Origin: an uncultured Brevibacillus sp. | Lineage (GTDB): Bacteria > Bacillota > Bacilli > Brevibacillales > Brevibacillaceae | Assembly (NCBI GenBank): GCA_946402065.1 | Contig: CAMIVR010000007.1 | Location: 1-64,000, forward strand | Direction of reading: 5' to 3' | DNA length: 64,000 bases | In this document: one piece after another, positions 1 through 64,000 of the stretch | Layout: each line of letters opens with the position of its first letter | Position numbering within the stretch: the first letter of the stretch is position 1 | Made by a program: the position numbers and the translations under genes | Notes under the pieces: generated by a model | What the model was told of the DNA's origin: nothing | The model's input: only the letters and a program-made list of their open reading frames with translations | The model's database searches: none

Positions 1-1581
1 ATTCGCGCTGCCTTCAAGGCGGCTATGGAAGGCAAACAAGTGGCAGTGCTCGTGCCGACGACGATTCTCGCCCAGCAGCATTACGAGACGTTCCGCGAGC
101 GATTTGCCGACTACCCGATACGCGTCGAAGTCATGAGCCGTTTCCGTTCGCGCAAGGAACAGACGGCGACGATGAAAGGCCTGAAAGAAGGCACGGTCGA
201 TGTCGTCATCGGGACACACCGGATTTTGTCCAAGGACATCACGTTTCGCGATCTCGGCCTGCTCATCGTCGACGAAGAACAGCGCTTCGGTGTCAGCCAC
301 AAGGAAAAGCTCAAGCAATTGAAGAACAATGTCGACGTCCTGACCCTGACGGCTACGCCGATTCCGCGTACGCTGCACATGTCGATGCTGGGCGTGCGCG
401 ATTTGTCGGTAATTGAAACGCCGCCGGAAAACCGCTTCCCTGTACAAACCTACGTCATGGATTACAGTCCGTTGCTCGTCCGTGAGGCGATCGAGCGGGA
501 GCTGGCACGCGGGGGCCAAGTCTTTTTCCTGTACAATCAGGTGCAGGGAATCGAGCAGATGGCCGAGCAAATTTCCATGCTCGTTCCGGATGCGCGTATC
601 GCCGTAGCGCACGGTCAAATGAACGAGGGAGAGCTGGAAAGCGTCATTCTCGATTTCCTTGATGGAAACTTCGACGTACTCGTCAGTACAACCATTATTG
701 AAACTGGCGTGGATATTCCCAATGTTAATACACTTATTATTTACAATGCGGACAAAATGGGGCTGTCCCAGCTGTACCAGCTGCGTGGACGTGTCGGTCG
801 CTCCAACCGGATCGCTTACGCCTATTTCACGTACCAGCGGGATAAAGTCCTGTCGGAAGTCGCGGAGAAGCGCCTGCAGGCGATCAAGGAGTTTACCGAG
901 CTTGGCTCCGGTTTTAAAATTGCCATGCGCGACCTGTCCATTCGCGGCGCAGGTAATTTGCTTGGCGCCGAACAGCACGGCTTTATCAACTCAGTCGGAT
1001 TCGACATGTACACGCAAATGCTGAAAGAAGCAATTGACGAATTAAAAGGCGAGGTCAAGCAGCAAACAGCCTCACCTGTGGAAATCAACATTCAGCTCGA
1101 TGCGTACATCCCATCGCTCTACATCACAGACAGCCGGCAGAAAATCGAAATGTACAAGAAATTTGTCGCTGTCTCGACATTGGAGGAGGTGGACGATCTG
1201 GCGGATGAACTGCTCGATCGCTTCGGCGATATTCCGAAGCCGGTCGAGAACTTGCTAACCATCTCGCGCATGCGTGTCTACGCCCTGCATTATCACATCA
1301 CGGAGATAAGCCAAAAAGATCCAGATGTTATCAAATTATTCCTCCATCCAAGCCAAAACAGCAATATTGACGGGGGGGCATTGTTCGCCCTGGCCAGTGA
1401 TTGGGGACGGCGAGTTGGGCTCGTGGGTGGACAACAGATTATCATAACTGTTAAAGTAAAGGGGTTGAACATTGAAGAAGGTGTTCGGCTTACAGAAAAA
1501 CTGCTCAGTGAGTTTTACAAGGTGCAGAAAGACACCAGCTCCAATGGGTTGTTAAACAACCAGCTTGGGGTCAGCCAATAG
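1..1581 (+). CDS. mfd: Transcription-repair coupling factor Mfd, C-terminal part (5' end outside window)
   Basis: Frame open from base 1 ([27 protein letters not shown]); helicase motifs [27 protein letters not shown] and a C-terminal TRCF domain. Confidence 0.97.
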
Positions 1582-1597
1582 AAGGGAGAACAAATCG

Positions 1598-2665
1598 ATG
1601 AAACGATTCCTTACCGTTCTGACTACAACCGTTGTAGCAGTTTCGTTATTATCGGCGTGCGGCAAAAATGCCGAAAGCGCTCAGCCGGCTCCGTCGAACC
1701 AAACTCAACCAGGGGGGAGTCAAGGTGCGGCACCAGCGGACTCGAAGGATCCGCTTGCACAGTTCCCTGCGCTGAAGCTTCCGTTTTCAGTTGACCCAAA
1801 TACCGTCATCGCTGATTATCAAGGCGGCAAACTGACAGCGAAGGAATTTGAAAATTTCCTCCGCGCACTCAACTTCTTAAACCCGCAGCAAGGGGCGATG
1901 ATCGAGACGGCGGATACAGAAGCGCTCAAAACGTATGTGCGTGAATACGCCGCTTCCAAAATCCTCTCCGGGCGTGCAGATGCCAAGGTGAAGAAAGAGT
2001 CCAACAAACAGGCTGAAACAACGTTCAGCCGTTTGAAAGAGCAATATATGGAGCGGCTTGGCAAGGATGAGGCGAAATTCACCAAGCTGCTGGAAGGTCA
2101 AGGCGTGACCAAAGATGAAGTTGTCAAGCAGATGGAGCTGATCAACAATTCGATTGGCGTGCTGCAAAGCGGAATCGACGAGGCAGCCTTGAAAAAAGAG
2201 TACGATCAAACGGACAAATCTGTATTTACGATTGCCTCCGTGCGCCACATCCTGATTTCCTCAGAGACTCGCAAGCCTGAGGAAGCATTGAAAATCGCCA
2301 ACGATTTGCTGGCGAGATTGAAAAAGGGAGAAGACTTTGCTACGCTGGCCAAGGAAAAAACGGAGGATCCTGGCAGCAAGGAAACAGGCGGATTGTACGA
2401 GAATGCCGATGTAAACGGTTGGGTGCCGGAGTTTAAACAAGCGGCACTGACGCAGCCGATCGGTCAAATCAGCGACCCGCCAGTCAAAACCGATTACGGG
2501 TACCATATCATCAAAGTAGAAAAGCGTTCGGTCCGCCCATTTGAAGAAGTCAAAGACAGCCTCAAACAAAAAGGGCTGGGCGAGGCATACGACAAATTCA
2601 TTTCCCAAGACGTGGACAAGCTCGTGACAAATTGGAACATTCCGGAAGCAAAACCGGTTAAATAG
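1598..2665 (+). CDS. PrsA/SurA-type peptidylprolyl isomerase lipoprotein
   Basis: Lipobox (LLSACG) and parvulin-like rotamase segment (VRHILISSETRKPEEALKIANDLLARLKKGEDFATLAKEKTEDPGS). ATG at 1598 preferred over the longer ORF. Confidence 0.9.
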   Translation: MKRFLTVLTTTVVAVSLLSACGKNAESAQPAPSNQTQPGGSQGAAPADSKDPLAQFPALKLPFSVDPNTVIADYQGGKLTAKEFENFLRALNFLNPQQGAMIETADTEALKTYVREYAASKILSGRADAKVKKESNKQAETTFSRLKEQYMERLGKDEAKFTKLLEGQGVTKDEVVKQMELINNSIGVLQSGIDEAALKKEYDQTDKSVFTIASVRHILISSETRKPEEALKIANDLLARLKKGEDFATLAKEKTEDPGSKETGGLYENADVNGWVPEFKQAALTQPIGQISDPPVKTDYGYHIIKVEKRSVRPFEEVKDSLKQKGLGEAYDKFISQDVDKLVTNWNIPEAKPVK

Positions 2666-2671
2666 GTGGAA

Positions 2672-2706
2672 AAAGACAGGGGGTCAAGCGATTCCCTGTT
2701 TTTTCG
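2672..2706 (+). terminator. Intrinsic terminator after the foldase gene
   Basis: ACAGGG...CCCTGTTTTTT. Confidence 0.65.
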
Positions 2707-2712
2707 TTTTGT

Positions 2713-2742
2713 CGCATATTCTTCAAAACTCGGCAAATACTA
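2713..2742 (+). promoter_or_regulatory. Possible SigF/SigG-type promoter of spoVT
   Basis: GCATATT - 16 nt - AATACTA resembles the forespore sigma consensus; spoVT is forespore expressed in B. subtilis. Confidence 0.35.
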
Positions 2743-2889
2743 TAATCACTCACTTGCGACCCCGGGGGGAGTACACAAGGACTGGTAAATTTTATAACAG
2801 CCAGAGCATAGTTAAAAACGGGATTAATGGAAAAGATACGGGTAACCCTTACCTACAATTAATCTCTCAAGAAAGCGAGGCAACAAGAT

Positions 2890-3432
2890 ATGAAGGCAAC
2901 AGGTATTGTTCGTCGTATTGACGACCTCGGACGTGTCGTGATCCCGAAAGAAATTCGCCGTACCCTGCGCATTCGCGAAGGCGACCCTCTTGAGATTTTT
3001 GTCGATCGTGATGGGGAAGTGATTTTGAAAAAATATTCGCCGATTGGTGAGTTGGGTGACTTTGCCAAGGAATACGCCGATTCGCTCTATGAGAGTATGA
3101 ATCATATGGTGCTCATTTCCGACCGAGACAGCGTCATTGCGGTTGCAGGGGCTTCGAAAAAAGAATACATGGAAAAATCCGTTGGCAGCATCGTGGAAAA
3201 ATGCTTGGAAGACCGCAAGAGCCGCTTGGAGAAGAACAGTGGCCAGTACGAAATTTGCCGCGATTTGACTGAACAGTACTCATCGTTTGTCGTAGCCCCG
3301 ATTGTCGCTGGCGGCGATCCGATCGGAGCAGTCATCCTCTTGAGCAAGAATGATTCGACGAAAATGGGCGAACTGGAAATGAAAATGGCGGAGACAGCCG
3401 CCGGCTTTTTGGCCAAACAAATGGAGCAATAA
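2890..3432 (+). CDS. spoVT: Stage V sporulation protein T, AbrB-family regulator
   Basis: MKATGIVRRIDDLGRVVIPKEIRRTLRIREGDPLEIFVDRDGEVILKKYSPIGEL and C-terminal GAF-like domain. Confidence 0.97.
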   Translation: MKATGIVRRIDDLGRVVIPKEIRRTLRIREGDPLEIFVDRDGEVILKKYSPIGELGDFAKEYADSLYESMNHMVLISDRDSVIAVAGASKKEYMEKSVGSIVEKCLEDRKSRLEKNSGQYEICRDLTEQYSSFVVAPIVAGGDPIGAVILLSKNDSTKMGELEMKMAETAAGFLAKQMEQ

Positions 3433-3448
3433 GATGGCCTGAAAAAGG

Positions 3449-3476
3449 ACTAGCTGAACGTGAGCTAGTTTTTTTT
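3449..3476 (+). terminator. Intrinsic terminator after spoVT
   Basis: ACTAGCT-GAACGTG-AGCTAGT followed by T-run. Confidence 0.85.
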
Positions 3477-3537
3477 CATTTGGTTGCGTTGTGGTATAAT
3501 GAACGCAGTTTCTGGTGTGAGAGGAGAACTTACATAG

Positions 3538-5172
3538 ATGTCGACTGAAAGAGGTTCCAGCCAATTTGTCAAAGGAGCCGCCATACTGGGGATTGCCGGG
3601 CTTGTTTCCAAGCTGCTCGGTGCCCTGTACCGCATTCCCTATCAGAATATTACCGGTGATATCGGGTTATACGTATACATGCAGGTCTATCCACTCTATA
3701 CGACATTGCTGATCCTCGCTACGGCCGGATTTCCGATCGCCATTTCAAAAATGGTATCCGAGCGATTGGCGCTGGGTGATGCGCTTGGCGCACGGAAAGC
3801 ATTTCGGATAGCCAGCATTGCTCTGGTCATACTCGGATGTTTTTTCTTTTTTCTCCTGTACTTCGGAGCTCCGCTCATCTCCCGGCTGATGGGTGACGAG
3901 CACCTTACCTTGCCGCTTCGGGCCGTTTCCTGGTCACTGCCGCTCGTGCCGCTGGTGGCGATTCTGCGCGGCTACTTCCAGGGCCATCAAAATATGCTGC
4001 CGACAGCCGTTTCACAGGTGATGGAACAACTGTTTCGCGTTATTTTTATCCTCATCGCCGCTTATTGGATGATGAGTGCCTATCAGGATGAGTATCTGGC
4101 CGGTACGGGCGCCGTGTTTGCGGCCTTTCCCGGTGCAGTAGCCGCGATTTTGGTCCTGATCTTTTACTGGCAGCGCACATCGCGAAGGGACAGGCGGCTG
4201 CGGGCCAGGATGCAGCCGGTCGGCGAGACGTGGTCAAACCGGCATATTTTGCGCAGCCTGCTCTTTTACGCGCTTCCGATCTGTATGGGGGCGCTCGTTT
4301 TGCCGCTGATCCCGTTGGTCGATTCGCTTACCGTCGTCAATATGCTGCAGTGGAGCAACATGGCAGAGGAGGCCGCCAAGATTGCCAAAGGTGCGTATGA
4401 CCGTGGTCAGCCGTTGATCCAGTTCGGTACTTTTTTTGCCACGTCTCTATCGCTCGCACTTGTCCCGGCGATTAGCGAAGCCGTAGCGAAGGGCCAGCAG
4501 AAGGTGGTCGAAAGCCGTACGGAAGTAGCGATACGCTTGACCTTGCTGCTCGGGCTGCCGGCGTCTTTTGGACTAGCCTTGCTGGCAGATCCGATCAATA
4601 TCATGCTGTACGGCGACAGCAAAGGAACAGAAGCGCTTGCTATCCAAGCCTTTACGATTTTGTTCGCCACTTTGGGCATTGCCACGTCGGGGATTTTGCA
4701 GGGATTCGGCAAGGTGACGCTGCCCGCTTATCACTTGTTTATCGGCGTCCTGGTAAAATTGCTGCTGAATCTGCTGCTGGTGCCGCTTTGGGGCATTTCC
4801 GGCGCTGCCTTGGCGACGGTGCTGGCCTACGTCACGTCCATGGCGCTGAACATGCGGGCGATCAAGCGCCACATCGGCGTCAAGGTTAAATTCCGCAGGT
4901 TTATTGGCAAGCCGGCTGTTGCGGTCGTCATCATGTCAGTGGTTGTGCTGCTGGTAGAGTTGCTGTTGACGCTCGTCCTTAGCGACGTCATCGGCTCACA
5001 TCGAATGCTCTATACGCTCGTTGGCGGTATCGCCGTCGTGGCGGGAGGGATCGTCTACGTCCTTGCCCTGCTCGCTACAGGGGCACTGACAGCTGGCGAC
5101 ATGCGCCTGTTGCCAAAAGGAACGAAAATCATTGCGCTGTTGACGCGTTTAAAACTAGTCCGCGAGCCATAA
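3538..5172 (+). CDS. SpoVB/MurJ-like polysaccharide biosynthesis (MATE/MOP) membrane protein
   Basis: Multi-TM 544 aa, FVKGAAILGIAGLVSKLLGALYRIPYQNITGDIGLYVYMQVYPLYT; syntenic position downstream of spoVT. Confidence 0.9.
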   Translation: MSTERGSSQFVKGAAILGIAGLVSKLLGALYRIPYQNITGDIGLYVYMQVYPLYTTLLILATAGFPIAISKMVSERLALGDALGARKAFRIASIALVILGCFFFFLLYFGAPLISRLMGDEHLTLPLRAVSWSLPLVPLVAILRGYFQGHQNMLPTAVSQVMEQLFRVIFILIAAYWMMSAYQDEYLAGTGAVFAAFPGAVAAILVLIFYWQRTSRRDRRLRARMQPVGETWSNRHILRSLLFYALPICMGALVLPLIPLVDSLTVVNMLQWSNMAEEAAKIAKGAYDRGQPLIQFGTFFATSLSLALVPAISEAVAKGQQKVVESRTEVAIRLTLLLGLPASFGLALLADPINIMLYGDSKGTEALAIQAFTILFATLGIATSGILQGFGKVTLPAYHLFIGVLVKLLLNLLLVPLWGISGAALATVLAYVTSMALNMRAIKRHIGVKVKFRRFIGKPAVAVVIMSVVVLLVELLLTLVLSDVIGSHRMLYTLVGGIAVVAGGIVYVLALLATGALTAGDMRLLPKGTKIIALLTRLKLVREP

Positions 5173-5199
5173 GACTCGCTTAAGGAGGCAGTCGGTAAA

Positions 5200-6684
5200 A
5201 TGACCGCTACGATTCGCGTGCTTGGTCTGGGGGCAGGAGACCTCGACCAGTTGCCGCTGGGTGTTTACAAGCAAATCAAACGAGCGACTCATCTGTACGC
5301 GCGGACGGCTGATCATCCGGTGATCAGCCAGTTGGCAGCCGAAGGCATAACCTTTGTGTCGTTTGATGAGACGTATGAACAGTGTGATACATTCGAAGAG
5401 GTGTACGAACGGATTGCCGCAGCATTGATTGCACTCGCGAAGCAGCATGCAGAGATTGTCTACGCCGTACCCGGGCATCCCTTGGTTGCCGAACGGACGG
5501 TGCAATTGCTTCTGCAAGCAGCCAAGGAGCAGGAGCTGGTCGTCGACGTGCTGGGCGGGCAAAGCTTTCTCGACCCACTGTTCGCCAGACTGGCCATCGA
5601 TCCGATCGAAGGGTGCGCCCTGGTGGATGCGACAAGTCTGCGCGCGGAACAGATCAATCCGCTTCTGCACACGGTGATTGCCCAAGTGTATGATCAGATG
5701 ATTGCTTCCGACGTCAAATTGACGCTCATGGACGTATTTCCTGACGATTACCGTGTGACGATTGTGACAGCTGTCGGCGTGAGCGGGCTGGAGCATGTCG
5801 AAACCGTTCCGCTGCACGAGCTGGATCACCACGAAAACTTCGGCAATCTGAGCCTGGTGTATGTGCCGCCCACTCGGGAGCAGTCCATTTACAACCGCCA
5901 GTTTGCCGCCTTGAAGGAAATCGTGGCGATTTTGCGCAGCCCCGAGGGATGCCCGTGGGACCGCGAGCAGACGCATCAAAGCATCCGCAAGAATTTGCTT
6001 GAGGAGACCTACGAAGTCATCGAGACGATTGACGACGATGATCCGGACGCGATGTGCGAAGAGCTTGGCGATTTGCTGCTGCAAATCATGCTGCATGCGC
6101 AAATGGCTGCAGAAGACGGCTACTTTACCGTCGACGATGTCGTATTCGCGATCAATGAAAAGCTGATTCGCCGGCACCCGCACGTCTTCGGCGATAAAAG
6201 TGCCGAAAACGCAACGGAGGCGCTCGCTTCCTGGCAGGAGATCAAGGCACAGGAAAAGGCCGCAAAGGGTATCGATCCGGCACAGCAGTCCCAACTGTCA
6301 GGGATTCCGCGTGAGTTGCCAGCGCTTATGTATTCCTACAAGCTGCAGAAAAAAGCCGCTGCAGTCGGCTTTGATTGGGATCATGTAGAAGATGTGTACA
6401 AAAAAATCGAGGAAGAGTATCACGAGTTGAAGCAAGCTCCAGCCGAAGAACGGGCGGGAGAGCTGGGCGACCTGCTGTTTGCCGTGGTCAATTTGGCGCG
6501 ATTCTACAAGATCGATCCGGAGGAAGCGCTTGGCTTGACAAATCGCAAGTTTACCCGTCGTTTTGGCTATATCGAGCAAAAGTTGCAAGCAGCCAACAAG
6601 ACGTTTGCAGAGACGACCCTGACCGAGATGGATCAGTGGTGGGATGAGATGAAACAGTTGGAAAAGGGGAGCGATGAACGATGA
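5200..6684 (+). CDS. mazG: Tetrapyrrole methylase / MazG pyrophosphohydrolase fusion (YabN-type)
   Basis: N-terminal methylase-like domain plus tandem MazG motifs (GCPWDREQTHQSIRKNLLEETYEV; EELGDLLLQI; GELGDLLFAVVNLARF). Confidence 0.95.
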   Translation: MTATIRVLGLGAGDLDQLPLGVYKQIKRATHLYARTADHPVISQLAAEGITFVSFDETYEQCDTFEEVYERIAAALIALAKQHAEIVYAVPGHPLVAERTVQLLLQAAKEQELVVDVLGGQSFLDPLFARLAIDPIEGCALVDATSLRAEQINPLLHTVIAQVYDQMIASDVKLTLMDVFPDDYRVTIVTAVGVSGLEHVETVPLHELDHHENFGNLSLVYVPPTREQSIYNRQFAALKEIVAILRSPEGCPWDREQTHQSIRKNLLEETYEVIETIDDDDPDAMCEELGDLLLQIMLHAQMAAEDGYFTVDDVVFAINEKLIRRHPHVFGDKSAENATEALASWQEIKAQEKAAKGIDPAQQSQLSGIPRELPALMYSYKLQKKAAAVGFDWDHVEDVYKKIEEEYHELKQAPAEERAGELGDLLFAVVNLARFYKIDPEEALGLTNRKFTRRFGYIEQKLQAANKTFAETTLTEMDQWWDEMKQLEKGSDER

Positions 6685-6974
6685 GATTAGACAAATTTTT
6701 AAAAGTGTCGCGCTTGATCAAACGCCGCACGCTGGCCAAAGACGTTTGCGATCAAAGCCGGGTGGAAATCAACGAGCGCACAGCCAAAGCATCGAGCAAC
6801 GTGAAAATTGGCGATACGCTGTCCATCCGTTTTGGCCAGAAGCGCGTCGTCGTCGTGGTCGAAGATATCAAAGAAAACCCGCGGAAAGAGGAAGCGGCGT
6901 CGCTGTATCGCGTCGTTGGCGAAATTCCGGTGCCGCGGGATGAAAAAGAGGAAGAAGACTACCTGCGCGGGTAG
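6681..6974 (+). CDS. rqcP: S4-domain RNA-binding protein RqcP (YabO)
   Basis: MRLDKFLKVSRLIKRRTLAKDVCDQSRVEINERTAKASSNVKIGD; ATGA overlap with mazG. Confidence 0.93.
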   Translation: MRLDKFLKVSRLIKRRTLAKDVCDQSRVEINERTAKASSNVKIGDTLSIRFGQKRVVVVVEDIKENPRKEEAASLYRVVGEIPVPRDEKEEEDYLRG

Positions 6975-6981
6975 TCTTTTT
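6956..6981 (+). terminator. Intrinsic terminator overlapping the rqcP stop codon
   Basis: AGACTACC-TGCGCG-GGTAGTCTTTTT. Confidence 0.7.
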
Positions 6982-7078
6982 AGTTCTAAAAGGACATCCC
7001 CTCCCATACGATGGTACAAGAATACAATCTCGATGACTGTAGAGTGAATTTTTTAAGCCATAGGGGGGAGGCTTTGCC

Positions 7079-7363
7079 ATGAGTGATCAACATAAACGAC
7101 CGCGACATGAAGTCGTGATGATCAATCGTCGCAGTTTGGCGATATCAGGGGTAAAAAAGGTAGAGAGCTTTGACAGTGAAGAGTTTCTGCTGGAGACGGA
7201 AAGTGGTTTTTTGAGCATACGCGGACAAAATCTGCATATGAAAAATTTAAGCTTGGAGACCGGAGAAGTAGCCATTGAGGGATTGGTCCATGATATGGGT
7301 TATCTTGAGCAGGGGCAGACCGGAGATCGCTCCAAAGGATTCTTCGGTAAGTTATTCAAGTGA
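7079..7363 (+). CDS. yabP: Sporulation protein YabP
   Basis: HEVVMINRRSLAISGVKKVESFDSEEFLLETESGFLSIRGQNLHMKNLSLETGEVAIEG. Confidence 0.95.
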   Translation: MSDQHKRPRHEVVMINRRSLAISGVKKVESFDSEEFLLETESGFLSIRGQNLHMKNLSLETGEVAIEGLVHDMGYLEQGQTGDRSKGFFGKLFK

Positions 7364-7932
7364 GTATCGCTGTACAACTTCAAACAATCGCATATATGGG
7401 TATCTGTGGAGCCTTGATGGGTGTCGGCTTTGACACCTACCAAGTGTTCAGAGACAGAGGCGGCTTTCCTCGATGGCTGGTCTTTTTCTGTGATGTGCTT
7501 TTCTGGTTGGCAAGTGTCGCTGCAGTCTTTTACGTGCTTGTCTGGATTAACGACGGGATCATCCGCTTCCCTATCTTTCTGGGCATCTTCGCGGGAGCGT
7601 GGATATATTTTGTATTAGGAAGTAAGAAGTATATTCATTTGCTGCTCGTCATGATAAAATTTTGTAAGTGGATGTATCGCGTCATCTTGATGACCTTCGA
7701 CATGTTGCTGATACGTCCGATCCGGTTTATTTTCAAGTGCATTTGGGTGTTGATTGCCTTTTTGCTGTCTGTCTTGTTATCGATTTGTCGGGTGATCTGG
7801 AAGGTTGTCAAATTCCTGCTCAGCCCCTTTACGTTTGTATATCTAAATATGACGAAAAGAATTCGTGTCATTTTCGGGGGAAATTGGCTAAGATTAAGGA
7901 ACAAGATTGGCTCCCTGTTCAAGCGGAAGTAA
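7360..7932 (+). CDS. yabQ: Spore cortex biosynthesis membrane protein YabQ
   Basis: Multi-TM, overlaps yabP stop, conserved position. Confidence 0.9.
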   Translation: MSIAVQLQTIAYMGICGALMGVGFDTYQVFRDRGGFPRWLVFFCDVLFWLASVAAVFYVLVWINDGIIRFPIFLGIFAGAWIYFVLGSKKYIHLLLVMIKFCKWMYRVILMTFDMLLIRPIRFIFKCIWVLIAFLLSVLLSICRVIWKVVKFLLSPFTFVYLNMTKRIRVIFGGNWLRLRNKIGSLFKRK

Positions 7933-7954
7933 ACCCAAGAGGTGGATTCGGAGA

Positions 7955-8266
7955 ATGAAAAGCAGCTCAGCTACATCCAAAAAAAAAGGCCAGAAACGGC
8001 GGATTCGGTTTTTCCTGTTTTTTGTGTTGATTTTCTTTATATGGACGGGCTATACGGCCTATCTGCAAAGCGGATTGCTGTCCGATAAGGAACAGCAGCT
8101 TGCGAATTTGAAAGAAGAGCAGGCAGCTGCACAGCAGCTTCAAGCCGAGCTGACGTATAAAGCCAGTCGACTCAACGACAAAGACTATATCGCTGAATTG
8201 GCGCGGAAGAATCATTACTTTTCCAAACCCGGCGAAATCATTTACGTCATTCCCGACCAGAAGTAG
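7955..8266 (+). CDS. divIC: FtsB/DivIC-family septum protein
   Basis: Single TM plus coiled coil (LSDKEQQLANLKEEQAAAQQLQAELTYKASRLNDKDYIAELARKNHYFSKPGEIIYVIP). Start 7955 preferred. Confidence 0.92.
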   Translation: MKSSSATSKKKGQKRRIRFFLFFVLIFFIWTGYTAYLQSGLLSDKEQQLANLKEEQAAAQQLQAELTYKASRLNDKDYIAELARKNHYFSKPGEIIYVIPDQK

Positions 8267-8296
8267 AACTCTGTCAAAGGGAGGATTTTACTGTCC

Positions 8297-8668
8297 ATGG
8301 AAGTCCAGATCGGCAGTAAGCTAGAGGGCAAGGTTACGGGCATCACCAGGTTCGGCGCGTTTGTCGAGCTTCCCGGAGGAGTGACTGGGCTCGTTCACAT
8401 CAGCGAGATCGCCGACACGTACGTAACCGACATTCATCAATTCCTGAAAATTGGCGATGTCGTAACCGTCAAGGTGATGAATCTGCGTGACGGAAAAATC
8501 GGCTTGTCGATCAAACGAGCGCTGGAGCGGCCAGCAAAAACCCAAAAAACCCCTCGGGAGCGTGGAGAAAACTTTGAAGACAAGCTGAACCGCTTCCTGA
8601 AGGATAGTGAAGACCGCCTCTCGCCCTTGCGTAAAAACAACGAGAAAAAAGGGCGCGGCGGACGTTAA
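8297..8668 (+). CDS. yabR: S1 domain RNA-binding protein (YabR)
   Basis: MEVQIGSKLEGKVTGITRFGAFVELPGGVTGLVHISEIADTYV, S1 fold. Confidence 0.95.
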   Translation: MEVQIGSKLEGKVTGITRFGAFVELPGGVTGLVHISEIADTYVTDIHQFLKIGDVVTVKVMNLRDGKIGLSIKRALERPAKTQKTPRERGENFEDKLNRFLKDSEDRLSPLRKNNEKKGRGGR

Positions 8669-8770
8669 AAAGAAATTCTCTAAAAAAGCAAGGATTCATG
8701 GAAGGTCATTTGAAATAGATGGCGAATATGTTACATAAGCCCGTTTCGCTAAGCGCGAATCACCTGGTAG

Positions 8771-8805
8771 CCGACGTTGAACGCCAAAACGTCGGTTATT
8801 TTTTT
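8771..8805 (+). terminator. Intrinsic terminator
   Basis: CCGACGTT...AACGTCGG followed by TTATTTTTTT. Confidence 0.85.
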
Positions 8806-8915
8806 CTCTGAAAGAGGGATTAGTGGAGGCGAGGGGAACCGCCAAGAAGAGAACACTCCGCAAGTACCTGTGAAGGCGATTATTCTTTTCGCACGTTGAT
8901 TCTCCCCAGTTGCTC

Positions 8916-9119
8916 AGAGAGAGAACAGAGGAATGGGCGGAGGCCTTTGCGGCTTAGCTCAGGCGGAGCGGAAAAAACGGCACAGCTTTATAGACCAACT
9001 CTACGATTGAATAATCATCTCTGGAATTTTGGTCGACGTGCCGTTTTTGGAGCGGAGCCGGACAGTGTTTGCTTCCTCGCAGAAGCCGCAACGAACGGAG
9101 CCCATCCTCTTTTCTCTCT
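8916..9119. ncRNA. Long nested imperfect hairpin, candidate structured RNA (strand unresolved)
   Basis: Nested complementary arms: AGAGAGAGAACAGAGGAATGGGC(8916-8938)/GCCCATCCTCTTTTCTCTCT(9100-9119); TTGCGGCTT(8947-8955)/AAGCCGCAA(9083-9091); AAAAACGGCAC(8973-8983)/GTGCCGTTTTT(9038-9048); GACCAA(8993-8998)/TTGGTC(9029-9034). Confidence 0.5.
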
Positions 9120-9170
9120 CCCCACCACAACAGCTCGGGACAAGTTGTTTTTCGTTCTCTCATTCTCGAC

Positions 9171-9224
9171 TTATTTTGACCCTGTCAGGCTTTGCGTAAT
9201 GCTCAGTCGAACAGGGTCAAATAA
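9171..9224. repeat. Strong inverted repeat upstream of spoIIE promoter
   Basis: TTATTTTGACCCTGT (9171-9185) / ACAGGGTCAAATAA (9211-9224), one bulge. Confidence 0.75.
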
Positions 9225-9259
9225 TTTGTCGGACGATTTTTGGAATCATCATCAAGCTT

Positions 9260-9292
9260 TTGACAAATTTTACAAGTACCACTCCGTATAAT
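9260..9292 (+). promoter_or_regulatory. spoIIE promoter, SigA-type with 21-bp spacer, Spo0A-like box nearby
   Basis: TTGACA (9260-9265), 21 nt, TATAAT (9287-9292); TGTCGGA at 9227-9233 resembles the 0A box TGTCGAA; TTTGACA is the reverse of TGTCAAA. Confidence 0.7.
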
Positions 9293-9333
9293 GAGACCTA
9301 CAATCTTAAACATTTAGAACGGGTGGTGCTGAA

Positions 9334-11808
9334 ATGGGTAAAAATCAGGTAATCTCGCAAACGAACGATCAATGGTCAGAGCGCGTAAGTCAACACGTCT
9401 CACAAATGCTTGCTGCGTGGGGGGAACGACTTGCCGCAACAGCACAAAAGTGGCACGTTCTCCCGCTGGTCATGGGCTTTCTAATCGGCAGGGCACTTAT
9501 ACTGGAGGAATTATCCCCATTTATTGTTCCTTATTTTATGGTGATGTACTTCATCAAGGGCGACAGCTTGTTTGCCAGCTCGGTGGCCCTGCTGGCCGGA
9601 GCCTTTACCCATACGGTCCCTGTCGGGCTGGAGGCGGTGCTCAGCATTGCGGTAGCCTACATCGTCTGCAGAGTAGCGGAAAAATTCCGCAGAAAAGATT
9701 TCTCGCTCATGCCGCTCATCGTGCTTGTCACCCTGTTTGCCAGCCATCTGCTGTTTGATGCCATCACCAACCAGGTGACGACGTACAGTCTCGTCATGGT
9801 GGTTGTAGAAGCGATGCTTGCCTTTGTGCTCACCCTGATCTTTACCCAGTCGCTGTCCATCATCCATCTGGCCAAACCGTACGAGCCGTTAAAAAGTGAA
9901 GAAATCATTTGCCTGGTGATTTTGCTCGCTTCCCTCATGACCGGAACCGTCGGCTGGATGATTCAGGGAATTTCCATGGAACACGTGCTGTCACGCTATC
10001 TGCTGCTGCTGTTCGCATTTTGTGGAGGGGGTACGGTAGGGGCGGCGGTAGGGGTTGTGACGGGGTTGATATTAAGCTTGGCGAACGTAAGTGCCTTGCA
10101 GCAAATCAATTTGCTCGCCTTTTCCGGATTGCTTGCCGGCCTTTTAAAAGAAGGCGGAAAGATCGGCGTATCTGCCGGATTGGTGATCGGTACGGCGATT
10201 CTCGCGATATACGGCGGCGCAAACGATGTTTTGTACACGTCATTGATTGAGACGAGTCTTGCCATTGTATTCTTTATTCTGACGCCGGCAGCAATATGGA
10301 AGAAAATATCCCGGTTTATCCCTGGTACGCCGGAAAACCAGCAATCACATCAAGAGTATATGCGGCAGGTCCGCGATGTCACAGCGGGCAAAATCAGGCA
10401 GTTTTCCGAGCTGTTTACGCAGCTTTCCCGCAGCTTTGCGCAAACGGCAGAAGCGGAAGCCAACGATCGGCAAATCGATCTGTTCCTGAGCAATATCACG
10501 GAGTTCACTTGCCAAAAATGCTGGAAAAAGGAACAGTGCTGGGAGCGCGAAACACAGGCAACCTATGACGCGATGCGGGCCATGTCTGAGCTGGTACATC
10601 AAATCGGCACGCTGCAAGGGCAGCAGCTCCCCCGCGATTGGGAGCGGAAATGCGTCAAGTCGGAAAAAGTCATGTCCTTAATGGAGCAGGAATACGAGCG
10701 CTACGTCGAGTACACGCACCTGAAAAAACAGGTGCACGAAAGCCGCAAGCTGGTAGCCGATCAGCTATCCGGCGTATCGCGGGTGATGAGTGATTTTGCC
10801 CAGGAAATCCAGCGCGAAGGGATTGAGCTTTCGCTGCAGGAAAAGCAGGTATCGACCGCCTTGGAAGGGATGGGCTTGGCCATCCGCCGCGTGGAAATAC
10901 ACAGTCTCGAAGAAGGGAAGGTGGACATCGAGATCAGCCAGCCGACGTGCTACGGGCGTGACGAATGCGCCAAAATCGTCGCGCCCATGCTATCCGAAAT
11001 ACTCGGCGAAAACATCGTCGTCCGGGAACGCCATTGCGAAGCGTACAAGGATGGGAGTTGCCGGATGTGCCTCGGCTCTGCCAAAAACTTTGAGCTCGAT
11101 ATCGGTGTGGCCGGGGCGGCGAAAGGCGGCAAGCTGCTGTCCGGAGACAGCTTTAAAACGATGGAGCTGGGCAACGGCAAGATGGCGCTCGCGATCAGTG
11201 ACGGCATGGGTAATGGTGAGAGGGCCTACCTGGAAAGCCAATCGGCGCTCGATATGCTGCAGCAGCTGTTAAAGTCAGGAATCGATGAAAAGCTCTCCAT
11301 TAAAACAGTCAATTCCGTGCTGGCACTGCGATCGACTGACGAAATGTTTGCGACCGTCGACCTGGCTCTGATCGACTTGCAAACAGCCCATACGCGGTTT
11401 GTCAAAATTGGCTCAACGCCGAGCTTTATCAAGAGAGGAGCGGATGTCTTTACCGTAACGGCAAATAACCTGCCGGCAGGCATTTTAGATGAAATCGAGG
11501 TGGATATCGTCTCGCGAACACTCAAACCGGGTGATTTGCTCGTCATGATGTCGGACGGCATCTATGAAGCGCCGCGCCACATCGAGAACAGGCAGATGTG
11601 GATGAAACGGCTCATCTCGGAGATGGCGACGGATGACCCGCAGGAAGTGGCCGACTTGCTGCTGGAAAGAGTCATTCGCCAGCATTCCGGCAACATCGTC
11701 GACGACATGACTGTGCTGGTTGCGAGAATAGACCGCTTTGTGCCGCAGTGGTCGGCGATTCATGTGCAGGGAATGGAGCGCATCGAGCGGCCGCGCATTG
11801 TCAGTTGA
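9334..11808 (+). CDS. spoIIE: Stage II sporulation protein E, PP2C-type phosphatase
   Basis: N-terminal TM bundle and C-terminal PP2C motifs (LAISDGMGNGERAYLESQSALDML; GDLLVMMSDGIYEA; DDMTVLVARI). Confidence 0.97.
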   Translation: MGKNQVISQTNDQWSERVSQHVSQMLAAWGERLAATAQKWHVLPLVMGFLIGRALILEELSPFIVPYFMVMYFIKGDSLFASSVALLAGAFTHTVPVGLEAVLSIAVAYIVCRVAEKFRRKDFSLMPLIVLVTLFASHLLFDAITNQVTTYSLVMVVVEAMLAFVLTLIFTQSLSIIHLAKPYEPLKSEEIICLVILLASLMTGTVGWMIQGISMEHVLSRYLLLLFAFCGGGTVGAAVGVVTGLILSLANVSALQQINLLAFSGLLAGLLKEGGKIGVSAGLVIGTAILAIYGGANDVLYTSLIETSLAIVFFILTPAAIWKKISRFIPGTPENQQSHQEYMRQVRDVTAGKIRQFSELFTQLSRSFAQTAEAEANDRQIDLFLSNITEFTCQKCWKKEQCWERETQATYDAMRAMSELVHQIGTLQGQQLPRDWERKCVKSEKVMSLMEQEYERYVEYTHLKKQVHESRKLVADQLSGVSRVMSDFAQEIQREGIELSLQEKQVSTALEGMGLAIRRVEIHSLEEGKVDIEISQPTCYGRDECAKIVAPMLSEILGENIVVRERHCEAYKDGSCRMCLGSAKNFELDIGVAGAAKGGKLLSGDSFKTMELGNGKMALAISDGMGNGERAYLESQSALDMLQQLLKSGIDEKLSIKTVNSVLALRSTDEMFATVDLALIDLQTAHTRFVKIGSTPSFIKRGADVFTVTANNLPAGILDEIEVDIVSRTLKPGDLLVMMSDGIYEAPRHIENRQMWMKRLISEMATDDPQEVADLLLERVIRQHSGNIVDDMTVLVARIDRFVPQWSAIHVQGMERIERPRIVS

Positions 11809-11894
11809 GCTTTGCAAAAAGGTATGATTTACCAGTACCCCGTCGATACTGATAGAAAAGCTAGAAAAAATAGTAGACGGGGAGGTTTCCCAGA

Positions 11895-12668
11895 ATGACA
11901 AAGGCAGCAAAATTAAAACAAATTTTGGTAGTGACCGACGGGTGCTCCAACGTGGGGATAAGTCCGGTGGCTGCGGCCACGCTTGCTCGAGAGCATGGGA
12001 TAACAGTGAATGTGATCGGTGTCGTTGACCGTCAGGAGATGAACGAGCAAGGCGAAAAGGAAATCCGTGACATTGCCGAAGCAGGTGGTGGTTTAAGTGA
12101 CATCGTCTATCCGGCACAGCTTACCCAGACAGTCCAGATGCTTACCCGGAAGGCGATGACGAGAACGATTCATCAAGTGGTGAACAAAGAGCTGAAAGAT
12201 ATTTTAGGCGAAATGCCGATGGAGGGTTTGCCCCCGGAAAAGAGAATGCAGGTAGCCGGCATGGTGGATGAATTAGGTGAACAGAGCCACTTGGAGGTGG
12301 TCATGCTCGTCGATACGTCAGGCAGCATGAAGCCGAAAATGTCCGCTGTGCAGCAGTCGATCCACGATTTTAGCATCAGCTTGCGTTCGCGCAGCGGCAC
12401 GAGCAGGATGGCCGTCTGTTCATTTCCTGGGAAAGAAAAACAAAATATAGAGGTACGTATCCCGTGGACGGATAAAGTAGAGCAAGCGCATCAGCTTACG
12501 ACCGGGCTGACGATGAGCGGGGTAACACCAACCGGCCCGGCAATCGTAGAGGCGATTGCTCTGTTTGAACAAATTCCGGCAGCTCCTGTAATGGACGAAC
12601 GCTACTACGGCACTGACAGAGCAGATGACAACGGTAGCGGCGGATTCTTACAAGACCATGTCTTCTAA
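11895..12668 (+). CDS. yabS: VWA-domain protein YabS
   Basis: MIDAS-like VMLVDTSGSMKPKMSAVQ; position between spoIIE and yabT. Confidence 0.9.
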   Translation: MTKAAKLKQILVVTDGCSNVGISPVAAATLAREHGITVNVIGVVDRQEMNEQGEKEIRDIAEAGGGLSDIVYPAQLTQTVQMLTRKAMTRTIHQVVNKELKDILGEMPMEGLPPEKRMQVAGMVDELGEQSHLEVVMLVDTSGSMKPKMSAVQQSIHDFSISLRSRSGTSRMAVCSFPGKEKQNIEVRIPWTDKVEQAHQLTTGLTMSGVTPTGPAIVEAIALFEQIPAAPVMDERYYGTDRADDNGSGGFLQDHVF

Positions 12669-13581
12669 TATAGTTTTCCCTGCTGTTCCTCAACAGTTTC
12701 GGGGAAAATGGAACAAAAAAACGTACAGCGTACTACGGGAACTGGGAAGAGGAGCGAATGGAGTTGTCTATCTGGTCTCGCGCAACGGCTCCAGAGAAGC
12801 GGTAAAGGTGGGGATCGACCCGATTGACTTGCTGATGGAAGTCAACATGTTGAAAAGTGCCCAAAAGCACAAGGAAAATGTCGTTGGTCCGCTGCTGTGC
12901 GATGTCGATGATCTCGAAGCAGGCGGACGTACATATACATTTTACAGTATGGAGTATTTGGAGGGAGCGCGACTCGATCAGCATATCGAATCGGCTGGCA
13001 GCGATTGGATTCCGATCGTGTTGATTCAGCTGCTCTCCCGGCTGGAAGCTCTGCACGCACAGGGATGGGTTTTCGGCGATTTGAAGCCGGAAAACATCAT
13101 GGTCACAAAAAAGGAGAAAAAGCTGCGCTTAATCGACTTTGGCGGAGTGACAAGGATTGGCAATGCGGTCCGGCAGTTTACGGACGATTACGATCGGGCG
13201 AGCTGGCAGGCCGGCGATCGCCGGGCCGATGTCCGCTATGATCTGTTTGCGGTTGCCATGATCATGCTCCGCCTGCAGCTTGGCAAGGAGGAATGGAAAA
13301 GAATCAAGCAAGTGTCACGCCATGTCAACTCGCTCTGTGATATAATCAAGGCGAGCGAGCGGCTTTTCAAATACCGGGTTTTTCTCATCAGGGCGCTGAC
13401 GGGACAGTATCCATCGGCGTCGATGATGAAAGCGGAATTAATGGCACTGCTGCGTCAGCGGCAGAGCGAAAAACAGCCGCCAGGAAAACAGGGGAAAAAC
13501 AGCGCAGGAAAATGGTTGGGCGGAGCATTTGTCGCCTCCCTTCTGCTGCTTGCCTACTCGCTGTACATTGCGTGGATGTGA
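12658..13581 (+). CDS. yabT: Serine/threonine protein kinase YabT
   Basis: LGRGANGVVYLVSR, HAQGWVFGDLKPENIMV, LIDFGGV; C-terminal TM. Start 12658 chosen, overlapping the yabS stop. Confidence 0.9.
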   Translation: MSSNIVFPAVPQQFRGKWNKKTYSVLRELGRGANGVVYLVSRNGSREAVKVGIDPIDLLMEVNMLKSAQKHKENVVGPLLCDVDDLEAGGRTYTFYSMEYLEGARLDQHIESAGSDWIPIVLIQLLSRLEALHAQGWVFGDLKPENIMVTKKEKKLRLIDFGGVTRIGNAVRQFTDDYDRASWQAGDRRADVRYDLFAVAMIMLRLQLGKEEWKRIKQVSRHVNSLCDIIKASERLFKYRVFLIRALTGQYPSASMMKAELMALLRQRQSEKQPPGKQGKNSAGKWLGGAFVASLLLLAYSLYIAWM

Positions 13582-13590
13582 GGGATTTGG

Positions 13591-14346
13591 ATGACGGTCA
13601 GTGATGATCTCGTAATGGATACATGTCTGTTAGCCGGAGAAACCATGCTGAAAAACGGCGGGGAGACATACCGCGCCGAACAAACAATGGAAATGCTGGC
13701 GGAAGCGGCCGGCATGGAAAGCGTGCACAGCTTTGTCACGCCGACAAGCATAATCTTTTCGTATCGGTGTGAGGACAGAGATCATACCCGGATGATTCGC
13801 ATACATGACCGGACGTTTAATTTGAACAAGGTGACGTTGATTAACGAAGTCTCGCGCCAATATGTTTCCGGTAAAATCACGCTGCAAACAGCGTACCGGC
13901 AATTGTGCGAGATCGATCAAAAACGACCGCTTTACCCTGTGTGGTTGCAGCATTTGGCGGCTGGCTTGGCCAGCGGCTCTTTTGCTATTCTTATGGGCGG
14001 AAATATGTTCGACTTCCTGCCGACAGCGATTGCGGGCATGATGGTCAATCTCGGCTCCTATACATTCCCGGCATTTTTGAACGTGAAGTTTTTTGCCGAT
14101 TTTTTTGCCGCGTTTGTCGGCGGCTTGTTTGTTTTTCTCGTCTTTACATTGTTCCCAAGCCTGCATCTCAATTCGATGATTATCGGAACGATGCTTCCGC
14201 TGTTCCCCGGGGTTGCCATTACGAATTCCTTGCGTGACCTGATGGCTGGAGACTTGATGGCCGGCACGTCACGCGGCGTAGAGGCAATCCTGACCGCATT
14301 GTCGGTAGCGATCGCAACGGCTTTGATACTCTCCTTTACGAGGTGA
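13591..14346 (+). CDS. ThrE-type threonine/serine exporter, N-terminal half protein
   Basis: AGETMLKNGGETYRAEQTMEMLAEAAGM and hydrophobic segments. Confidence 0.85.
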   Translation: MTVSDDLVMDTCLLAGETMLKNGGETYRAEQTMEMLAEAAGMESVHSFVTPTSIIFSYRCEDRDHTRMIRIHDRTFNLNKVTLINEVSRQYVSGKITLQTAYRQLCEIDQKRPLYPVWLQHLAAGLASGSFAILMGGNMFDFLPTAIAGMMVNLGSYTFPAFLNVKFFADFFAAFVGGLFVFLVFTLFPSLHLNSMIIGTMLPLFPGVAITNSLRDLMAGDLMAGTSRGVEAILTALSVAIATALILSFTR

Positions 14347-14352
14347 CCGGCG

Positions 14353-14817
14353 TTGACAACATGGTGGGTTGGTTTGGGGTTTAGTTTATTATCGACAGTT
14401 GCCTATTGTATTTTGTTTAACGTACCGTTGCGGACGCTGTTTGCAGGCGGGATGGTAGGGATGACCGGGTGGATTATTTTTCACCTGCTGCCGTTTGCCG
14501 GAGCGTCACTGACGATTGCTACATTTGCCGCAGCGACATTTGTTTCGCTGTCCAGCCAGTTTTTATCGAAATATTTACGCGTTCCTTCTACGAATTTTAG
14601 CGTTTCGGGAATTATTCCGCTTGTGCCGGGCTCGATTGCCTACCGGTCGATGCTCGCTTTTGTCAATGAGGACCTTCTGCAAGGAATCATGCTATCGGTA
14701 GAGGCGCTGATGAGAGCAGGGTCGATTGCGGCAGGTTTGATTCTGGGAATTTCGATTTTTTCTTTTTGGAAAGGAATAGTGGGTCGGTATGCTCGCAACC
14801 GTGCGAAGGCAAATTGA
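14353..14817 (+). CDS. ThrE-type exporter, C-terminal half protein
   Basis: STNFSVSGIIPLVPGSIAYRSMLAFVNED, TTG start. Confidence 0.85.
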   Translation: MTTWWVGLGFSLLSTVAYCILFNVPLRTLFAGGMVGMTGWIIFHLLPFAGASLTIATFAAATFVSLSSQFLSKYLRVPSTNFSVSGIIPLVPGSIAYRSMLAFVNEDLLQGIMLSVEALMRAGSIAAGLILGISIFSFWKGIVGRYARNRAKAN

Positions 14818-16216
14818 TGAAGAACGGCTTTTTACCCGAGGTGACCGGATCGTCATCGGCGTGTCTGGAGGCACCGACTCCATCGCTCTCTTACATATCC
14901 TCTGGTCGCTAAACGCGATGTATCACTACGGCTGGGAGCTGCATGTCGTCCACCTGAACCATCAGTTTCGCGGTGCGGAGTCCGAGCAGGATGCCGAATA
15001 CGTGCGATCGCTCTGTCAATCGCTCGGGGTGATCGCCCATCTGTATGCCCGGGACGTCAGCGGCTACATGCGCGCAACCGGGTTGGGGGCACAGGAAGCC
15101 AGTCGAAACATTCGCTATCAATTGTATGCAGAAGTGGCCGAACGCATCGGAGCCAACAAGGTCGCATTGGCCCATCACGCCGATGACCAGGTGGAGACGA
15201 TCGTGTTCCGCATGCTGAGAGGGACAGGGCTGCACGGGCTGACAGGGATGCCTTTGCGGCGCTGGCTGGTGGAGCATCGAATTGAAGTCGTCCGTCCACT
15301 TTTAACGGTTTATCGCAGCCAACTGGAGGCATACTGTAAACAGGCAAAATTGTCCCCTCGCGAAGACAGCAGCAACCGTTCGCGAAAGTATGAGCGAAAC
15401 AGGCTGCGCCTTGATGTTTTGCCGCTCTTTGCCGAGGTGAACAGCAAGTACCGCGAGCACATTCTGCAGCTTGCCGACATTGCCCGGATTGACGACGAGT
15501 ATCTGCTCAAGCAAAGCCGTGAACAGCTGGCTGAGTTGATTACGTCACAAAGCGAAGGGCGAATCAGCATCTGCGTGAACAAGTTTCAAAGTTGTGACCT
15601 CGCTTTACAAAGGAGAATGATTACACTAATATTAAGTTATCTGTCAAGTGGAATAGAGTGGTCTTCGCAGCATGTGGAGGCCGTTTTGCACATAATAGAA
15701 GGAGCCAATCCTTCGGCCGTGATACACTTGCCAAAAAAACTCGTCGTACAACGGGTCTACCAGCATATCCACTTCAGCCGAAGCGAGGCTGAACAAGCGG
15801 TGGACTCATATTGTTATGAACTCAACCTACCGGGAACAACATGGATTCCGGAGAGCGGACTGAAGTTCCATACATCGTTGGTCAACTCTCTCCCGCAAGG
15901 CATCACCCTCGCGAAAACAGCGGCGGTGTTCGATGCTGATCAAGTGAAAGACCAGCTTTGGCTGCGTACGCGGAAATCAGGAGATCGAATCTCCTTGCTG
16001 GGAACGAACGGCTCTAAGAAGCTGAAGGACGTGCTGATTGACGCCAAGGTTCCCAAACGCTTGCGAGATGCACTGCCTCTGCTGGTTGTTGGCGAGACTA
16101 TCGTTTGGATACCGGGAGTTCGCAGATCGACGTTTGCCACAGTCAGTGAGCAGACGGAGCGGTTATTGTATGTAGAAGTAGAGTATGGAGAAGAGTGGCG
16201 GGAGGTTTTTGAATGA
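14789..16216 (+). CDS. tilS: tRNA(Ile)-lysidine synthetase
   Basis: PP-loop [46 protein letters not shown]-terminal TilS domain. Confidence 0.97.
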
Positions 16217-16752
16217 AGAGCGACATCGAGAAGATTTTGCTTACGGAAGGGGAAATCGCGGAAAAAGTGAAGGAGCTGGGGGCAACTCTGGCGAATGAAT
16301 ATCGCGAAAAAAATCCGTTGGTCATATGCGTGCTGAAGGGTGCCGTCGTGTTTATGGCTGATTTGATTCGGCAGATGGACATCGATTGTGAAATGGACTT
16401 TATGGCAGTCACCAGCTATGGCGATAGCACAGAGTCGTCCGGTGTGGTTCGAATCCTCAAGGACCTGGACACATCTGTGCAAAATCGGCATGTCCTGATC
16501 GTCGAAGACATCATGGACAGCGGGTTGACGCTCAGCAGACTCGTCGATATGCTTCGCCATCGCGATGCAGCATCGGTCAAGGTCGTTACACTTTTGAACA
16601 AACCGGAGCGGCGCAAAGTCGATATCGTCCCCGACTACAGCGGGTTTACGATACCGGATGAGTTTGTCGTCGGATACGGTCTGGATTACGCTGAACGTTA
16701 TCGCAATCTGCCCTACATCGGGGTATTAAAGCCACAGGTCTATACGAAGTAG
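16213..16752 (+). CDS. hpt: Hypoxanthine phosphoribosyltransferase
   Basis: [47 protein letters not shown]. Confidence 0.97.
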
Positions 16753-16822
16753 TCAGGTTGTGAAGAATACACTGCATATGATAAAATATGAAAAGTGTCT
16801 TTTTCGCGAGAGGAGGTAAGGA

Positions 16823-18748
16823 ATGAATCGCTTTTTCCGTAATACCGGGTTCTATCTACTCATTTTCCTTGTCGTGGTTGGGATCGTCAACTTCGTCCTC
16901 TCCGGCACCGACAAGATGACGTCACTTTCTTATCAAGATTTTCGTGTGCAATTGTTGACTGACAACGTATCAGAAGTATCGCTTCGCCCTGAAGGGGGTA
17001 CATATCGCGTCGATGGCAAGCTGAAGAAAGCGGAAGCGGGAAAAGAAGCTTTTTATACCAATATTCCGCTATACGATTCGGATGTTGTTAAATTACTTAA
17101 CGATAAAATCGATGCAAAACTGGTTGCCAAGGTAGAATTTAAGCCGCAAGAAGGCAATAATATCTGGCTTACATTCCTCACCTCGATCATTCCTTTTGTC
17201 ATCATCTTCATCCTCTTCTTCTTCCTGTTGAATCAGGCGCAGGGTGGGGGCAGCCGAGTGATGAACTTCGGCAAGAGCAAGGCGAAGCTGTACAACGATG
17301 AGAAGAAGCGGGTAACATTCGAGGATGTTGCCGGCGCAGACGAAGAGAAGCAAGAGCTGGTTGAGGTTGTAGAATTCCTGAAGGACCCGCGCAAATTCGC
17401 TGCTGTGGGTGCACGCATTCCGAAGGGCGTTCTGCTCGTCGGACCTCCGGGTACAGGGAAAACGCTGTTGGCTCGTGCAGTCGCTGGTGAAGCGGGCGTG
17501 CCGTTCTTCAGTATCTCGGGTTCGGACTTCGTGGAAATGTTCGTCGGGGTAGGGGCATCCCGCGTTCGCGACTTGTTTGAAAATGCGAAGAAAAACGCTC
17601 CGTGCATTATTTTTATCGACGAGATTGACGCTGTCGGCCGTCAGCGCGGCGCAGGTCTGGGCGGCGGTCATGATGAGCGCGAGCAAACGCTGAACCAGTT
17701 GCTCGTCGAGATGGACGGCTTTGGAGCGAATGAAGGGATCATTATCGTGGCGGCGACAAACCGTCCGGATATCCTAGACCCTGCATTGCTGCGTCCTGGT
17801 CGTTTTGACCGTCAGATCACGGTAGACCGTCCGGATGTCAAAGGACGCGAAGCCGTATTGAAAGTACACGCGCGCAACAAACCATTGGGCGACGATCTCG
17901 ATCTCGATATCATCGCACGCCGCACGCCAGGATTTACCGGCGCTGACCTGGAGAACCTGCTGAATGAAGCAGCCCTGCTGACAGCGCGCAAAAATAAAAA
18001 GCAGATCAACATGCTGGAAATTGACGAGGCGATCGACCGCGTCATTGCCGGTCCGGCCAAGAAATCGCGTGTGGTTACAGAAGATGAGCGCCGTTTGGTG
18101 GCCTTCCACGAAGCGGGTCATACGATCATCGGATACCACTTGAAAAATGCCGACATGGTGCATAAAGTAACGATTATTCCACGCGGTCAGGCAGGCGGGT
18201 ACACTGTGATGCTGCCGAGGGAAGACCGTTATTTTGCAACCAAAAACGACTTGCTCGACAAAATTGTCGGATTGCTCGGCGGGCGTGTTGCCGAGGAGCT
18301 TGTGCTGGGCGACATCAGTACAGGAGCACACAACGACTTCCAGCGGGCTACAGCCATTGCCCGCAGCATGATTACGGAATACGGCATGAGCCGTTTGGGA
18401 CCGATGCAGTTTGGCCGTTCACAGGGTCAAGTATTCTTGGGCCGCGATTTCGGTCATGAGCGTAACTACTCGGAACAAATCGCGTATGAGATCGACCAGG
18501 AAATGCAAAAAATCATCAACGAGCAATATGAGCGCTGCAAGGAATTGCTGACGAAATACCGCGATCAGCTTGACCTGCTCGCCAACACCTTGCTGCGAGT
18601 GGAGACGCTTGATGCTGAACAGATCAGACAACTGATCGAAAATGGCAAGCTGGACAAAGAGCCAGAGGGCATGGAAGGCAAAGATGTCGTCGTCAATATC
18701 CAGCCCAAAACGGAAGACAAAGATCACAGCCATGAAAATAAAGAATAG
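16823..18748 (+). CDS. ftsH: ATP-dependent zinc metalloprotease FtsH
   Basis: [23 protein letters not shown] zinc motif, AAA+ domain. Confidence 0.98.
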
Positions 18749-18778
18749 GAGCGTCATGGGCGCTCCTGTTAAAAAAGG

Positions 18779-18823
18779 AGCCCCGCCCGGTGCAGCGATA
18801 GCTGGAGCCGGGTGGGCTTTTTC
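18779..18823 (+). terminator. Intrinsic terminator after ftsH
   Basis: AGCCCCGCCCGG...CCGGGTGGGCTTTTT. Confidence 0.85.
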
Positions 18824-18872
18824 ATAAGCATGATGGAGCTTGTCGAGGATGTGGAGAGAGGAGAGAAGAGAC

Positions 18873-19730
18873 ATGGACAAAAGTACAATCAAGTTGGCTG
18901 CGTTTGACATGGATGGCACCCTGTTGAACGAACAGGGCGAGGTAACCGACGAGACGCGTGAAGCGTGCATATCATTGCAGGCGAGCGGCTGCAAATTGCT
19001 GATCGCTACAGGCCGCACGTATACATCGGCACAGCTTCCGCTCAATGGGCTTGCGTTTGACGGTTATGTCTGCAGCAATGGGGCAACGATTTACGAGGCG
19101 GACGGGACATTGGCGGAATACAAGTCACTCGATGCTGATTTGGTGATTCGCTTGCTGGAGAAAATCCGCGAGCAGCCGATCTATTATGAAGTGCACGATA
19201 ACCGAAGTGCGCGCTGGATGATCTTGGAGGACCGCGACCGGATTGAATCGCTCATAGGGGAAGACGATTTAATAGACGGAATCAGGCTACGGCGGTTATC
19301 GTTTCACCAGCTCACATCGGTAGCAATACGGGATGATCTCGTCCAGCGGATCGCGAACGGTGAACTGAAAATCGTAAAGGTGTTCTTGTGGCATCCGGAT
19401 CCTGACGTGCTGCAAAATGTCTATCGGCAACTAGAGCCGTGGACAGGACAGACGATGGTGACGTCGTCGGGGAAGACGAATATTGAAATCATGCCCGAAC
19501 AGGTGAATAAGTGGCAGGGTCTGCAGTATTTTTGCCGAAAATGGAACATCGCCGCTGAAGAGATTTTGGCTTTTGGCGACGCCGAAAACGATCTGCAGCT
19601 TCTTTCCCACGCCGGTCATTCCGTAGCGATGGGCAATGCGTCGCCCGTCGTGAAGCAAACGGCCCGCTACGAGGCAAACAGGAATGCGGAATCGGGCGTC
19701 GCGCGGTATATCCGGGAACTGCTGCGCTAA
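18873..19730 (+). CDS. Cof-type HAD-IIB hydrolase
   Basis: LAAFDMDGTLLNEQGEV, FGDAENDLQLL. Confidence 0.93.
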   Translation: MDKSTIKLAAFDMDGTLLNEQGEVTDETREACISLQASGCKLLIATGRTYTSAQLPLNGLAFDGYVCSNGATIYEADGTLAEYKSLDADLVIRLLEKIREQPIYYEVHDNRSARWMILEDRDRIESLIGEDDLIDGIRLRRLSFHQLTSVAIRDDLVQRIANGELKIVKVFLWHPDPDVLQNVYRQLEPWTGQTMVTSSGKTNIEIMPEQVNKWQGLQYFCRKWNIAAEEILAFGDAENDLQLLSHAGHSVAMGNASPVVKQTARYEANRNAESGVARYIRELLR

Positions 19731-19862
19731 GGTCGTGAAAGGAAAACACTTTCACCAGTTTGTGCCGATTGACAAGGCAAACGTACTAGGCTTACAATGA
19801 CCGAAACGGCCTGACTGTGGACATTCAAATATAGAAAGACAGAATCTGGGAGGACTGGGTCT

Positions 19863-20807
19863 ATGGATGCCTTAGCGTTGGAAAAAAAGGCGCAACGTGA
19901 CGCTGAATTACGCGAACGGCTTTTTCAGTTAAAGAAGGAACGCAATGCAATCATTCTCGCACATTTTTATCAACGACCTGAAATACAGGAAGTAGCTGAC
20001 TTTATCGGTGATTCATTCGGCTTGGCGCAAAAAGCGAAAACGACAGAGGCGGATGTTATTCTCTTCTGCGGCGTTCACTTTATGGGGGAAAGTGCCAAAA
20101 TTTTAAATCCGAAAAAAACCGTCATTATTCCGGATGAACGGGCAGGCTGTCCGATGGCGGACATGGTCAATGTCGACGGTCTGCGCAAAGTGAAAGCCCA
20201 GCATCCCAATGCTAAAGTGGTTGCGTATATCAACACTTCTGCAGATGTGAAAGCGGAGACATACATTTGCTGTACGTCGTCCAATGCCAAAAAGGTGATT
20301 GAGTCCATCGACAGTGATGAGATCATCTGGGTACCGGATAAGAATCTGGGGCACTACGTCTCGCAATTTACCGATAAAAAGATGATTATTTGGGAGGGCT
20401 ACTGCAATACGCATGATCAGCTCTCGGTTGAGGACATCATGACCTTGAAACAGCAGCATCCTAACGCGCTGGTCGTCGTTCATCCGGAGTGCCGTCCGGA
20501 GGTTGTCTCGCTCGCCGATTATGTCGGTTCGACGACAGGTATCCTCAAATACTGCCGCGAATCGGCTCATAAAGAGTTTATTATCGGTACGGAAGACGGA
20601 ACGCGCTACATGCTGGAAAAAGACAGCCCGGACAAAACCTTTATTTTCGCCTCGAAATACCTTGTTTGCCCGAATATGAAGGTAAACAACCTGAAAAAAT
20701 GCGTCGAGGCGCTGGAAACGATGAAACCGGAAATTTACGTGCCGGAAGACGTTGCCGATGCGGCGCGTGCTTCACTGGAACGGATGCTGGCCGTCGCTCC
20801 GGCTTAA
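19863..20807 (+). CDS. nadA: Quinolinate synthase A
   Basis: ILAHFYQRPEIQEVADFIGDSFGLAQKA; GTEDGTRYMLEKDSP; VCPNMK. Confidence 0.97.
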   Translation: MDALALEKKAQRDAELRERLFQLKKERNAIILAHFYQRPEIQEVADFIGDSFGLAQKAKTTEADVILFCGVHFMGESAKILNPKKTVIIPDERAGCPMADMVNVDGLRKVKAQHPNAKVVAYINTSADVKAETYICCTSSNAKKVIESIDSDEIIWVPDKNLGHYVSQFTDKKMIIWEGYCNTHDQLSVEDIMTLKQQHPNALVVVHPECRPEVVSLADYVGSTTGILKYCRESAHKEFIIGTEDGTRYMLEKDSPDKTFIFASKYLVCPNMKVNNLKKCVEALETMKPEIYVPEDVADAARASLERMLAVAPA

Positions 20808-20841
20808 TGCAGGAACAAAGCTAACCCCATGTACAAAGGAA

Positions 20842-20870
20842 GGCCATGCTCAGTGAAGAGCATGGCCTTT
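20842..20870 (+). terminator. Probable terminator after nadA
   Basis: GGCCATGCTC...GAGCATGGCC, short T tract. Confidence 0.55.
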
Positions 20871-20963
20871 GCCTCTACTTTCCGAACGTGAAGGTTCGCT
20901 GACGCAACGGCTTTCGCTATTGGACGGGGCGATAAGCCTAGTTTTTCTAAATGTCCGACGGAA

Positions 20964-21006
20964 AAAAGCCCGCGACAATCCACTTTCCCGGATTGCCTGG
21001 GCTTTC
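20964..21006 (-). terminator. Intrinsic terminator for the PCYCGC gene
   Basis: On minus strand AAAGCCCAGGCAATCC...GGATTGTCGCGGGCTTTTTT. Confidence 0.75.
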
Positions 21007-21025
21007 CCTGCTCGTCCGACCGCGA

Positions 21026-21514
21026 TTATGATGGCAGCGGAGTAGCAGTCGGGGTTGCATATCCTTCTTTATAGGTCTGATCAATAAACGACCGAATTTC
21101 TAGCGGGGTTTTTCCTTCCTGCTTCAATTTGACGGAGTAGACGGTGATCTCCATACAAACGTTGCAGCGCGTACCGTGATCATCCCAAACGACAGTGCCA
21201 TCCTCTTTGACTTCTTTGATAAAGCAGTTGCCATTGTGCTGGTGGCCTGCACTCTCGCCGCAACCGCAGTAGCAAGGCATCGTTTTGAGCAGGTCTTGGT
21301 TTGCTGCGGACAGCTTGTAGACCTCTTTTATCTCGGGAGCTGCGTTATCGAGAAACGACGGGAGCTGTGTGAGTGAAGCGGTAGTTTCCTGTAAATCGCC
21401 ATTCGCCATATGCTCCGTATGGCCGGCGTGCTGATCGGCTTGTCCATTTGAGCATCCGGTCAACAGTGCGGCAGCAAGCAGCCCTGCGCAGAGTAAACGG
21501 GTTGGTTTCATCAC
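21026..21514 (-). CDS. PCYCGC-motif (predicted metal-binding) lipoprotein
   Basis: Lipobox LLTGCS; TMPCYCGCGESAGHQHNGNCFI; GTRCNVCMEI. Confidence 0.9.
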   Translation of the reverse strand: MMKPTRLLCAGLLAAALLTGCSNGQADQHAGHTEHMANGDLQETTASLTQLPSFLDNAAPEIKEVYKLSAANQDLLKTMPCYCGCGESAGHQHNGNCFIKEVKEDGTVVWDDHGTRCNVCMEITVYSVKLKQEGKTPLEIRSFIDQTYKEGYATPTATPLPS

Positions 21515-21594
21515 ACTGCCCTCCTTTTCATAGGCATTATAGCATAATGGGAATTAAAAGAAATGTGACAAAACAGCAAGCAATCCACTGTAAA

Positions 21595-21671
21595 TCGTAA
21601 TGAGTCTTATTTACTTTTTAAACACATATCTATATAATTAAGAAGCGTTAGTTAAATCGGAATCATTATGA
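21595..21671. promoter_or_regulatory. Two Zur-box-like sites in the PCYCGC/znuA intergenic region
   Basis: TCGGAATCATTATGA (21657-21671; 12/14 to Bacillus Zur consensus TCGTAATNATTACGA) and weaker TCGTAATGAGTCTTA (21595-21609; 10/14). Confidence 0.6.
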
Positions 21672-21700
21672 AATAGATTTTTCGAGAGGGGAATTGTGTG

Positions 21701-22675
21701 ATGAAATTATTTCAAAAAGCTCTTGTTGGGGTGCTTGGAGGGATTGTCGCTCTGACCGTAGCAGCATGCGGTCAGCAGCCAGGGGTAGACACAGGTCCCG
21801 CAACTGCCAAGCCGGCAGACGGAAAGCTTACCATATATACTTCTTTTTACCCGCTATACTTTGTCACTGAGAAAATTGCCGGCGACCATGCCGACGTGAT
21901 CAATATTGTACCGCCTGGCGTTGAGCCGCATGATTTTGAACCGACGGCGAAAGACATCGTCGCCATGTCACAAGGCCAGGTCTTGGTGTATAATGGAAGT
22001 GGTCTCGAGGCGTGGATTGACAAGGCGATCACGAGCTTTGACCAAACGAACATGACGGTGGTCAATGCAACAGACGGCCTGCCACTTTTGCCGATCTCGG
22101 AAGAGGAGCACGATCACGCTGCTGAAAGCCAAGGGAGCGAGCACGACCATGGCGAATTTGACCCTCACGTCTGGCTCGATCCGACACTGCTGAAGGCCCA
22201 GGCAGAAAAAGTGAAGGATGCTTTGGTGAAGACTGATCAGGCGCATAGCCAGGATTACGTGACGAACTACGAAAAGCTTGCCGGCGAGCTCGATCGGTTG
22301 GATAAGGAATTTCAAGACGTCACTGCATCCGCCAAGCAAAAAGAGATTGTCGTGGCACACAGCGCGTTCGGCTACCTGGCGCATAAATACGGTTTGACGC
22401 AGACAGGCGTATCAGGCTTGACCCCCGAGGCTGAGCCATCTCCGGCTGAGCTGAAGCAGCTTGTCGAGCACGTGAAGGAGCACAACATCCACTACATTTT
22501 ATTTGAAACCCTGGTCTCGCCTAAAGTAGCAGAAGTGATTGCCCGGGAGACGGGAGCTAAGACGGCCACGTTAAATCCGCTGGAAGGGTTGACGGTAGAC
22601 GAGGCCAATGCCGGCAAGGACTACCTGTCGATCATGCGCGAAAACCTGGAAACGCTGCGCTTGGCGCTGCAGTAA
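21701..22675 (+). CDS. znuA: Zinc ABC transporter substrate-binding lipoprotein (ZnuA/AdcA-type)
   Basis: Lipobox VAACGQ; PPGVEPHDFEPTAKD; His-rich EEHDHAAESQGSEHDHGEFDPHVWLDP. Confidence 0.95.
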   Translation: MKLFQKALVGVLGGIVALTVAACGQQPGVDTGPATAKPADGKLTIYTSFYPLYFVTEKIAGDHADVINIVPPGVEPHDFEPTAKDIVAMSQGQVLVYNGSGLEAWIDKAITSFDQTNMTVVNATDGLPLLPISEEEHDHAAESQGSEHDHGEFDPHVWLDPTLLKAQAEKVKDALVKTDQAHSQDYVTNYEKLAGELDRLDKEFQDVTASAKQKEIVVAHSAFGYLAHKYGLTQTGVSGLTPEAEPSPAELKQLVEHVKEHNIHYILFETLVSPKVAEVIARETGAKTATLNPLEGLTVDEANAGKDYLSIMRENLETLRLALQ

Positions 22676-22775
22676 AGAGAAAAATAAATGCTACTCATCA
22701 TCCTTGTTGATTCTGGTGAACCGGATAAGGTCTTGTGACGAAAGCATTGAAGTTACGGTAAAGGATGAGAAACAT

Positions 22776-23549
22776 ATGGAGAAGGTTCATTCCGAGGCTG
22801 CTGTCGTACAGCTATCCTCTGTCTCGTTTCAGTACGAATCCGGCAAAATCGTACTGGACGACATCAATTTCACATTGCAAAAGGGCGATTTTCTCGGCAT
22901 TGTCGGCCCAAACGGCTCGGGAAAGTCGACACTGATGAAGCTGATTCTCGGCCTGCTGCCGCCCAGCTCGGGACAGGTCGAGCTGTTTGGTCAGCCTGTC
23001 CATAAATTTCGCGACTGGTCAAAAGTCGGCTATGTCGCTCAGCAGGTCGCACACGGGACAGGTGGCTTTCCTGCTACCGTACGTGAGGTCGTCGCCTCCG
23101 GCCTGGTCGGAAAGGTCGGGCTCTTTCGGCGGTTGCAAGCGAAACATTACGCAATGGTCAAAGAGGCCGTAGAGCGTGTCGGTTTGTCGGAAAAGCTGGA
23201 TCAGCGGATCGGGAGCTTGTCGGGCGGACAGCTTCAGCGCGTGTTTATCGCCAGGGCGCTGGTCGCCGAGCCGGAGCTGTTGATCCTCGATGAGCCGACG
23301 GTTGGCGTCGACCAGGAATCCATCGAACAGTTTTATGGACTGCTCCGCTCGTTGAAAGAAGACAACGGCATGACACTGATGATTGTGAGTCACGATGTCG
23401 GTGTAATGACACAGTGGGTGAACAAGGTAGCCTGTTTGCAGCGAAAGCTTCATTTTCATGGTACGGCACATGACTTCGCTCACAATCAGGATAAAATATT
23501 CCAGAAGATGTATGGAGAGCACGTTCATTTGCTGGCTCACAATCATTAG
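22776..23549 (+). CDS. znuC: Zinc ABC transporter ATP-binding protein
   Basis: GPNGSGKSTLMKLILG, LSGGQLQRVFIARAL. ATG 22776 preferred over the longer ORF. Confidence 0.95.
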   Translation: MEKVHSEAAVVQLSSVSFQYESGKIVLDDINFTLQKGDFLGIVGPNGSGKSTLMKLILGLLPPSSGQVELFGQPVHKFRDWSKVGYVAQQVAHGTGGFPATVREVVASGLVGKVGLFRRLQAKHYAMVKEAVERVGLSEKLDQRIGSLSGGQLQRVFIARALVAEPELLILDEPTVGVDQESIEQFYGLLRSLKEDNGMTLMIVSHDVGVMTQWVNKVACLQRKLHFHGTAHDFAHNQDKIFQKMYGEHVHLLAHNH

Positions 23550-23566
23550 AAAGAAGGCGTTGATTG

Positions 23567-24406
23567 ATGTTAGCCGACTGGTGGCACTATGATTTTTTAC
23601 GGTATACGCTGTTTTCCGGCATCTTGATCGGTCTGATCTGTCCGGTGCTGGGAACATTTTTGATTGTGAGACGATTGTCCATGATGGCTGACGGCCTGTC
23701 CCATGTCACCCTTTCCGGAGTGGCTGCAGGTCTGTTACTATCAAAGAAAGTGGTTTTTTTCCAATCGGTTAATCCGCTGTTTTTCGGGATGCTGTTTTCC
23801 GTAGTCGGATCGTTGTTTATTGAGCGTCTGCGCAAAGTGTACAAATCTTATCAGGATTTGGCCATTCCGATCATACTCTCGGCCGGGCTGGGATTGTTTA
23901 CGGTTCTGATCAGTATAGCCAAAGGCTTCAATGCCGATCTGTACTCATACCTGTTCGGCAAAATCGTTACAGTGACCCTCCAGGATTTGTTGGCGCTTAT
24001 CGGGGTAGCGCTCGTCGTGCTAAGTACGGTAGGATTAATCTATAAAGAGTTGTTTGCTGTCTCGTTTGATGAGGAGTTTGCCAGAGTATCCGGTGTGTCG
24101 CGGAAGACGATCAATCTGTGGTTCATGGTGTTGGTCGCGTTGACCATCGCAGCTTCCATGCGGATCGTCGGGGTCTTGTTGATTTCCGCACTGATAACGA
24201 TTCCGGTGGCGGCAAGTCTGCAAATTGCCGGCAGCTTTCGGCAAGCGATCCTTTATGCGATCGTCTTCGCTGAAGCGTCGGTTTTGATCGGATTGTACTT
24301 TGCTTATCTATTGGATTGGGCTTCAGGCGGAACGATTGTGTTGACAGCTGTCTGCCTGTTGCTGCTCGTACTGGGAGTAAAGCGTGTGAAGCGGTCACTG
24401 AGGTAA
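23567..24406 (+). CDS. znuB: Zinc ABC transporter permease
   Basis: ABC-3 family permease: FLIVRRLSMMADGLSHVTLSGVAAG. Confidence 0.95.
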   Translation: MLADWWHYDFLRYTLFSGILIGLICPVLGTFLIVRRLSMMADGLSHVTLSGVAAGLLLSKKVVFFQSVNPLFFGMLFSVVGSLFIERLRKVYKSYQDLAIPIILSAGLGLFTVLISIAKGFNADLYSYLFGKIVTVTLQDLLALIGVALVVLSTVGLIYKELFAVSFDEEFARVSGVSRKTINLWFMVLVALTIAASMRIVGVLLISALITIPVAASLQIAGSFRQAILYAIVFAEASVLIGLYFAYLLDWASGGTIVLTAVCLLLLVLGVKRVKRSLR

Positions 24407-24427
24407 ATCAGAAAGGAGGCTGCGGTT

Positions 24428-24847
24428 GTGACTGTCGATGAGGCGTTGAAGATCTTAAAACAGCGTGGCTACAAATACACGGGGAAACGCGAGGAAATCA
24501 TTCGCATTTGTGCGAAGGAGAAGCGGTACCTCTCTGCGAAGGATATTTTGGAGCGGATCAAAGACCAATTTCCCAACCTAAGCTTTGACACCGTTTACCG
24601 TAATCTTTCCACGTTTGTAGAGCTGGGCATACTTGAGGCGACTGACCTGGAGGGCGAAGGCAAATTCCGTCTCGCCTGCAGCAGCACGGGTCATCACCAC
24701 CATCACGTCATCTGTACGGAGTGTGGGAAAACATCCTCGCTGCCCGGATGTCCGATGAGTCTTTTCGCTTCGTTGCCGGAGGAATTTCACGTTACGGGAC
24801 ACAAGTTTGAAGTGTACGGAACATGCCGTGACTGTTTGCATCAGTAA
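24428..24847 (+). CDS. zur: Fur-family regulator, probably Zur
   Basis: RGYKYTGKREEIIRICAKEKRYLSAKDIL; HHHHVICTECGKTS; CRDCL; co-located with znu genes. Confidence 0.85.
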   Translation: MTVDEALKILKQRGYKYTGKREEIIRICAKEKRYLSAKDILERIKDQFPNLSFDTVYRNLSTFVELGILEATDLEGEGKFRLACSSTGHHHHHVICTECGKTSSLPGCPMSLFASLPEEFHVTGHKFEVYGTCRDCLHQ

Positions 24848-24860
24848 CGATCTTCAGCTA

Positions 24861-24929
24861 AAAACCAGCTTTCCCATCGGCGTTGCACACTTTATGAGTG
24901 GTCGGTCGGTGGGAAAGTTGGTTTTTTTC
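24861..24929 (+). terminator. Intrinsic terminator after zur
   Basis: AAAAACCAGCTTTCCCA...TGGGAAAGTTGGTTTTTTT. Confidence 0.8.
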
Positions 24930-24941
24930 GCATTCCTTTTG

Positions 24942-24964
24942 GTATAATATACGAGATATTATAC
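24942..24964. promoter_or_regulatory. Palindromic operator candidate over the nadB promoter -10
   Basis: GTATAATAT-ACGAG-ATATTATAC, perfect 9-bp arms that include TATAAT. Confidence 0.55.
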
Positions 24965-25032
24965 GCAATGATCCGGCTTTTAATTAGAGGACTTGGCAAA
25001 ATTCTGACCATACAGAGAGAAGGGACATAGGG

Positions 25033-26652
25033 ATGATCCCCCGCTATATTACCGACGTTGATTTAAGTCAGCTTCCACGCGTCCGCACAGATGTCGTGGT
25101 GATTGGAGTAGGCATCGCAGGCTTATACACGGCACTGCAGGCAAGCGAGTTCGCTCAGGTGATGCTGATCGGCAAAAAGGGCTTGGATGACAGCAATACC
25201 CGCTGGGCGCAGGGCGGGATTGCAGCTGTCACCGCGCAAACCGACTCGCCTGCCCTGCACCTGAAGGACACGCTGGTGGCCGGGGCGGGTCTGTGCTCGT
25301 ATGAGGCTGTCGATGTGCTTGTCCACGAGGGACCGGAGCGGTTAAAAGAATTAATTGAATACGGTACCAACTTTGACAAAGACGAACAAGGACAGTATGA
25401 GCTGACCAAAGAAGGGGCCCACAGCCAGCGGCGAATTTTGCATGCACACGGCGATGCGACCGGAGCAGAGATCGTCAGGGCGCTTTCCGAGCGAACAAGG
25501 CAGACGGATCAAATCACCGTGCTGGAAAACCACTTCGTCATCGATGTCGTCACCCGGCAAGGGGAGTGTGTCGGGGTTCTCGTCATGGGACCGGATGGGG
25601 AGCTGTTTTTCGTCGAGTCGACGGCGACTGTGCTGGCTACTGGCGGCGCAGGGCAATTATACCGCTATACGACCAATCCCGACATCGCTACAGCCGACGG
25701 GATCGCCATGGCCTATCGGGCGGGGGCGGACATCAAGGATATGGAGTTTATCCAGTTCCATCCGACCGTTCTGCACTTTCCCGGAGCTCCGCGGTTTTTG
25801 ATCACAGAAGCGGTCCGCGGAGAAGGAGCGATTTTGCGCAATATAGACGGCGAGCGGTTCATGGAGAAGTATCATCCGCAAAAAGAGCTGGCTCCCCGCG
25901 ATATCGTCGCCAGGGCGATCATTTCAGAGATGGAACGGACCAATTCGGCTTACGTCTATTTGGATATTACACATGAGTCGGAAGAGTTAATCAAGCACCG
26001 CTTTCCGACCGTTTACGGATTCTGCCTGCAGTACGGGCTGGATATGGTGACGGACTGGATCCCGGTCTCTCCGGCGTGCCATTACATCATGGGCGGGGTA
26101 CAGACAGACCTGCACGGCGAAACGGCGACGAAGCGCCTGTTTGCCTGTGGAGAAGTGTCCTGTACGGGCGTGCACGGAGCCAACCGATTGGCGAGCAATT
26201 CCTTGTCGGAAGCAGTCGTCTTTGGCCATCGCATCGTCCAGCGGATCAAAGAGCTGCCGCCGCTGGAGGCTGTCAGACCGCTTGCTTTTGTGAGGGAGCG
26301 GAAGATGACGGCGATTCAGACCCGGGAGCAGCGGATCAGGCTGCAAAAGCTCATGCTGCGCTACGTCGGATTAAAGCGCAATGAAGCAGGACTGAAAAAA
26401 GCAATGGCCGAAATGGAGAAGATGCTGGCGCTATTTGACTGCCAAAGCCGGGAGAAGGAAGCGTACGAACTCCTGAATTTGCTTACAGTCGCGACGTTGG
26501 CGACACGGGCTTCGCTGCTTCGCACCGAGAGCCGCGGCGGCCATTACCGGAGCGACTTTCCTGACAAGGACGACGTCAACTGGCGAAAGCATATCATTCA
26601 ATCAATCGATGGCGGTGTAAGAGAGGAAGTCGAATTGTCGAATGTGGAGTAA
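25033..26652 (+). CDS. nadB: L-aspartate oxidase
   Basis: DVVVIGVGIAGLYTAL; TRWAQGGIAAV; ESRGGHYRSDFP. Confidence 0.97.
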   Translation: MIPRYITDVDLSQLPRVRTDVVVIGVGIAGLYTALQASEFAQVMLIGKKGLDDSNTRWAQGGIAAVTAQTDSPALHLKDTLVAGAGLCSYEAVDVLVHEGPERLKELIEYGTNFDKDEQGQYELTKEGAHSQRRILHAHGDATGAEIVRALSERTRQTDQITVLENHFVIDVVTRQGECVGVLVMGPDGELFFVESTATVLATGGAGQLYRYTTNPDIATADGIAMAYRAGADIKDMEFIQFHPTVLHFPGAPRFLITEAVRGEGAILRNIDGERFMEKYHPQKELAPRDIVARAIISEMERTNSAYVYLDITHESEELIKHRFPTVYGFCLQYGLDMVTDWIPVSPACHYIMGGVQTDLHGETATKRLFACGEVSCTGVHGANRLASNSLSEAVVFGHRIVQRIKELPPLEAVRPLAFVRERKMTAIQTREQRIRLQKLMLRYVGLKRNEAGLKKAMAEMEKMLALFDCQSREKEAYELLNLLTVATLATRASLLRTESRGGHYRSDFPDKDDVNWRKHIIQSIDGGVREEVELSNVE

Positions 26653-27487
26653 ACGCGAATTGCAGCGCAAAATAGAAGATTGGCTGTCTGAGGACGTCGG
26701 CGCAGGCGATATTACCTCGATGAGCACGATTCCTGAAAGCGAAGAAGGAGTAGGCATCATGTATGCCAAGGAGTCCGGCGTGCTGGCAGGGCTGCCTGTC
26801 GCCGAGCTGGTCTTTGAAGTGATCGACCCCGCGCTTGCGTTTAAGGCGCTGGTAGCAGAGGGAAGCCGAATAGCAAAAGGCGAGGCAATCGTGGAGGTAA
26901 GCGGCTCGGTGCGCTCGATTTTGGCGGGTGAGCGCCTCGCCCTCAATCTTTTGCAACGCCTCTCCGGCATTGCCACACTGACCAGCGAATACGCCGCGGC
27001 GATTGCCGGAACGCATGCACGGGTCGTCGATACGCGCAAAACCACGCCGGGACTGCGCATGCTGGAAAAATACGCCGTGCGGGTCGGCGGCGGGCACAAT
27101 CATCGCTTTGCCTTGTACGACGCGGTAATGATCAAGGACAATCACATCAAAGGCGCCGGCGGCATCACGCGCGCGGTCACATCGGCACGGGCAGCGATTC
27201 CGCATACGATGAAAATCGAAGTGGAGACTGAGTCGCTTGCCGAGGTGGAAGAGGCGCTGCAGGCAGGTGCCGACATCATCATGCTCGACAACATGCCCAC
27301 TGACATGATGCGGGAGGCCGTTTCGCTGATTGCCGGAAAAGCAGTCGTAGAAGCATCGGGCGGCGTGAACTTGAGCACCATTCGGGCGATCGCGGAAACG
27401 GGCGTCGACGTCATCTCTGTCGGTGCGCTGACGCATTCCGTACGCGCCCTGGACATCAGCCTGGATCTTAACCAGAGGAAGAGATAG
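26642..27487 (+). CDS. nadC: Nicotinate-nucleotide pyrophosphorylase
   Basis: [40 protein letters not shown]. Confidence 0.97.
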
Positions 27488-27500
27488 TGAGGGAAGCCCG

Positions 27501-28280
27501 ATGCTTTTGGTGCTCGATATAGGGAATAGCAATATTGTCTTAGGCATGTACGAGGGCGACGAGCTTGCTTTCCACTGGCGCGTTGCCACTGACCGTAACA
27601 AGACCGAGGACGAATACGGCATGCTGGTGCTCAATTTGTTTGACAGCGTCGGCTTGCACTTTGATCAGATCGAAGGGGTTATCATCTCTTCGGTAGTGCC
27701 GCCGCTCAATCTTGCCATCGAGCGGATGTGCATCAAATATTTCCAAAAGAAGCCGCTGGTGGTCGGTCCCGGAATCAAGACGGGACTGAACATTAAATCC
27801 GAGTATCCGCGCGAGCTGGGGGCAGACCGGATCGTCAACGCGGTCGCTGCGATCCATTTTTACGGCCCGCCGCTGATAGTCGTTGACTTCGGGACGGCGA
27901 CGACATTTTGTTACGTAGACCAGCATGCACAGTACAGAGGTGGCGCGATTGCCCCCGGAATAGGCATTTCTACGGAGGCGTTGTTCACGCGGGCGGCCAA
28001 GCTGCCGCGCATCGAATTGACCAAACCGCCAAGCGTAGTCGGCCGCAATACGATTGCCTCGATGCAATCGGGGATTTACTACGGGTTTGTCGGCCAGGTC
28101 GAGGGGATTGTGGGGCGGATGGCGGCAGAGTCCGAGGTTCGCCCCAAGGTTGTCGCTACGGGCGGTTTGGCGTCATTAATAGCCGATGAGACACGCTGCA
28201 TTGACGTCGTGGATACGAGTTTGACGTTAAAAGGATTGCGGTTGATCTACATGCGGAATCAAGAACAACAAACCAGATAA
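27501..28280 (+). CDS. coaX: Type III pantothenate kinase
   Basis: [49 protein letters not shown]. Confidence 0.96.
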
Positions 28281-28311
28281 AATCCGAGTTTACTAGCTCG
28301 ACCAAGCATGG

Positions 28312-28374
28312 GCCGAAAGAGGGAAGGAACCGGCGCTGTCAACGCGTCTTCCGCTCTTGGCTCGTGTTTTTTTG
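28312..28374 (+). terminator. Intrinsic terminator after coaX
   Basis: GCCGAAAGAGGGAAG...CTTCCGCTCTTGGC followed downstream by T-run. Confidence 0.75.
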
Positions 28375-28481
28375 CGTTTCTGGATGTTCCGGTTGAAAGG
28401 AACCCGTATACGACGAGAGAATTGTTAGAGAATACCGAAGGAGGGACCCGTCGTGAATTGTAGTGAAACAGAGGGGATGGA

Positions 28482-29660
28482 ATGAAGCGTACAGTTTACA
28501 AAGGGAGCGTTGTCCTGACAGATCAAATCGTCGAACAGGGAGTCGTTGCAGTGGAGCACGGGCGAATTATCTATGCCGGAGCAGAAGGCGGCTACAGCTA
28601 TGGAGGAGACGAGCAGCTTCGCGATTACTCGGGGTGTTGGATCATGCCCGGGTTGATCGATATCCACGTCCATGGCAGCAATGGATGCGATGTGATGGAT
28701 GGAACGAGAGAAGCGCTTCAGACCATCAGCAAAAGCCTGTGCCGTTACGGCGTTACCGGATTTCTGGCGACGACGATGGCAGCGCCCCTCACAGAAGTAG
28801 AGCGGGTAACGGCAGCGGTCGCGGCACTGATGGCAGAGGGAGTGGAGCTCGATGCGCAATTGCTGGGAGTGCATCTCGAGGGGCCATGGCTGAATCCGCG
28901 CATGAAAGGAGCTCAGTCAGAGGAGCACATCTGCAATCCGGGTGAGCAGCAAGTAGAGGCAGTCCTGCACATGTGCGGCGAGCATTTGCGCGTCGTGACG
29001 ATTGCGCCGGAGCTGCCGGGGGCGTTGGCTGCGATTCGACGGTTGAGCAGCCAGGGGATCGTCTGCTCCATTGGCCATACAGACGCTACGGCAGAGCAGG
29101 TAGAGGCAGCGATTGCCCATGGAGCGACACACTGTACACACTTATTTAATGCGATGCGCGGGCTGCATCATCGGGAGCCGGGGGTGGTCGGCACAGCGCT
29201 GGTAAAACGACAGTTGAGCTGCGATATGATCGCCGATCTCGTCCATGTCCACCCCCATGCCGTTGAATTGGCTTACCATAGCAAAGGACGTGAACGCCTG
29301 TTTTTGATCAGCGACGGGATGCGGGCAGTCGGCATGAGCGACGGGAGCTATGAGCTGGGCGGGCAGACGGTCAACGTAGTCGGCTGCATCGCCCGTCTGA
29401 GTGACGGCACCCTTGCCGGAAGTACGCTGACATTGAATCAGGCGGTGCGGAACATGGTCGAGACGTTGGGTATATCTGTATCCGATGCTGTCTATATGGC
29501 AGCCACGGGACCAGCCGAAAAAATCGGTTGGGGCAGTCAAAAGGGCAGTCTGGATGCGGGAAAGGATGCCGATCTCGTAATCATGGCAAAGGACTTTACC
29601 GTGCTGTTGACAGTGGTGCAGGGGCGAGTCGTCTTCCGTGAGGGGGAGAATCGACCGTAA
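28482..29660 (+). CDS. nagA: N-acetylglucosamine-6-phosphate deacetylase
   Basis: MPGLIDIHVHGSNGCDVMDGT; GVHLEGPWLNPRMKGAQ; GHTDATAEQ; ISDGMRAVG. Confidence 0.95.
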   Translation: MKRTVYKGSVVLTDQIVEQGVVAVEHGRIIYAGAEGGYSYGGDEQLRDYSGCWIMPGLIDIHVHGSNGCDVMDGTREALQTISKSLCRYGVTGFLATTMAAPLTEVERVTAAVAALMAEGVELDAQLLGVHLEGPWLNPRMKGAQSEEHICNPGEQQVEAVLHMCGEHLRVVTIAPELPGALAAIRRLSSQGIVCSIGHTDATAEQVEAAIAHGATHCTHLFNAMRGLHHREPGVVGTALVKRQLSCDMIADLVHVHPHAVELAYHSKGRERLFLISDGMRAVGMSDGSYELGGQTVNVVGCIARLSDGTLAGSTLTLNQAVRNMVETLGISVSDAVYMAATGPAEKIGWGSQKGSLDAGKDADLVIMAKDFTVLLTVVQGRVVFREGENRP

Positions 29661-29857
29661 TATCCAAGGATCGGGTAAGTTCACATGGCGACGTTATACG
29701 CAACATTGGCGATAGCTGGAGGATTGCCTGCGATGACGAGGAGCAGATAGCACGCCGGATTGATCGACTAACTGGACAACGGTTTGCTGGCGACCAAACC
29801 ATTCATGCCGCTACCTACTTCCTGTCCCGGTTCCTGATCGTGAAGTTTATTAGGTGA
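29642..29857 (+). other. Open frame without a canonical start codon, possible unannotated small protein or relic
   Basis: Frame from just after TGA 29639-29641 to TGA 29855-29857 reads ...VISKDRVSSHGDVIRNIGDSWRIACDDEEQIARRIDRLTGQRFAGDQTIHAATYFLSRFLIVKFIR; no ATG/GTG/TTG near the GGGGGAG at 29642-29648. Confidence 0.35.
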
Positions 29858-30047
29858 CACCGGGTCAGGAGGTACGTAACCACGTTGATCATTGCCAGAA
29901 ACAGGACCAAGGAATCATTTTTTTATAAAACACAAATGATAAAATTTTCGTATTATTTTACATATCTAGGTTTCCTCCAAGATTAGACAGGGTATATATG
30001 TAAAATAACAAAACACGTAGACGGAAAAACATAGATGGGGGAAACGT

Positions 30048-31748
30048 ATGCGATTTACGCTATCAGGGAAACTCATTCTCGGGTTCACTTGTATTTTGCT
30101 GATGTTGGTTGGTTTTGGTTTGCTGTCCATTTCGGAAATGAAAACCCTCAATCAAAAAACAGTGGAAGTCCAATCGAAATGGCTCCCCGCTGTCAAAGCA
30201 ATCAATGAAATCAATTATTTGATTGAACACGTTGCGGCAACCGATTTAAAGCATGTTGTTTCCAACGATATGGGAGCGAAGGGAGCATATGAAGAGGAAA
30301 TTAACAAAACGGTTGGAGAATTAAACAACACCTTTAAAGAATACGAAAGCATGATCAGTTCTGAAGAAGAAGCCACGATCTTCAAAAACATGAGGCGAGA
30401 GTGGGACTGGTACATAAAAATTCACGACCTGGTGATCCAGGCGAGCAACAAGCGGGATAATGTGTATGCGGGCACGCTTGTCGGAGGGGCTAACGACCGC
30501 TTCAACACGATCCGCGTCTACCTCGACAAGCTGGTGAAAATCAACATGGATGGCGCCATTGCCGCGAGCAATGAAGGGAGCGCCCTGTTCGAGACAAGCC
30601 GGAGAAACACGATTGCGATCAGCGCTGTGGCTGTCATTCTCGGCTTGATCATCGCCATTTTCATCAGTAACAAAATCTCGCGACCGGTCAAAAAGATGGC
30701 GTTGCTCGCCACCGAAATCGCCGAAGGCAACCTCCGGGTAGAGCAAATGAACGTGAAAAACAAGGACGAAATCGGCGACTTGGCCAACGCCTTTAACGTA
30801 ATGTCCAATGGCCTGCGAACCGTTGTTCAGCAGGTGGCGACCAATACAGAGCAGGTAGCGGCATCGGCCGAGGAGCTTTTGGCCAGCTCCGAGCAGACGA
30901 GTCGAGCGACTGAGCAGATCGCGTCCACGATTCAAGAGGTAGCTTCAGGGACGGAGCAGCAAGCACAGAGTGTGCAAGAGAGCTCCAAGGCAGTGACGGA
31001 AATGTCGATCGGGGCCGAGCAGATCGCCAGCAATGCGCAGACAGTATCGACGGCAGCGGTCCAGGCATCCACGCTCTCGCAAGAAGGCAACCAGACGATC
31101 CAGGTCGCCATCAAACAAATCAATTCCATTCACAAAACGATTAGCGGGCTTGCCGAAGTGATCAAGGGCTTGGGCAATCGCTCGCAAGAGATCGGCCAAA
31201 TCGTTGAGGTCATTTCCGGAATTGCCGGACAGACCAATCTGTTGGCCCTGAATGCAGCTATCGAAGCCGCGCGGGCCGGGGAGCAGGGCCGGGGCTTTGC
31301 CGTTGTCGCCGATGAAGTCCGCAAGCTCGCCGAGCAGTCCTCCAGCTCGGCACAGCAAATATCCGATCTGATCCAGGGCATTCAGGTGGAGACGCAGAAG
31401 GCCGTGTCGGCGATGAGCGTCGGCACGCGAGAAGTCGCGGAAGGATTGCAAATGGTCAATTCGGCGGGAGACGCATTTGAACAGATCCAGCAATCGATCG
31501 TCCAGGTGGCCCGGCAAATCCAGGAGGTATCGGCAGCAGCCGAGCAAATGTCGGCGAATACGGAGCACGTCGTCAACTCTATCCAGCATATCGCGCAAAT
31601 CGCCGAAGAAGCCGCTTCGGGGACGCAGACGGTATCGGCATCGACAGAAGAACAGCTCGCCTCGATGGAGGAGATCTCGTCCTCGGCGAATGCACTCTCC
31701 AATATGGCGGAAGAGCTGCAAATGCTGGTGGGCAAATTTAAACTGTAA
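30048..31748 (+). CDS. Methyl-accepting chemotaxis protein
   Basis: Two TM helices, HAMP, and signalling hairpin [45 protein letters not shown]. Confidence 0.97.
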
Positions 31749-31766
31749 ACGGCAAAGAAGCAGTCA

Positions 31767-31797
31767 GCGGGTCTTGCGTAAAGCAGACCCGTTTTTT
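31767..31797 (+). terminator. Intrinsic terminator after the MCP gene
   Basis: CGGGTCT...AGACCCGTTTTTT. Confidence 0.85.
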
Positions 31798-31921
31798 GCG
31801 TGTCCGGCAATGAGCCAGCCATCCAGTCAAAGTTTTTTGGCGAAAACTGCAAGAAATCGTGAACCTTTTCGTCTCTTTAATTGTTACATATGCAGACATA
31901 CCCGAAAAAGGAGGGAATCTG

Positions 31922-32425
31922 TTGACGGCAAAAGAGCTGTTTGAGTGCTACAAGCTGGACGTCTATCGAACCTGTTACTATATGCTGCAAAATCAACAGG
32001 ATGCGGAAGACCTTTGCCAGGAAGTGTTTGTGATTGCGATCCAGCAGGATTTTCGGCGAATCGAAAAACTGAAGCCGTGGCTGTTGAGTATTACGATGAA
32101 CACGTGTCGGAATTACCTCAAACGCAAAAAGCGCATCGTCTTGATGGAGTGGCTGAAGCAACTGACCGATCCGCAGCAAGTGGAAGAATCATACGAAGCG
32201 AAGGAACGTTTGAGCGAGCTGCAGCAGCTGCTGCAGAAGCTGCCGGAGCATATACGCTCGGTGATCGTGCTGAAATACTTGAACCAGTTGAAGAACGAAG
32301 AGATCGCAGCGGTGCTGGGAATTCCCGTGGGAACAGTGAAGTCGCGCTGCCACAACGGAATGCAGCAGCTGCGAAACAGTCTGCGAAGCGATTGTACCAA
32401 TCGAGCCTGGGAGGGGTTACTATGA
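31922..32425 (+). CDS. ECF-type RNA polymerase sigma factor
   Basis: QDAEDLCQEVFVIAIQQ; LPEHIRSVIVLKYLNQLKNEEIAAVLGIPVGTVKSRCHNGMQQL. TTG start with AAGGAGGG upstream. Confidence 0.9.
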   Translation: MTAKELFECYKLDVYRTCYYMLQNQQDAEDLCQEVFVIAIQQDFRRIEKLKPWLLSITMNTCRNYLKRKKRIVLMEWLKQLTDPQQVEESYEAKERLSELQQLLQKLPEHIRSVIVLKYLNQLKNEEIAAVLGIPVGTVKSRCHNGMQQLRNSLRSDCTNRAWEGLL

Positions 32426-33870
32426 GACAGGATTCGGAGCACTATGTAGACAGCCTTTTTTCGCAGGAGCAGGTGCCGAGGCCGGATTTCGACGCGATGT
32501 GGCAAGCGATTGAACAGCGGTTGGCACAAGCGGGGCCGACGCGGGACACTCGTCCCGGATTTTCCGGCAAGCTCAAATACGGTGCCTTGGCCATCGTTTC
32601 GACATGCCTGCTCACCGTATCGATCGGCGCGTACGTATCGCCGACGTTTGCCGAATACATCAAATCACTGTTTGACCGCAAGGATGCCGATGCCGGTCTG
32701 CAAACCGCTGCACAGCAAGGCTTCTCGCAGGAAACAAAAGCAGCGGTGACCGATCAGGGTATTACGATGCAAGTGATGGAGGCCATGGCTGATCCGACAA
32801 GGCTTGTCCTGACTGTCGGCTTGACCAAAAATGGCGAGCAGATCGATGCCTCCAAGATTTTTGACAAACACTTTGCCAACAGTTACGGCTTTCTGGAGGG
32901 TGGCTTTTATGTCACCGATGCTGCCGGCAATCTGGTGGCTGAGCGGATCGATGACGTCTATTCGCATGCGCCATATGCCGACCTGGTTTTCCGCGTCAAC
33001 CGGACGCTGGATACAAATGAGCTGGTCGCCCACCTGCGGATGAAGAAAATCGGGGAGACGGCAGGGGCATGGAAGCTGACCGTACCGGTCAATATGGAAA
33101 AGAGCATGATGGCCACCAAGGTCGTTCCTGTCGAGAAAACGTATAAAACCGCGCAGGGAGCGATTGTGAAGCTTAAAAACATCGTCTTTTCGCCGACAGC
33201 CACTCGGGTCGAAGTGGAAACCGACTGGACAGAGGAAGTAAAGGCAAGGGTTGCGAAGGAGCGGAGCGGCTATTTTGTCGAGAACGTGCTCTATCACATC
33301 GAGGATGAGAAAGGCAATGTGATCGCCAGCTCCAGCGACAAGGCCGACACCAGCCTGCAGCCCATCCTCAAGATCAGGGATCAGACGATCGACAGCGGCA
33401 GCAGACAGCGGTTCCACGACAACTACGTTCCGCTGCCTGCCGATCAAAAGTTGACATTCGTGCTGGAATCGATCGATCTGGCCTTTATGGAAGAGTCGGG
33501 GCCATCGGTTACATTTAACCCGCAAGACCTGGCGAAAAAACCGGCTGCGCTCACCTACAGAGGCAATACGTTTACGGTGTCCGGCTTTACGCTGGAGCAG
33601 GGCAAAGAGGCTCAGCTAGAAATGCAGGGGACGGGTGGCTCCACATACGCAGGCTCGTGGAAGCTGCTGGATGACAAGGGGAATGCGTATCAGCTGGAAA
33701 GTATGCTGGATGGCCGGATTTGGTCGGGGATCGGCGAGGATTCGACAAGCGGAAAGAGCAAGCGGACGATTTACGGGCTGGATCATGCGCCTAAGCGGCT
33801 AACGTTGAAGCTGGAGGCGATGATTGTACGGGACGATAAAGTGGATTGGCGAGTGCCTGTTAGACAATAG
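32422..33870 (+). CDS. DUF4179-type membrane protein, likely anti-sigma partner
   Basis: ATGA overlap with sigma gene; single TM (YGALAIVSTCLLTVSIGAYVSPTFAEYIKSLF) and large extracytoplasmic domain. Confidence 0.75.
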   Translation: MRQDSEHYVDSLFSQEQVPRPDFDAMWQAIEQRLAQAGPTRDTRPGFSGKLKYGALAIVSTCLLTVSIGAYVSPTFAEYIKSLFDRKDADAGLQTAAQQGFSQETKAAVTDQGITMQVMEAMADPTRLVLTVGLTKNGEQIDASKIFDKHFANSYGFLEGGFYVTDAAGNLVAERIDDVYSHAPYADLVFRVNRTLDTNELVAHLRMKKIGETAGAWKLTVPVNMEKSMMATKVVPVEKTYKTAQGAIVKLKNIVFSPTATRVEVETDWTEEVKARVAKERSGYFVENVLYHIEDEKGNVIASSSDKADTSLQPILKIRDQTIDSGSRQRFHDNYVPLPADQKLTFVLESIDLAFMEESGPSVTFNPQDLAKKPAALTYRGNTFTVSGFTLEQGKEAQLEMQGTGGSTYAGSWKLLDDKGNAYQLESMLDGRIWSGIGEDSTSGKSKRTIYGLDHAPKRLTLKLEAMIVRDDKVDWRVPVRQ

Positions 33871-33999
33871 ACAAAACAGATTGATCAACTTTATCGAAAG
33901 TAGTTCCCCCTTTTCCATTCGCGAAGTATGTGCATCTTTTGTTGGCAAACGGGTAGCAGACGCACTACGAGAGGTACCGGAGATATGAAGACGTGACAA

Positions 34000-34036
34000 A
34001 GCCCTCCTTCGGGTGTAGCCGGGGGAGGGCTGTTTT
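34000..34036 (+). terminator. Terminator-like hairpin
   Basis: AGCCCTCC...GGAGGGCTGTTTT. Confidence 0.6.
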
Positions 34037-34200
34037 GTATCCTCGATCAAAGACGTACATGGCTCCGATTTCATCGATCAGCGATTCCATTTGCGTGGTC
34101 GTTGGACTTGGAGGGAGTACGGTTAGCAAAGACGAGCCAAAGATGAATCTTGACTCCCGCTTGCTTTCATGTCGCTGCTTCCGAACCACTGAGGAATGAA
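34030..34200 (-). pseudogene. Fragment of an IS4-family-like transposase
   Basis: Minus-strand TTTQMESLIDEIGAMYVFDRGY matches the DxxQ...ID..GAMYVFDRGY block typical of IS4-type DDE transposases; flanks do not continue the frame. Confidence 0.5.
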
Positions 34201-34597
34201 AATAGAAGTTATTGTCAAGATAGAATTAAGGAATCAAAGGACCGTTAGTGTCACTAATATCCCAATTTGCTTCTGAAGATGTTGTTTTGACAGAATACGA
34301 TATTGAGCCCAATAATACTCTCAAACCTTCACGACAAGTAATGGCCGCTGTACCAGTAGTTGACTTTATAAGTATACGTGTACTCTATTCCAAAATTTTG
34401 CTTAGATTCCAAATTTTTTATGAAACTTTCACAATGTCGTAATGTGTTGAATAGAAATTTGGTTGAGAATTAAGTACCCTGTGATGAATAAGCCAACATT
34501 CTTTACTATTAAATTCGATATGGTGAACAGTATGATTGTGTAGCTCTTTTAAAAAAGGCTATCTTATATCTTGATGTTGATATTCAGCCAAAAGAAA

Positions 34598-34626
34598 AAA
34601 ACCGCCATTGTACGGCGGGTTTTTCA
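34598..34626 (-). terminator. Intrinsic terminator for the alcohol dehydrogenase gene (bidirectional)
   Basis: AAAACCGCC-ATTGTAC-GGCGGGTTTTT. Confidence 0.85.
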
Positions 34627-34650
34627 GCTAAAGTTCTCCGTAACTGACTC

Positions 34651-35631
34651 TCAATGAACCTGTGTTTCCAAATTAATGACTACCTTGCCTACCACGCGAC
34701 CTTCTCCAAAATACTCAAGTGCTTTTGCTGTGTCCTTTAAAGAAAACCGCCGATCGATAACTGGCGTGACCTGACCTGTTTCAATAAAGGATTTCCAAAC
34801 CAACTGATCGTTATGGTTCGGTTTATGAACCAGTACCTTCACTTTCTTCTTTTCAACCCAAGCGATCGACGGTGACACCAGCAGAGCCTGAAAGATCCGA
34901 GGCAGAGAACCGCCAACCATGACATACGTGCCTCCTGATTTGAGTGCTTTCTTGATCTCGAAAATCGAACGATTCCCGACAACATCAAGGATCACGTCGT
35001 AACGCCGACCGCTGTTGGTGAAATCTTCTTTCGTATAATCCAGCACGTGATCTGCTCCGATTGAACGCAGCATTTCCAGCTTCTCAGCTCTATCCACACC
35101 AGTCACATCAACCTCAAGCAATTTGGCATATTGAATTCCAAATGTACCTACCCCGCCGCCCGCCCCATTAATCAAAACCTGATAACCTTTTGAAAGCTTC
35201 CCTTTATCACGTAATCCTTGTAAGGCTAGAACAGCCGCTTGTGGAATGGCGGCTGCCTGTTCAAAACTCAAACCTTCAGGTTTTTGCGTCAATGCTTCTT
35301 CGTTAGCGCATACGTATTCAGCAAACCCGCCCCAACCGCAACCAGAAATGTCTCCAAAAACTTCGTCCCCCTGCCTAAACTTATTGACAGCAGCGCCCAC
35401 AGAGACTACCCGCCCCGCTATGTCAGCGCCTAGGGTGCGGTAACGGGGCTTGCGAAGTCCGCCAAGTCGGGTCACAAACGGTTTTCCACGTAGGAGATCC
35501 CAATCCCAGGAATTCACCGATGCAGCGTGCACTCTGATCAGCACTTCATGATCCAAAGGTTGGGGGATTTCCACTTCTTCCATTCGTAGGACATCGGGCG
35601 TTCCGTAGGTATCATACACCAGTGCCCTCAT
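34651..35631 (-). CDS. Zinc-type/quinone-oxidoreductase-like NAD(P)-dependent alcohol dehydrogenase
   Basis: MRALVYDTYGTPDVLRMEEVEIPQP; VLINGAGGGVGTFGIQYAKLLEVDVTGV. Upstream extension to 35709 is possible. Confidence 0.92.
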   Translation of the reverse strand: MRALVYDTYGTPDVLRMEEVEIPQPLDHEVLIRVHAASVNSWDWDLLRGKPFVTRLGGLRKPRYRTLGADIAGRVVSVGAAVNKFRQGDEVFGDISGCGWGGFAEYVCANEEALTQKPEGLSFEQAAAIPQAAVLALQGLRDKGKLSKGYQVLINGAGGGVGTFGIQYAKLLEVDVTGVDRAEKLEMLRSIGADHVLDYTKEDFTNSGRRYDVILDVVGNRSIFEIKKALKSGGTYVMVGGSLPRIFQALLVSPSIAWVEKKKVKVLVHKPNHNDQLVWKSFIETGQVTPVIDRRFSLKDTAKALEYFGEGRVVGKVVINLETQVH

Positions 35632-35783
35632 TTTACCTACCCCTTGTTTCACTTGACGACCTCCTTCCAATCCTAAACTAATGTTCATTGCATAGGTCTT
35701 TTCTAACATGGTTGAGTCCGACCATTCGCAAAATTCAATGTTACAACTCTATACGTCATGCACACATTTCTGGTTTCAGCCTA

Positions 35784-36474
35784 AACTATACTCGCGATCA
35801 CTCAACAGTAAGTTATCCGTCGAAGCCTAGCGTTCGTATTCTTCACAGAAAACAGGCATGAGGACACCAACATGTTTTTCTTATTCGACGTTGTGTTCTC
35901 ATATTCCTTGCTGTCAAGATAGCGGAACCACGCCAGGTAATGCTCCAAATATTTAGTTGCCACACCGTTGAAACGGTCCATCCACTTCTACAGACGGCTA
36001 TGGTAGCTGTTGACGTTCTGGATATGGTAAACGCCTTTGACGCGCTGTTTCCCATCGGACTTGAAACGGTAATGTGCCAAACCCTTTTGATTGGCATAGG
36101 AACTGAACGTGCGCCAGGAATCCGTGCAAAGCACGTTGGAGTTCGATAGGTGAGACCCAATTGCTTCATCCAATTTCGTAGTACGAATGCGTCCACGCCC
36201 AAGTACGCCAGAGAAGGTCATTTTCTGACGGTCTCGGGCGACCAGTACGCAGACTTGGTCATTACTGATGCCACGGTGCTTCGCTTTACCGCCGCGCTTG
36301 CGCGGCTTGCGTTCGGTAATATTCCGCCTGCCCTTTTCCGAGTACAGGAAGTAGGTTTCGTCCATTTCGACTATACCTTGGAATGTTTCGGTCGGAACCT
36401 GTTTAAGCGCAGCGAGAATCTTATGGCGCCAGTAAAAGAGGGTCACGAATGAAAATATGCGAATGGTATAGTCC
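35784..36474 (-). mobile_element. Degenerate IS1595-family-like element with truncated transposase
   Basis: Minus-strand FYWRHKILAALKQVPTETFQGIVEMDETYFLYSEKGRR...[44 protein letters not shown]; N-terminal zinc-ribbon part missing, in-frame TAG; ACTATAC (35785-35791) and GTATAGT (36466-36472) at opposite ends in inverted orientation. Confidence 0.7.
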
Positions 36475-36541
36475 GTTCTTTTTTTGTCCCACCGACTTCG
36501 GTTACGCTAGGAAAAAACGAGATCCAAGAGGAGAGGGGAGC

Positions 36542-37279
36542 ATGAAAATACCGGCGATTCACCCGCTTCGGCTCGTCGCGATCGTGCTGATTGCCATGAT
36601 TGTCGCCTATGGTTCGTACATGTATTGGAAGCCACAGACATTTGCTTATGCCAAGCTGCGCGATGGCGTCGTTTTGGAGGGGGGAGCTGCGCTGAAGGCA
36701 GAGTACGTCGAGCGGGCATCTCTGGCCACTGGCGGGCTTTTGTCAGGGGAGCGCTCTCCAATTCCCGGGTTAATTCCGTACAGCCAAATCGCAGCGTACA
36801 TCAATATGCCTGTCTCAAGACGATTGAGTGGCGGTGTGCCCTTGCTCAGTGCCGATCTGATGGGAAAGGAGAGCGAAGGGATGAGCAGTGTGCTGGGTCA
36901 GGGGATGACAGGAATGAGCATACCGGTGGACAACATCGTCGGCGTGACCCCGTACCTGACGATTGGGGATCGCGTTCATCTGTACACCTCTTTTGAGGAC
37001 GATGCAGGGGCACATACGGGCTTGCTGCTGCGGGAAATGCCTGTGATTGCGCTGCAAAGAGAGCAGGAAGCGGATCTCCCCAGGCTGGTAGCGGTCACGA
37101 TTGAACTGACGATGGATGAGGCAGTGTTGCTGACACATGCCCTTCACTACGGAAAAATCCACTTGGGCAAGGCTGCGACAACTGATCAGAAAGGACCGGG
37201 GATCGGCGATGCGGCCTTTGCAAAAGCACTGATGAATACGAAAAAACGATGGAGTGATAGTGGGGATGAGCAAAGATGA
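36542..37279 (+). CDS. Cluster A: CpaB/RcpC-like SAF-domain pilus assembly protein
   Basis: N-terminal TM, AYAKLRDGVVLEGGAALKAEYVERAS, GMTGMSIPVDNIVGVTPYLTIGDRVHLY. ATG 36542 with GAGAGGGGAG. Confidence 0.8.
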   Translation: MKIPAIHPLRLVAIVLIAMIVAYGSYMYWKPQTFAYAKLRDGVVLEGGAALKAEYVERASLATGGLLSGERSPIPGLIPYSQIAAYINMPVSRRLSGGVPLLSADLMGKESEGMSSVLGQGMTGMSIPVDNIVGVTPYLTIGDRVHLYTSFEDDAGAHTGLLLREMPVIALQREQEADLPRLVAVTIELTMDEAVLLTHALHYGKIHLGKAATTDQKGPGIGDAAFAKALMNTKKRWSDSGDEQR

Positions 37280-38655
37280 CAGGAAATGCTAAGCGGGTTC
37301 TACTGATCGACGATGACGTACTGGCCGTCACCGAGCTAAGACAGAAGCTGCTGTCCAGTCAGCAGATACACATATGCGGAGAGGTTTCACGGGTGGAGGA
37401 CCTCTGGCAAGTCATCCACGGTTCACAGCCTGACGTGATCGTCGTAGGGAGTTTACAAGGAATGGAGATCGGCGTTTTGTGCCAGCAAATCCGTTTTTAC
37501 TGTCCGCATGTAACCTTTATTGCCGCGTGCTCGGCGAGAGAGATGCACTGGGAGCCGTTTTTGCGCAATTTGGGCATTTGGATCATTGCCAAACCGGTCC
37601 TTCCGTCGCAGTTGGAGATGCTTTGTGCACAAATTGCACCTGCGAATTATCTGGCGATGACAGGGGCGTCCTTCCCGCCACCGGAAATCCCGGCAATCGC
37701 TGAACGCCAGGAACCGCCATACGCACCGAAGCCCAACAGCTCGCAATACCTGATAACGGTATACGGGCCAAAAGGCGGTGTGGGGAAAACCTTTCTATCG
37801 CGCGAATTGGCCATTTACTTTGCGCTCGGGAAAAAGGAGGGTCGGCCGCTAAAAGTGCTTGCCGTCGACTTTAATCTCGATTTGGGCACGTTTGCCACGT
37901 CGCTTAATTTACCGCGGACGCCGAACCTGTTTACGTGGGTACAGGCGATCGACGAGCAGCTGATGACCGTCATTGAACGGGAAGGCAAACAGGCCGGCTC
38001 GCTCAGTCATGGCGAGTGGCAGGAGTACAGCAGCGCACTGCGATTTGCTCCCGAAGACGTCAAGCGCTACATTGTCACGCATGAACAATCCGGGTTGCAC
38101 GTGCTGACCTCACCGCGCGAAATCAGGCAGAGCTTTGAGATAAAAGATTACCATCTGTACGTCATGCTGGAGACGTTAAAGCTGAGTGACTATGACGTGA
38201 TCCTGATCGATACGGCTCCCGATACGTCAGATGCAACCATCCAGGCGCTGTTTTTTGCCCACAAAGTGGTCATGGTCGGCAATCCGGTAGTAGATGCAAT
38301 TGAAAATATCCAGCGCATGTTAAAGCTGCTGCGGGAAGCAGAGTACCCAGAGGAGCGCATCCAGATTTGCATCAACCGACTGCAACGCAAAGAAATGTTT
38401 ACTGTGGAAGAAATGCGCGCTTATTTTCAGCTTCACCCGAGTAAAACCGTCCATACGGTGCCAGATGACAGTGAAGTGAAGCGCTCGATCAATTCGGGTG
38501 TCCCACTGATGCTGCATCCAGGGAAAATCGCTGCCAAGACTGCGATTGAATCACTTGCCAATGCCCTGATCCCGCTTGCCGTCGGACAAGAAACTCACGC
38601 AGACAAGCAAAAAGGCAAGTCGCGACAGTCGCTGTTTCAGTGGTTGAGAAAATAG
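37276..38655 (+). CDS. Cluster A: TadZ/CpaE-like ParA ATPase with N-terminal receiver-like domain
   Basis: RVLLIDDDVLAVTELRQKLL; intact deviant Walker A YGPKGGVGKTFLSRELA. Confidence 0.88.
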   Translation: MTGNAKRVLLIDDDVLAVTELRQKLLSSQQIHICGEVSRVEDLWQVIHGSQPDVIVVGSLQGMEIGVLCQQIRFYCPHVTFIAACSAREMHWEPFLRNLGIWIIAKPVLPSQLEMLCAQIAPANYLAMTGASFPPPEIPAIAERQEPPYAPKPNSSQYLITVYGPKGGVGKTFLSRELAIYFALGKKEGRPLKVLAVDFNLDLGTFATSLNLPRTPNLFTWVQAIDEQLMTVIEREGKQAGSLSHGEWQEYSSALRFAPEDVKRYIVTHEQSGLHVLTSPREIRQSFEIKDYHLYVMLETLKLSDYDVILIDTAPDTSDATIQALFFAHKVVMVGNPVVDAIENIQRMLKLLREAEYPEERIQICINRLQRKEMFTVEEMRAYFQLHPSKTVHTVPDDSEVKRSINSGVPLMLHPGKIAAKTAIESLANALIPLAVGQETHADKQKGKSRQSLFQWLRK

Positions 38656-38659
38656 AAGG

Positions 38660-40165
38660 GTGGAGATGGGAGTGTTTAACCGAAATCGATTGCTCGGACT
38701 GGAGCAACCGCCTGCGTCCATGCTGGAGGACCTGCGAAATGCGGGTAGACAGACACTGCGGGCGAAGCAAATGATTGGCACCAGCGATACGGAAAACGTC
38801 CGGTCGTTTCTCGACCAGGAGCAAATTGCTTTGGCGGAAATTGAAGCGAATGTAAAAATGCAGATCGTCGAAAAGTACGGGAAAAGGCTGTGGGAGGACA
38901 AGGACAACAGCGTGTTTCTCGAGGAATTGACACGGGATATACGGCTTCTCCTGGAAATGAAGGCGCCGATCAAAAACAACCACCTGGAGCAAGTCGTTCA
39001 AAAGCTGCTTCACGAGCTGGTGGGATGGGGGCCATTGGATCAATTGCTAGAGGACCCGGACATTACAGAGATTCTGTTTCATCGCTACGACAAGCTGGTC
39101 GTGGAACGAAAAAGCCTAGGTCGGCTGGAGGAATATCCGACCAAAGTGTTTCGCGATGAAGACGAGCTGCTGCGCTTAATTGAGCAAATTGCCGCTTCCA
39201 TGGGCCGAGAGTTCAATGAAACGAAAGCCGAGCTGAACACGCAGCTGCCGGATGGCTCGCGGATTGCCGCTACGCATCGGTCGATTTCGCCCGACGGCCA
39301 TATGCTGACGATTCGGAAGCATCGCGATTTGCTAACGCGAACAGAGTATTTGCAATACGGCTCGATATGTGAACCAGTTTTGCAATTTTTGCAGTGGGCC
39401 GTCGGGCTCTCTCGGGCATCCGGAATTGTCAGTGGCGGTACAGGATCGGGTAAAACGCATCTGCTTAATTTAATCTCCACGTTCATACCGGAAAATCTGA
39501 GCGTGATTACGATTGAAGACGTGCTGGAGATGAAGTTTCAGCACCCGTTTGTCCGACGGTTTCTGGCCAAACCGGCCAACCATGAGGGAAAGGGCGGCTA
39601 TTCCATTCGCGACTGTGTACGTCTTTCGTTGCGCAAGCGCCCAGATGTGATCATTGTTGGGGAAACCCGCGGCGGAGAGATTATCGATATTCTTTGGGCG
39701 ATGAATACCGACCACCCCGGAAGCTGGAGCACTGCACATGCAAACTCACCGCGTGCTTTGATTGACTCGACGCTGCCGATTTTATTCGGCAAGGCCGATG
39801 AAAGCTACAGCAGCTCGGAGCGGAATTTGATGATCGGCTCGGCGATTCAGCTCATCGTACAAGTGAAGCGCTTTGAAGAGGATGGCAGCCGGAAGGTTGT
39901 CGCCATTACCGAAGTAATTGGCACAGGGGAGTCACATGAGGAGCGAATCAAACGGGTTTGCAACGTCAGGCAGGTCATACCCAATCGCGTCTACCTGCAG
40001 GATATTTACACATATGAACCAACCGGAATAGTAAATGGGCGGATTGTAGGGCAGTACAGATGGACCGGATACAAGCCGGAACGCATGGTCCGCAAATGGT
40101 TGGCAAAAGGGGTGCAGCAGGAGGAAATCGATCGGGTATTTTTTACGACTCCAATTGTAATGTAA
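38660..40165 (+). CDS. Cluster A: TadA/CpaF secretion ATPase
   Basis: SGGTGSGKTHLLNLIS, VGETRGGEIIDILWAMNTDHPGSWSTAHANSPRALI. Confidence 0.95.
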   Translation: MEMGVFNRNRLLGLEQPPASMLEDLRNAGRQTLRAKQMIGTSDTENVRSFLDQEQIALAEIEANVKMQIVEKYGKRLWEDKDNSVFLEELTRDIRLLLEMKAPIKNNHLEQVVQKLLHELVGWGPLDQLLEDPDITEILFHRYDKLVVERKSLGRLEEYPTKVFRDEDELLRLIEQIAASMGREFNETKAELNTQLPDGSRIAATHRSISPDGHMLTIRKHRDLLTRTEYLQYGSICEPVLQFLQWAVGLSRASGIVSGGTGSGKTHLLNLISTFIPENLSVITIEDVLEMKFQHPFVRRFLAKPANHEGKGGYSIRDCVRLSLRKRPDVIIVGETRGGEIIDILWAMNTDHPGSWSTAHANSPRALIDSTLPILFGKADESYSSSERNLMIGSAIQLIVQVKRFEEDGSRKVVAITEVIGTGESHEERIKRVCNVRQVIPNRVYLQDIYTYEPTGIVNGRIVGQYRWTGYKPERMVRKWLAKGVQQEEIDRVFFTTPIVM

Positions 40166-40178
40166 GGGGGGGAGCGAG

Positions 40179-41087
40179 GTGAATGATTCACTTTTGCCAT
40201 CTTTTGTTTCCATGCTGCTCGGTATTTGCCTGATTGTTCTGCTACTGCCCGACAGGCTGTTGCATTTGCGCAGGGAACATCTCGAGCACGTGGTGACGAA
40301 GCAAATCGTACAGGGACGATTGACGTGGTCGGACAAGCTGCAGCAGCGCCTGGATAAACATCAGACCGGATTTGTCGTCAGCCAGTATCTTTTGCTTACG
40401 GGGTGTTTTGGCGGGGCTGCCTACATGGTGAGTCAAGCCGTCCTGCAGATTTGGTGGCTTGCGTTGCCTACAGTGCTTACTGGTGTGATCTGCAGCGAGC
40501 GGTTAATCAATCTCCGCAGCGAGAAAAGAAAGCAGCGCTTTGAAGAGGGCAATATCAGGGCAATGCGAATTATGGCCAGTTCGTTGCGGACATCCCCTTC
40601 GTATCTTCACGCGTTTGAACAAGTGGCTGCCAGTCCATTTGTCCACAAGTCGATTGCTGCAGAGTATAGCCGCGTCGTAGAATTGCTGCGGGGCCAAGTC
40701 CCTCTCGAGCGGGCGATGAATTATTTTTACCAACGAACCGGTTCAGATGATATCGCCTATCTCGCTACGATTGTTCAAGTCCAGCGCGAACTGGGCGGAG
40801 ACATGGCGAAGACGCTCGATCAGGCTGCATCGGCCATGTTGCGACGAAAGCAGCTTACCCGCAAGCAGAGGGCTGCCCTGTCCCAAATTCTCGCCCAAGT
40901 CAATCTGATGACGGCCATGCCGTTTCTGTTTGCCATTGCGCTCTACGCAAACAATCCCCATCACTTTGATCCCCTGCTGGAATCACTCGGTGGACGAGTG
41001 GCAATCCTTGGCGCTTTTTTTTCTGTTCTGGCTGGCGGGGAACTGATTCGCTACATCGCTTTGAAGCAGATGCGCAGAGGAGGGTGA
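40179..41087 (+). CDS. Cluster A: TadB-like type II secretion F platform protein
   Basis: GSDDIAYLATIVQVQRELGGDMAKTLDQAASAML plus TM segments. Confidence 0.88.
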   Translation: MNDSLLPSFVSMLLGICLIVLLLPDRLLHLRREHLEHVVTKQIVQGRLTWSDKLQQRLDKHQTGFVVSQYLLLTGCFGGAAYMVSQAVLQIWWLALPTVLTGVICSERLINLRSEKRKQRFEEGNIRAMRIMASSLRTSPSYLHAFEQVAASPFVHKSIAAEYSRVVELLRGQVPLERAMNYFYQRTGSDDIAYLATIVQVQRELGGDMAKTLDQAASAMLRRKQLTRKQRAALSQILAQVNLMTAMPFLFAIALYANNPHHFDPLLESLGGRVAILGAFFSVLAGGELIRYIALKQMRRGG

Positions 41088-41088
41088 C

Positions 41089-42003
41089 ATGGAGGTTATC
41101 GCTTCGATTCTCACCGCTGTGGCAATTTTATTGTATTTACTTCCGAGCAGCTTTGTCGCAAAGGGAACAATGTCCCACGGGATGCTGTTCGACCGGATTG
41201 AAGTGGAACAGAAAACGCTCTTCCAGATGACGTTTTCCCGGGCGAAACGAGGTCTGCCGGGGCTTGCCTACCTGCAGAAAAACAAAAAGGCAGCAGAAAA
41301 GCTGGCGAGAATGCTCGGCGTAGAACGGGAAAAAGTCTCCGTCAGTCTGCAGCGTCTGCGCTGGACTGTCAGCATCGAGGAAGTATTGTTGGCAAAGGTG
41401 GTCGGGGCTGGTTTTGTCTGCCTGAGTCTCATCTATGTTCTCATTTTGATGAGAACAGGCCGCTCATTATCGACGTTCCAACTCATTCCGGTAGTAGCCG
41501 CAATCCTGATCTTTTTGCTTCCGACGTACTTGATTGAGCGCGCGGATAAACAAGCCAAAGAGGAGATTAGAATCCAGATTCCGATTTTTTTTGGCATCGT
41601 TCAATCATTGGTTGAAGCAGGAATGCCTATTCATGCTGCCGTACGCGCTACGGCTAGACGGTATCAGACAAGGCTGGGGAGAGAGATCGCCTTGCTTGAG
41701 GTGGATGAGAAACGCTTCGGGAACTGGCGCAAGGCTTTGGAGGAGCTGGCCTATCGCTGGGACGTTGATGCATTTGTGTCGATTGTAATGGAGATCAACG
41801 AAGCCTTGACCAAAGGCGTAAGCATTGCGCCGATGCTGGCGGTTCAGGTGGAAGAGCAAATAAAGCAGCAGGAGGATGAAGCGGCCAGTCAGACCAATCG
41901 CTTGCAGGTTCGGCTGATACCACTGCTGGTTGTGTTCATGGGCGTGCCCTTGATGTTTTTGGTGATGGGGCCGGCATTTCTCGGCATCGGGCAAAATTTA
42001 TAG
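41089..42003 (+). CDS. Cluster A: TadC-like platform protein
   Basis: VDAFVSIVMEINEALTKGVSIAPMLAVQVEEQIKQQ plus TM segments. Confidence 0.88.
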   Translation: MEVIASILTAVAILLYLLPSSFVAKGTMSHGMLFDRIEVEQKTLFQMTFSRAKRGLPGLAYLQKNKKAAEKLARMLGVEREKVSVSLQRLRWTVSIEEVLLAKVVGAGFVCLSLIYVLILMRTGRSLSTFQLIPVVAAILIFLLPTYLIERADKQAKEEIRIQIPIFFGIVQSLVEAGMPIHAAVRATARRYQTRLGREIALLEVDEKRFGNWRKALEELAYRWDVDAFVSIVMEINEALTKGVSIAPMLAVQVEEQIKQQEDEAASQTNRLQVRLIPLLVVFMGVPLMFLVMGPAFLGIGQNL

Positions 42004-42069
42004 CAGAATATTTTGCGTGGGCCTCTGTCTTTTGGCAATGTAAAAGTATCAAACAAAGGAGGGGTTACC

Positions 42070-42246
42070 ATGGAACAAGTTTTGTCGTATGCACGTCGGT
42101 TTGTCAAGGAAGAGGACGCGGTAACGATTGTCGAAATGGTCATTATCGTGGCAGTTGTACTGATTGCTGTCATTCCTGCGTTGGTCAGTTTAGGGGAAAC
42201 GGAGAATAGCAAGCTCGAGCAGTTAAAAGACGGATTAGGCAAGTGA
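42070..42246 (+). CDS. Cluster A: Flp-like small pilin
   Basis: 58 aa, KEEDAVTIVEMVIIVAVVLIAVIPALVSLGE: hydrophobic helix with Glu five residues after a plausible cleavage site. Confidence 0.75.
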   Translation: MEQVLSYARRFVKEEDAVTIVEMVIIVAVVLIAVIPALVSLGETENSKLEQLKDGLGK

Positions 42247-42734
42247 GCCAATATGCCGTTTTCAGTTTGTTATGTGCAGCGGCATGGTCTGATTGGAAGT
42301 GCAGAAAAGTAGCGAATAGATTGTTATTCCCGGCAATGCTGCTCGGACTGTTTTACCAATGGACCATCGGACAAGGATGGCAAGCCATAACCGGACTTGT
42401 GTGCGGGTTTGCCATCACGTTTGTCCCTGTCTTGTTGCGAGGGATGGGCATGGGCGATCAAAAGCTGTTGATGGCTGTTGGTGCCTGGACGAGCTTTACT
42501 GAAGTGTACCAATTGTTTTTGTTATCGGTTGCAGCGAGTGTCGTGGTCGTATGTTCTTCACCGGTACGTATAGCGTTGCTGCTGCAAAACCTGCGATTAT
42601 TGCTGGTCGGCTGGAAGGGACATCGAGAGCTTTGGTTTCCCAGTCTGTCAAAATCCGCTTTGACAATTCCTTATGCAGTCTACGTGCTTGCCGGATTTGT
42701 GGCGATGCGTGTGGGAGAACAGCTATGGCGTTGA
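42243..42734 (+). CDS. Cluster A: TadV/CpaA-type prepilin peptidase (A24)
   Basis: AAAWSDWKCRKVANRL and RGMGMGDQKLLMAVGAW (GxGD-type catalytic motif). Confidence 0.88.
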   Translation: MSQYAVFSLLCAAAWSDWKCRKVANRLLFPAMLLGLFYQWTIGQGWQAITGLVCGFAITFVPVLLRGMGMGDQKLLMAVGAWTSFTEVYQLFLLSVAASVVVVCSSPVRIALLLQNLRLLLVGWKGHRELWFPSLSKSALTIPYAVYVLAGFVAMRVGEQLWR

Positions 42735-43129
42735 AGCGATTGGTAAAAGAGGAAAAGGGCAGCCAGCTCGTGGAGTTTATTCTCGTCTTCCCTTTCATTT
42801 GGATTCTGCTCATGTTCTGTATGGATCAATTTACAATGATGTACAACAAGCAAAAAGCTTTGGCGGCAGCGTACGAAGCGGGCAGAATTGCCGCGGTACA
42901 GCCAAATTACGGATTAGCCAAATACCACGCGAAGCAGCGGGGAGGCAAAGAACTGGAACAGGCCATGGGGGTAACAGAGAGCGATGTGCTCATTCGCCTG
43001 GAGAAACGATGGGGTAAAGGGGAGCACTTGGAAGCAATTGCTACGCTATCATTTACCCTGCCAGCTACAGGCGAGCAGATGACGTTGAAAGAATCGTATT
43101 TCATGATGATTGAAAATTCCGAGCAGTGA
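42725..43129 (+). CDS. Cluster A: TadE-like pseudopilin
   Basis: VKEEKGSQLVEFILVFPFIWILLMFCMDQF, classical G^xxxxEF site. ATG 42725. Confidence 0.85.
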   Translation: MALKRLVKEEKGSQLVEFILVFPFIWILLMFCMDQFTMMYNKQKALAAAYEAGRIAAVQPNYGLAKYHAKQRGGKELEQAMGVTESDVLIRLEKRWGKGEHLEAIATLSFTLPATGEQMTLKESYFMMIENSEQ

Positions 43130-43631
43130 AGGAGGAGGGCTGGTTTTTGTTAACCGCTTGAAGGAAGAGCAAGGTACGATCCTGCTGCAAACGCTTTTTA
43201 TCATGATCTGCCTGTTCGGTTTTCTCGGATTGCTGCTATTTATGGAGCAGGCGTCGCTGATGAAAATGCAAGTCCAGCAAACAGCAGACGTCATAACGAA
43301 AGGCGCGCGTGCTGCAGGTTCTGCAGAATATACCGATTCCATGGGAACCACGCATAAACTGCTCGTAGCGACCGACAGGGAAGCGGCACAGCGTAAGTTA
43401 AACATAGTTCGCGGGGCAAGAGAAGAAGCGGATATTCTCTATTCGCTGAACAAAAAAACGCTGCAAACTTCGGCAGAGAGCGTATCGGTTGTGCACCAAA
43501 AGGGAGAACAGCGTTCGCTTTACGATCAAGGAATCTATCATCTTGCGCTGACCGTGGAGAAACGGGCAGCGCTCGTCTGGGATTCGTTTTTAATGACGAT
43601 CCGTCGAACCTCGCAGTCGGGAGTCTATTAA
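43110..43631 (+). CDS. Cluster A: TadF-like membrane protein (start uncertain)
   Basis: LKEEQGTILLQTLFIMICLFGFLGLLLF followed by a periplasmic-type domain. Confidence 0.65.
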   Translation: MKIPSSEGGGLVFVNRLKEEQGTILLQTLFIMICLFGFLGLLLFMEQASLMKMQVQQTADVITKGARAAGSAEYTDSMGTTHKLLVATDREAAQRKLNIVRGAREEADILYSLNKKTLQTSAESVSVVHQKGEQRSLYDQGIYHLALTVEKRAALVWDSFLMTIRRTSQSGVY

Positions 43632-43728
43632 TTTCCGGCGTCGAGCAGGTACTGGCCGAAATTATTTTTGTCCCAAATCGACATGGTAGGGTAGGAATAT
43701 ACCAGTTGAGGGACAGGAGTGGAGCCAC

Positions 43729-44349
43729 ATGCCTTCTCAAATTATCGAACGATATAAACGGATTCTCAAAGGTGAGCAGAAGCGATTTTCACCATATGAA
43801 TTTGAAGATATTGCTTACCGGAAGAAAAAGATTCAGCTCGTCCTGCGATATGCTATCGAGCAAGTAAAGCAGTGGTCACCTGAGCAAGCGAGAAGATCAT
43901 TAAATGAAAAAGATGTACGGGAGTTGAAGCTGCATCTCGTCAAAGAATTTGTCGAACCGCCAATTGAAGCGAAAGCGACTGATGTTTACTACCTTGTCGA
44001 TTATGCTTATCCGTATCTGCCGAGGCCAACTGAGTACGAAAAAGTGCTCTGGGTCTATCGGGAAGTACTAGAAGGGAAACGCAAGCACTTTCCACCCCAT
44101 TATTTTCTCAGTGCCAAGGGGGAGGAACGAGCGAAAATCTGCTTTGAATATTTATGGAAGGAAATCTTGCAGCAAAACAGCATTCAAAGAATTCCCGAAA
44201 TATTCAAAAAGAACGATGAAGCATATGATCTGTTGCGTAAATATAAGCTAAAAATTATCGTAGACACGTTGTATTTTTCGCCATTCGACATGGCTACGGA
44301 GATGTACCCGGAACTGGCAGATCCCAGCCTGTGGTCCGATGCAGAGTGA
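43729..44349 (+). CDS. DUF4046-like repeat protein
   Basis: Two internal repeats: RYKRILKGEQKRFSPYEFED... and VYREVLEGKRKHFPPHYFLS.... Confidence 0.6.
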   Translation: MPSQIIERYKRILKGEQKRFSPYEFEDIAYRKKKIQLVLRYAIEQVKQWSPEQARRSLNEKDVRELKLHLVKEFVEPPIEAKATDVYYLVDYAYPYLPRPTEYEKVLWVYREVLEGKRKHFPPHYFLSAKGEERAKICFEYLWKEILQQNSIQRIPEIFKKNDEAYDLLRKYKLKIIVDTLYFSPFDMATEMYPELADPSLWSDAE

Positions 44350-44359
44350 CAAGGAAGAT

Positions 44360-44461
44360 AAAATCGCAAAAGGAAAAAAATTTGCGTAGGCCTCTGTCTT
44401 TTTTTACAGTTAAGTCAGTTTCATAGGCTTATAAGCAAATGAAACGGCCGTTACTTAACTG
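44360..44461 (+). promoter_or_regulatory. Structured leader with shared element and long hairpin
   Basis: CGCAAA...TTTGCG, then GTAGGCCTCTGTCTTTTTTT, then CAGTTAAG(44407-44414)..GTTTCAT(44418-44424)..ATGAAAC(44439-44445)..CTTAACTG(44454-44461). Confidence 0.5.
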
Positions 44462-44483
44462 GTGGGCAAAGGAGGAGTTGCGC

Positions 44484-44765
44484 ATGGCAACAGTAGGGAC
44501 TCACCAAGAACAGTCCACAGGTGTGGAAGTGCTTTTGGGGCAGAAGGTTAGTTACCAGAAGCACAAACCAGGCGCCAATCTCTCAGTGGAGAGATTGGAC
44601 CGAGAGGAGGTTATCCAAATCGATTCTGTCAATCGCTTTGGAAACCGAATCGTAGTAAATGACGGTGCCATTGTAATGGAAGATGTTCCAGCCGTCATGA
44701 TGCGCGGAGGAAGAGTAGCCTTCCTGCTGCCGACTGGAGAAGAACTCTATCTCACGATGGAGTAA
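44484..44765 (+). CDS. Hypothetical protein, 93 aa
   Basis: AAAGGAGGAG ribosome-binding site then MATVGTHQEQSTGVEVLLGQKVSYQKHKPGANLSVERL... Confidence 0.6.
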   Translation: MATVGTHQEQSTGVEVLLGQKVSYQKHKPGANLSVERLDREEVIQIDSVNRFGNRIVVNDGAIVMEDVPAVMMRGGRVAFLLPTGEELYLTME

Positions 44766-44779
44766 CTCTCTGGGCCATT

Positions 44780-44821
44780 CCCACCCTGCACAGTTGTGTG
44801 CAGGGTGGGTCTAAATGATTT
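44780..44821 (+). terminator. Strong terminator-type hairpin
   Basis: CCCACCCTGCAC-AGTTGT-GTGCAGGGTGGG perfect 12-bp stem; T-rich stretch slightly downstream. Confidence 0.7.
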
Positions 44822-44920
44822 TTTATCGAAAATTGCTGTAATGTTTTGTTGACGGAGGACGAATTGTATAGCAAAATGTTTATAATTGTTAAAAAATATA
44901 AAAAAAGGGAGGATATGTAA

Positions 44921-45703
44921 ATGTTTGTTCGCAACTCATTTGAATTGGTTAGTCGATGCTATGAAAATGCCCAGCGGCTGCTGGACGAAGAAAGTTTAAA
45001 GGAAGCGTTTATACAATACGTCTTTGGAGAGTATCAGCAGGAAATCTTGCAGCATTACGATCAGGAAGTATTTTACGAACATCTGAACAGCATACAGCTT
45101 GCAAATTGCCGGAAAGATTTCGATATAGCGGTAGAACGCTGGTACAACCTTCATTATGGCAGTGTTCTGTCGGAAGGAATCTACCATGATGATCTGTTCT
45201 CTCTAGTAAAGGAGGTAATAACCACGTACAACACAACGTCTCGAGACCATCTGATCAGCAGCTTTACAGGATTTCTGACGTCGCCAAAAGGGCTCATGGC
45301 CAGGTGGATGCAAGAGACGAAGCGATCAGTATCAGCATATTTTCAATACGTAACGAAACTAGGGATTCACAGCTACACAGACATCGAGGCATTAATCGAT
45401 ATCTGGCTGATCGAGAATCCGGCAACCTTTGATAAAACCCAGCAAGAGTATTACGCCAAACCATCTCGAAGAGGGAGACCGAACAATATCGAATTGACAA
45501 GATTAATGGAACAGGCACACGAAGTAAAGCCAGTTCTGGCCCCTGAGGATAAAGAGAGAATCCGAAAAATTTACTACTACCATCGAAAAACCCTTTCCTC
45601 CATTGCCATGCTCGAAAAATTTCGCAAGTACGTGTTGATGAAAGCAAATCCGCTAAAAGCCAAAAAGCTCCCTTCTGCGTCCGACTCCATACAAGTAGGC
45701 TGA
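44921..45703 (+). CDS. Cluster B: hypothetical protein, 260 aa, first gene of the operon
   Basis: AAAAAAAGGGAGGATATGTAAATG start region; no family recognised. Confidence 0.7.
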   Translation: MFVRNSFELVSRCYENAQRLLDEESLKEAFIQYVFGEYQQEILQHYDQEVFYEHLNSIQLANCRKDFDIAVERWYNLHYGSVLSEGIYHDDLFSLVKEVITTYNTTSRDHLISSFTGFLTSPKGLMARWMQETKRSVSAYFQYVTKLGIHSYTDIEALIDIWLIENPATFDKTQQEYYAKPSRRGRPNNIELTRLMEQAHEVKPVLAPEDKERIRKIYYYHRKTLSSIAMLEKFRKYVLMKANPLKAKKLPSASDSIQVG

Positions 45704-45707
45704 ATAC

Positions 45708-46577
45708 ATGTTCCAGCACCTTCAGAAGTTTGTTACTACCTTCCGCGAACTAGAGAAAAAAGAACCGTTACGATCCCAAGAGGAAGAAGAACAGTGGAAG
45801 CAGCTCAAAGAAAAATTATCTGCTGCGGAAGTTCATGCGGTCGTTGAGCATCAGCAGTATATGAAATCGATCGCTGTCGCTAGTTTATACCCACGTGTAG
45901 GAGCGAGTTTCATAGCTAGCAATTTTGCTTTTTACGAAGCGGCACGATCGATACGGACAACCCTATGCGAGAATCCAATCGAGCAATCATACTTTTACTT
46001 TGCACTCGACTGTGAACGGCGGAAGCCCGTTTCAAGAAACAATGAAAAAATTATGTGGCTGATGAACCAAAGCTTGCAAATAAAGGTCACTCCACCTTAT
46101 GAAAGTCAAGTTTACTCACAGGCGGAAGCAATGAACTGGTTTTTCACAAATCAAAAACATTGCAGCTTCTTTATACTTGATTTCTCATCGCATTGGAGGG
46201 GAGAACTTGCATCGTGGTTGTTCGAAATGGTCGACCAGATTTGGTTTGTGATCGATCCGGATTTTCCGCGACTGTCACAAACGATTTTTGCGGAAGAAGC
46301 CCCGGAGAACTGGAAAAAGAATCTCCACAAGATCTCAATCATCGCCAACAAATGGAACGAGGATGTGGCTGCCCGAGGTGTCATAAAGAGAATCGAAGGT
46401 ACTCTTTCACAGTGGGATGAGCAAAATAAGCTTAAAGTAGGGGCTTCAGTTCCGCGTATTGACGCCAATAAGCTAAGCAGGGCGCAATTGGCAGCACGTA
46501 TCTTTCTGGAGATGTATCCTGACGAAGGTGAGTTTTTGGATCAATTGTCTCACTTGGAAAAAGGAAGGGTTTTATGA
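45708..46577 (+). CDS. Cluster B: degenerate TadZ/MinD-like protein
   Basis: IAVASLYPRVGASFIASNFAFYEA corresponds in layout to a ParA P-loop but lacks the lysine. Confidence 0.6.
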   Translation: MFQHLQKFVTTFRELEKKEPLRSQEEEEQWKQLKEKLSAAEVHAVVEHQQYMKSIAVASLYPRVGASFIASNFAFYEAARSIRTTLCENPIEQSYFYFALDCERRKPVSRNNEKIMWLMNQSLQIKVTPPYESQVYSQAEAMNWFFTNQKHCSFFILDFSSHWRGELASWLFEMVDQIWFVIDPDFPRLSQTIFAEEAPENWKKNLHKISIIANKWNEDVAARGVIKRIEGTLSQWDEQNKLKVGASVPRIDANKLSRAQLAARIFLEMYPDEGEFLDQLSHLEKGRVL

Positions 46578-47350
46578 AAAAACAGACGCTGCTTGTCATT
46601 GGGACTATCTCGTTGATATTGGCGGGGATTTGCTTCTACTCGGCTACGAAATATTTAGACGATCTGGCGCAAGAGCGATTGTATGCGCCTGTAGTGAAAG
46701 TTGCAGATGGTAAGGAACTTTCGCCTTTCCAACCAATCACACGAGATGATGTCGTCGTCATACAAGAGAAAAAAGATGCGATGCTGCCTGGTTCAATTGC
46801 TTCGTTAGATGAGGTGCTTGGTAAACGCAGCATTCAGACGATTTTTTCCGGGGAACAGGTACTAGCGCAAAAGCTGACAGACGGCTATCTCTTGCCGGAA
46901 ACCGGGCAAGCAAGATATGAATTTCCCCTTTCCCTGATGATGCCGGTTACAGAGGTGCGGAGGGGCGACGACGTGAAAGTGTGGGTAAAGTATAAAAACA
47001 GCCATGAGCTTGCTACACTTCCTGCGCCAGCACACTTTACAAAAAGTAACGATGCGGCTGATTTATTGTTTGAAAGCCAGTTGGCTACGGTAAAAGACAG
47101 CAGCGGGATTGAGATTTATACGTTAAAACCAAGCATACTGCCTCAAGCAGATCAGGTTGAAAACCCGTTTTTCCATGCATCAAAAGCTCAAAATCTGACC
47201 GATACGGAACGACGTGTACGCGATTATCGGGCACAACCGTCCGCTCTGCCAGCGTTCGTGGGCTTTAATTTAACAGACCAGCAGTTTTTGATTTTAACTG
47301 AGGCAATCAATTACGGCACGATTCAAATTGGACATTATTTTAGTCGATAG
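46574..47350 (+). CDS. Cluster B: CpaB-like SAF-domain protein
   Basis: TM then YAPVVKVADGKELSPFQPITRDDVVVIQEKKDAMLPGSIASLDEVLGKRSIQTIFSGEQVLAQKLTDG. Confidence 0.75.
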   Translation: MKKQTLLVIGTISLILAGICFYSATKYLDDLAQERLYAPVVKVADGKELSPFQPITRDDVVVIQEKKDAMLPGSIASLDEVLGKRSIQTIFSGEQVLAQKLTDGYLLPETGQARYEFPLSLMMPVTEVRRGDDVKVWVKYKNSHELATLPAPAHFTKSNDAADLLFESQLATVKDSSGIEIYTLKPSILPQADQVENPFFHASKAQNLTDTERRVRDYRAQPSALPAFVGFNLTDQQFLILTEAINYGTIQIGHYFSR

Positions 47351-47480
47351 GAATTTATAAAAATTCCTATCGACATAAGTGGTCGGCTATACGAACGTCC
47401 TGTGGCATCGCCGACCCCTCGCACATCCTGATCATCGCAACTATGTCTCCAACCAAGACTTGGCGTAGCCAATGTGTCTA
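47343..47480 (+). promoter_or_regulatory. Three consecutive hairpins in intra-operon gap
   Basis: GTCGATAGGAATTT-ATAA-AAATTCCTATCGAC (47343-47374); GGTCGGC...GCCGACC (47381-47416); TTGGC-GTA-GCCAA with flanking AGAC/GTCT (about 47457-47480). Confidence 0.6.
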
Positions 47481-47503
47481 ACAGTAGAGGAGGGAAGAAT
47501 CCT

Positions 47504-48637
47504 GTGAAAGCTTTGATTTGCTACCCCATGAAGTCTTTGGTAGGCGCTTTTATGCCTGAAAGATGTGATGCTCTGACAGTAGAAAAAGAAACCGAGCTTT
47601 CCCAAATGACCACCATCTATCAGCCGGATGTCGCCGTGCTTTTTTCGGAGTATTTTTCCAGTCAAGTGTGGGAGTGGCTGCCTCAATCCTTGTCAATGTT
47701 TTCTGAACACGTAGTGAAAATTATCATACCGCTGCACCGTGATGAACGGTTAGTTAAAAAAATTGTGAGTGAGTCACACACAATCAATACATACGTGCTC
47801 TCGGCAAGCCTTACTTATGTTGAGATAAAGAAGCAGCTGGAGGTAATTCTGGGGTTGGGATCGTCTCATCCAGAGACGACGAACAGCAGTGAGCAAGCAG
47901 GGAGCGGGAAAGTATTCAATCTGTTGAGTTACGGTTCCGCTGGTGTTACCACCTTTTGCATCAATTACCCAGTATTGCTTGCCAAAAGCAGCAAGCAAAA
48001 ACAAATTGCGGTTATCGACATGAATACGGTTAAGCCTGATCTCAGCAGATTTTTTGGCTTGCATGAGCACCAGCTATCCCTGTTTCGGCCCGACCTTTTA
48101 GACTTGAGGACCGCTGAGAAAAGAAATTGGAAAATACCCTTCAAGCAGAGCAAAGCAGTGAAAAACCTGTTTTATTCTAGCGGTACGAGTAAATGGAAGA
48201 GCTATGAGATTTCTAACCTGGTACATGTTTTGCGAAAAAGCTTTGATTATGTTTATCTCGACTGGGGGTACTGCTTTCCCGAGACGGAGGCTTTGCTGCG
48301 GATCGTAAAAGAGGCCGACTACAATGTTTTTTTTGCTCGGGCAGACCCATTCAGTATTGAGAGCGCACATGAATGGGTGGGCAAATGGAAGGCGCAAGGA
48401 GTGAATCATCAGCTTCTCGTAAGCCATTTTGACCGCGAGGCGATGAGCAAGCACCACATCCGAGAAAGCCTGCACGAGTATGGGATTCTCCCCAGGGTAC
48501 CGGAAAACAGGATTATTCATTCACACCAGCAAAAAAGCGTGCTTGTCGATGAGCTGTTTCCGCCAAAACAATATTTGCAAAGCTTGCTCGAGATGGTCGA
48601 CAGTGAGAAGAGCATAAAAGGGGTCACCCTATGTTAA
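47504..48637 (+). CDS. Cluster B: second degenerate CpaE/TadZ-like protein
   Basis: FNLLSYGSAGVTTFCINYPVLLAKSSKQKQIAVIDMNTVKPDLSRFFGL: ParA-like layout with GSAGVTT in place of GGVGKTT. Confidence 0.7.
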   Translation: MKALICYPMKSLVGAFMPERCDALTVEKETELSQMTTIYQPDVAVLFSEYFSSQVWEWLPQSLSMFSEHVVKIIIPLHRDERLVKKIVSESHTINTYVLSASLTYVEIKKQLEVILGLGSSHPETTNSSEQAGSGKVFNLLSYGSAGVTTFCINYPVLLAKSSKQKQIAVIDMNTVKPDLSRFFGLHEHQLSLFRPDLLDLRTAEKRNWKIPFKQSKAVKNLFYSSGTSKWKSYEISNLVHVLRKSFDYVYLDWGYCFPETEALLRIVKEADYNVFFARADPFSIESAHEWVGKWKAQGVNHQLLVSHFDREAMSKHHIRESLHEYGILPRVPENRIIHSHQQKSVLVDELFPPKQYLQSLLEMVDSEKSIKGVTLC

Positions 48638-49986
48638 CGCAGGAACTGAAACGAAAATGGACAGCGGCCGAGATCCATACATTTGATGATATTAAGCAAG
48701 CCGCACGGGATTATTTGAATCATTATGGGCAGTCAAGAGAAGCCAAGGTGGAAATGCAAAATATATTAGCCCGGGCAGAGCATGGCGATCGAGTTAGCCA
48801 CAGTCACATTACGCTGCGCTTGCAGCACTATTTTGAAGAAGTGCTGAGAAGGCCTGTGACAGAATCGATTTTTCCACATGTTAATCCGTATGAAGCAATA
48901 ACTTTTTCTACGTATGGTTGGGGCATTTTAGACGTTGTTTTGCACTTGTCGCCATTTGTAGAAGAAGTGCGCATAACTGCAGACAAGCAGGTTGCTTATC
49001 TGGAAGGAGGTGTTAAAAAATTTCTCTCCTACCGGCCAAGCTGGCAAGAAGTTGAAACCTTGCAACAAAAGCTAACGAACGCAGCGGGTTTATTCTTTAA
49101 CGAAAAGAAGCCCAGGCTTAGTGCGTATTTGGAAAGCTTGAAGGCTCGGCTGACCATGTTTACTTTTCCGTATTCGAGGTATCCGACCATCATTGTCAGG
49201 AGATTTACGACCGTTTCCTTCTCATTGGACAGTTTGCGGCTGCAATCGTTGCCGACTTTTGACGAAAAGGTGCAGCTGCTGATTGAGCAACAAGTATACG
49301 GCAGAGCGAATGTACTCGTAATTGGACCGATGGCAGCAGGGAAAACAACCCTAATGATCTGTATGTTGAAGCTGAAGAATCCGCGTACAGAGTATGTAAC
49401 CATTTACGAAAGTGAACATGAAATGCGGTTTGCTGATGTCTGGCCGGGAGAAGTAATTGAATTGCAAAATGTAGAAGAAATCGGCATTGACTTGGCCAGT
49501 AGTTTTAAGGATATTTACCGCTCAACTGCTAATACGGTGCTCATCGGGGAAATCAGAGAGCCTATCGAGGCCTACCACTTTATTAATGCCGGTATACGGG
49601 GTACTGACGCTACCATTGCTGCGCTGCATGAGCGCTTCCCGGACAAGGCGCTTAATGATCTGACCGATTTGGTATATCAATACGGCGGGCGAAGCATTGA
49701 GTTAACCCAGGAGAGAATTAGTCGTGCAGTAAACTTTGTAAACTCGCTGAAATACCGAAATAACGGTCACAGGTTCATTGATGCGATTCAGACGACACAA
49801 TGGAATGCACAGATGAATCGAGTAGAGTCGATTCCCTTGGTTTATCGCAATGTGGCGACTGGCGAATACGAATGGACGGGCAGGCAGCTAGCCGGTGATC
49901 TGGTCGAGTACATGTGCCATATGGGGGAAGCGGATCTTCACGTGTTAAAGGAACTGGGCATTACAGATATAGGGAGGCAGCTATGA
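48631..49986 (+). CDS. Cluster B: CpaF/TadA-like secretion ATPase
   Basis: VLVIGPMAAGKTTLMICMLKL; TVLIGEIREPIEAYHFINAGIRGTDATIAALHERFP. Confidence 0.88.
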   Translation: MLTQELKRKWTAAEIHTFDDIKQAARDYLNHYGQSREAKVEMQNILARAEHGDRVSHSHITLRLQHYFEEVLRRPVTESIFPHVNPYEAITFSTYGWGILDVVLHLSPFVEEVRITADKQVAYLEGGVKKFLSYRPSWQEVETLQQKLTNAAGLFFNEKKPRLSAYLESLKARLTMFTFPYSRYPTIIVRRFTTVSFSLDSLRLQSLPTFDEKVQLLIEQQVYGRANVLVIGPMAAGKTTLMICMLKLKNPRTEYVTIYESEHEMRFADVWPGEVIELQNVEEIGIDLASSFKDIYRSTANTVLIGEIREPIEAYHFINAGIRGTDATIAALHERFPDKALNDLTDLVYQYGGRSIELTQERISRAVNFVNSLKYRNNGHRFIDAIQTTQWNAQMNRVESIPLVYRNVATGEYEWTGRQLAGDLVEYMCHMGEADLHVLKELGITDIGRQL

Positions 49987-50888
49987 AGAACATACTGCTT
50001 ATACCAATGTCATTGTGCCTCATGGTTAGCTTTATGTTTTTGGGGATATTTATCAGTAAGAATTGGTCGGGTCCCAAAGTTTTTTACCCAAAGACACTGT
50101 CAGTATTACGAGAGAAAATGCTGCGGGATAACAACGGAAGGTATGTGTACCAGCGTTTTGAAACATGGTGCAGCGTTGTAGGGGGACAGATGACGCCGGA
50201 GGATTATCTGGTCGTTTCCCTCATTGGGGCAGTGGTAAGCTTCTCGATTGGACTATTAGTCGGAAATATTACTATCTCCATAAGTCTGTTTTTACTATTT
50301 TTACTTTCGCCATCACTCATTTTGTACGCAAGGTATATGATCCGCGTCAATAAAATGATCAAGTCGTTTGGTCATTTTGTTGACCTGTTTGCAAGGCATT
50401 ACAGTACGAGAAAAAACATCGTACTGGCATTTCGCGATATGGCGGGAGAGTGCCCAAAAGAACTGTATGATGAGCTGATCGTCCTGAATAATAAGTTGAC
50501 AGACGGCGGGAACTCTTTGCACGCCATCGAAAGCTTCGCCGACAGATTGAACCACGTCTGGGCGTATGATTTTGCAATGTATATCAGCAGCGGGCTCGAA
50601 GGAGAAACAGAGGACATTCAATCAGCACTGAATCGGTTAACAGGTGAAATGTTTGTCCATCAAGACGAGCGTGAGGAGCGTCAAAGTGAAATCTATAGTA
50701 TATGGATTAGCTTGATCATTGTCATCGTCATATGCATCTTGTTAATTCCGTACAATCAAACGTTGATGAAAGAATCGTATCGTTTGTACTTTTTTACTCC
50801 TGACGGACAAGCGTTGCTTTCGATCGCTGCTACAGTCTGGTTTCTATCTGTATTGGTGGCATTTATTTGGGGAAAGAGGCACATGTAG
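49983..50888 (+). CDS. Cluster B: TadB-like platform protein
   Basis: VDLFARHYSTRKNIVLAFRDMAGECPKELYDELIVLNNKLTDGG with TM segments. ATG 49983 preferred. Confidence 0.78.
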   Translation: MKNILLIPMSLCLMVSFMFLGIFISKNWSGPKVFYPKTLSVLREKMLRDNNGRYVYQRFETWCSVVGGQMTPEDYLVVSLIGAVVSFSIGLLVGNITISISLFLLFLLSPSLILYARYMIRVNKMIKSFGHFVDLFARHYSTRKNIVLAFRDMAGECPKELYDELIVLNNKLTDGGNSLHAIESFADRLNHVWAYDFAMYISSGLEGETEDIQSALNRLTGEMFVHQDEREERQSEIYSIWISLIIVIVICILLIPYNQTLMKESYRLYFFTPDGQALLSIAATVWFLSVLVAFIWGKRHM

Positions 50889-51725
50889 ATGATCACGATC
50901 CGTTATTTACTGTTGCTGTGCGGTTCGCTTTGTCTGTTTGTAACGTTTTTTGCAATTTGTATGAACCTGGCGAGAAAGCTGCCGAAAAAGCTGTTTTTTC
51001 CTAAAACGCTGTGGAAAGCATGGAGCCAGGCCGTTGCGAAAAATGGTGGGGAAGGCTGGGACCGACTGTTAAAAGCAGCGGGACACCCGTTTCATTGGGG
51101 GCAAATCGAGTGGGTATCCTTGCAGTGGCTTATCGGCTTCGTCATTCTCGTCGTCATCTTGATTGTGACGCTGGTCAAGCGCGAAGGGGCATTTCCGTTT
51201 TTCAGCATTATCCTGCTTCCCACGATCGGTTATTTCCTGCCCTATTGCTTCTTAAGGTGGTGGAGCAATTATCGCGAAGAGGTGCTAAGCGTCGACATTG
51301 CCAGATTTATTAACCGCTACGTGAATTTACTTGAAAATCAGGTGCCGGGATATCTTGCGATGGAGAAAGCCGCCCGGCCCACACGGATGTTGAAACATTA
51401 CCTGCCGACGTTGTCCGAATGGAACAAGGACCGACTTGTCGCCTTGGAAACGTTCAAGAACCAGTTGGGCGTGGATGATGCCGTCATTCTCGTTTCCAAT
51501 ATTCGTACGATTGAGCAGCTGCCCAGTGAATTGGTGGGAGTAACCATGCAGCGCTTGGAGTGGACAGTGGACAATCGCCGCATGTTCCGGCATCGCAAAA
51601 AAATAAAATCACTTGGCATCGCCTACAGCATCATTGTTTATCCTACGTTTTACATTGGGTTAATCGTGGCGATGTTCCCGTGGTACAAGCTGCTAAGTGA
51701 GATTTTGGAAAGGTATTTGATGTAG
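50889..51725 (+). CDS. Cluster B: TadC-like platform protein
   Basis: Membrane protein; INRYVNLLENQVPGYLAMEKAAR...LPSELVGVTMQRLEWTVDNRRMF. Confidence 0.72.
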   Translation: MITIRYLLLLCGSLCLFVTFFAICMNLARKLPKKLFFPKTLWKAWSQAVAKNGGEGWDRLLKAAGHPFHWGQIEWVSLQWLIGFVILVVILIVTLVKREGAFPFFSIILLPTIGYFLPYCFLRWWSNYREEVLSVDIARFINRYVNLLENQVPGYLAMEKAARPTRMLKHYLPTLSEWNKDRLVALETFKNQLGVDDAVILVSNIRTIEQLPSELVGVTMQRLEWTVDNRRMFRHRKKIKSLGIAYSIIVYPTFYIGLIVAMFPWYKLLSEILERYLM

Positions 51726-51740
51726 AGAGGATAGTAGCCA

Positions 51741-51896
51741 ATGACTAAGCTTCTCGCAATTTTTGCCTGCTTGATATTTACCCTGGGAATCATCGTTGCC
51801 TGTATGGGTGAGATTAATCAAGCGATTGTCAAGAAGGATGGCCTGCGTGGCAAATCAATGCAGTGGATTGAACAAGCAATTCCAACAAAAAAGTAG
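51741..51896 (+). CDS. Cluster B: small membrane protein, 51 aa
   Basis: MTKLLAIFACLIFTLGIIVACMGEINQAIVKKDGLRGKSMQWIEQAIPTKK; not in supplied ORF list. Confidence 0.6.
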   Translation: MTKLLAIFACLIFTLGIIVACMGEINQAIVKKDGLRGKSMQWIEQAIPTKK

Positions 51897-51910
51897 GGAG
51901 TGGGCATAGC

Positions 51911-52117
51911 ATGTCAAAAATGTTCTTTATCTTTTTAGCGTGTGTCATGGTTCTGGGCATTGGGGTAAGCTCTTACGGAAACGAGCTGTCGCCATCGGCT
52001 ACTACAGCAGCAGAAAAGATCAACAACTCTGTTAGTTCATTAAATTACGATTCGACAAATGAAACGATTACGTTTAAAAATCACTCCGGGAATCCGTATA
52101 CGAATCCCTCTCGCTAA
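51911..52117 (+). CDS. Cluster B: small secreted/anchored protein, 68 aa
   Basis: MSKMFFIFLACVMVLGIGVSSYGNELSPSATTAAEKINNSV; ribosome-binding site GGGAGTGGG. Confidence 0.65.
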   Translation: MSKMFFIFLACVMVLGIGVSSYGNELSPSATTAAEKINNSVSSLNYDSTNETITFKNHSGNPYTNPSR

Positions 52118-52118
52118 A

Positions 52119-52262
52119 ATGAGTCATTTGTTAAGTTTTTTAGTCATTGTCGCATTCACGGGCATTGTATGTTCCTCACTGTGGGGTTCTGGTGTGGAAG
52201 AAAAATTGGCAGGAGGGCAAGAAGCTCGAATGCATAAGGTTACAACGGTTATTTTCCATTAA
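52119..52262 (+). CDS. Cluster B: small single-TM protein, possibly frameshifted
   Basis: MSHLLSFLVIVAFTGIVCSSLWGSGVEEKLAGGQEARMHKVTTVIFH; an adjacent frame continues NGYFPLTLTINVSSGMSSTLSDQLRTCLQQWASSL. Confidence 0.4.
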   Translation: MSHLLSFLVIVAFTGIVCSSLWGSGVEEKLAGGQEARMHKVTTVIFH

Positions 52263-52354
52263 CACTGACCATAAACGTATCATCTGGAATGTCGAGTACT
52301 TTGTCTGACCAATTACGGACATGCCTGCAACAATGGGCTTCCAGTCTTTGATCG

Positions 52355-52377
52355 CCCTACCTTTGCCAAAGGTAGGG
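52355..52377. repeat. Perfect palindrome, 11-bp arms with 1-nt centre
   Basis: CCCTACCTTTG-C-CAAAGGTAGGG. Confidence 0.8.
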
Positions 52378-52414
52378 ATAAGTACCTCTTTCAACGAAAT
52401 CCGGGGAGCAACCG

Positions 52415-52825
52415 ATGATTAAATTAAAAGTTTTTCTGATCTGCCTCAGCGTTCTGTTACTCGTGTTTGCTGCAATTACGTGTATGGAAACCTATTCGCT
52501 GGAGCGAGCCATTGCCAGAGGGTTCTTTTCTGATATGTTGGATGATATGCAGGATATCGGGTACTTGGACAACCATTTGCGTGACTACTACAGAGAGAAG
52601 ATGCAAGCGCTTGGATGGGAAAGTGAAACGGGGGATTTTTTTGCAGGGACAAAGCCCCTGGTACAAGGTGAGCGAGCTCGAAAGGAGCGGAACGAGACCA
52701 TAACGTTCATGCTTTCCGTACGGCCATCACGAGTGTCGCAATGGCTGCACATACTTACAACGGGCGATTCCGTCTTTCGCTTTTCCGGGACGCGCCCTTC
52801 CGAATATTTTGACCAAGGGTGGTAA
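52415..52825 (+). CDS. Cluster B: single-TM pseudopilin-like protein, 136 aa
   Basis: MIKLKVFLICLSVLLLVFAAITCMETYSLERAIARGFFSDML... Confidence 0.65.
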   Translation: MIKLKVFLICLSVLLLVFAAITCMETYSLERAIARGFFSDMLDDMQDIGYLDNHLRDYYREKMQALGWESETGDFFAGTKPLVQGERARKERNETITFMLSVRPSRVSQWLHILTTGDSVFRFSGTRPSEYFDQGW

Positions 52826-52827
52826 GG

Positions 52828-52980
52828 GTGAATAAACTAATCTCTGTCTTGGCACTGACGGTGATTGTTCTCCCACTGACAATTTCCGTTCTCTTTCAGG
52901 GACCGGACAATTTGCTGGACAGTGTCAATCTCTTTTTTAGCAGACTGCTAGAGGAAGCAAACAGGTTTGGGACGGTCTGA
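52828..52980 (+). CDS. Cluster B: 50-aa membrane protein
   Basis: GTG start: MNKLISVLALTVIVLPLTISVLFQGPDNLLDSVNLFFSRLLEEANRFGTV; stop overlaps next ATG. Confidence 0.6.
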   Translation: MNKLISVLALTVIVLPLTISVLFQGPDNLLDSVNLFFSRLLEEANRFGTV

Positions 52981-53399
52981 TGGGACAACTGATCACTACG
53001 ATTGTCTGTGTTCTGGTCCTGTTGATCGTGCCGTTGGGAGTTGTCCAAGTTCATACAGTCATGCAGATGCGCAGCGAATTGCTTGAGCTCAGTTTTTCTA
53101 CTGCCAAATTCATTAGCAATCGCGGTGGCACAAGCAGTGATGAGGTTCTTCTCGCCACAAAAGCGTTTATTCGCGATGAGTTGTCGCATAAAGCGTACCG
53201 GCTGGAAGAAAAGGATGTGCAGCTGGAGCTGGTTCGCACAAAAGCGCATGACAGTACACTCTGGAGCCATGAAGATGTCTTTCAGCTCAAGATGGAAATT
53301 CCTTATCCCGTTCTGACTACGCTGTTTTCCGAATGGCAGCATCCGATTGCCGTCAAGCGGACGGGAAGTATTAATACCATGGATTACGATTTGCGGTAA
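52980..53399 (+). CDS. Cluster B: single-TM pseudopilin-like protein, 139 aa
   Basis: MGQLITTIVCVLVLLIVPLGVVQVHTVMQMRSELLELSFSTAKFISNRGG. Confidence 0.7.
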   Translation: MGQLITTIVCVLVLLIVPLGVVQVHTVMQMRSELLELSFSTAKFISNRGGTSSDEVLLATKAFIRDELSHKAYRLEEKDVQLELVRTKAHDSTLWSHEDVFQLKMEIPYPVLTTLFSEWQHPIAVKRTGSINTMDYDLR

Positions 53400-53404
53400 G
53401 GAGG

Positions 53405-54009
53405 GGACAGATACGGGTGTCAATCTGCTAACAATCTCGACAGCGCTGTTCTTTCTCTTCATGGGACTGCTCGTTTTCGATGCTGATTTAACGATGCAGA
53501 AAAAACAAGAGGTCAAAGCTTTACTGGAGCTGGCTAATCATGAGGCCACCTGGGCCGTTGACCAGGCGATGAAAACAGAAGGCATCATTGAATTGACCGA
53601 GTCAGAAGCGATTAGCCGCTTCGCGCAAAGAATGGCTGACAACGGCGGATATCGGCAAGAAAACAACGCTTTTATCCCGGGAAAATCGAGTGTCACGACT
53701 GATCCGCTTGCGTTCCTTCATTATTACATTGATTTTCAGCAATGGCGCAAAGATACTCAACTGTCCCTGCGCTTTACAGGGGAGAAGCTGCTGCTTGATC
53801 AAGCCGCTGTCGGCAGTGTCATTCATCCTGCTGGCGGAGAACTAAAGATCACCGTAACGACTGAAACGGGTGAGCGGTTGACGCTTGCGCCAAAGCGATT
53901 GATCGGACCGTCACTCGTCGCAGTCGCATATGTGCACGATCGGCCCTTGACGCCATTGTTGACCGGCCATGCGTTCCCGGTCGTCAGCGTAGAAGAGCTC
54001 AAATGGTAA
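53405..54009 (+). CDS. Cluster B: TadF-like single-TM protein, start codon unclear
   Basis: GVNLLTISTALFFLFMGLLVFDADLTMQKKQEVKALLELANHEATWAVDQAM; strong AAGGAGGGG but no ATG/GTG/TTG in frame immediately after it. Confidence 0.6.
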
Positions 54010-54154
54010 TAGTTGTCTCAGCTATTTTAATTTTCGTATTATTTACAACCATGGGCTTACTCTGTTAATATAAGAGAAAGCGCTTTATGTGAATACGGTA
54101 GTCTAAGGTACCCTTTAGACATCCCGTAGGACACCCAAGTACTGCGCATAAGAA

Positions 54155-54517
54155 GTGAGGTTGCTGCTCTTGTACGACGCAGATACCATTTATGTCATAG
54201 GTGATGCACAAGCACCTACGAATAACCCGATTACCCAGCAGTTCAGTTCTTTTTTTATCGGATTGGTGATCGACACGACCAACAACAAGATTGTTGAAGC
54301 CAGTTGTTCTGCGACCATCCAGCTAACGGCAGATTTTATTCGCACATTGTTTGTACAACGCTCGATTTTTGCAACGGAAGAGATTGAAACTGATATTCGC
54401 TACCGTTATTTTGGCTCCTCGCAGAAGGCTTTGATCGTTGCCTTTAAGGATGCACAAAAAAAATACAAGCTGGCATTGACAGCCAGACAAAAGAAATCGA
54501 CCGAACTTATTGAATAA
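54155..54517 (+). CDS. DUF3870-like protein
   Basis: LYDADTIYVIGDAQAPTNNPITQQFSSFFIGLVIDTTNNKIVEASCSATIQLTADFIRTLF. Confidence 0.75.
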   Translation: MRLLLLYDADTIYVIGDAQAPTNNPITQQFSSFFIGLVIDTTNNKIVEASCSATIQLTADFIRTLFVQRSIFATEEIETDIRYRYFGSSQKALIVAFKDAQKKYKLALTARQKKSTELIE

Positions 54518-54557
54518 GCTGCTTTATTTATTCGTATGCTCGCCATACACGTAAATA

Positions 54558-54608
54558 AAACCCAGCAAATGCCAAGCCATTATTTGGTTTGTCTTTGCTG
54601 GGTTTTTT
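54558..54608 (+). terminator. Intrinsic terminator
   Basis: AAACCCAGCAAA...TTTGCTGGGTTTTTT. Confidence 0.85.
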
Positions 54609-54715
54609 GTATAGAAAAACAATTGGGCACCGCCTAAAATATTCAGTAACAGCGCCCGGTCCCGCACATAAATTTGAATAATCAGACAAAATCACGTACG
54701 AAAGGGGGAGGAAAT

Positions 54716-55648
54716 TTGTTACGATTTATTCTTCGCAGATTTATTGAGATGGTCGTTACGCTTTGGCTGATAGTCACTGCTACTTTTTTCCTCATGCACG
54801 CTGTTCCTGGGTCGCCATTCGACAAGGAAGGAAAGGCGCTCAATCCACAGGTGGAGCAAAATTTGAAAGCGTATTACAATCTGGATAAACCGCTGATCGT
54901 TCAGTACGGTATCTACCTGAAAAAGCTGGTGCAGTTCGATCTCGGACCGTCCACGTCCAACAGCTCGGATTCGGTGAACAAAATGATTGCCCGCGGTTTT
55001 CCCGTATCCTTCCAGCTCGGTATTGTGGCCATCCTGTTTTCCATCGTAACCGGAATCGCTCTCGGCGTGGTCGCTGCCCTCCGGCATAATAAACTCATTG
55101 ACTATGTTGCCATGATTATTGCTGTTATCGGCATCTCGGTTCCGAGCTTCGTCGTTGCCACGCTGTTGATCAAGTATTTGGCTGTAGAGTGGGGGCTTCT
55201 GCCTACCGCGACGTGGGGAAGCTGGAAGCATATCGTTATGCCAGCGCTCGCTCTGTCGTTCAGCCCCATTGCCATCATTGCACGCCTGACGCGCACCAAC
55301 ATGCTTGAAGTGCTGAATCAGGAATACATCGAAACGGCAAAAGCCAAGGGTCTGTCGCCCGTTTCCATTGTGATCAAACACGCTTTGCGCAATGCTGTTT
55401 TGCCGGTTATCACACTGCTTGGTGCGTTGGTAGCCAATGTCCTGACAGGCAGCTTCGTCATCGAGAAAATTTTTGCCGTTCCCGGCATGGGCAAATACTT
55501 TGTCGCAGGTATCAACAACCGCGATTACTCGGTCATCATGGGTACCACGGTCTTTTACAGCGCTCTGTTGATCTTTATGATGTTTGTCGTCGATGTCTTA
55601 TATGGAATTGTCGATCCACGTATTAAGTTTCATGGAAAGGAGAGCTAA
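54716..55648 (+). CDS. dppB: Dipeptide ABC transporter permease DppB
   Basis: LRFILRRFIEMVVTLWLIVTATFFLMHAVPGSPF; inner-membrane component signature. TTG start. Confidence 0.93.
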   Translation: MLRFILRRFIEMVVTLWLIVTATFFLMHAVPGSPFDKEGKALNPQVEQNLKAYYNLDKPLIVQYGIYLKKLVQFDLGPSTSNSSDSVNKMIARGFPVSFQLGIVAILFSIVTGIALGVVAALRHNKLIDYVAMIIAVIGISVPSFVVATLLIKYLAVEWGLLPTATWGSWKHIVMPALALSFSPIAIIARLTRTNMLEVLNQEYIETAKAKGLSPVSIVIKHALRNAVLPVITLLGALVANVLTGSFVIEKIFAVPGMGKYFVAGINNRDYSVIMGTTVFYSALLIFMMFVVDVLYGIVDPRIKFHGKES

Positions 55649-55650
55649 GG

Positions 55651-56568
55651 ATGATCGTTTCTGACGACTTGTTTACACCGATGCGCAAAGACGACCTGAA
55701 TGCGGAAGCGATTGTGCGGCCTCAGCTCACCTTTTGGCAAGGAGCATGGCTGCGCCTGAGGAAAAACAAGCTGGCTCTGCTCGGATTGGTAATCATCATT
55801 GTGTTGGGACTGTTGGCAATCGTGGCACCGATGGTTTCTTCCCACGAGTATTCCAAGCAATCCATTCTCAATAAAAACAAGCCGCCGTCAGCAGAATATT
55901 GGTTTGGTACCGATGACTTCGGGCGCGATGTGTTCGTCAGAACGTGGTACGGAGCGCGGATTTCCTTGTTCGTCGGATTAATGGCTGCACTGATTGACTT
56001 TTTTATTGGCGTTTTGTACGGAGGCATAGCGGGCTATGCCGGGGGCCGGGTCGATTCGATCATGATGAGGTTTGTCGACATCTTGTACGGCTTGCCGTAC
56101 CTCTTGATCGTCATCCTGCTCATGGTCGTAATGGGCTCCGGACTGTTGACGATTATCGTGGCGCTTAGTGCCACCGGTTGGATCGGCATGGCCCGAACCG
56201 TGCGCGGCCAGGTTTTGCAAATGAAAAACTCGGAATACGTCATGGCCGCGAAAACGATGGGCGCCAAACCGTTTTACATTATCCGCAAGCACCTGCTGCC
56301 CAATACGCTTGGTGTCATTATCGTCTACGTGACGCTGTCGGTTCCGACGGCGATCTTCTCGGAAGCGTTTCTCAGCTTCCTCGGATTAGGCGTCCAGGCG
56401 CCAATGGCGAGCTGGGGCGTCATGGCAAACGACGGGTTGCCGACCATTCTCTCCGGACACTGGTGGCGGTTGTTCTTCCCGGCGTTCTTTATCTCGTTGA
56501 CAATGCTGGCGTTTAACGTGCTCGGAGACGGATTGCGCGATGCGTTCGATCCGAAGCAAAGGGGGTAG
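55651..56568 (+). CDS. dppC: Dipeptide ABC transporter permease DppC
   Basis: WFGTDDFGRDVFVRTWYGARISLFVG; EAFLSFLGLGVQAPMASWG. Confidence 0.94.
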   Translation: MIVSDDLFTPMRKDDLNAEAIVRPQLTFWQGAWLRLRKNKLALLGLVIIIVLGLLAIVAPMVSSHEYSKQSILNKNKPPSAEYWFGTDDFGRDVFVRTWYGARISLFVGLMAALIDFFIGVLYGGIAGYAGGRVDSIMMRFVDILYGLPYLLIVILLMVVMGSGLLTIIVALSATGWIGMARTVRGQVLQMKNSEYVMAAKTMGAKPFYIIRKHLLPNTLGVIIVYVTLSVPTAIFSEAFLSFLGLGVQAPMASWGVMANDGLPTILSGHWWRLFFPAFFISLTMLAFNVLGDGLRDAFDPKQRG

Positions 56569-56573
56569 GCAGC

Positions 56574-57590
56574 GTGGATAAATTGCTGGAAGTAAACGAC
56601 CTGCATGTTACGTTCAAAGCCCATGGCGGGGAAATCAAGGCTGTCAGGGGAGTCAGTTTTGCGCTGAATCAAGGCGAGACGCTGGCAATCGTCGGTGAAT
56701 CGGGCTGTGGGAAAAGCGTTACGGCACGAAGCATCATGCGGCTAATCCCGGAGCAGATCGGTCGAATCAGCCAGGGATCCATTCGCTTGCGTGGAAAAGA
56801 GCTGGTAGACTTGCCGGAAAAAGAGATACGGGCGCTGAGGGGCTCGGAAATCTCGATGATTTTTCAGGATGCCATGACCTCGCTCAACCCGACGATCTCG
56901 ATCGGCGAGCAAATTATGGAAGGAATTATCCGGCACCAAAAAGTATCCCGCGGCGAGGCGAAGCGACAGGCAGTAGAGATTCTCCAGCTCGTCGGGATTG
57001 CCAATCCGGAAAGCCGGTTGAAACAATATGTACATCAGTTTAGCGGTGGGATGAGGCAGCGGATTATGATTGCGATCGCCCTCGTCTGCAAGCCATCGAT
57101 TCTCATCGCCGACGAACCGACAACCGCTTTGGACGTGACCATTCAGGCGCAAATCATTGACTTGTTTAAAACGATCCAACGCAAGACAGGTGTTTCCATC
57201 ATCATTATTACGCATGATTTGGGTGTCGTGGCCAAAATTGCCGACCGCGTCAATGTCATGTATGCCGGTAAAGTCGTAGAGTCAGGGCCGGTCAAGGACA
57301 TTTTCTACAATCCGCAGCATCCGTATACCAAAGGATTGCTGGCTTCCATGCCGCGCCTTGATGCCGATCGCAGCATCCCGCTCAGCCCGATTCCGGGTAC
57401 ACCGCCTGACTTGTTCGCACCACCGGCAGGCTGTGCATTTGCAGCGCGCTGTGACTATGCGCTTGAGGTATGCCGCAACCATCAACCAGCCGAGACCGAC
57501 GTCCATGCCAAGCATCAGGTCTCCTGTTGGCTGCAAGACCCGCGTGCTCAAAAGGCGCTGGCAGAAATGAAAACAGCTACCGGGATGTAA
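56574..57590 (+). CDS. dppD: Dipeptide ABC transporter ATPase DppD
   Basis: GESGCGKSVTARSIMRL; FSGGMRQRIMIAIAL; GTPPDLFAPPAGCAFAARC. Confidence 0.94.
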   Translation: MDKLLEVNDLHVTFKAHGGEIKAVRGVSFALNQGETLAIVGESGCGKSVTARSIMRLIPEQIGRISQGSIRLRGKELVDLPEKEIRALRGSEISMIFQDAMTSLNPTISIGEQIMEGIIRHQKVSRGEAKRQAVEILQLVGIANPESRLKQYVHQFSGGMRQRIMIAIALVCKPSILIADEPTTALDVTIQAQIIDLFKTIQRKTGVSIIIITHDLGVVAKIADRVNVMYAGKVVESGPVKDIFYNPQHPYTKGLLASMPRLDADRSIPLSPIPGTPPDLFAPPAGCAFAARCDYALEVCRNHQPAETDVHAKHQVSCWLQDPRAQKALAEMKTATGM

Positions 57591-57693
57591 GACCAAGCGT
57601 GACCAACCGTGGTATGAGAAGAGGATTGCCGCAATTCCAATCATGGCAGTCGTCTTATCACAATATACAAAGAGTATGAGGGGGAAAGAAGCA

Positions 57694-59364
57694 GTGAAAA
57701 AACTATCATCCATCTTGCTTTCTGCGTCTCTTGCTGTCACCATGCTGGTGACAGGCTGTTCTTCCAATGATCAAGGCGGCAGTTCAACGCAACAGCCGGA
57801 CAACAATCAGCAACAGGCAGGGACTCCAACTCCGGAAGACCAGCATTCCAAGCTGCTGCTGTTGAACAACATCAAGGAACCGACTTCGCTCGACCCGCCG
57901 ATCGGGTTTGACCAACCGTCCTATGACATTCTGAACAACCTGATGGAAGGCTTGACTCGTCTGGATAAAGACCAGAAGGTACAGCCGGCGATCGCAAAAG
58001 AATGGAAGATTTCACCTGATGGTCTGACGTACACCTTTACCCTGCGAGATGCAAAGTGGTCGAATGGCGACAACGTCACCGCGCAAGATTTCGAATATGC
58101 CTGGAAACGCATGCTTGATCCGAACTTGAAGCCTCAAGCGTCAGAAGCTGCACCACTGCTCTTTATCGTAGAGGGAGCAGAAGCGTATAACAGCGGCAAA
58201 GGCTCGGCAGATGATGTGAAAATCAAAGCAGTCGATGAAAAAACGCTGGAAGTGAAACTGGCCCAACCGGCTTCCTGGATGCTGCTGCTCGCCTCCAATC
58301 CGGCATTCTTCCCGGTAAACAAAGCAGTAGTGGAAAAAGACGCAAACTGGGCCGGAGAAGCCAAAACCTTCGTCGGCAACGGTCCGTTCAAGATTGCCGA
58401 GTGGACGCATGACAGCGAGCTTAAAATGGTCAAAAACGAAAATTACTGGGATGCCGCAAACGTGAAGCTGGAAGGTGCCGTCTGGAAAATGATCGACGAT
58501 GAGAATACCGAGTACCAAATGTTCCAAAATGGAGAATTGCACAGAACGACAACCGTTCCGGCTGACTTTGCCGACCAACTGTTCAAAGAGGGCAAAGTTA
58601 CGGTAAAAGACAGCGCAGGAACCGAGATGTACCGTTTCAACGTCACCAAAGAACCGTTTGACAATGCGAAGATTCGCAAGGCGTTCAGCCTGGCGATTGA
58701 CCGCCAAACGCTGGTCGATATGATTCTGATGCGCAAACAAAAGCCGGGCTCCGGATTCGTTTCCTTTGGGCTGCCGGACGCAAATGGCAACGGCGACTTC
58801 CGTCAAGTCGGCGGCGAACTGGTCAAATACGATCCGGACCAAGCCAAAAAGCTGCTGGAAGAAGGAATGAAAGAGAAAGGCTACAAACAGCTACCGGAAG
58901 TAACGCTGACGTACCGCAGTGGAACGAACTACGAAAAGACAGCCCAAGCGATTCAGGAAATGTGGAAACAAACATTGGGTGTCGACGTAAAATTGCAAAA
59001 GGTAGAGGGAAAAGTGCTGACCGATATGCAAAAGCAACTGCAATACCAAATCGCCCGTTCTTCTTGGCTGCCTGACTTCGGTGACGCGATCAACTTCCTG
59101 GACATCTTCCAAAGCAATAGCCCTGCCAACCGCACTGGCTGGAAAAATCCGGACTATGACAAGCTGATCCAAGCAGCCTACAAAGAAGCAGACGATGCGA
59201 AGCGTTACCAACTGATGCATGAGGCGGAAAAGCTGCTGATTGACCAGGCACCGATTGCACCACTCTACTTCTACAACAATTCCCTCCTGGAAAGCGACAA
59301 AGCGACAGGAGTGGTAAGCACACCACTGAGCTACTCTGATTTGCGGTTTGCTGAAGTAAAATAA
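57694..59364 (+). CDS. dppE: Oligopeptide/dipeptide-binding lipoprotein DppE
   Basis: Lipobox VTGCSS; SBP family 5 features. GTG 57694 preferred. Confidence 0.93.
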   Translation: MKKLSSILLSASLAVTMLVTGCSSNDQGGSSTQQPDNNQQQAGTPTPEDQHSKLLLLNNIKEPTSLDPPIGFDQPSYDILNNLMEGLTRLDKDQKVQPAIAKEWKISPDGLTYTFTLRDAKWSNGDNVTAQDFEYAWKRMLDPNLKPQASEAAPLLFIVEGAEAYNSGKGSADDVKIKAVDEKTLEVKLAQPASWMLLLASNPAFFPVNKAVVEKDANWAGEAKTFVGNGPFKIAEWTHDSELKMVKNENYWDAANVKLEGAVWKMIDDENTEYQMFQNGELHRTTTVPADFADQLFKEGKVTVKDSAGTEMYRFNVTKEPFDNAKIRKAFSLAIDRQTLVDMILMRKQKPGSGFVSFGLPDANGNGDFRQVGGELVKYDPDQAKKLLEEGMKEKGYKQLPEVTLTYRSGTNYEKTAQAIQEMWKQTLGVDVKLQKVEGKVLTDMQKQLQYQIARSSWLPDFGDAINFLDIFQSNSPANRTGWKNPDYDKLIQAAYKEADDAKRYQLMHEAEKLLIDQAPIAPLYFYNNSLLESDKATGVVSTPLSYSDLRFAEVK

Positions 59365-59448
59365 CGTGCAGGGGGTAGTCATTCGCCGTGTAGCGAATGA
59401 TTCTCCCCCTTTTTTTACCAACTTTCACAAGAAAATAGGTGAATCCGC

Positions 59449-60384
59449 ATGATTTCAAAAAGAAAGCCTGCCCGTCTGACCGCCGGAGATACCATTGGCA
59501 TCGTCTCGCCAGCCAGTTGGCCAAACAGGGAAAAGGCTTTGCAGGGGGCCAAATGGTTCGAGCAGCGCGGCATCCGTGTCGAGTTCGGTACGTCGCTGAC
59601 TCGCCAGTATGGGTACTTGGGCGGGACTGACCAAGAGCGGGTGGATGAGCTGCATGAGATGTTTGCAAGTCCGGCGATCAAGGGAATCTTTTGCGCTTGC
59701 GGCGGTTACGGCACAGGCAGAATCGCTTCCATGCTGGACTATGATTTGATTCGGGCCAACCCGAAAATTTTCTGGGGCTACAGTGACATTACGTTTTTGC
59801 TCAACGCCTTTTACCAGAGGGCCGGGCTGGTTACGTTTCACGGACCGATGCTCAGCTCCGATATCGGGCAGCCCGATGTGCACCCGTTGACACTGGAGAC
59901 GCTGGAGCAAGTGTTTGTCGGAAAGCCATTCACGTACAACGAGAACTATTCCATCCTGACGGCGATTGTCGAAGGAGAGGCAAGCGGAGAGATCGTTGGC
60001 GGCAATCTGTCCCTGCTCAGCAGCAGTATTGGCACAGCCTTTGAGATTGATACAAAAGGGAAGCTGCTCTTGATTGAAGAGGTGGATGAGGACATTTACC
60101 GCGTGGACAGAATGCTGAATCAATTGAAAATGGCCGGTAAATTCGACGATGCAGCAGGAGTACTGCTGGGAGACTTCCGTAACTGCGAAGCAGGGAAGCG
60201 CTCGCTGACACTGACTCTTGATCAAGTGTTTCGCGATCACATTCTGCCTTCCGGCAAGCCGACGCTAAGCGGATTCAAAATCGGACATTGCTCGCCCAAT
60301 TTTGCCGTTCCCATCGGCGGGCTGGGTACAATCAATACCTATCAAAAAACGTTAATAGTGGAGGAATCCGGTGTCAGTGAGTAA
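59449..60384 (+). CDS. ykfA: LD-carboxypeptidase (YkfA-like)
   Basis: GDTIGIVSPASW; RAGLVTFHGPMLSSDIG; GGNLSLLSSSIGT. Confidence 0.9.
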   Translation: MISKRKPARLTAGDTIGIVSPASWPNREKALQGAKWFEQRGIRVEFGTSLTRQYGYLGGTDQERVDELHEMFASPAIKGIFCACGGYGTGRIASMLDYDLIRANPKIFWGYSDITFLLNAFYQRAGLVTFHGPMLSSDIGQPDVHPLTLETLEQVFVGKPFTYNENYSILTAIVEGEASGEIVGGNLSLLSSSIGTAFEIDTKGKLLLIEEVDEDIYRVDRMLNQLKMAGKFDDAAGVLLGDFRNCEAGKRSLTLTLDQVFRDHILPSGKPTLSGFKIGHCSPNFAVPIGGLGTINTYQKTLIVEESGVSE

Positions 60385-60421
60385 TGTAAGCCAAGAAGAG
60401 CAAGTGAAGGTGGAGACAGAT

Positions 60422-61501
60422 ATGGTGATTCAAGACATCGAAGTGAAGCGGATATCCGTTCCCTTGAAAAAACCGTTTAAAACTGCGCTGCGTACAGTGG
60501 AACAGCTCGAGTCGGTTCTGGTGAAAATCACCTGCGACAACGGCATGGTCGGTTGGGGGGAAGCGTCAGCAACCGTGGTCATTACCGGTGACAGCATCGA
60601 GAGCATCGAGGCGGCGATCACGAAAACGATGAAACCGCAATTAATTGGCAAAAACCTGCTTGCTCATGAGCAAGTATTTCACACCCTGCACCAGTCGATG
60701 GTCGGCAACAGCAGCGCCAAAGCCGCAGTGGATATCGCTCTGTACGATTTGATTGCACAGCGCTGCAATCTGCCGCTGTACCAACTGCTGGGCGGCTATC
60801 AAAAGCAGTTGGAGACTGACTATACGGTCAGTGTCAACTCTCCGCGCGAGATGGGCGAAGATGCTGCGGAGTACTTGAAGCAGGGATTTAATGTACTGAA
60901 AATCAAAGTGGGCAAGGATAACATTGACGATGACATTCTGCGGATTCAAGAGATTCGCAAAATGGTCGGCAACGCGGTAAAAATCCGTCTGGACGCCAAC
61001 CAAGGCTGGGACATGAAAGAAGCCATTCGCTCCATTCGCAAGATGGAAGACATGGGACTTGACATCGAACTGGTGGAACAGCCGGTGAAAGCCCATGACA
61101 TCGAAGGGATGAGACGGGTGACCCAAGCCGTAGACACCCCGATCATGGCGGACGAAAGTGTGTTCACGCCAGCGCAGGCTGCGGAAATTCTGTACACGCG
61201 TGCTGCCGATATGATTAATATCAAGCTGATGAAGTCCGGCGGTATTTTCAAGGCCCAGCTGATTAATCAAATGGCTGAGGAATTCGGCGTCGAGTGCATG
61301 GTCGGCAGCATGATTGAATCCCGGCTCTCCGTAACCGCTGCTGCGCATTTTGCCGCCAGCAAGAAAAACATTACCCGGTTTGACTTCGATGCGCCGCTTA
61401 TGCTCTTAAACGACATTGTTGACGGTGGCGTACAATACGAGGGTCGGGTCATGACACTGCCGGATTTGCCAGGATTGGGCATTCGTTCGGTGAACGTGTA
61501 G
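60422..61501 (+). CDS. ykfB: Dipeptide (L-Ala-D/L-Glu) epimerase, enolase superfamily
   Basis: LKIKVGKDNIDDDI; IRLDANQGWDMKEAI; ELVEQPVKAHDIEGM. Upstream GTG 60371 also possible. Confidence 0.92.
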   Translation: MVIQDIEVKRISVPLKKPFKTALRTVEQLESVLVKITCDNGMVGWGEASATVVITGDSIESIEAAITKTMKPQLIGKNLLAHEQVFHTLHQSMVGNSSAKAAVDIALYDLIAQRCNLPLYQLLGGYQKQLETDYTVSVNSPREMGEDAAEYLKQGFNVLKIKVGKDNIDDDILRIQEIRKMVGNAVKIRLDANQGWDMKEAIRSIRKMEDMGLDIELVEQPVKAHDIEGMRRVTQAVDTPIMADESVFTPAQAAEILYTRAADMINIKLMKSGGIFKAQLINQMAEEFGVECMVGSMIESRLSVTAAAHFAASKKNITRFDFDAPLMLLNDIVDGGVQYEGRVMTLPDLPGLGIRSVNV

Positions 61502-61520
61502 AGAGGAGATACGTGATAAA

Positions 61521-62438
61521 ATGAAAGCAATCGTTTCTGCAGCCGTAGCTACCGTTTGGACGACACCGGAGAAACCGCGGGCAATCGACACCCCCGCTCT
61601 GGGGAATCCGGTTGAGCTTAGAAGCTGGCTGGATTCGCTCAGTGTGGAAGAGAAATTAAACTTTTACGATAATAATGCAATTCAGACCCAGGCCCTGTAC
61701 GGCACATGCGTGGAAATTGTCGAAGAGCAGGATGGCTGGTCCCATATCCTCATTCCCGAGCAGCCATCGAAGAAAGACCCGGTCGGATATCCGGGGTGGG
61801 TGCCGACGATCCAGCTGGCACCGTGGAACGAGGCATTTGCCGTGGAGGAAGGCGATGAGATCGCTATGGTGACGGCTGCATTTGCCAACCTGTACGACGC
61901 TGCCAAACGGCCCGGTATCGAGCTTGCTTTCCTGACCAAGCTGCCGGTGCTCGCTTCAAGCGACGAGTGGGTCAAGGTTGCGACGGTAGACGGTGAAGGC
62001 TTTTTGCGGAAGGCCGATATACGACTCGTTCAACACAAGCGGCCCGTCGAGCTGGAGGGCAATCCCGGCGAAGCTATCGTAGCCTCGGCCAAGCGATTTC
62101 TCAACCTGCACTATTTGTGGGGCGGCATGTCGTCTTACGGCTACGACTGCTCCGGCTTTGCCTATAATATGCACCGCTCCATCGGCATTCAGATTCCCCG
62201 CGATGCACAGGATCAGGCGGTGGAAGGCCAGTGGGTCGAGAAGGAAGCGCTTCTCCCGGGAGATTTGCTGTTTTTTGCCCATGAAGAAGGCAAGGGCAGG
62301 GTTCATCACGTCGGGATCTATATCGGCGACGGCGAGATGATTCATTCCCCCGATTCCACGTCAGCGATTGAAATCGTCAAGCTGGCAGGCTACAAACTGG
62401 AGAAGGAACACGTTATTTCGCGACGGTACTGGTCGTAA
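61521..62438 (+). CDS. ykfC: NlpC/P60 gamma-D-glutamyl-L-diamino acid endopeptidase (YkfC-like)
   Basis: YLWGGMSSYGYDCSGFAYNMHRSIGIQIPRDAQDQ; LLFFAHEEGKGRVHHVGIYIGDGEMIHSP. Confidence 0.94.
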   Translation: MKAIVSAAVATVWTTPEKPRAIDTPALGNPVELRSWLDSLSVEEKLNFYDNNAIQTQALYGTCVEIVEEQDGWSHILIPEQPSKKDPVGYPGWVPTIQLAPWNEAFAVEEGDEIAMVTAAFANLYDAAKRPGIELAFLTKLPVLASSDEWVKVATVDGEGFLRKADIRLVQHKRPVELEGNPGEAIVASAKRFLNLHYLWGGMSSYGYDCSGFAYNMHRSIGIQIPRDAQDQAVEGQWVEKEALLPGDLLFFAHEEGKGRVHHVGIYIGDGEMIHSPDSTSAIEIVKLAGYKLEKEHVISRRYWS

Positions 62439-62511
62439 CGGACAGCCATGCCTGATTGCTGACCGTTCGCTGTCACTCATGCATTTCAAATTCAGCAGGA
62501 GGTTTGACCCT

Positions 62512-63468
62512 GTGCAAAAGAAAAAACTGATCCAGGTGAAAAATTTAAAAAAGTACTTTTCCATCGGAAACGGGCAAACGTTGAAAGCTGTTGATGATGT
62601 GTCATTCGACATTTACCAGGGAGAAACATTGGGATTGGTCGGAGAGTCTGGCTGCGGAAAATCGACCACAGGGCGTACCGTAATCGGCCTGTACCAGCCG
62701 ACAGCGGGTGAGATTATCCTCGACGGGCAAAATGTCCACAAGTCGTCGCCTGCCGATCGTCGCAAGCTGACCAGCAAGATGCAGATGATCTTTCAGGATC
62801 CGTATGCCTCGTTAAATCCACGGATGAATGTCACGGAAATTATCTCCGAGGGTATGGCGCTCAACGGGCTGTACAAAAACAATCGAATGAAGCGCGTCAT
62901 CGAACTGCTGGAGATGGTTGGACTGCATAAGGAGCACGCCAACCGGTTTCCCCATGAGTTCAGCGGCGGCCAACGCCAACGGATCGGCATTGCTCGTGCG
63001 CTCGCCGTTAATCCGGACTTTATCATTGCCGATGAGCCCATTTCCGCACTGGACGTGTCTGTGCAGGCACAAGTCGTCAATCTCATGAAGAATTTGCAGC
63101 GGGAACAAAAGCTGACCTATCTGTTCATTGCCCACGATCTGGCGATGGTGAAGCATATCAGCGACAGGATTGGCGTCATGTACCTGGGCAACCTCGTAGA
63201 AATGACTGCGAGCGAAAAGCTCTACGAAAGCCCGAAACACCCGTACACGCAAGCGCTCCTGTCAGCGATCCCGATGCCCGATCCTGATCTTGAACAAAAT
63301 CGGGAACGGATTATTCTCGAAGGCGACGTCCCCAGCCCGGTGAACCCGCCGAGCGGCTGTGTGTTCCGCACGAGATGCTCTGTGGCCAAAGAGGTGTGTG
63401 CGCATGTCAAGCCAGCTTGGAAAGAAGTTGCTCCGAGCCATTTTGCTGCGTGCCATTTATATGAATAG
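62512..63468 (+). CDS. ykfD: Oligopeptide ABC transporter ATPase (DppF/YkfD-like)
   Basis: GESGCGKSTTGRTVIGLYQPTAGEI; FSGGQRQRIGIARALAVNPDFIIADEPISALDVSVQAQVVNLM. GTG 62512 preferred. Confidence 0.93.
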   Translation: MQKKKLIQVKNLKKYFSIGNGQTLKAVDDVSFDIYQGETLGLVGESGCGKSTTGRTVIGLYQPTAGEIILDGQNVHKSSPADRRKLTSKMQMIFQDPYASLNPRMNVTEIISEGMALNGLYKNNRMKRVIELLEMVGLHKEHANRFPHEFSGGQRQRIGIARALAVNPDFIIADEPISALDVSVQAQVVNLMKNLQREQKLTYLFIAHDLAMVKHISDRIGVMYLGNLVEMTASEKLYESPKHPYTQALLSAIPMPDPDLEQNRERIILEGDVPSPVNPPSGCVFRTRCSVAKEVCAHVKPAWKEVAPSHFAACHLYE

Positions 63469-63480
63469 ACGGACTTTCTA

Positions 63481-63515
63481 AACCTGCCGCTTGTAACGCA
63501 AGAAGGCGGGTTTTT
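63481..63515 (+). terminator. Intrinsic terminator after ykfD
   Basis: AACCTGCC...GGCGGGTTTTT. Confidence 0.7.
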
Positions 63516-63719
63516 CTTTTGGGAGCGTCGCGGTGTTGCTTGTTATTCTTTCCTGTTGTTTTTTATACCCTGTATATGGTATACCTTCCAAGAATAATTT
63601 ATAGGTAGTTACGTTAATATTCTGTAAAATGAGAAGGAATCGACATACTCCTGTCGAAATACGCAGATAGACAATAAAAAACTGAATAGTTTCTATCTCA
63701 AGTGAAGTGAGGGTTGCAA

Positions 63720-64000
63720 ATGAATGCGAGTTACTCCTCTTTTCAATCTTCACCCCGACGCTGGCAACATATTGAGACTGCGTTAGGCATCGTCGTTCCC
63801 CGTTCGCTTAAATCTGACACATCTGCGCTGCTTTTCCTCGAAGGGGTTGCTGCTACACCTCTCATTGAAAAAGATGAAGAACTGGAGCTGTTGATTCGCT
63901 ATCAGCGAGACGGTGATCTGGAGGCTCGTGAACGGCTCGTACGCGCCTATTTGCGCTATGTGGTCAACACGGCACTGCGTCACTTGAAGAAGGGAATGCC
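63720..64000 (+). CDS. Sigma-70-family RNA polymerase sigma factor, N-terminal part (runs off window)
   Basis: Open frame MNASYSSFQSSPRRWQHIETALG...LIEKDEELELLIRYQRDGDLEARERLVRAYLRYVVNTALRHLKKGM; region 1.2/2-like. Absent from supplied ORF list because it has no stop. Confidence 0.7.
   Translation, partial: MNASYSSFQSSPRRWQHIETALGIVVPRSLKSDTSALLFLEGVAATPLIEKDEELELLIRYQRDGDLEARERLVRAYLRYVVNTALRHLKKGM

What the first reader, a model, noticed from the sequence alone, without database searches (positions are those of the whole stretch)
42007..44402. Shared ~22-nt cis-element preceded by a GCAAA/TTTGC hairpin upstream of two genes of the island
TTTGCGTGGGCCTCTGTCTTTT occurs upstream of the Flp-like gene and TTTGCGTAGGCCTCTGTCTTTT upstream of the 93-aa gene. 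In both, TTTGC is the 3' arm of an inverted repeat (GCAAAATTTATAGCAGAATATTTTGC; CGCAAAAGGAAAAAAATTTGCG). By eye I found no other copy in the window. The proteins downstream are unrelated, so conservation of this noncoding word suggests a common regulator or RNA element linking the two loci.
Basis: partly seen in the sequence, partly recalled or inferred. Interest (0 to 1): 0.72.

Follow-up and report, generated by a model that had tools for sequence, protein, structure and literature searches.

The report
Brevibacillus DNA-uptake (competence) promoter box
The shared 22-letter word is the heart of a promoter that appears to switch on DNA-uptake and recombination genes together with a surface pilus across the Brevibacillus family, which lacks the usual competence master regulator ComK; a sigma factor encoded beside the pilus genes is the leading candidate for the switch.

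Summary
The word is real and far beyond chance, but it is not a two-copy RNA element and the hairpin is not part of it. It is the core of a promoter: TTTGC (-35 region), a conserved spacer block CTCTGTCTTTT, an exact 2-bp gap, a -10 YANNNT and a start A. The own genome has about eight strong copies, before flp/tad, the 93-aa gene, comEA, comFA, dprA, comM and Rpn-type nucleases. All 42 Brevibacillaceae genomes searched carry copies; at a strict cut-off 35 of 38 family genomes hit and 0 of 363 other Bacilli. Of 114 sampled copies, 107 precede twelve recurrent gene classes, mostly late-competence and recombination genes. ComK is absent from all 42 genomes and no ComGA passes its cut-off; ComEC is present in all. 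It looks like the late-competence promoter of a ComK-less family that uses a Flp/Tad pilus. Best trans-factor candidate: a group-2-type sigma (window 63720 onward) at the end of the tad locus in many relatives, found in all 22 genomes examined, and kept in a genome that lost the tad island but kept the promoters. Start sites, sigma assignment and transformation are inferred, not shown.

The parts
42012..42048 (+). Promoter of flp and the genes behind it: TTTGC 42012-42016, spacer block CTCTGTCTTTT 42023-42033, -10 CAATGT 42036-42041, predicted start A 42048
   Evidence: start inferred from conservation, not mapped
42070..42246 (+). Flp-like pilin gene (58 aa), first gene behind promoter 1
   Evidence: Pfam Flp1_like 4.6e-05 and Flp_Fap 7e-04, both below the curated cut-offs; position in tad locus
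42243..43631 (+). Prepilin peptidase (Peptidase_A24), TadE-like and a further TadF-like gene, likely co-transcribed with flp
   Evidence: operon inferred from spacing
36542..42003 (+). First part of tad operon 1: CpaB/RcpC, CpaE/TadZ-like, CpaF ATPase, TadB, TadC
43729..44349 (+). DUF4046 protein (206 aa), in 40 of 42 family genomes, lost with the tad island
44381..44417 (+). Promoter of the 93-aa gene: TTTGC 44381-44385, block CTCTGTCTTTT 44392-44402, -10 TACAGT 44405-44410, predicted start A 44417
44418..44445 (+). Near-invariant palindrome GTTTCANNNGCTTATAAGCNNNTGAAAC at predicted +2 to +29 of the 93-aa transcript
44484..44765 (+). 93-aa all-beta protein of unknown function, 23 relatives aligned, no Pfam, NCBIfam or PDB-fold match
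44921..54009 (+). Second tad gene cluster (second CpaF-type ATPase 48631-49986, TadB-like 49983-50888 and others)
   Evidence: outer limits by ORF reading
63720..64000 (+). Start of the group-2-type sigma gene (314 aa; continues to contig position 64661), leading trans-factor candidate

Best explanation
The word is the core of a promoter class that co-activates the late-competence regulon of Brevibacillaceae. RNA polymerase reads TTTGC (-35 region, TTGCNN at a 17- or 18-bp spacer) and YANNNT (-10); the conserved block CTCTGTCTTTT at about -25 to -15 gives specificity. It drives comEA, comFA, dprA, comM, maf-radC, sbcD or rnhA, Rpn-type nucleases, the 93-aa gene and the flp part of a Tad locus, whose pili would stand in for the missing ComG pilus. 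Most likely trans-factor: the group-2-type sigma encoded at the end of the tad locus, perhaps with a helper protein that reads the spacer block. Shown: motif anatomy, targets, taxonomic range, absence of ComK, conservation of the sigma. Inferred: start sites, sigma-promoter pairing (about 0.6), role in DNA uptake.
For: Copies before orthologous genes across the family: 107 of 114 sampled copies precede 12 recurrent gene classes. 35/38 family genomes and 0/363 other Bacilli at E<=1e-4. A26 and T30 invariant in copies chosen only on positions 1-22; block-to-(-10) gap fixed while TTTGC distance varies by one base. Targets verified by Pfam: DprA, ComM, ComEA, DEAD-box ComFA-like. ComK absent in 42/42 with B. 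subtilis as positive control; no ComGA over cut-off; ComEC in 42/42. Sigma in 22/22 genomes examined, next to tad genes in several relatives, kept in tad-less G013 as predicted; its recognition regions resemble those of sigmaA, matching TTG and TANNNT.
Against: No transcript data. 93-aa, PPC-lipase, coiled-coil and Rpn genes have no established competence role. A sigma factor does not usually read a block at -25 to -15, so a further protein may be needed. The sigma gene is tied to the promoters only by synteny and retention; G003 was not checked for it, and its distribution outside the family is unknown. Natural transformation of Brevibacillus was not found in the literature searched.
Confidence: 0.78

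Rival explanations
1. Same regulon, but transcribed by housekeeping sigmaA with an unlinked, unidentified activator that binds the CTCTGTCTTTT spacer block: a functional counterpart of ComK with a different site.
For: The -35/-10 shape is that of sigmaA promoters with a 17-18 bp spacer; copies without TTTGC (sbcD) have a better -10, TACAAT; sigma factors rarely read the spacer.
Against: No candidate activator found; the tad-linked sigma is conserved in all 22 genomes examined, including tad-less G013.
Confidence: 0.3
2. The ECF sigma encoded directly behind comEC reads the promoter.
For: Found in 20/20 family genomes in the same place.
Against: Its own upstream region carries a different conserved ECF-type promoter (TGCAACYTTT...CGTCTG), and the motif's -10 (YANNNT) and 17-18 bp spacing are not of ECF type.
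Confidence: 0.05
3. A cis-acting RNA element with an upstream hairpin.
For: Inverted repeats are present around both window copies.
Against: Hairpin not conserved; no Rfam match; comEA copies lie right behind terminators; -10 and start signals follow at fixed spacing.
Confidence: 0.03
4. A general pilus or stationary-phase promoter with no link to DNA uptake.
For: Tad pili often serve adhesion; the sigma gene's upstream region resembles sigmaH/Spo0A-type control (from memory); several targets lack a known uptake role.
Against: comEA, comFA, dprA and comM recur as targets in different genera, and motif promoters persist at com genes in the two genomes without the tad island.
Confidence: 0.12

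Closest known systems
Streptococcal SigX/ComX regulon (combox/cin-box promoters)
   Same: A dedicated sigma switching on comEA, dprA and other late-competence genes through a shared promoter word
   Different: Word is different (cin-box TACGAATA, from memory, not enriched); the candidate sigma is a sigmaA-like group-2 type; target pilus is Flp/Tad
Bacillus ComK regulon (K-box AAAA-N5-TTTT, PMC3536758)
   Same: Overlapping targets: comEA, comFA, dprA; maf-radC from memory
   Different: No ComK in 42 genomes; K-box not enriched
Micrococcus luteus Flp/Tad transformation pilus (PMC4322843)
   Same: Two tad clusters; Flp pilus tied to DNA uptake
   Different: Actinobacterium with experimental proof; here only co-regulation in Bacillota
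Group-2 sigma70 factors
   Same: sigmaA-like regions 2-4 without region 1.1; 39.7% identity to own sigmaA over 300 aa
   Different: Below NCBIfam cut-offs for the RpoD and RpoS models; encoded at a pilus locus
Paenibacillus polymyxa competence gene set (PMC8370563)
   Same: comGB and comGC not found, Flp genes suggested as the competence pilus
   Different: No shared promoter was reported there; our model finds none in 363 non-family Bacilli (whether Paenibacillus is among them was not checked)

Membership tests
ComK regulon | ComK protein present | tested here: not met
   PF06338 in 0 of 42 family genomes; B. subtilis control positive
ComK regulon | K-box AAAA-N5-TTTT upstream | tested here: not met
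   1 of 113 promoters, 0.8 in shuffles; single exact AT-box tested
SigX/ComX regulon | cin-box TACGAATA at the -10 | tested here: not met
   4 of 113 at up to 1 mismatch, 2.8 in shuffles
Late-competence regulon (functional class) | Shared promoter element on several unlinked uptake and recombination genes | tested here: met
   comEA, comFA, dprA, comM, maf-radC
Late-competence regulon (functional class) | Co-induction and DNA uptake | not testable with these tools
   needs RNA-seq and transformation assays
sigma70-type promoter | -10 with A-11 and T-7 and a TTG-type -35 at 16-18 bp | tested here: met
   A26 and T30 invariant; TTGC at 17 or 18 bp in most copies
sigma70-type promoter | Transcription start at the predicted A | not testable with these tools
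   no RNA data
Group-2 sigma70 | sigmaA-like regions 2-4 without region 1.1 | tested here: met
cis-regulatory RNA family | Conserved hairpin or Rfam match | tested here: not met
ComG competence pilus | ComGA ATPase over curated cut-off | tested here: not met
   0 of 42
Tad/Flp pilus | Flp pilin, CpaF, TadB/TadC, prepilin peptidase, TadE | tested here: met
   the Flp pilin match itself is below Pfam's cut-off

The most novel reading that the evidence does not exclude
A separate Gram-positive competence system: a group-2-type sigma factor carried at the tad locus, possibly with a partner that reads the spacer, replaces ComK and ComX and directs a Tad-pilus DNA-uptake machine through a three-part promoter whose spacer block is the main specificity determinant.
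Probability: 0.45. Interest if true: 0.9.

Novelty: new variant of a known kind. Interest (0 to 1): 0.8.

Why it matters
How Bacilli without ComK control DNA uptake is open, and Flp/Tad pili have experimental support as a transformation pilus in Micrococcus luteus, an actinobacterium (PMC4322843). A shared promoter tying flp to comEA, comFA, dprA and comM in a whole family is regulatory evidence for a Tad competence pilus in Bacillota and names a sigma factor to test. Brevibacillus species are also protein-production hosts (from memory), so an inducible transformation switch would be practical. A conserved block inside the promoter spacer would be an unusual mode of promoter recognition.

Tried and rejected
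Rfam: only chance-level matches. Hairpin as part of the element: rejected. Loose pattern with 2 mismatches: too much background, replaced by a sequence-only covariance model. K-box and cin-box: not enriched. ECF sigma beside comEC: rejected as the cognate factor because its own conserved promoter differs. Tad-island genes as the general trans-factor: rejected because G003 and G013 lack DUF4046 and motif hits at flp and the 93-aa gene but keep motif promoters at com genes. 93-aa fold search: no significant match. Literature: no paper on Brevibacillus competence regulation or a tad-linked sigma found. My early note that the second spacing was N5 was wrong: the spacings are N6 and N7, i.e. 17- and 18-bp spacers.

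Full report
Observation. The two 22-nt words are at 42012-42033 and 44381-44402, both on the + strand. No further copy exists in the window with up to 3 mismatches, and shuffled windows give none. The own genome (5.84 Mb, 268 contigs) has one more close copy, at C10:13906, in front of a comEA gene (SLBB plus helix-hairpin-helix).

Range and targets. A pattern search in 60 relatives returned copies before orthologues of the same two genes and before comEA, a ComFA-like helicase and ComM/YifB, next to some chance hits. Lower stringency in the own genome added dprA (PF02481, 1e-81), comM (Mg_chelatase) and PDDEXK_2 (Rpn-type) nucleases; comFA on contig C80 came from the model search. A scan of 85,462 species genomes for a long exact pattern returned 28 stretches, 11 of them from Brevibacillus and the rest scattered over unrelated phyla; I read those as chance hits in AT-rich genomes but did not inspect each. 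A sequence-only covariance model of 30 copies hits all 42 family genomes searched at E<=0.1. At E<=1e-4 it hits 35 of 38 family genomes and 0 of 363 other Bacilli.

I fetched 80 further hit regions and assigned the first downstream gene for 114 copies: 93-aa gene 25, flp 16, comEA 11, comFA 11, PPC-domain secreted protein 11, sbcD 8, comM 6, coiled-coil gene 6, DUF4321-maf-radC 4 plus maf-radC 1 (order read), dprA 3, rnhA 3, Rpn 2, other 7. The sample was chosen by hit strength, so these are not frequencies per genome. SbcD, RNase H, Maf, RadC and DUF4321 were named from sequence by eye, not by a family search.

Anatomy. Number the first T of TTTGC as 1. Conserved are 1-5 TTTGC, 12-22 CTCTGTCTTTT, 25 Y, 26 A, 30 T and 37 A. 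A26 and T30 are invariant in the first 21 copies, which were picked on positions 1-22 and on their downstream gene. Positions 25-30 then read as a sigma70-type -10 (A-11, T-7), position 37 as the start, and TTGCNN as a -35 region at a 17-bp spacer. In about a third of the copies TTTGC is one base further away (18-bp spacer), while the gap from the block to the -10 stays exactly 2 bp. sbcD copies lack TTTGC but have TACAAT. In comM and dprA the Shine-Dalgarno begins at or beside the predicted start, so the start cannot lie much further downstream. In comEA copies the element follows what looks like the terminator of the preceding gene, so it cannot lie in an RNA read from upstream. The 93-aa transcript would begin one base before a near-invariant 28-nt palindrome. 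These points fit a promoter, but no transcript end was measured.

Biological setting. ComK is absent from all 42 genomes, while the control B. subtilis rings. No ComGA reaches its cut-off; eight genomes have a PilB/PilT-type cluster, while Tad-type ATPases are general. ComEC is present in all 42. The window holds a Tad locus in two clusters, with the flp promoter inside the first and the 93-aa promoter between them. Flp/Tad-dependent transformation is shown for Micrococcus luteus (PMC4322843) and was suggested for Paenibacillus polymyxa (PMC8370563).

Trans-factor. Two genomes (G003, G013) lack the DUF4046 gene and motif hits at flp and the 93-aa gene, but keep motif promoters at comFA, comM, comEA or rnhA; so the factor is unlikely to be one of those island genes. 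An ECF sigma sits behind comEC in 20/20 genomes, but its own conserved promoter is a different, ECF-type one. The own genome has 48 sigma70 region-2 matches. One of them, a 314-aa sigmaA paralogue without region 1.1 (39.7% identity to own sigmaA over 300 aa), starts at window position 63720. It directly follows tad genes in several relatives; in the own genome peptide-transporter and other genes lie between. It was found in 18 of 20 downstream stretches, then in the two missing genomes when further flanks were fetched, and, as predicted, in tad-less G013 at the syntenic place before hslO and cysK. Counting the own genome, all 22 genomes examined carry it, with nearly invariant recognition regions. 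Its region 4.2 core TRERIRQIEA is that of sigmaA, and region 2.4 keeps WW and QAITRAI with nearby changes, which fits TTG and TANNNT. Its own upstream region often shows GGAAT-N12-GTCGAAAT, resembling a sigmaH promoter and a Spo0A box (from memory). Synteny and retention do not prove the pairing. I put the sigma assignment at about 0.6.

Confidence. That this is a family-wide promoter class of late-competence genes and the Flp operon: about 0.9. That the linked sigma is the cognate factor: about 0.6. That the pilus serves DNA uptake: likely from co-regulation, untested.

Noticed in passing
window 44418-44445: Near-invariant 28-nt palindrome GTTTCANNNGCTTATAAGCNNNTGAAAC at the predicted 5' end of the 93-aa mRNA; could be a stabilising hairpin or an operator.
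   Followed up: partly
G000:C10:7048-8717 (L265): ECF sigma gene and a likely anti-sigma gene directly behind comEC; the sigma is conserved there in 20/20 family genomes, with its own TGCAACYTTT...CGTCTG promoter.
   Followed up: partly
upstream of L285:9283: Sigma gene upstream region carries conserved AATATTCTGTNAA and, in most genomes, GGAAT-N12-GTCGAAAT, like sigmaH/Spo0A control.
   Followed up: no
G003 and G013: Two family genomes lack DUF4046 and motif hits at flp and the 93-aa gene, i.e. appear to have lost the tad island, but keep motif promoters at com genes.
   Followed up: partly
own genome: 48 sigma70 region-2 matches in one 5.8-Mb genome, many of ECF type.
   Followed up: no
G000:C20:38580-40546: PilB/PilT-type ATPase pair present in only eight family genomes.
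   Followed up: no
window 44484-44765: 93-aa family-wide protein with a confident all-beta model (pLDDT 84) and no significant PDB fold match.
   Followed up: partly
L044, L045, L070, L124, L188: PPC-domain secreted proteins, at least one with a lipase-like region, carry the competence-type promoter.
   Followed up: no
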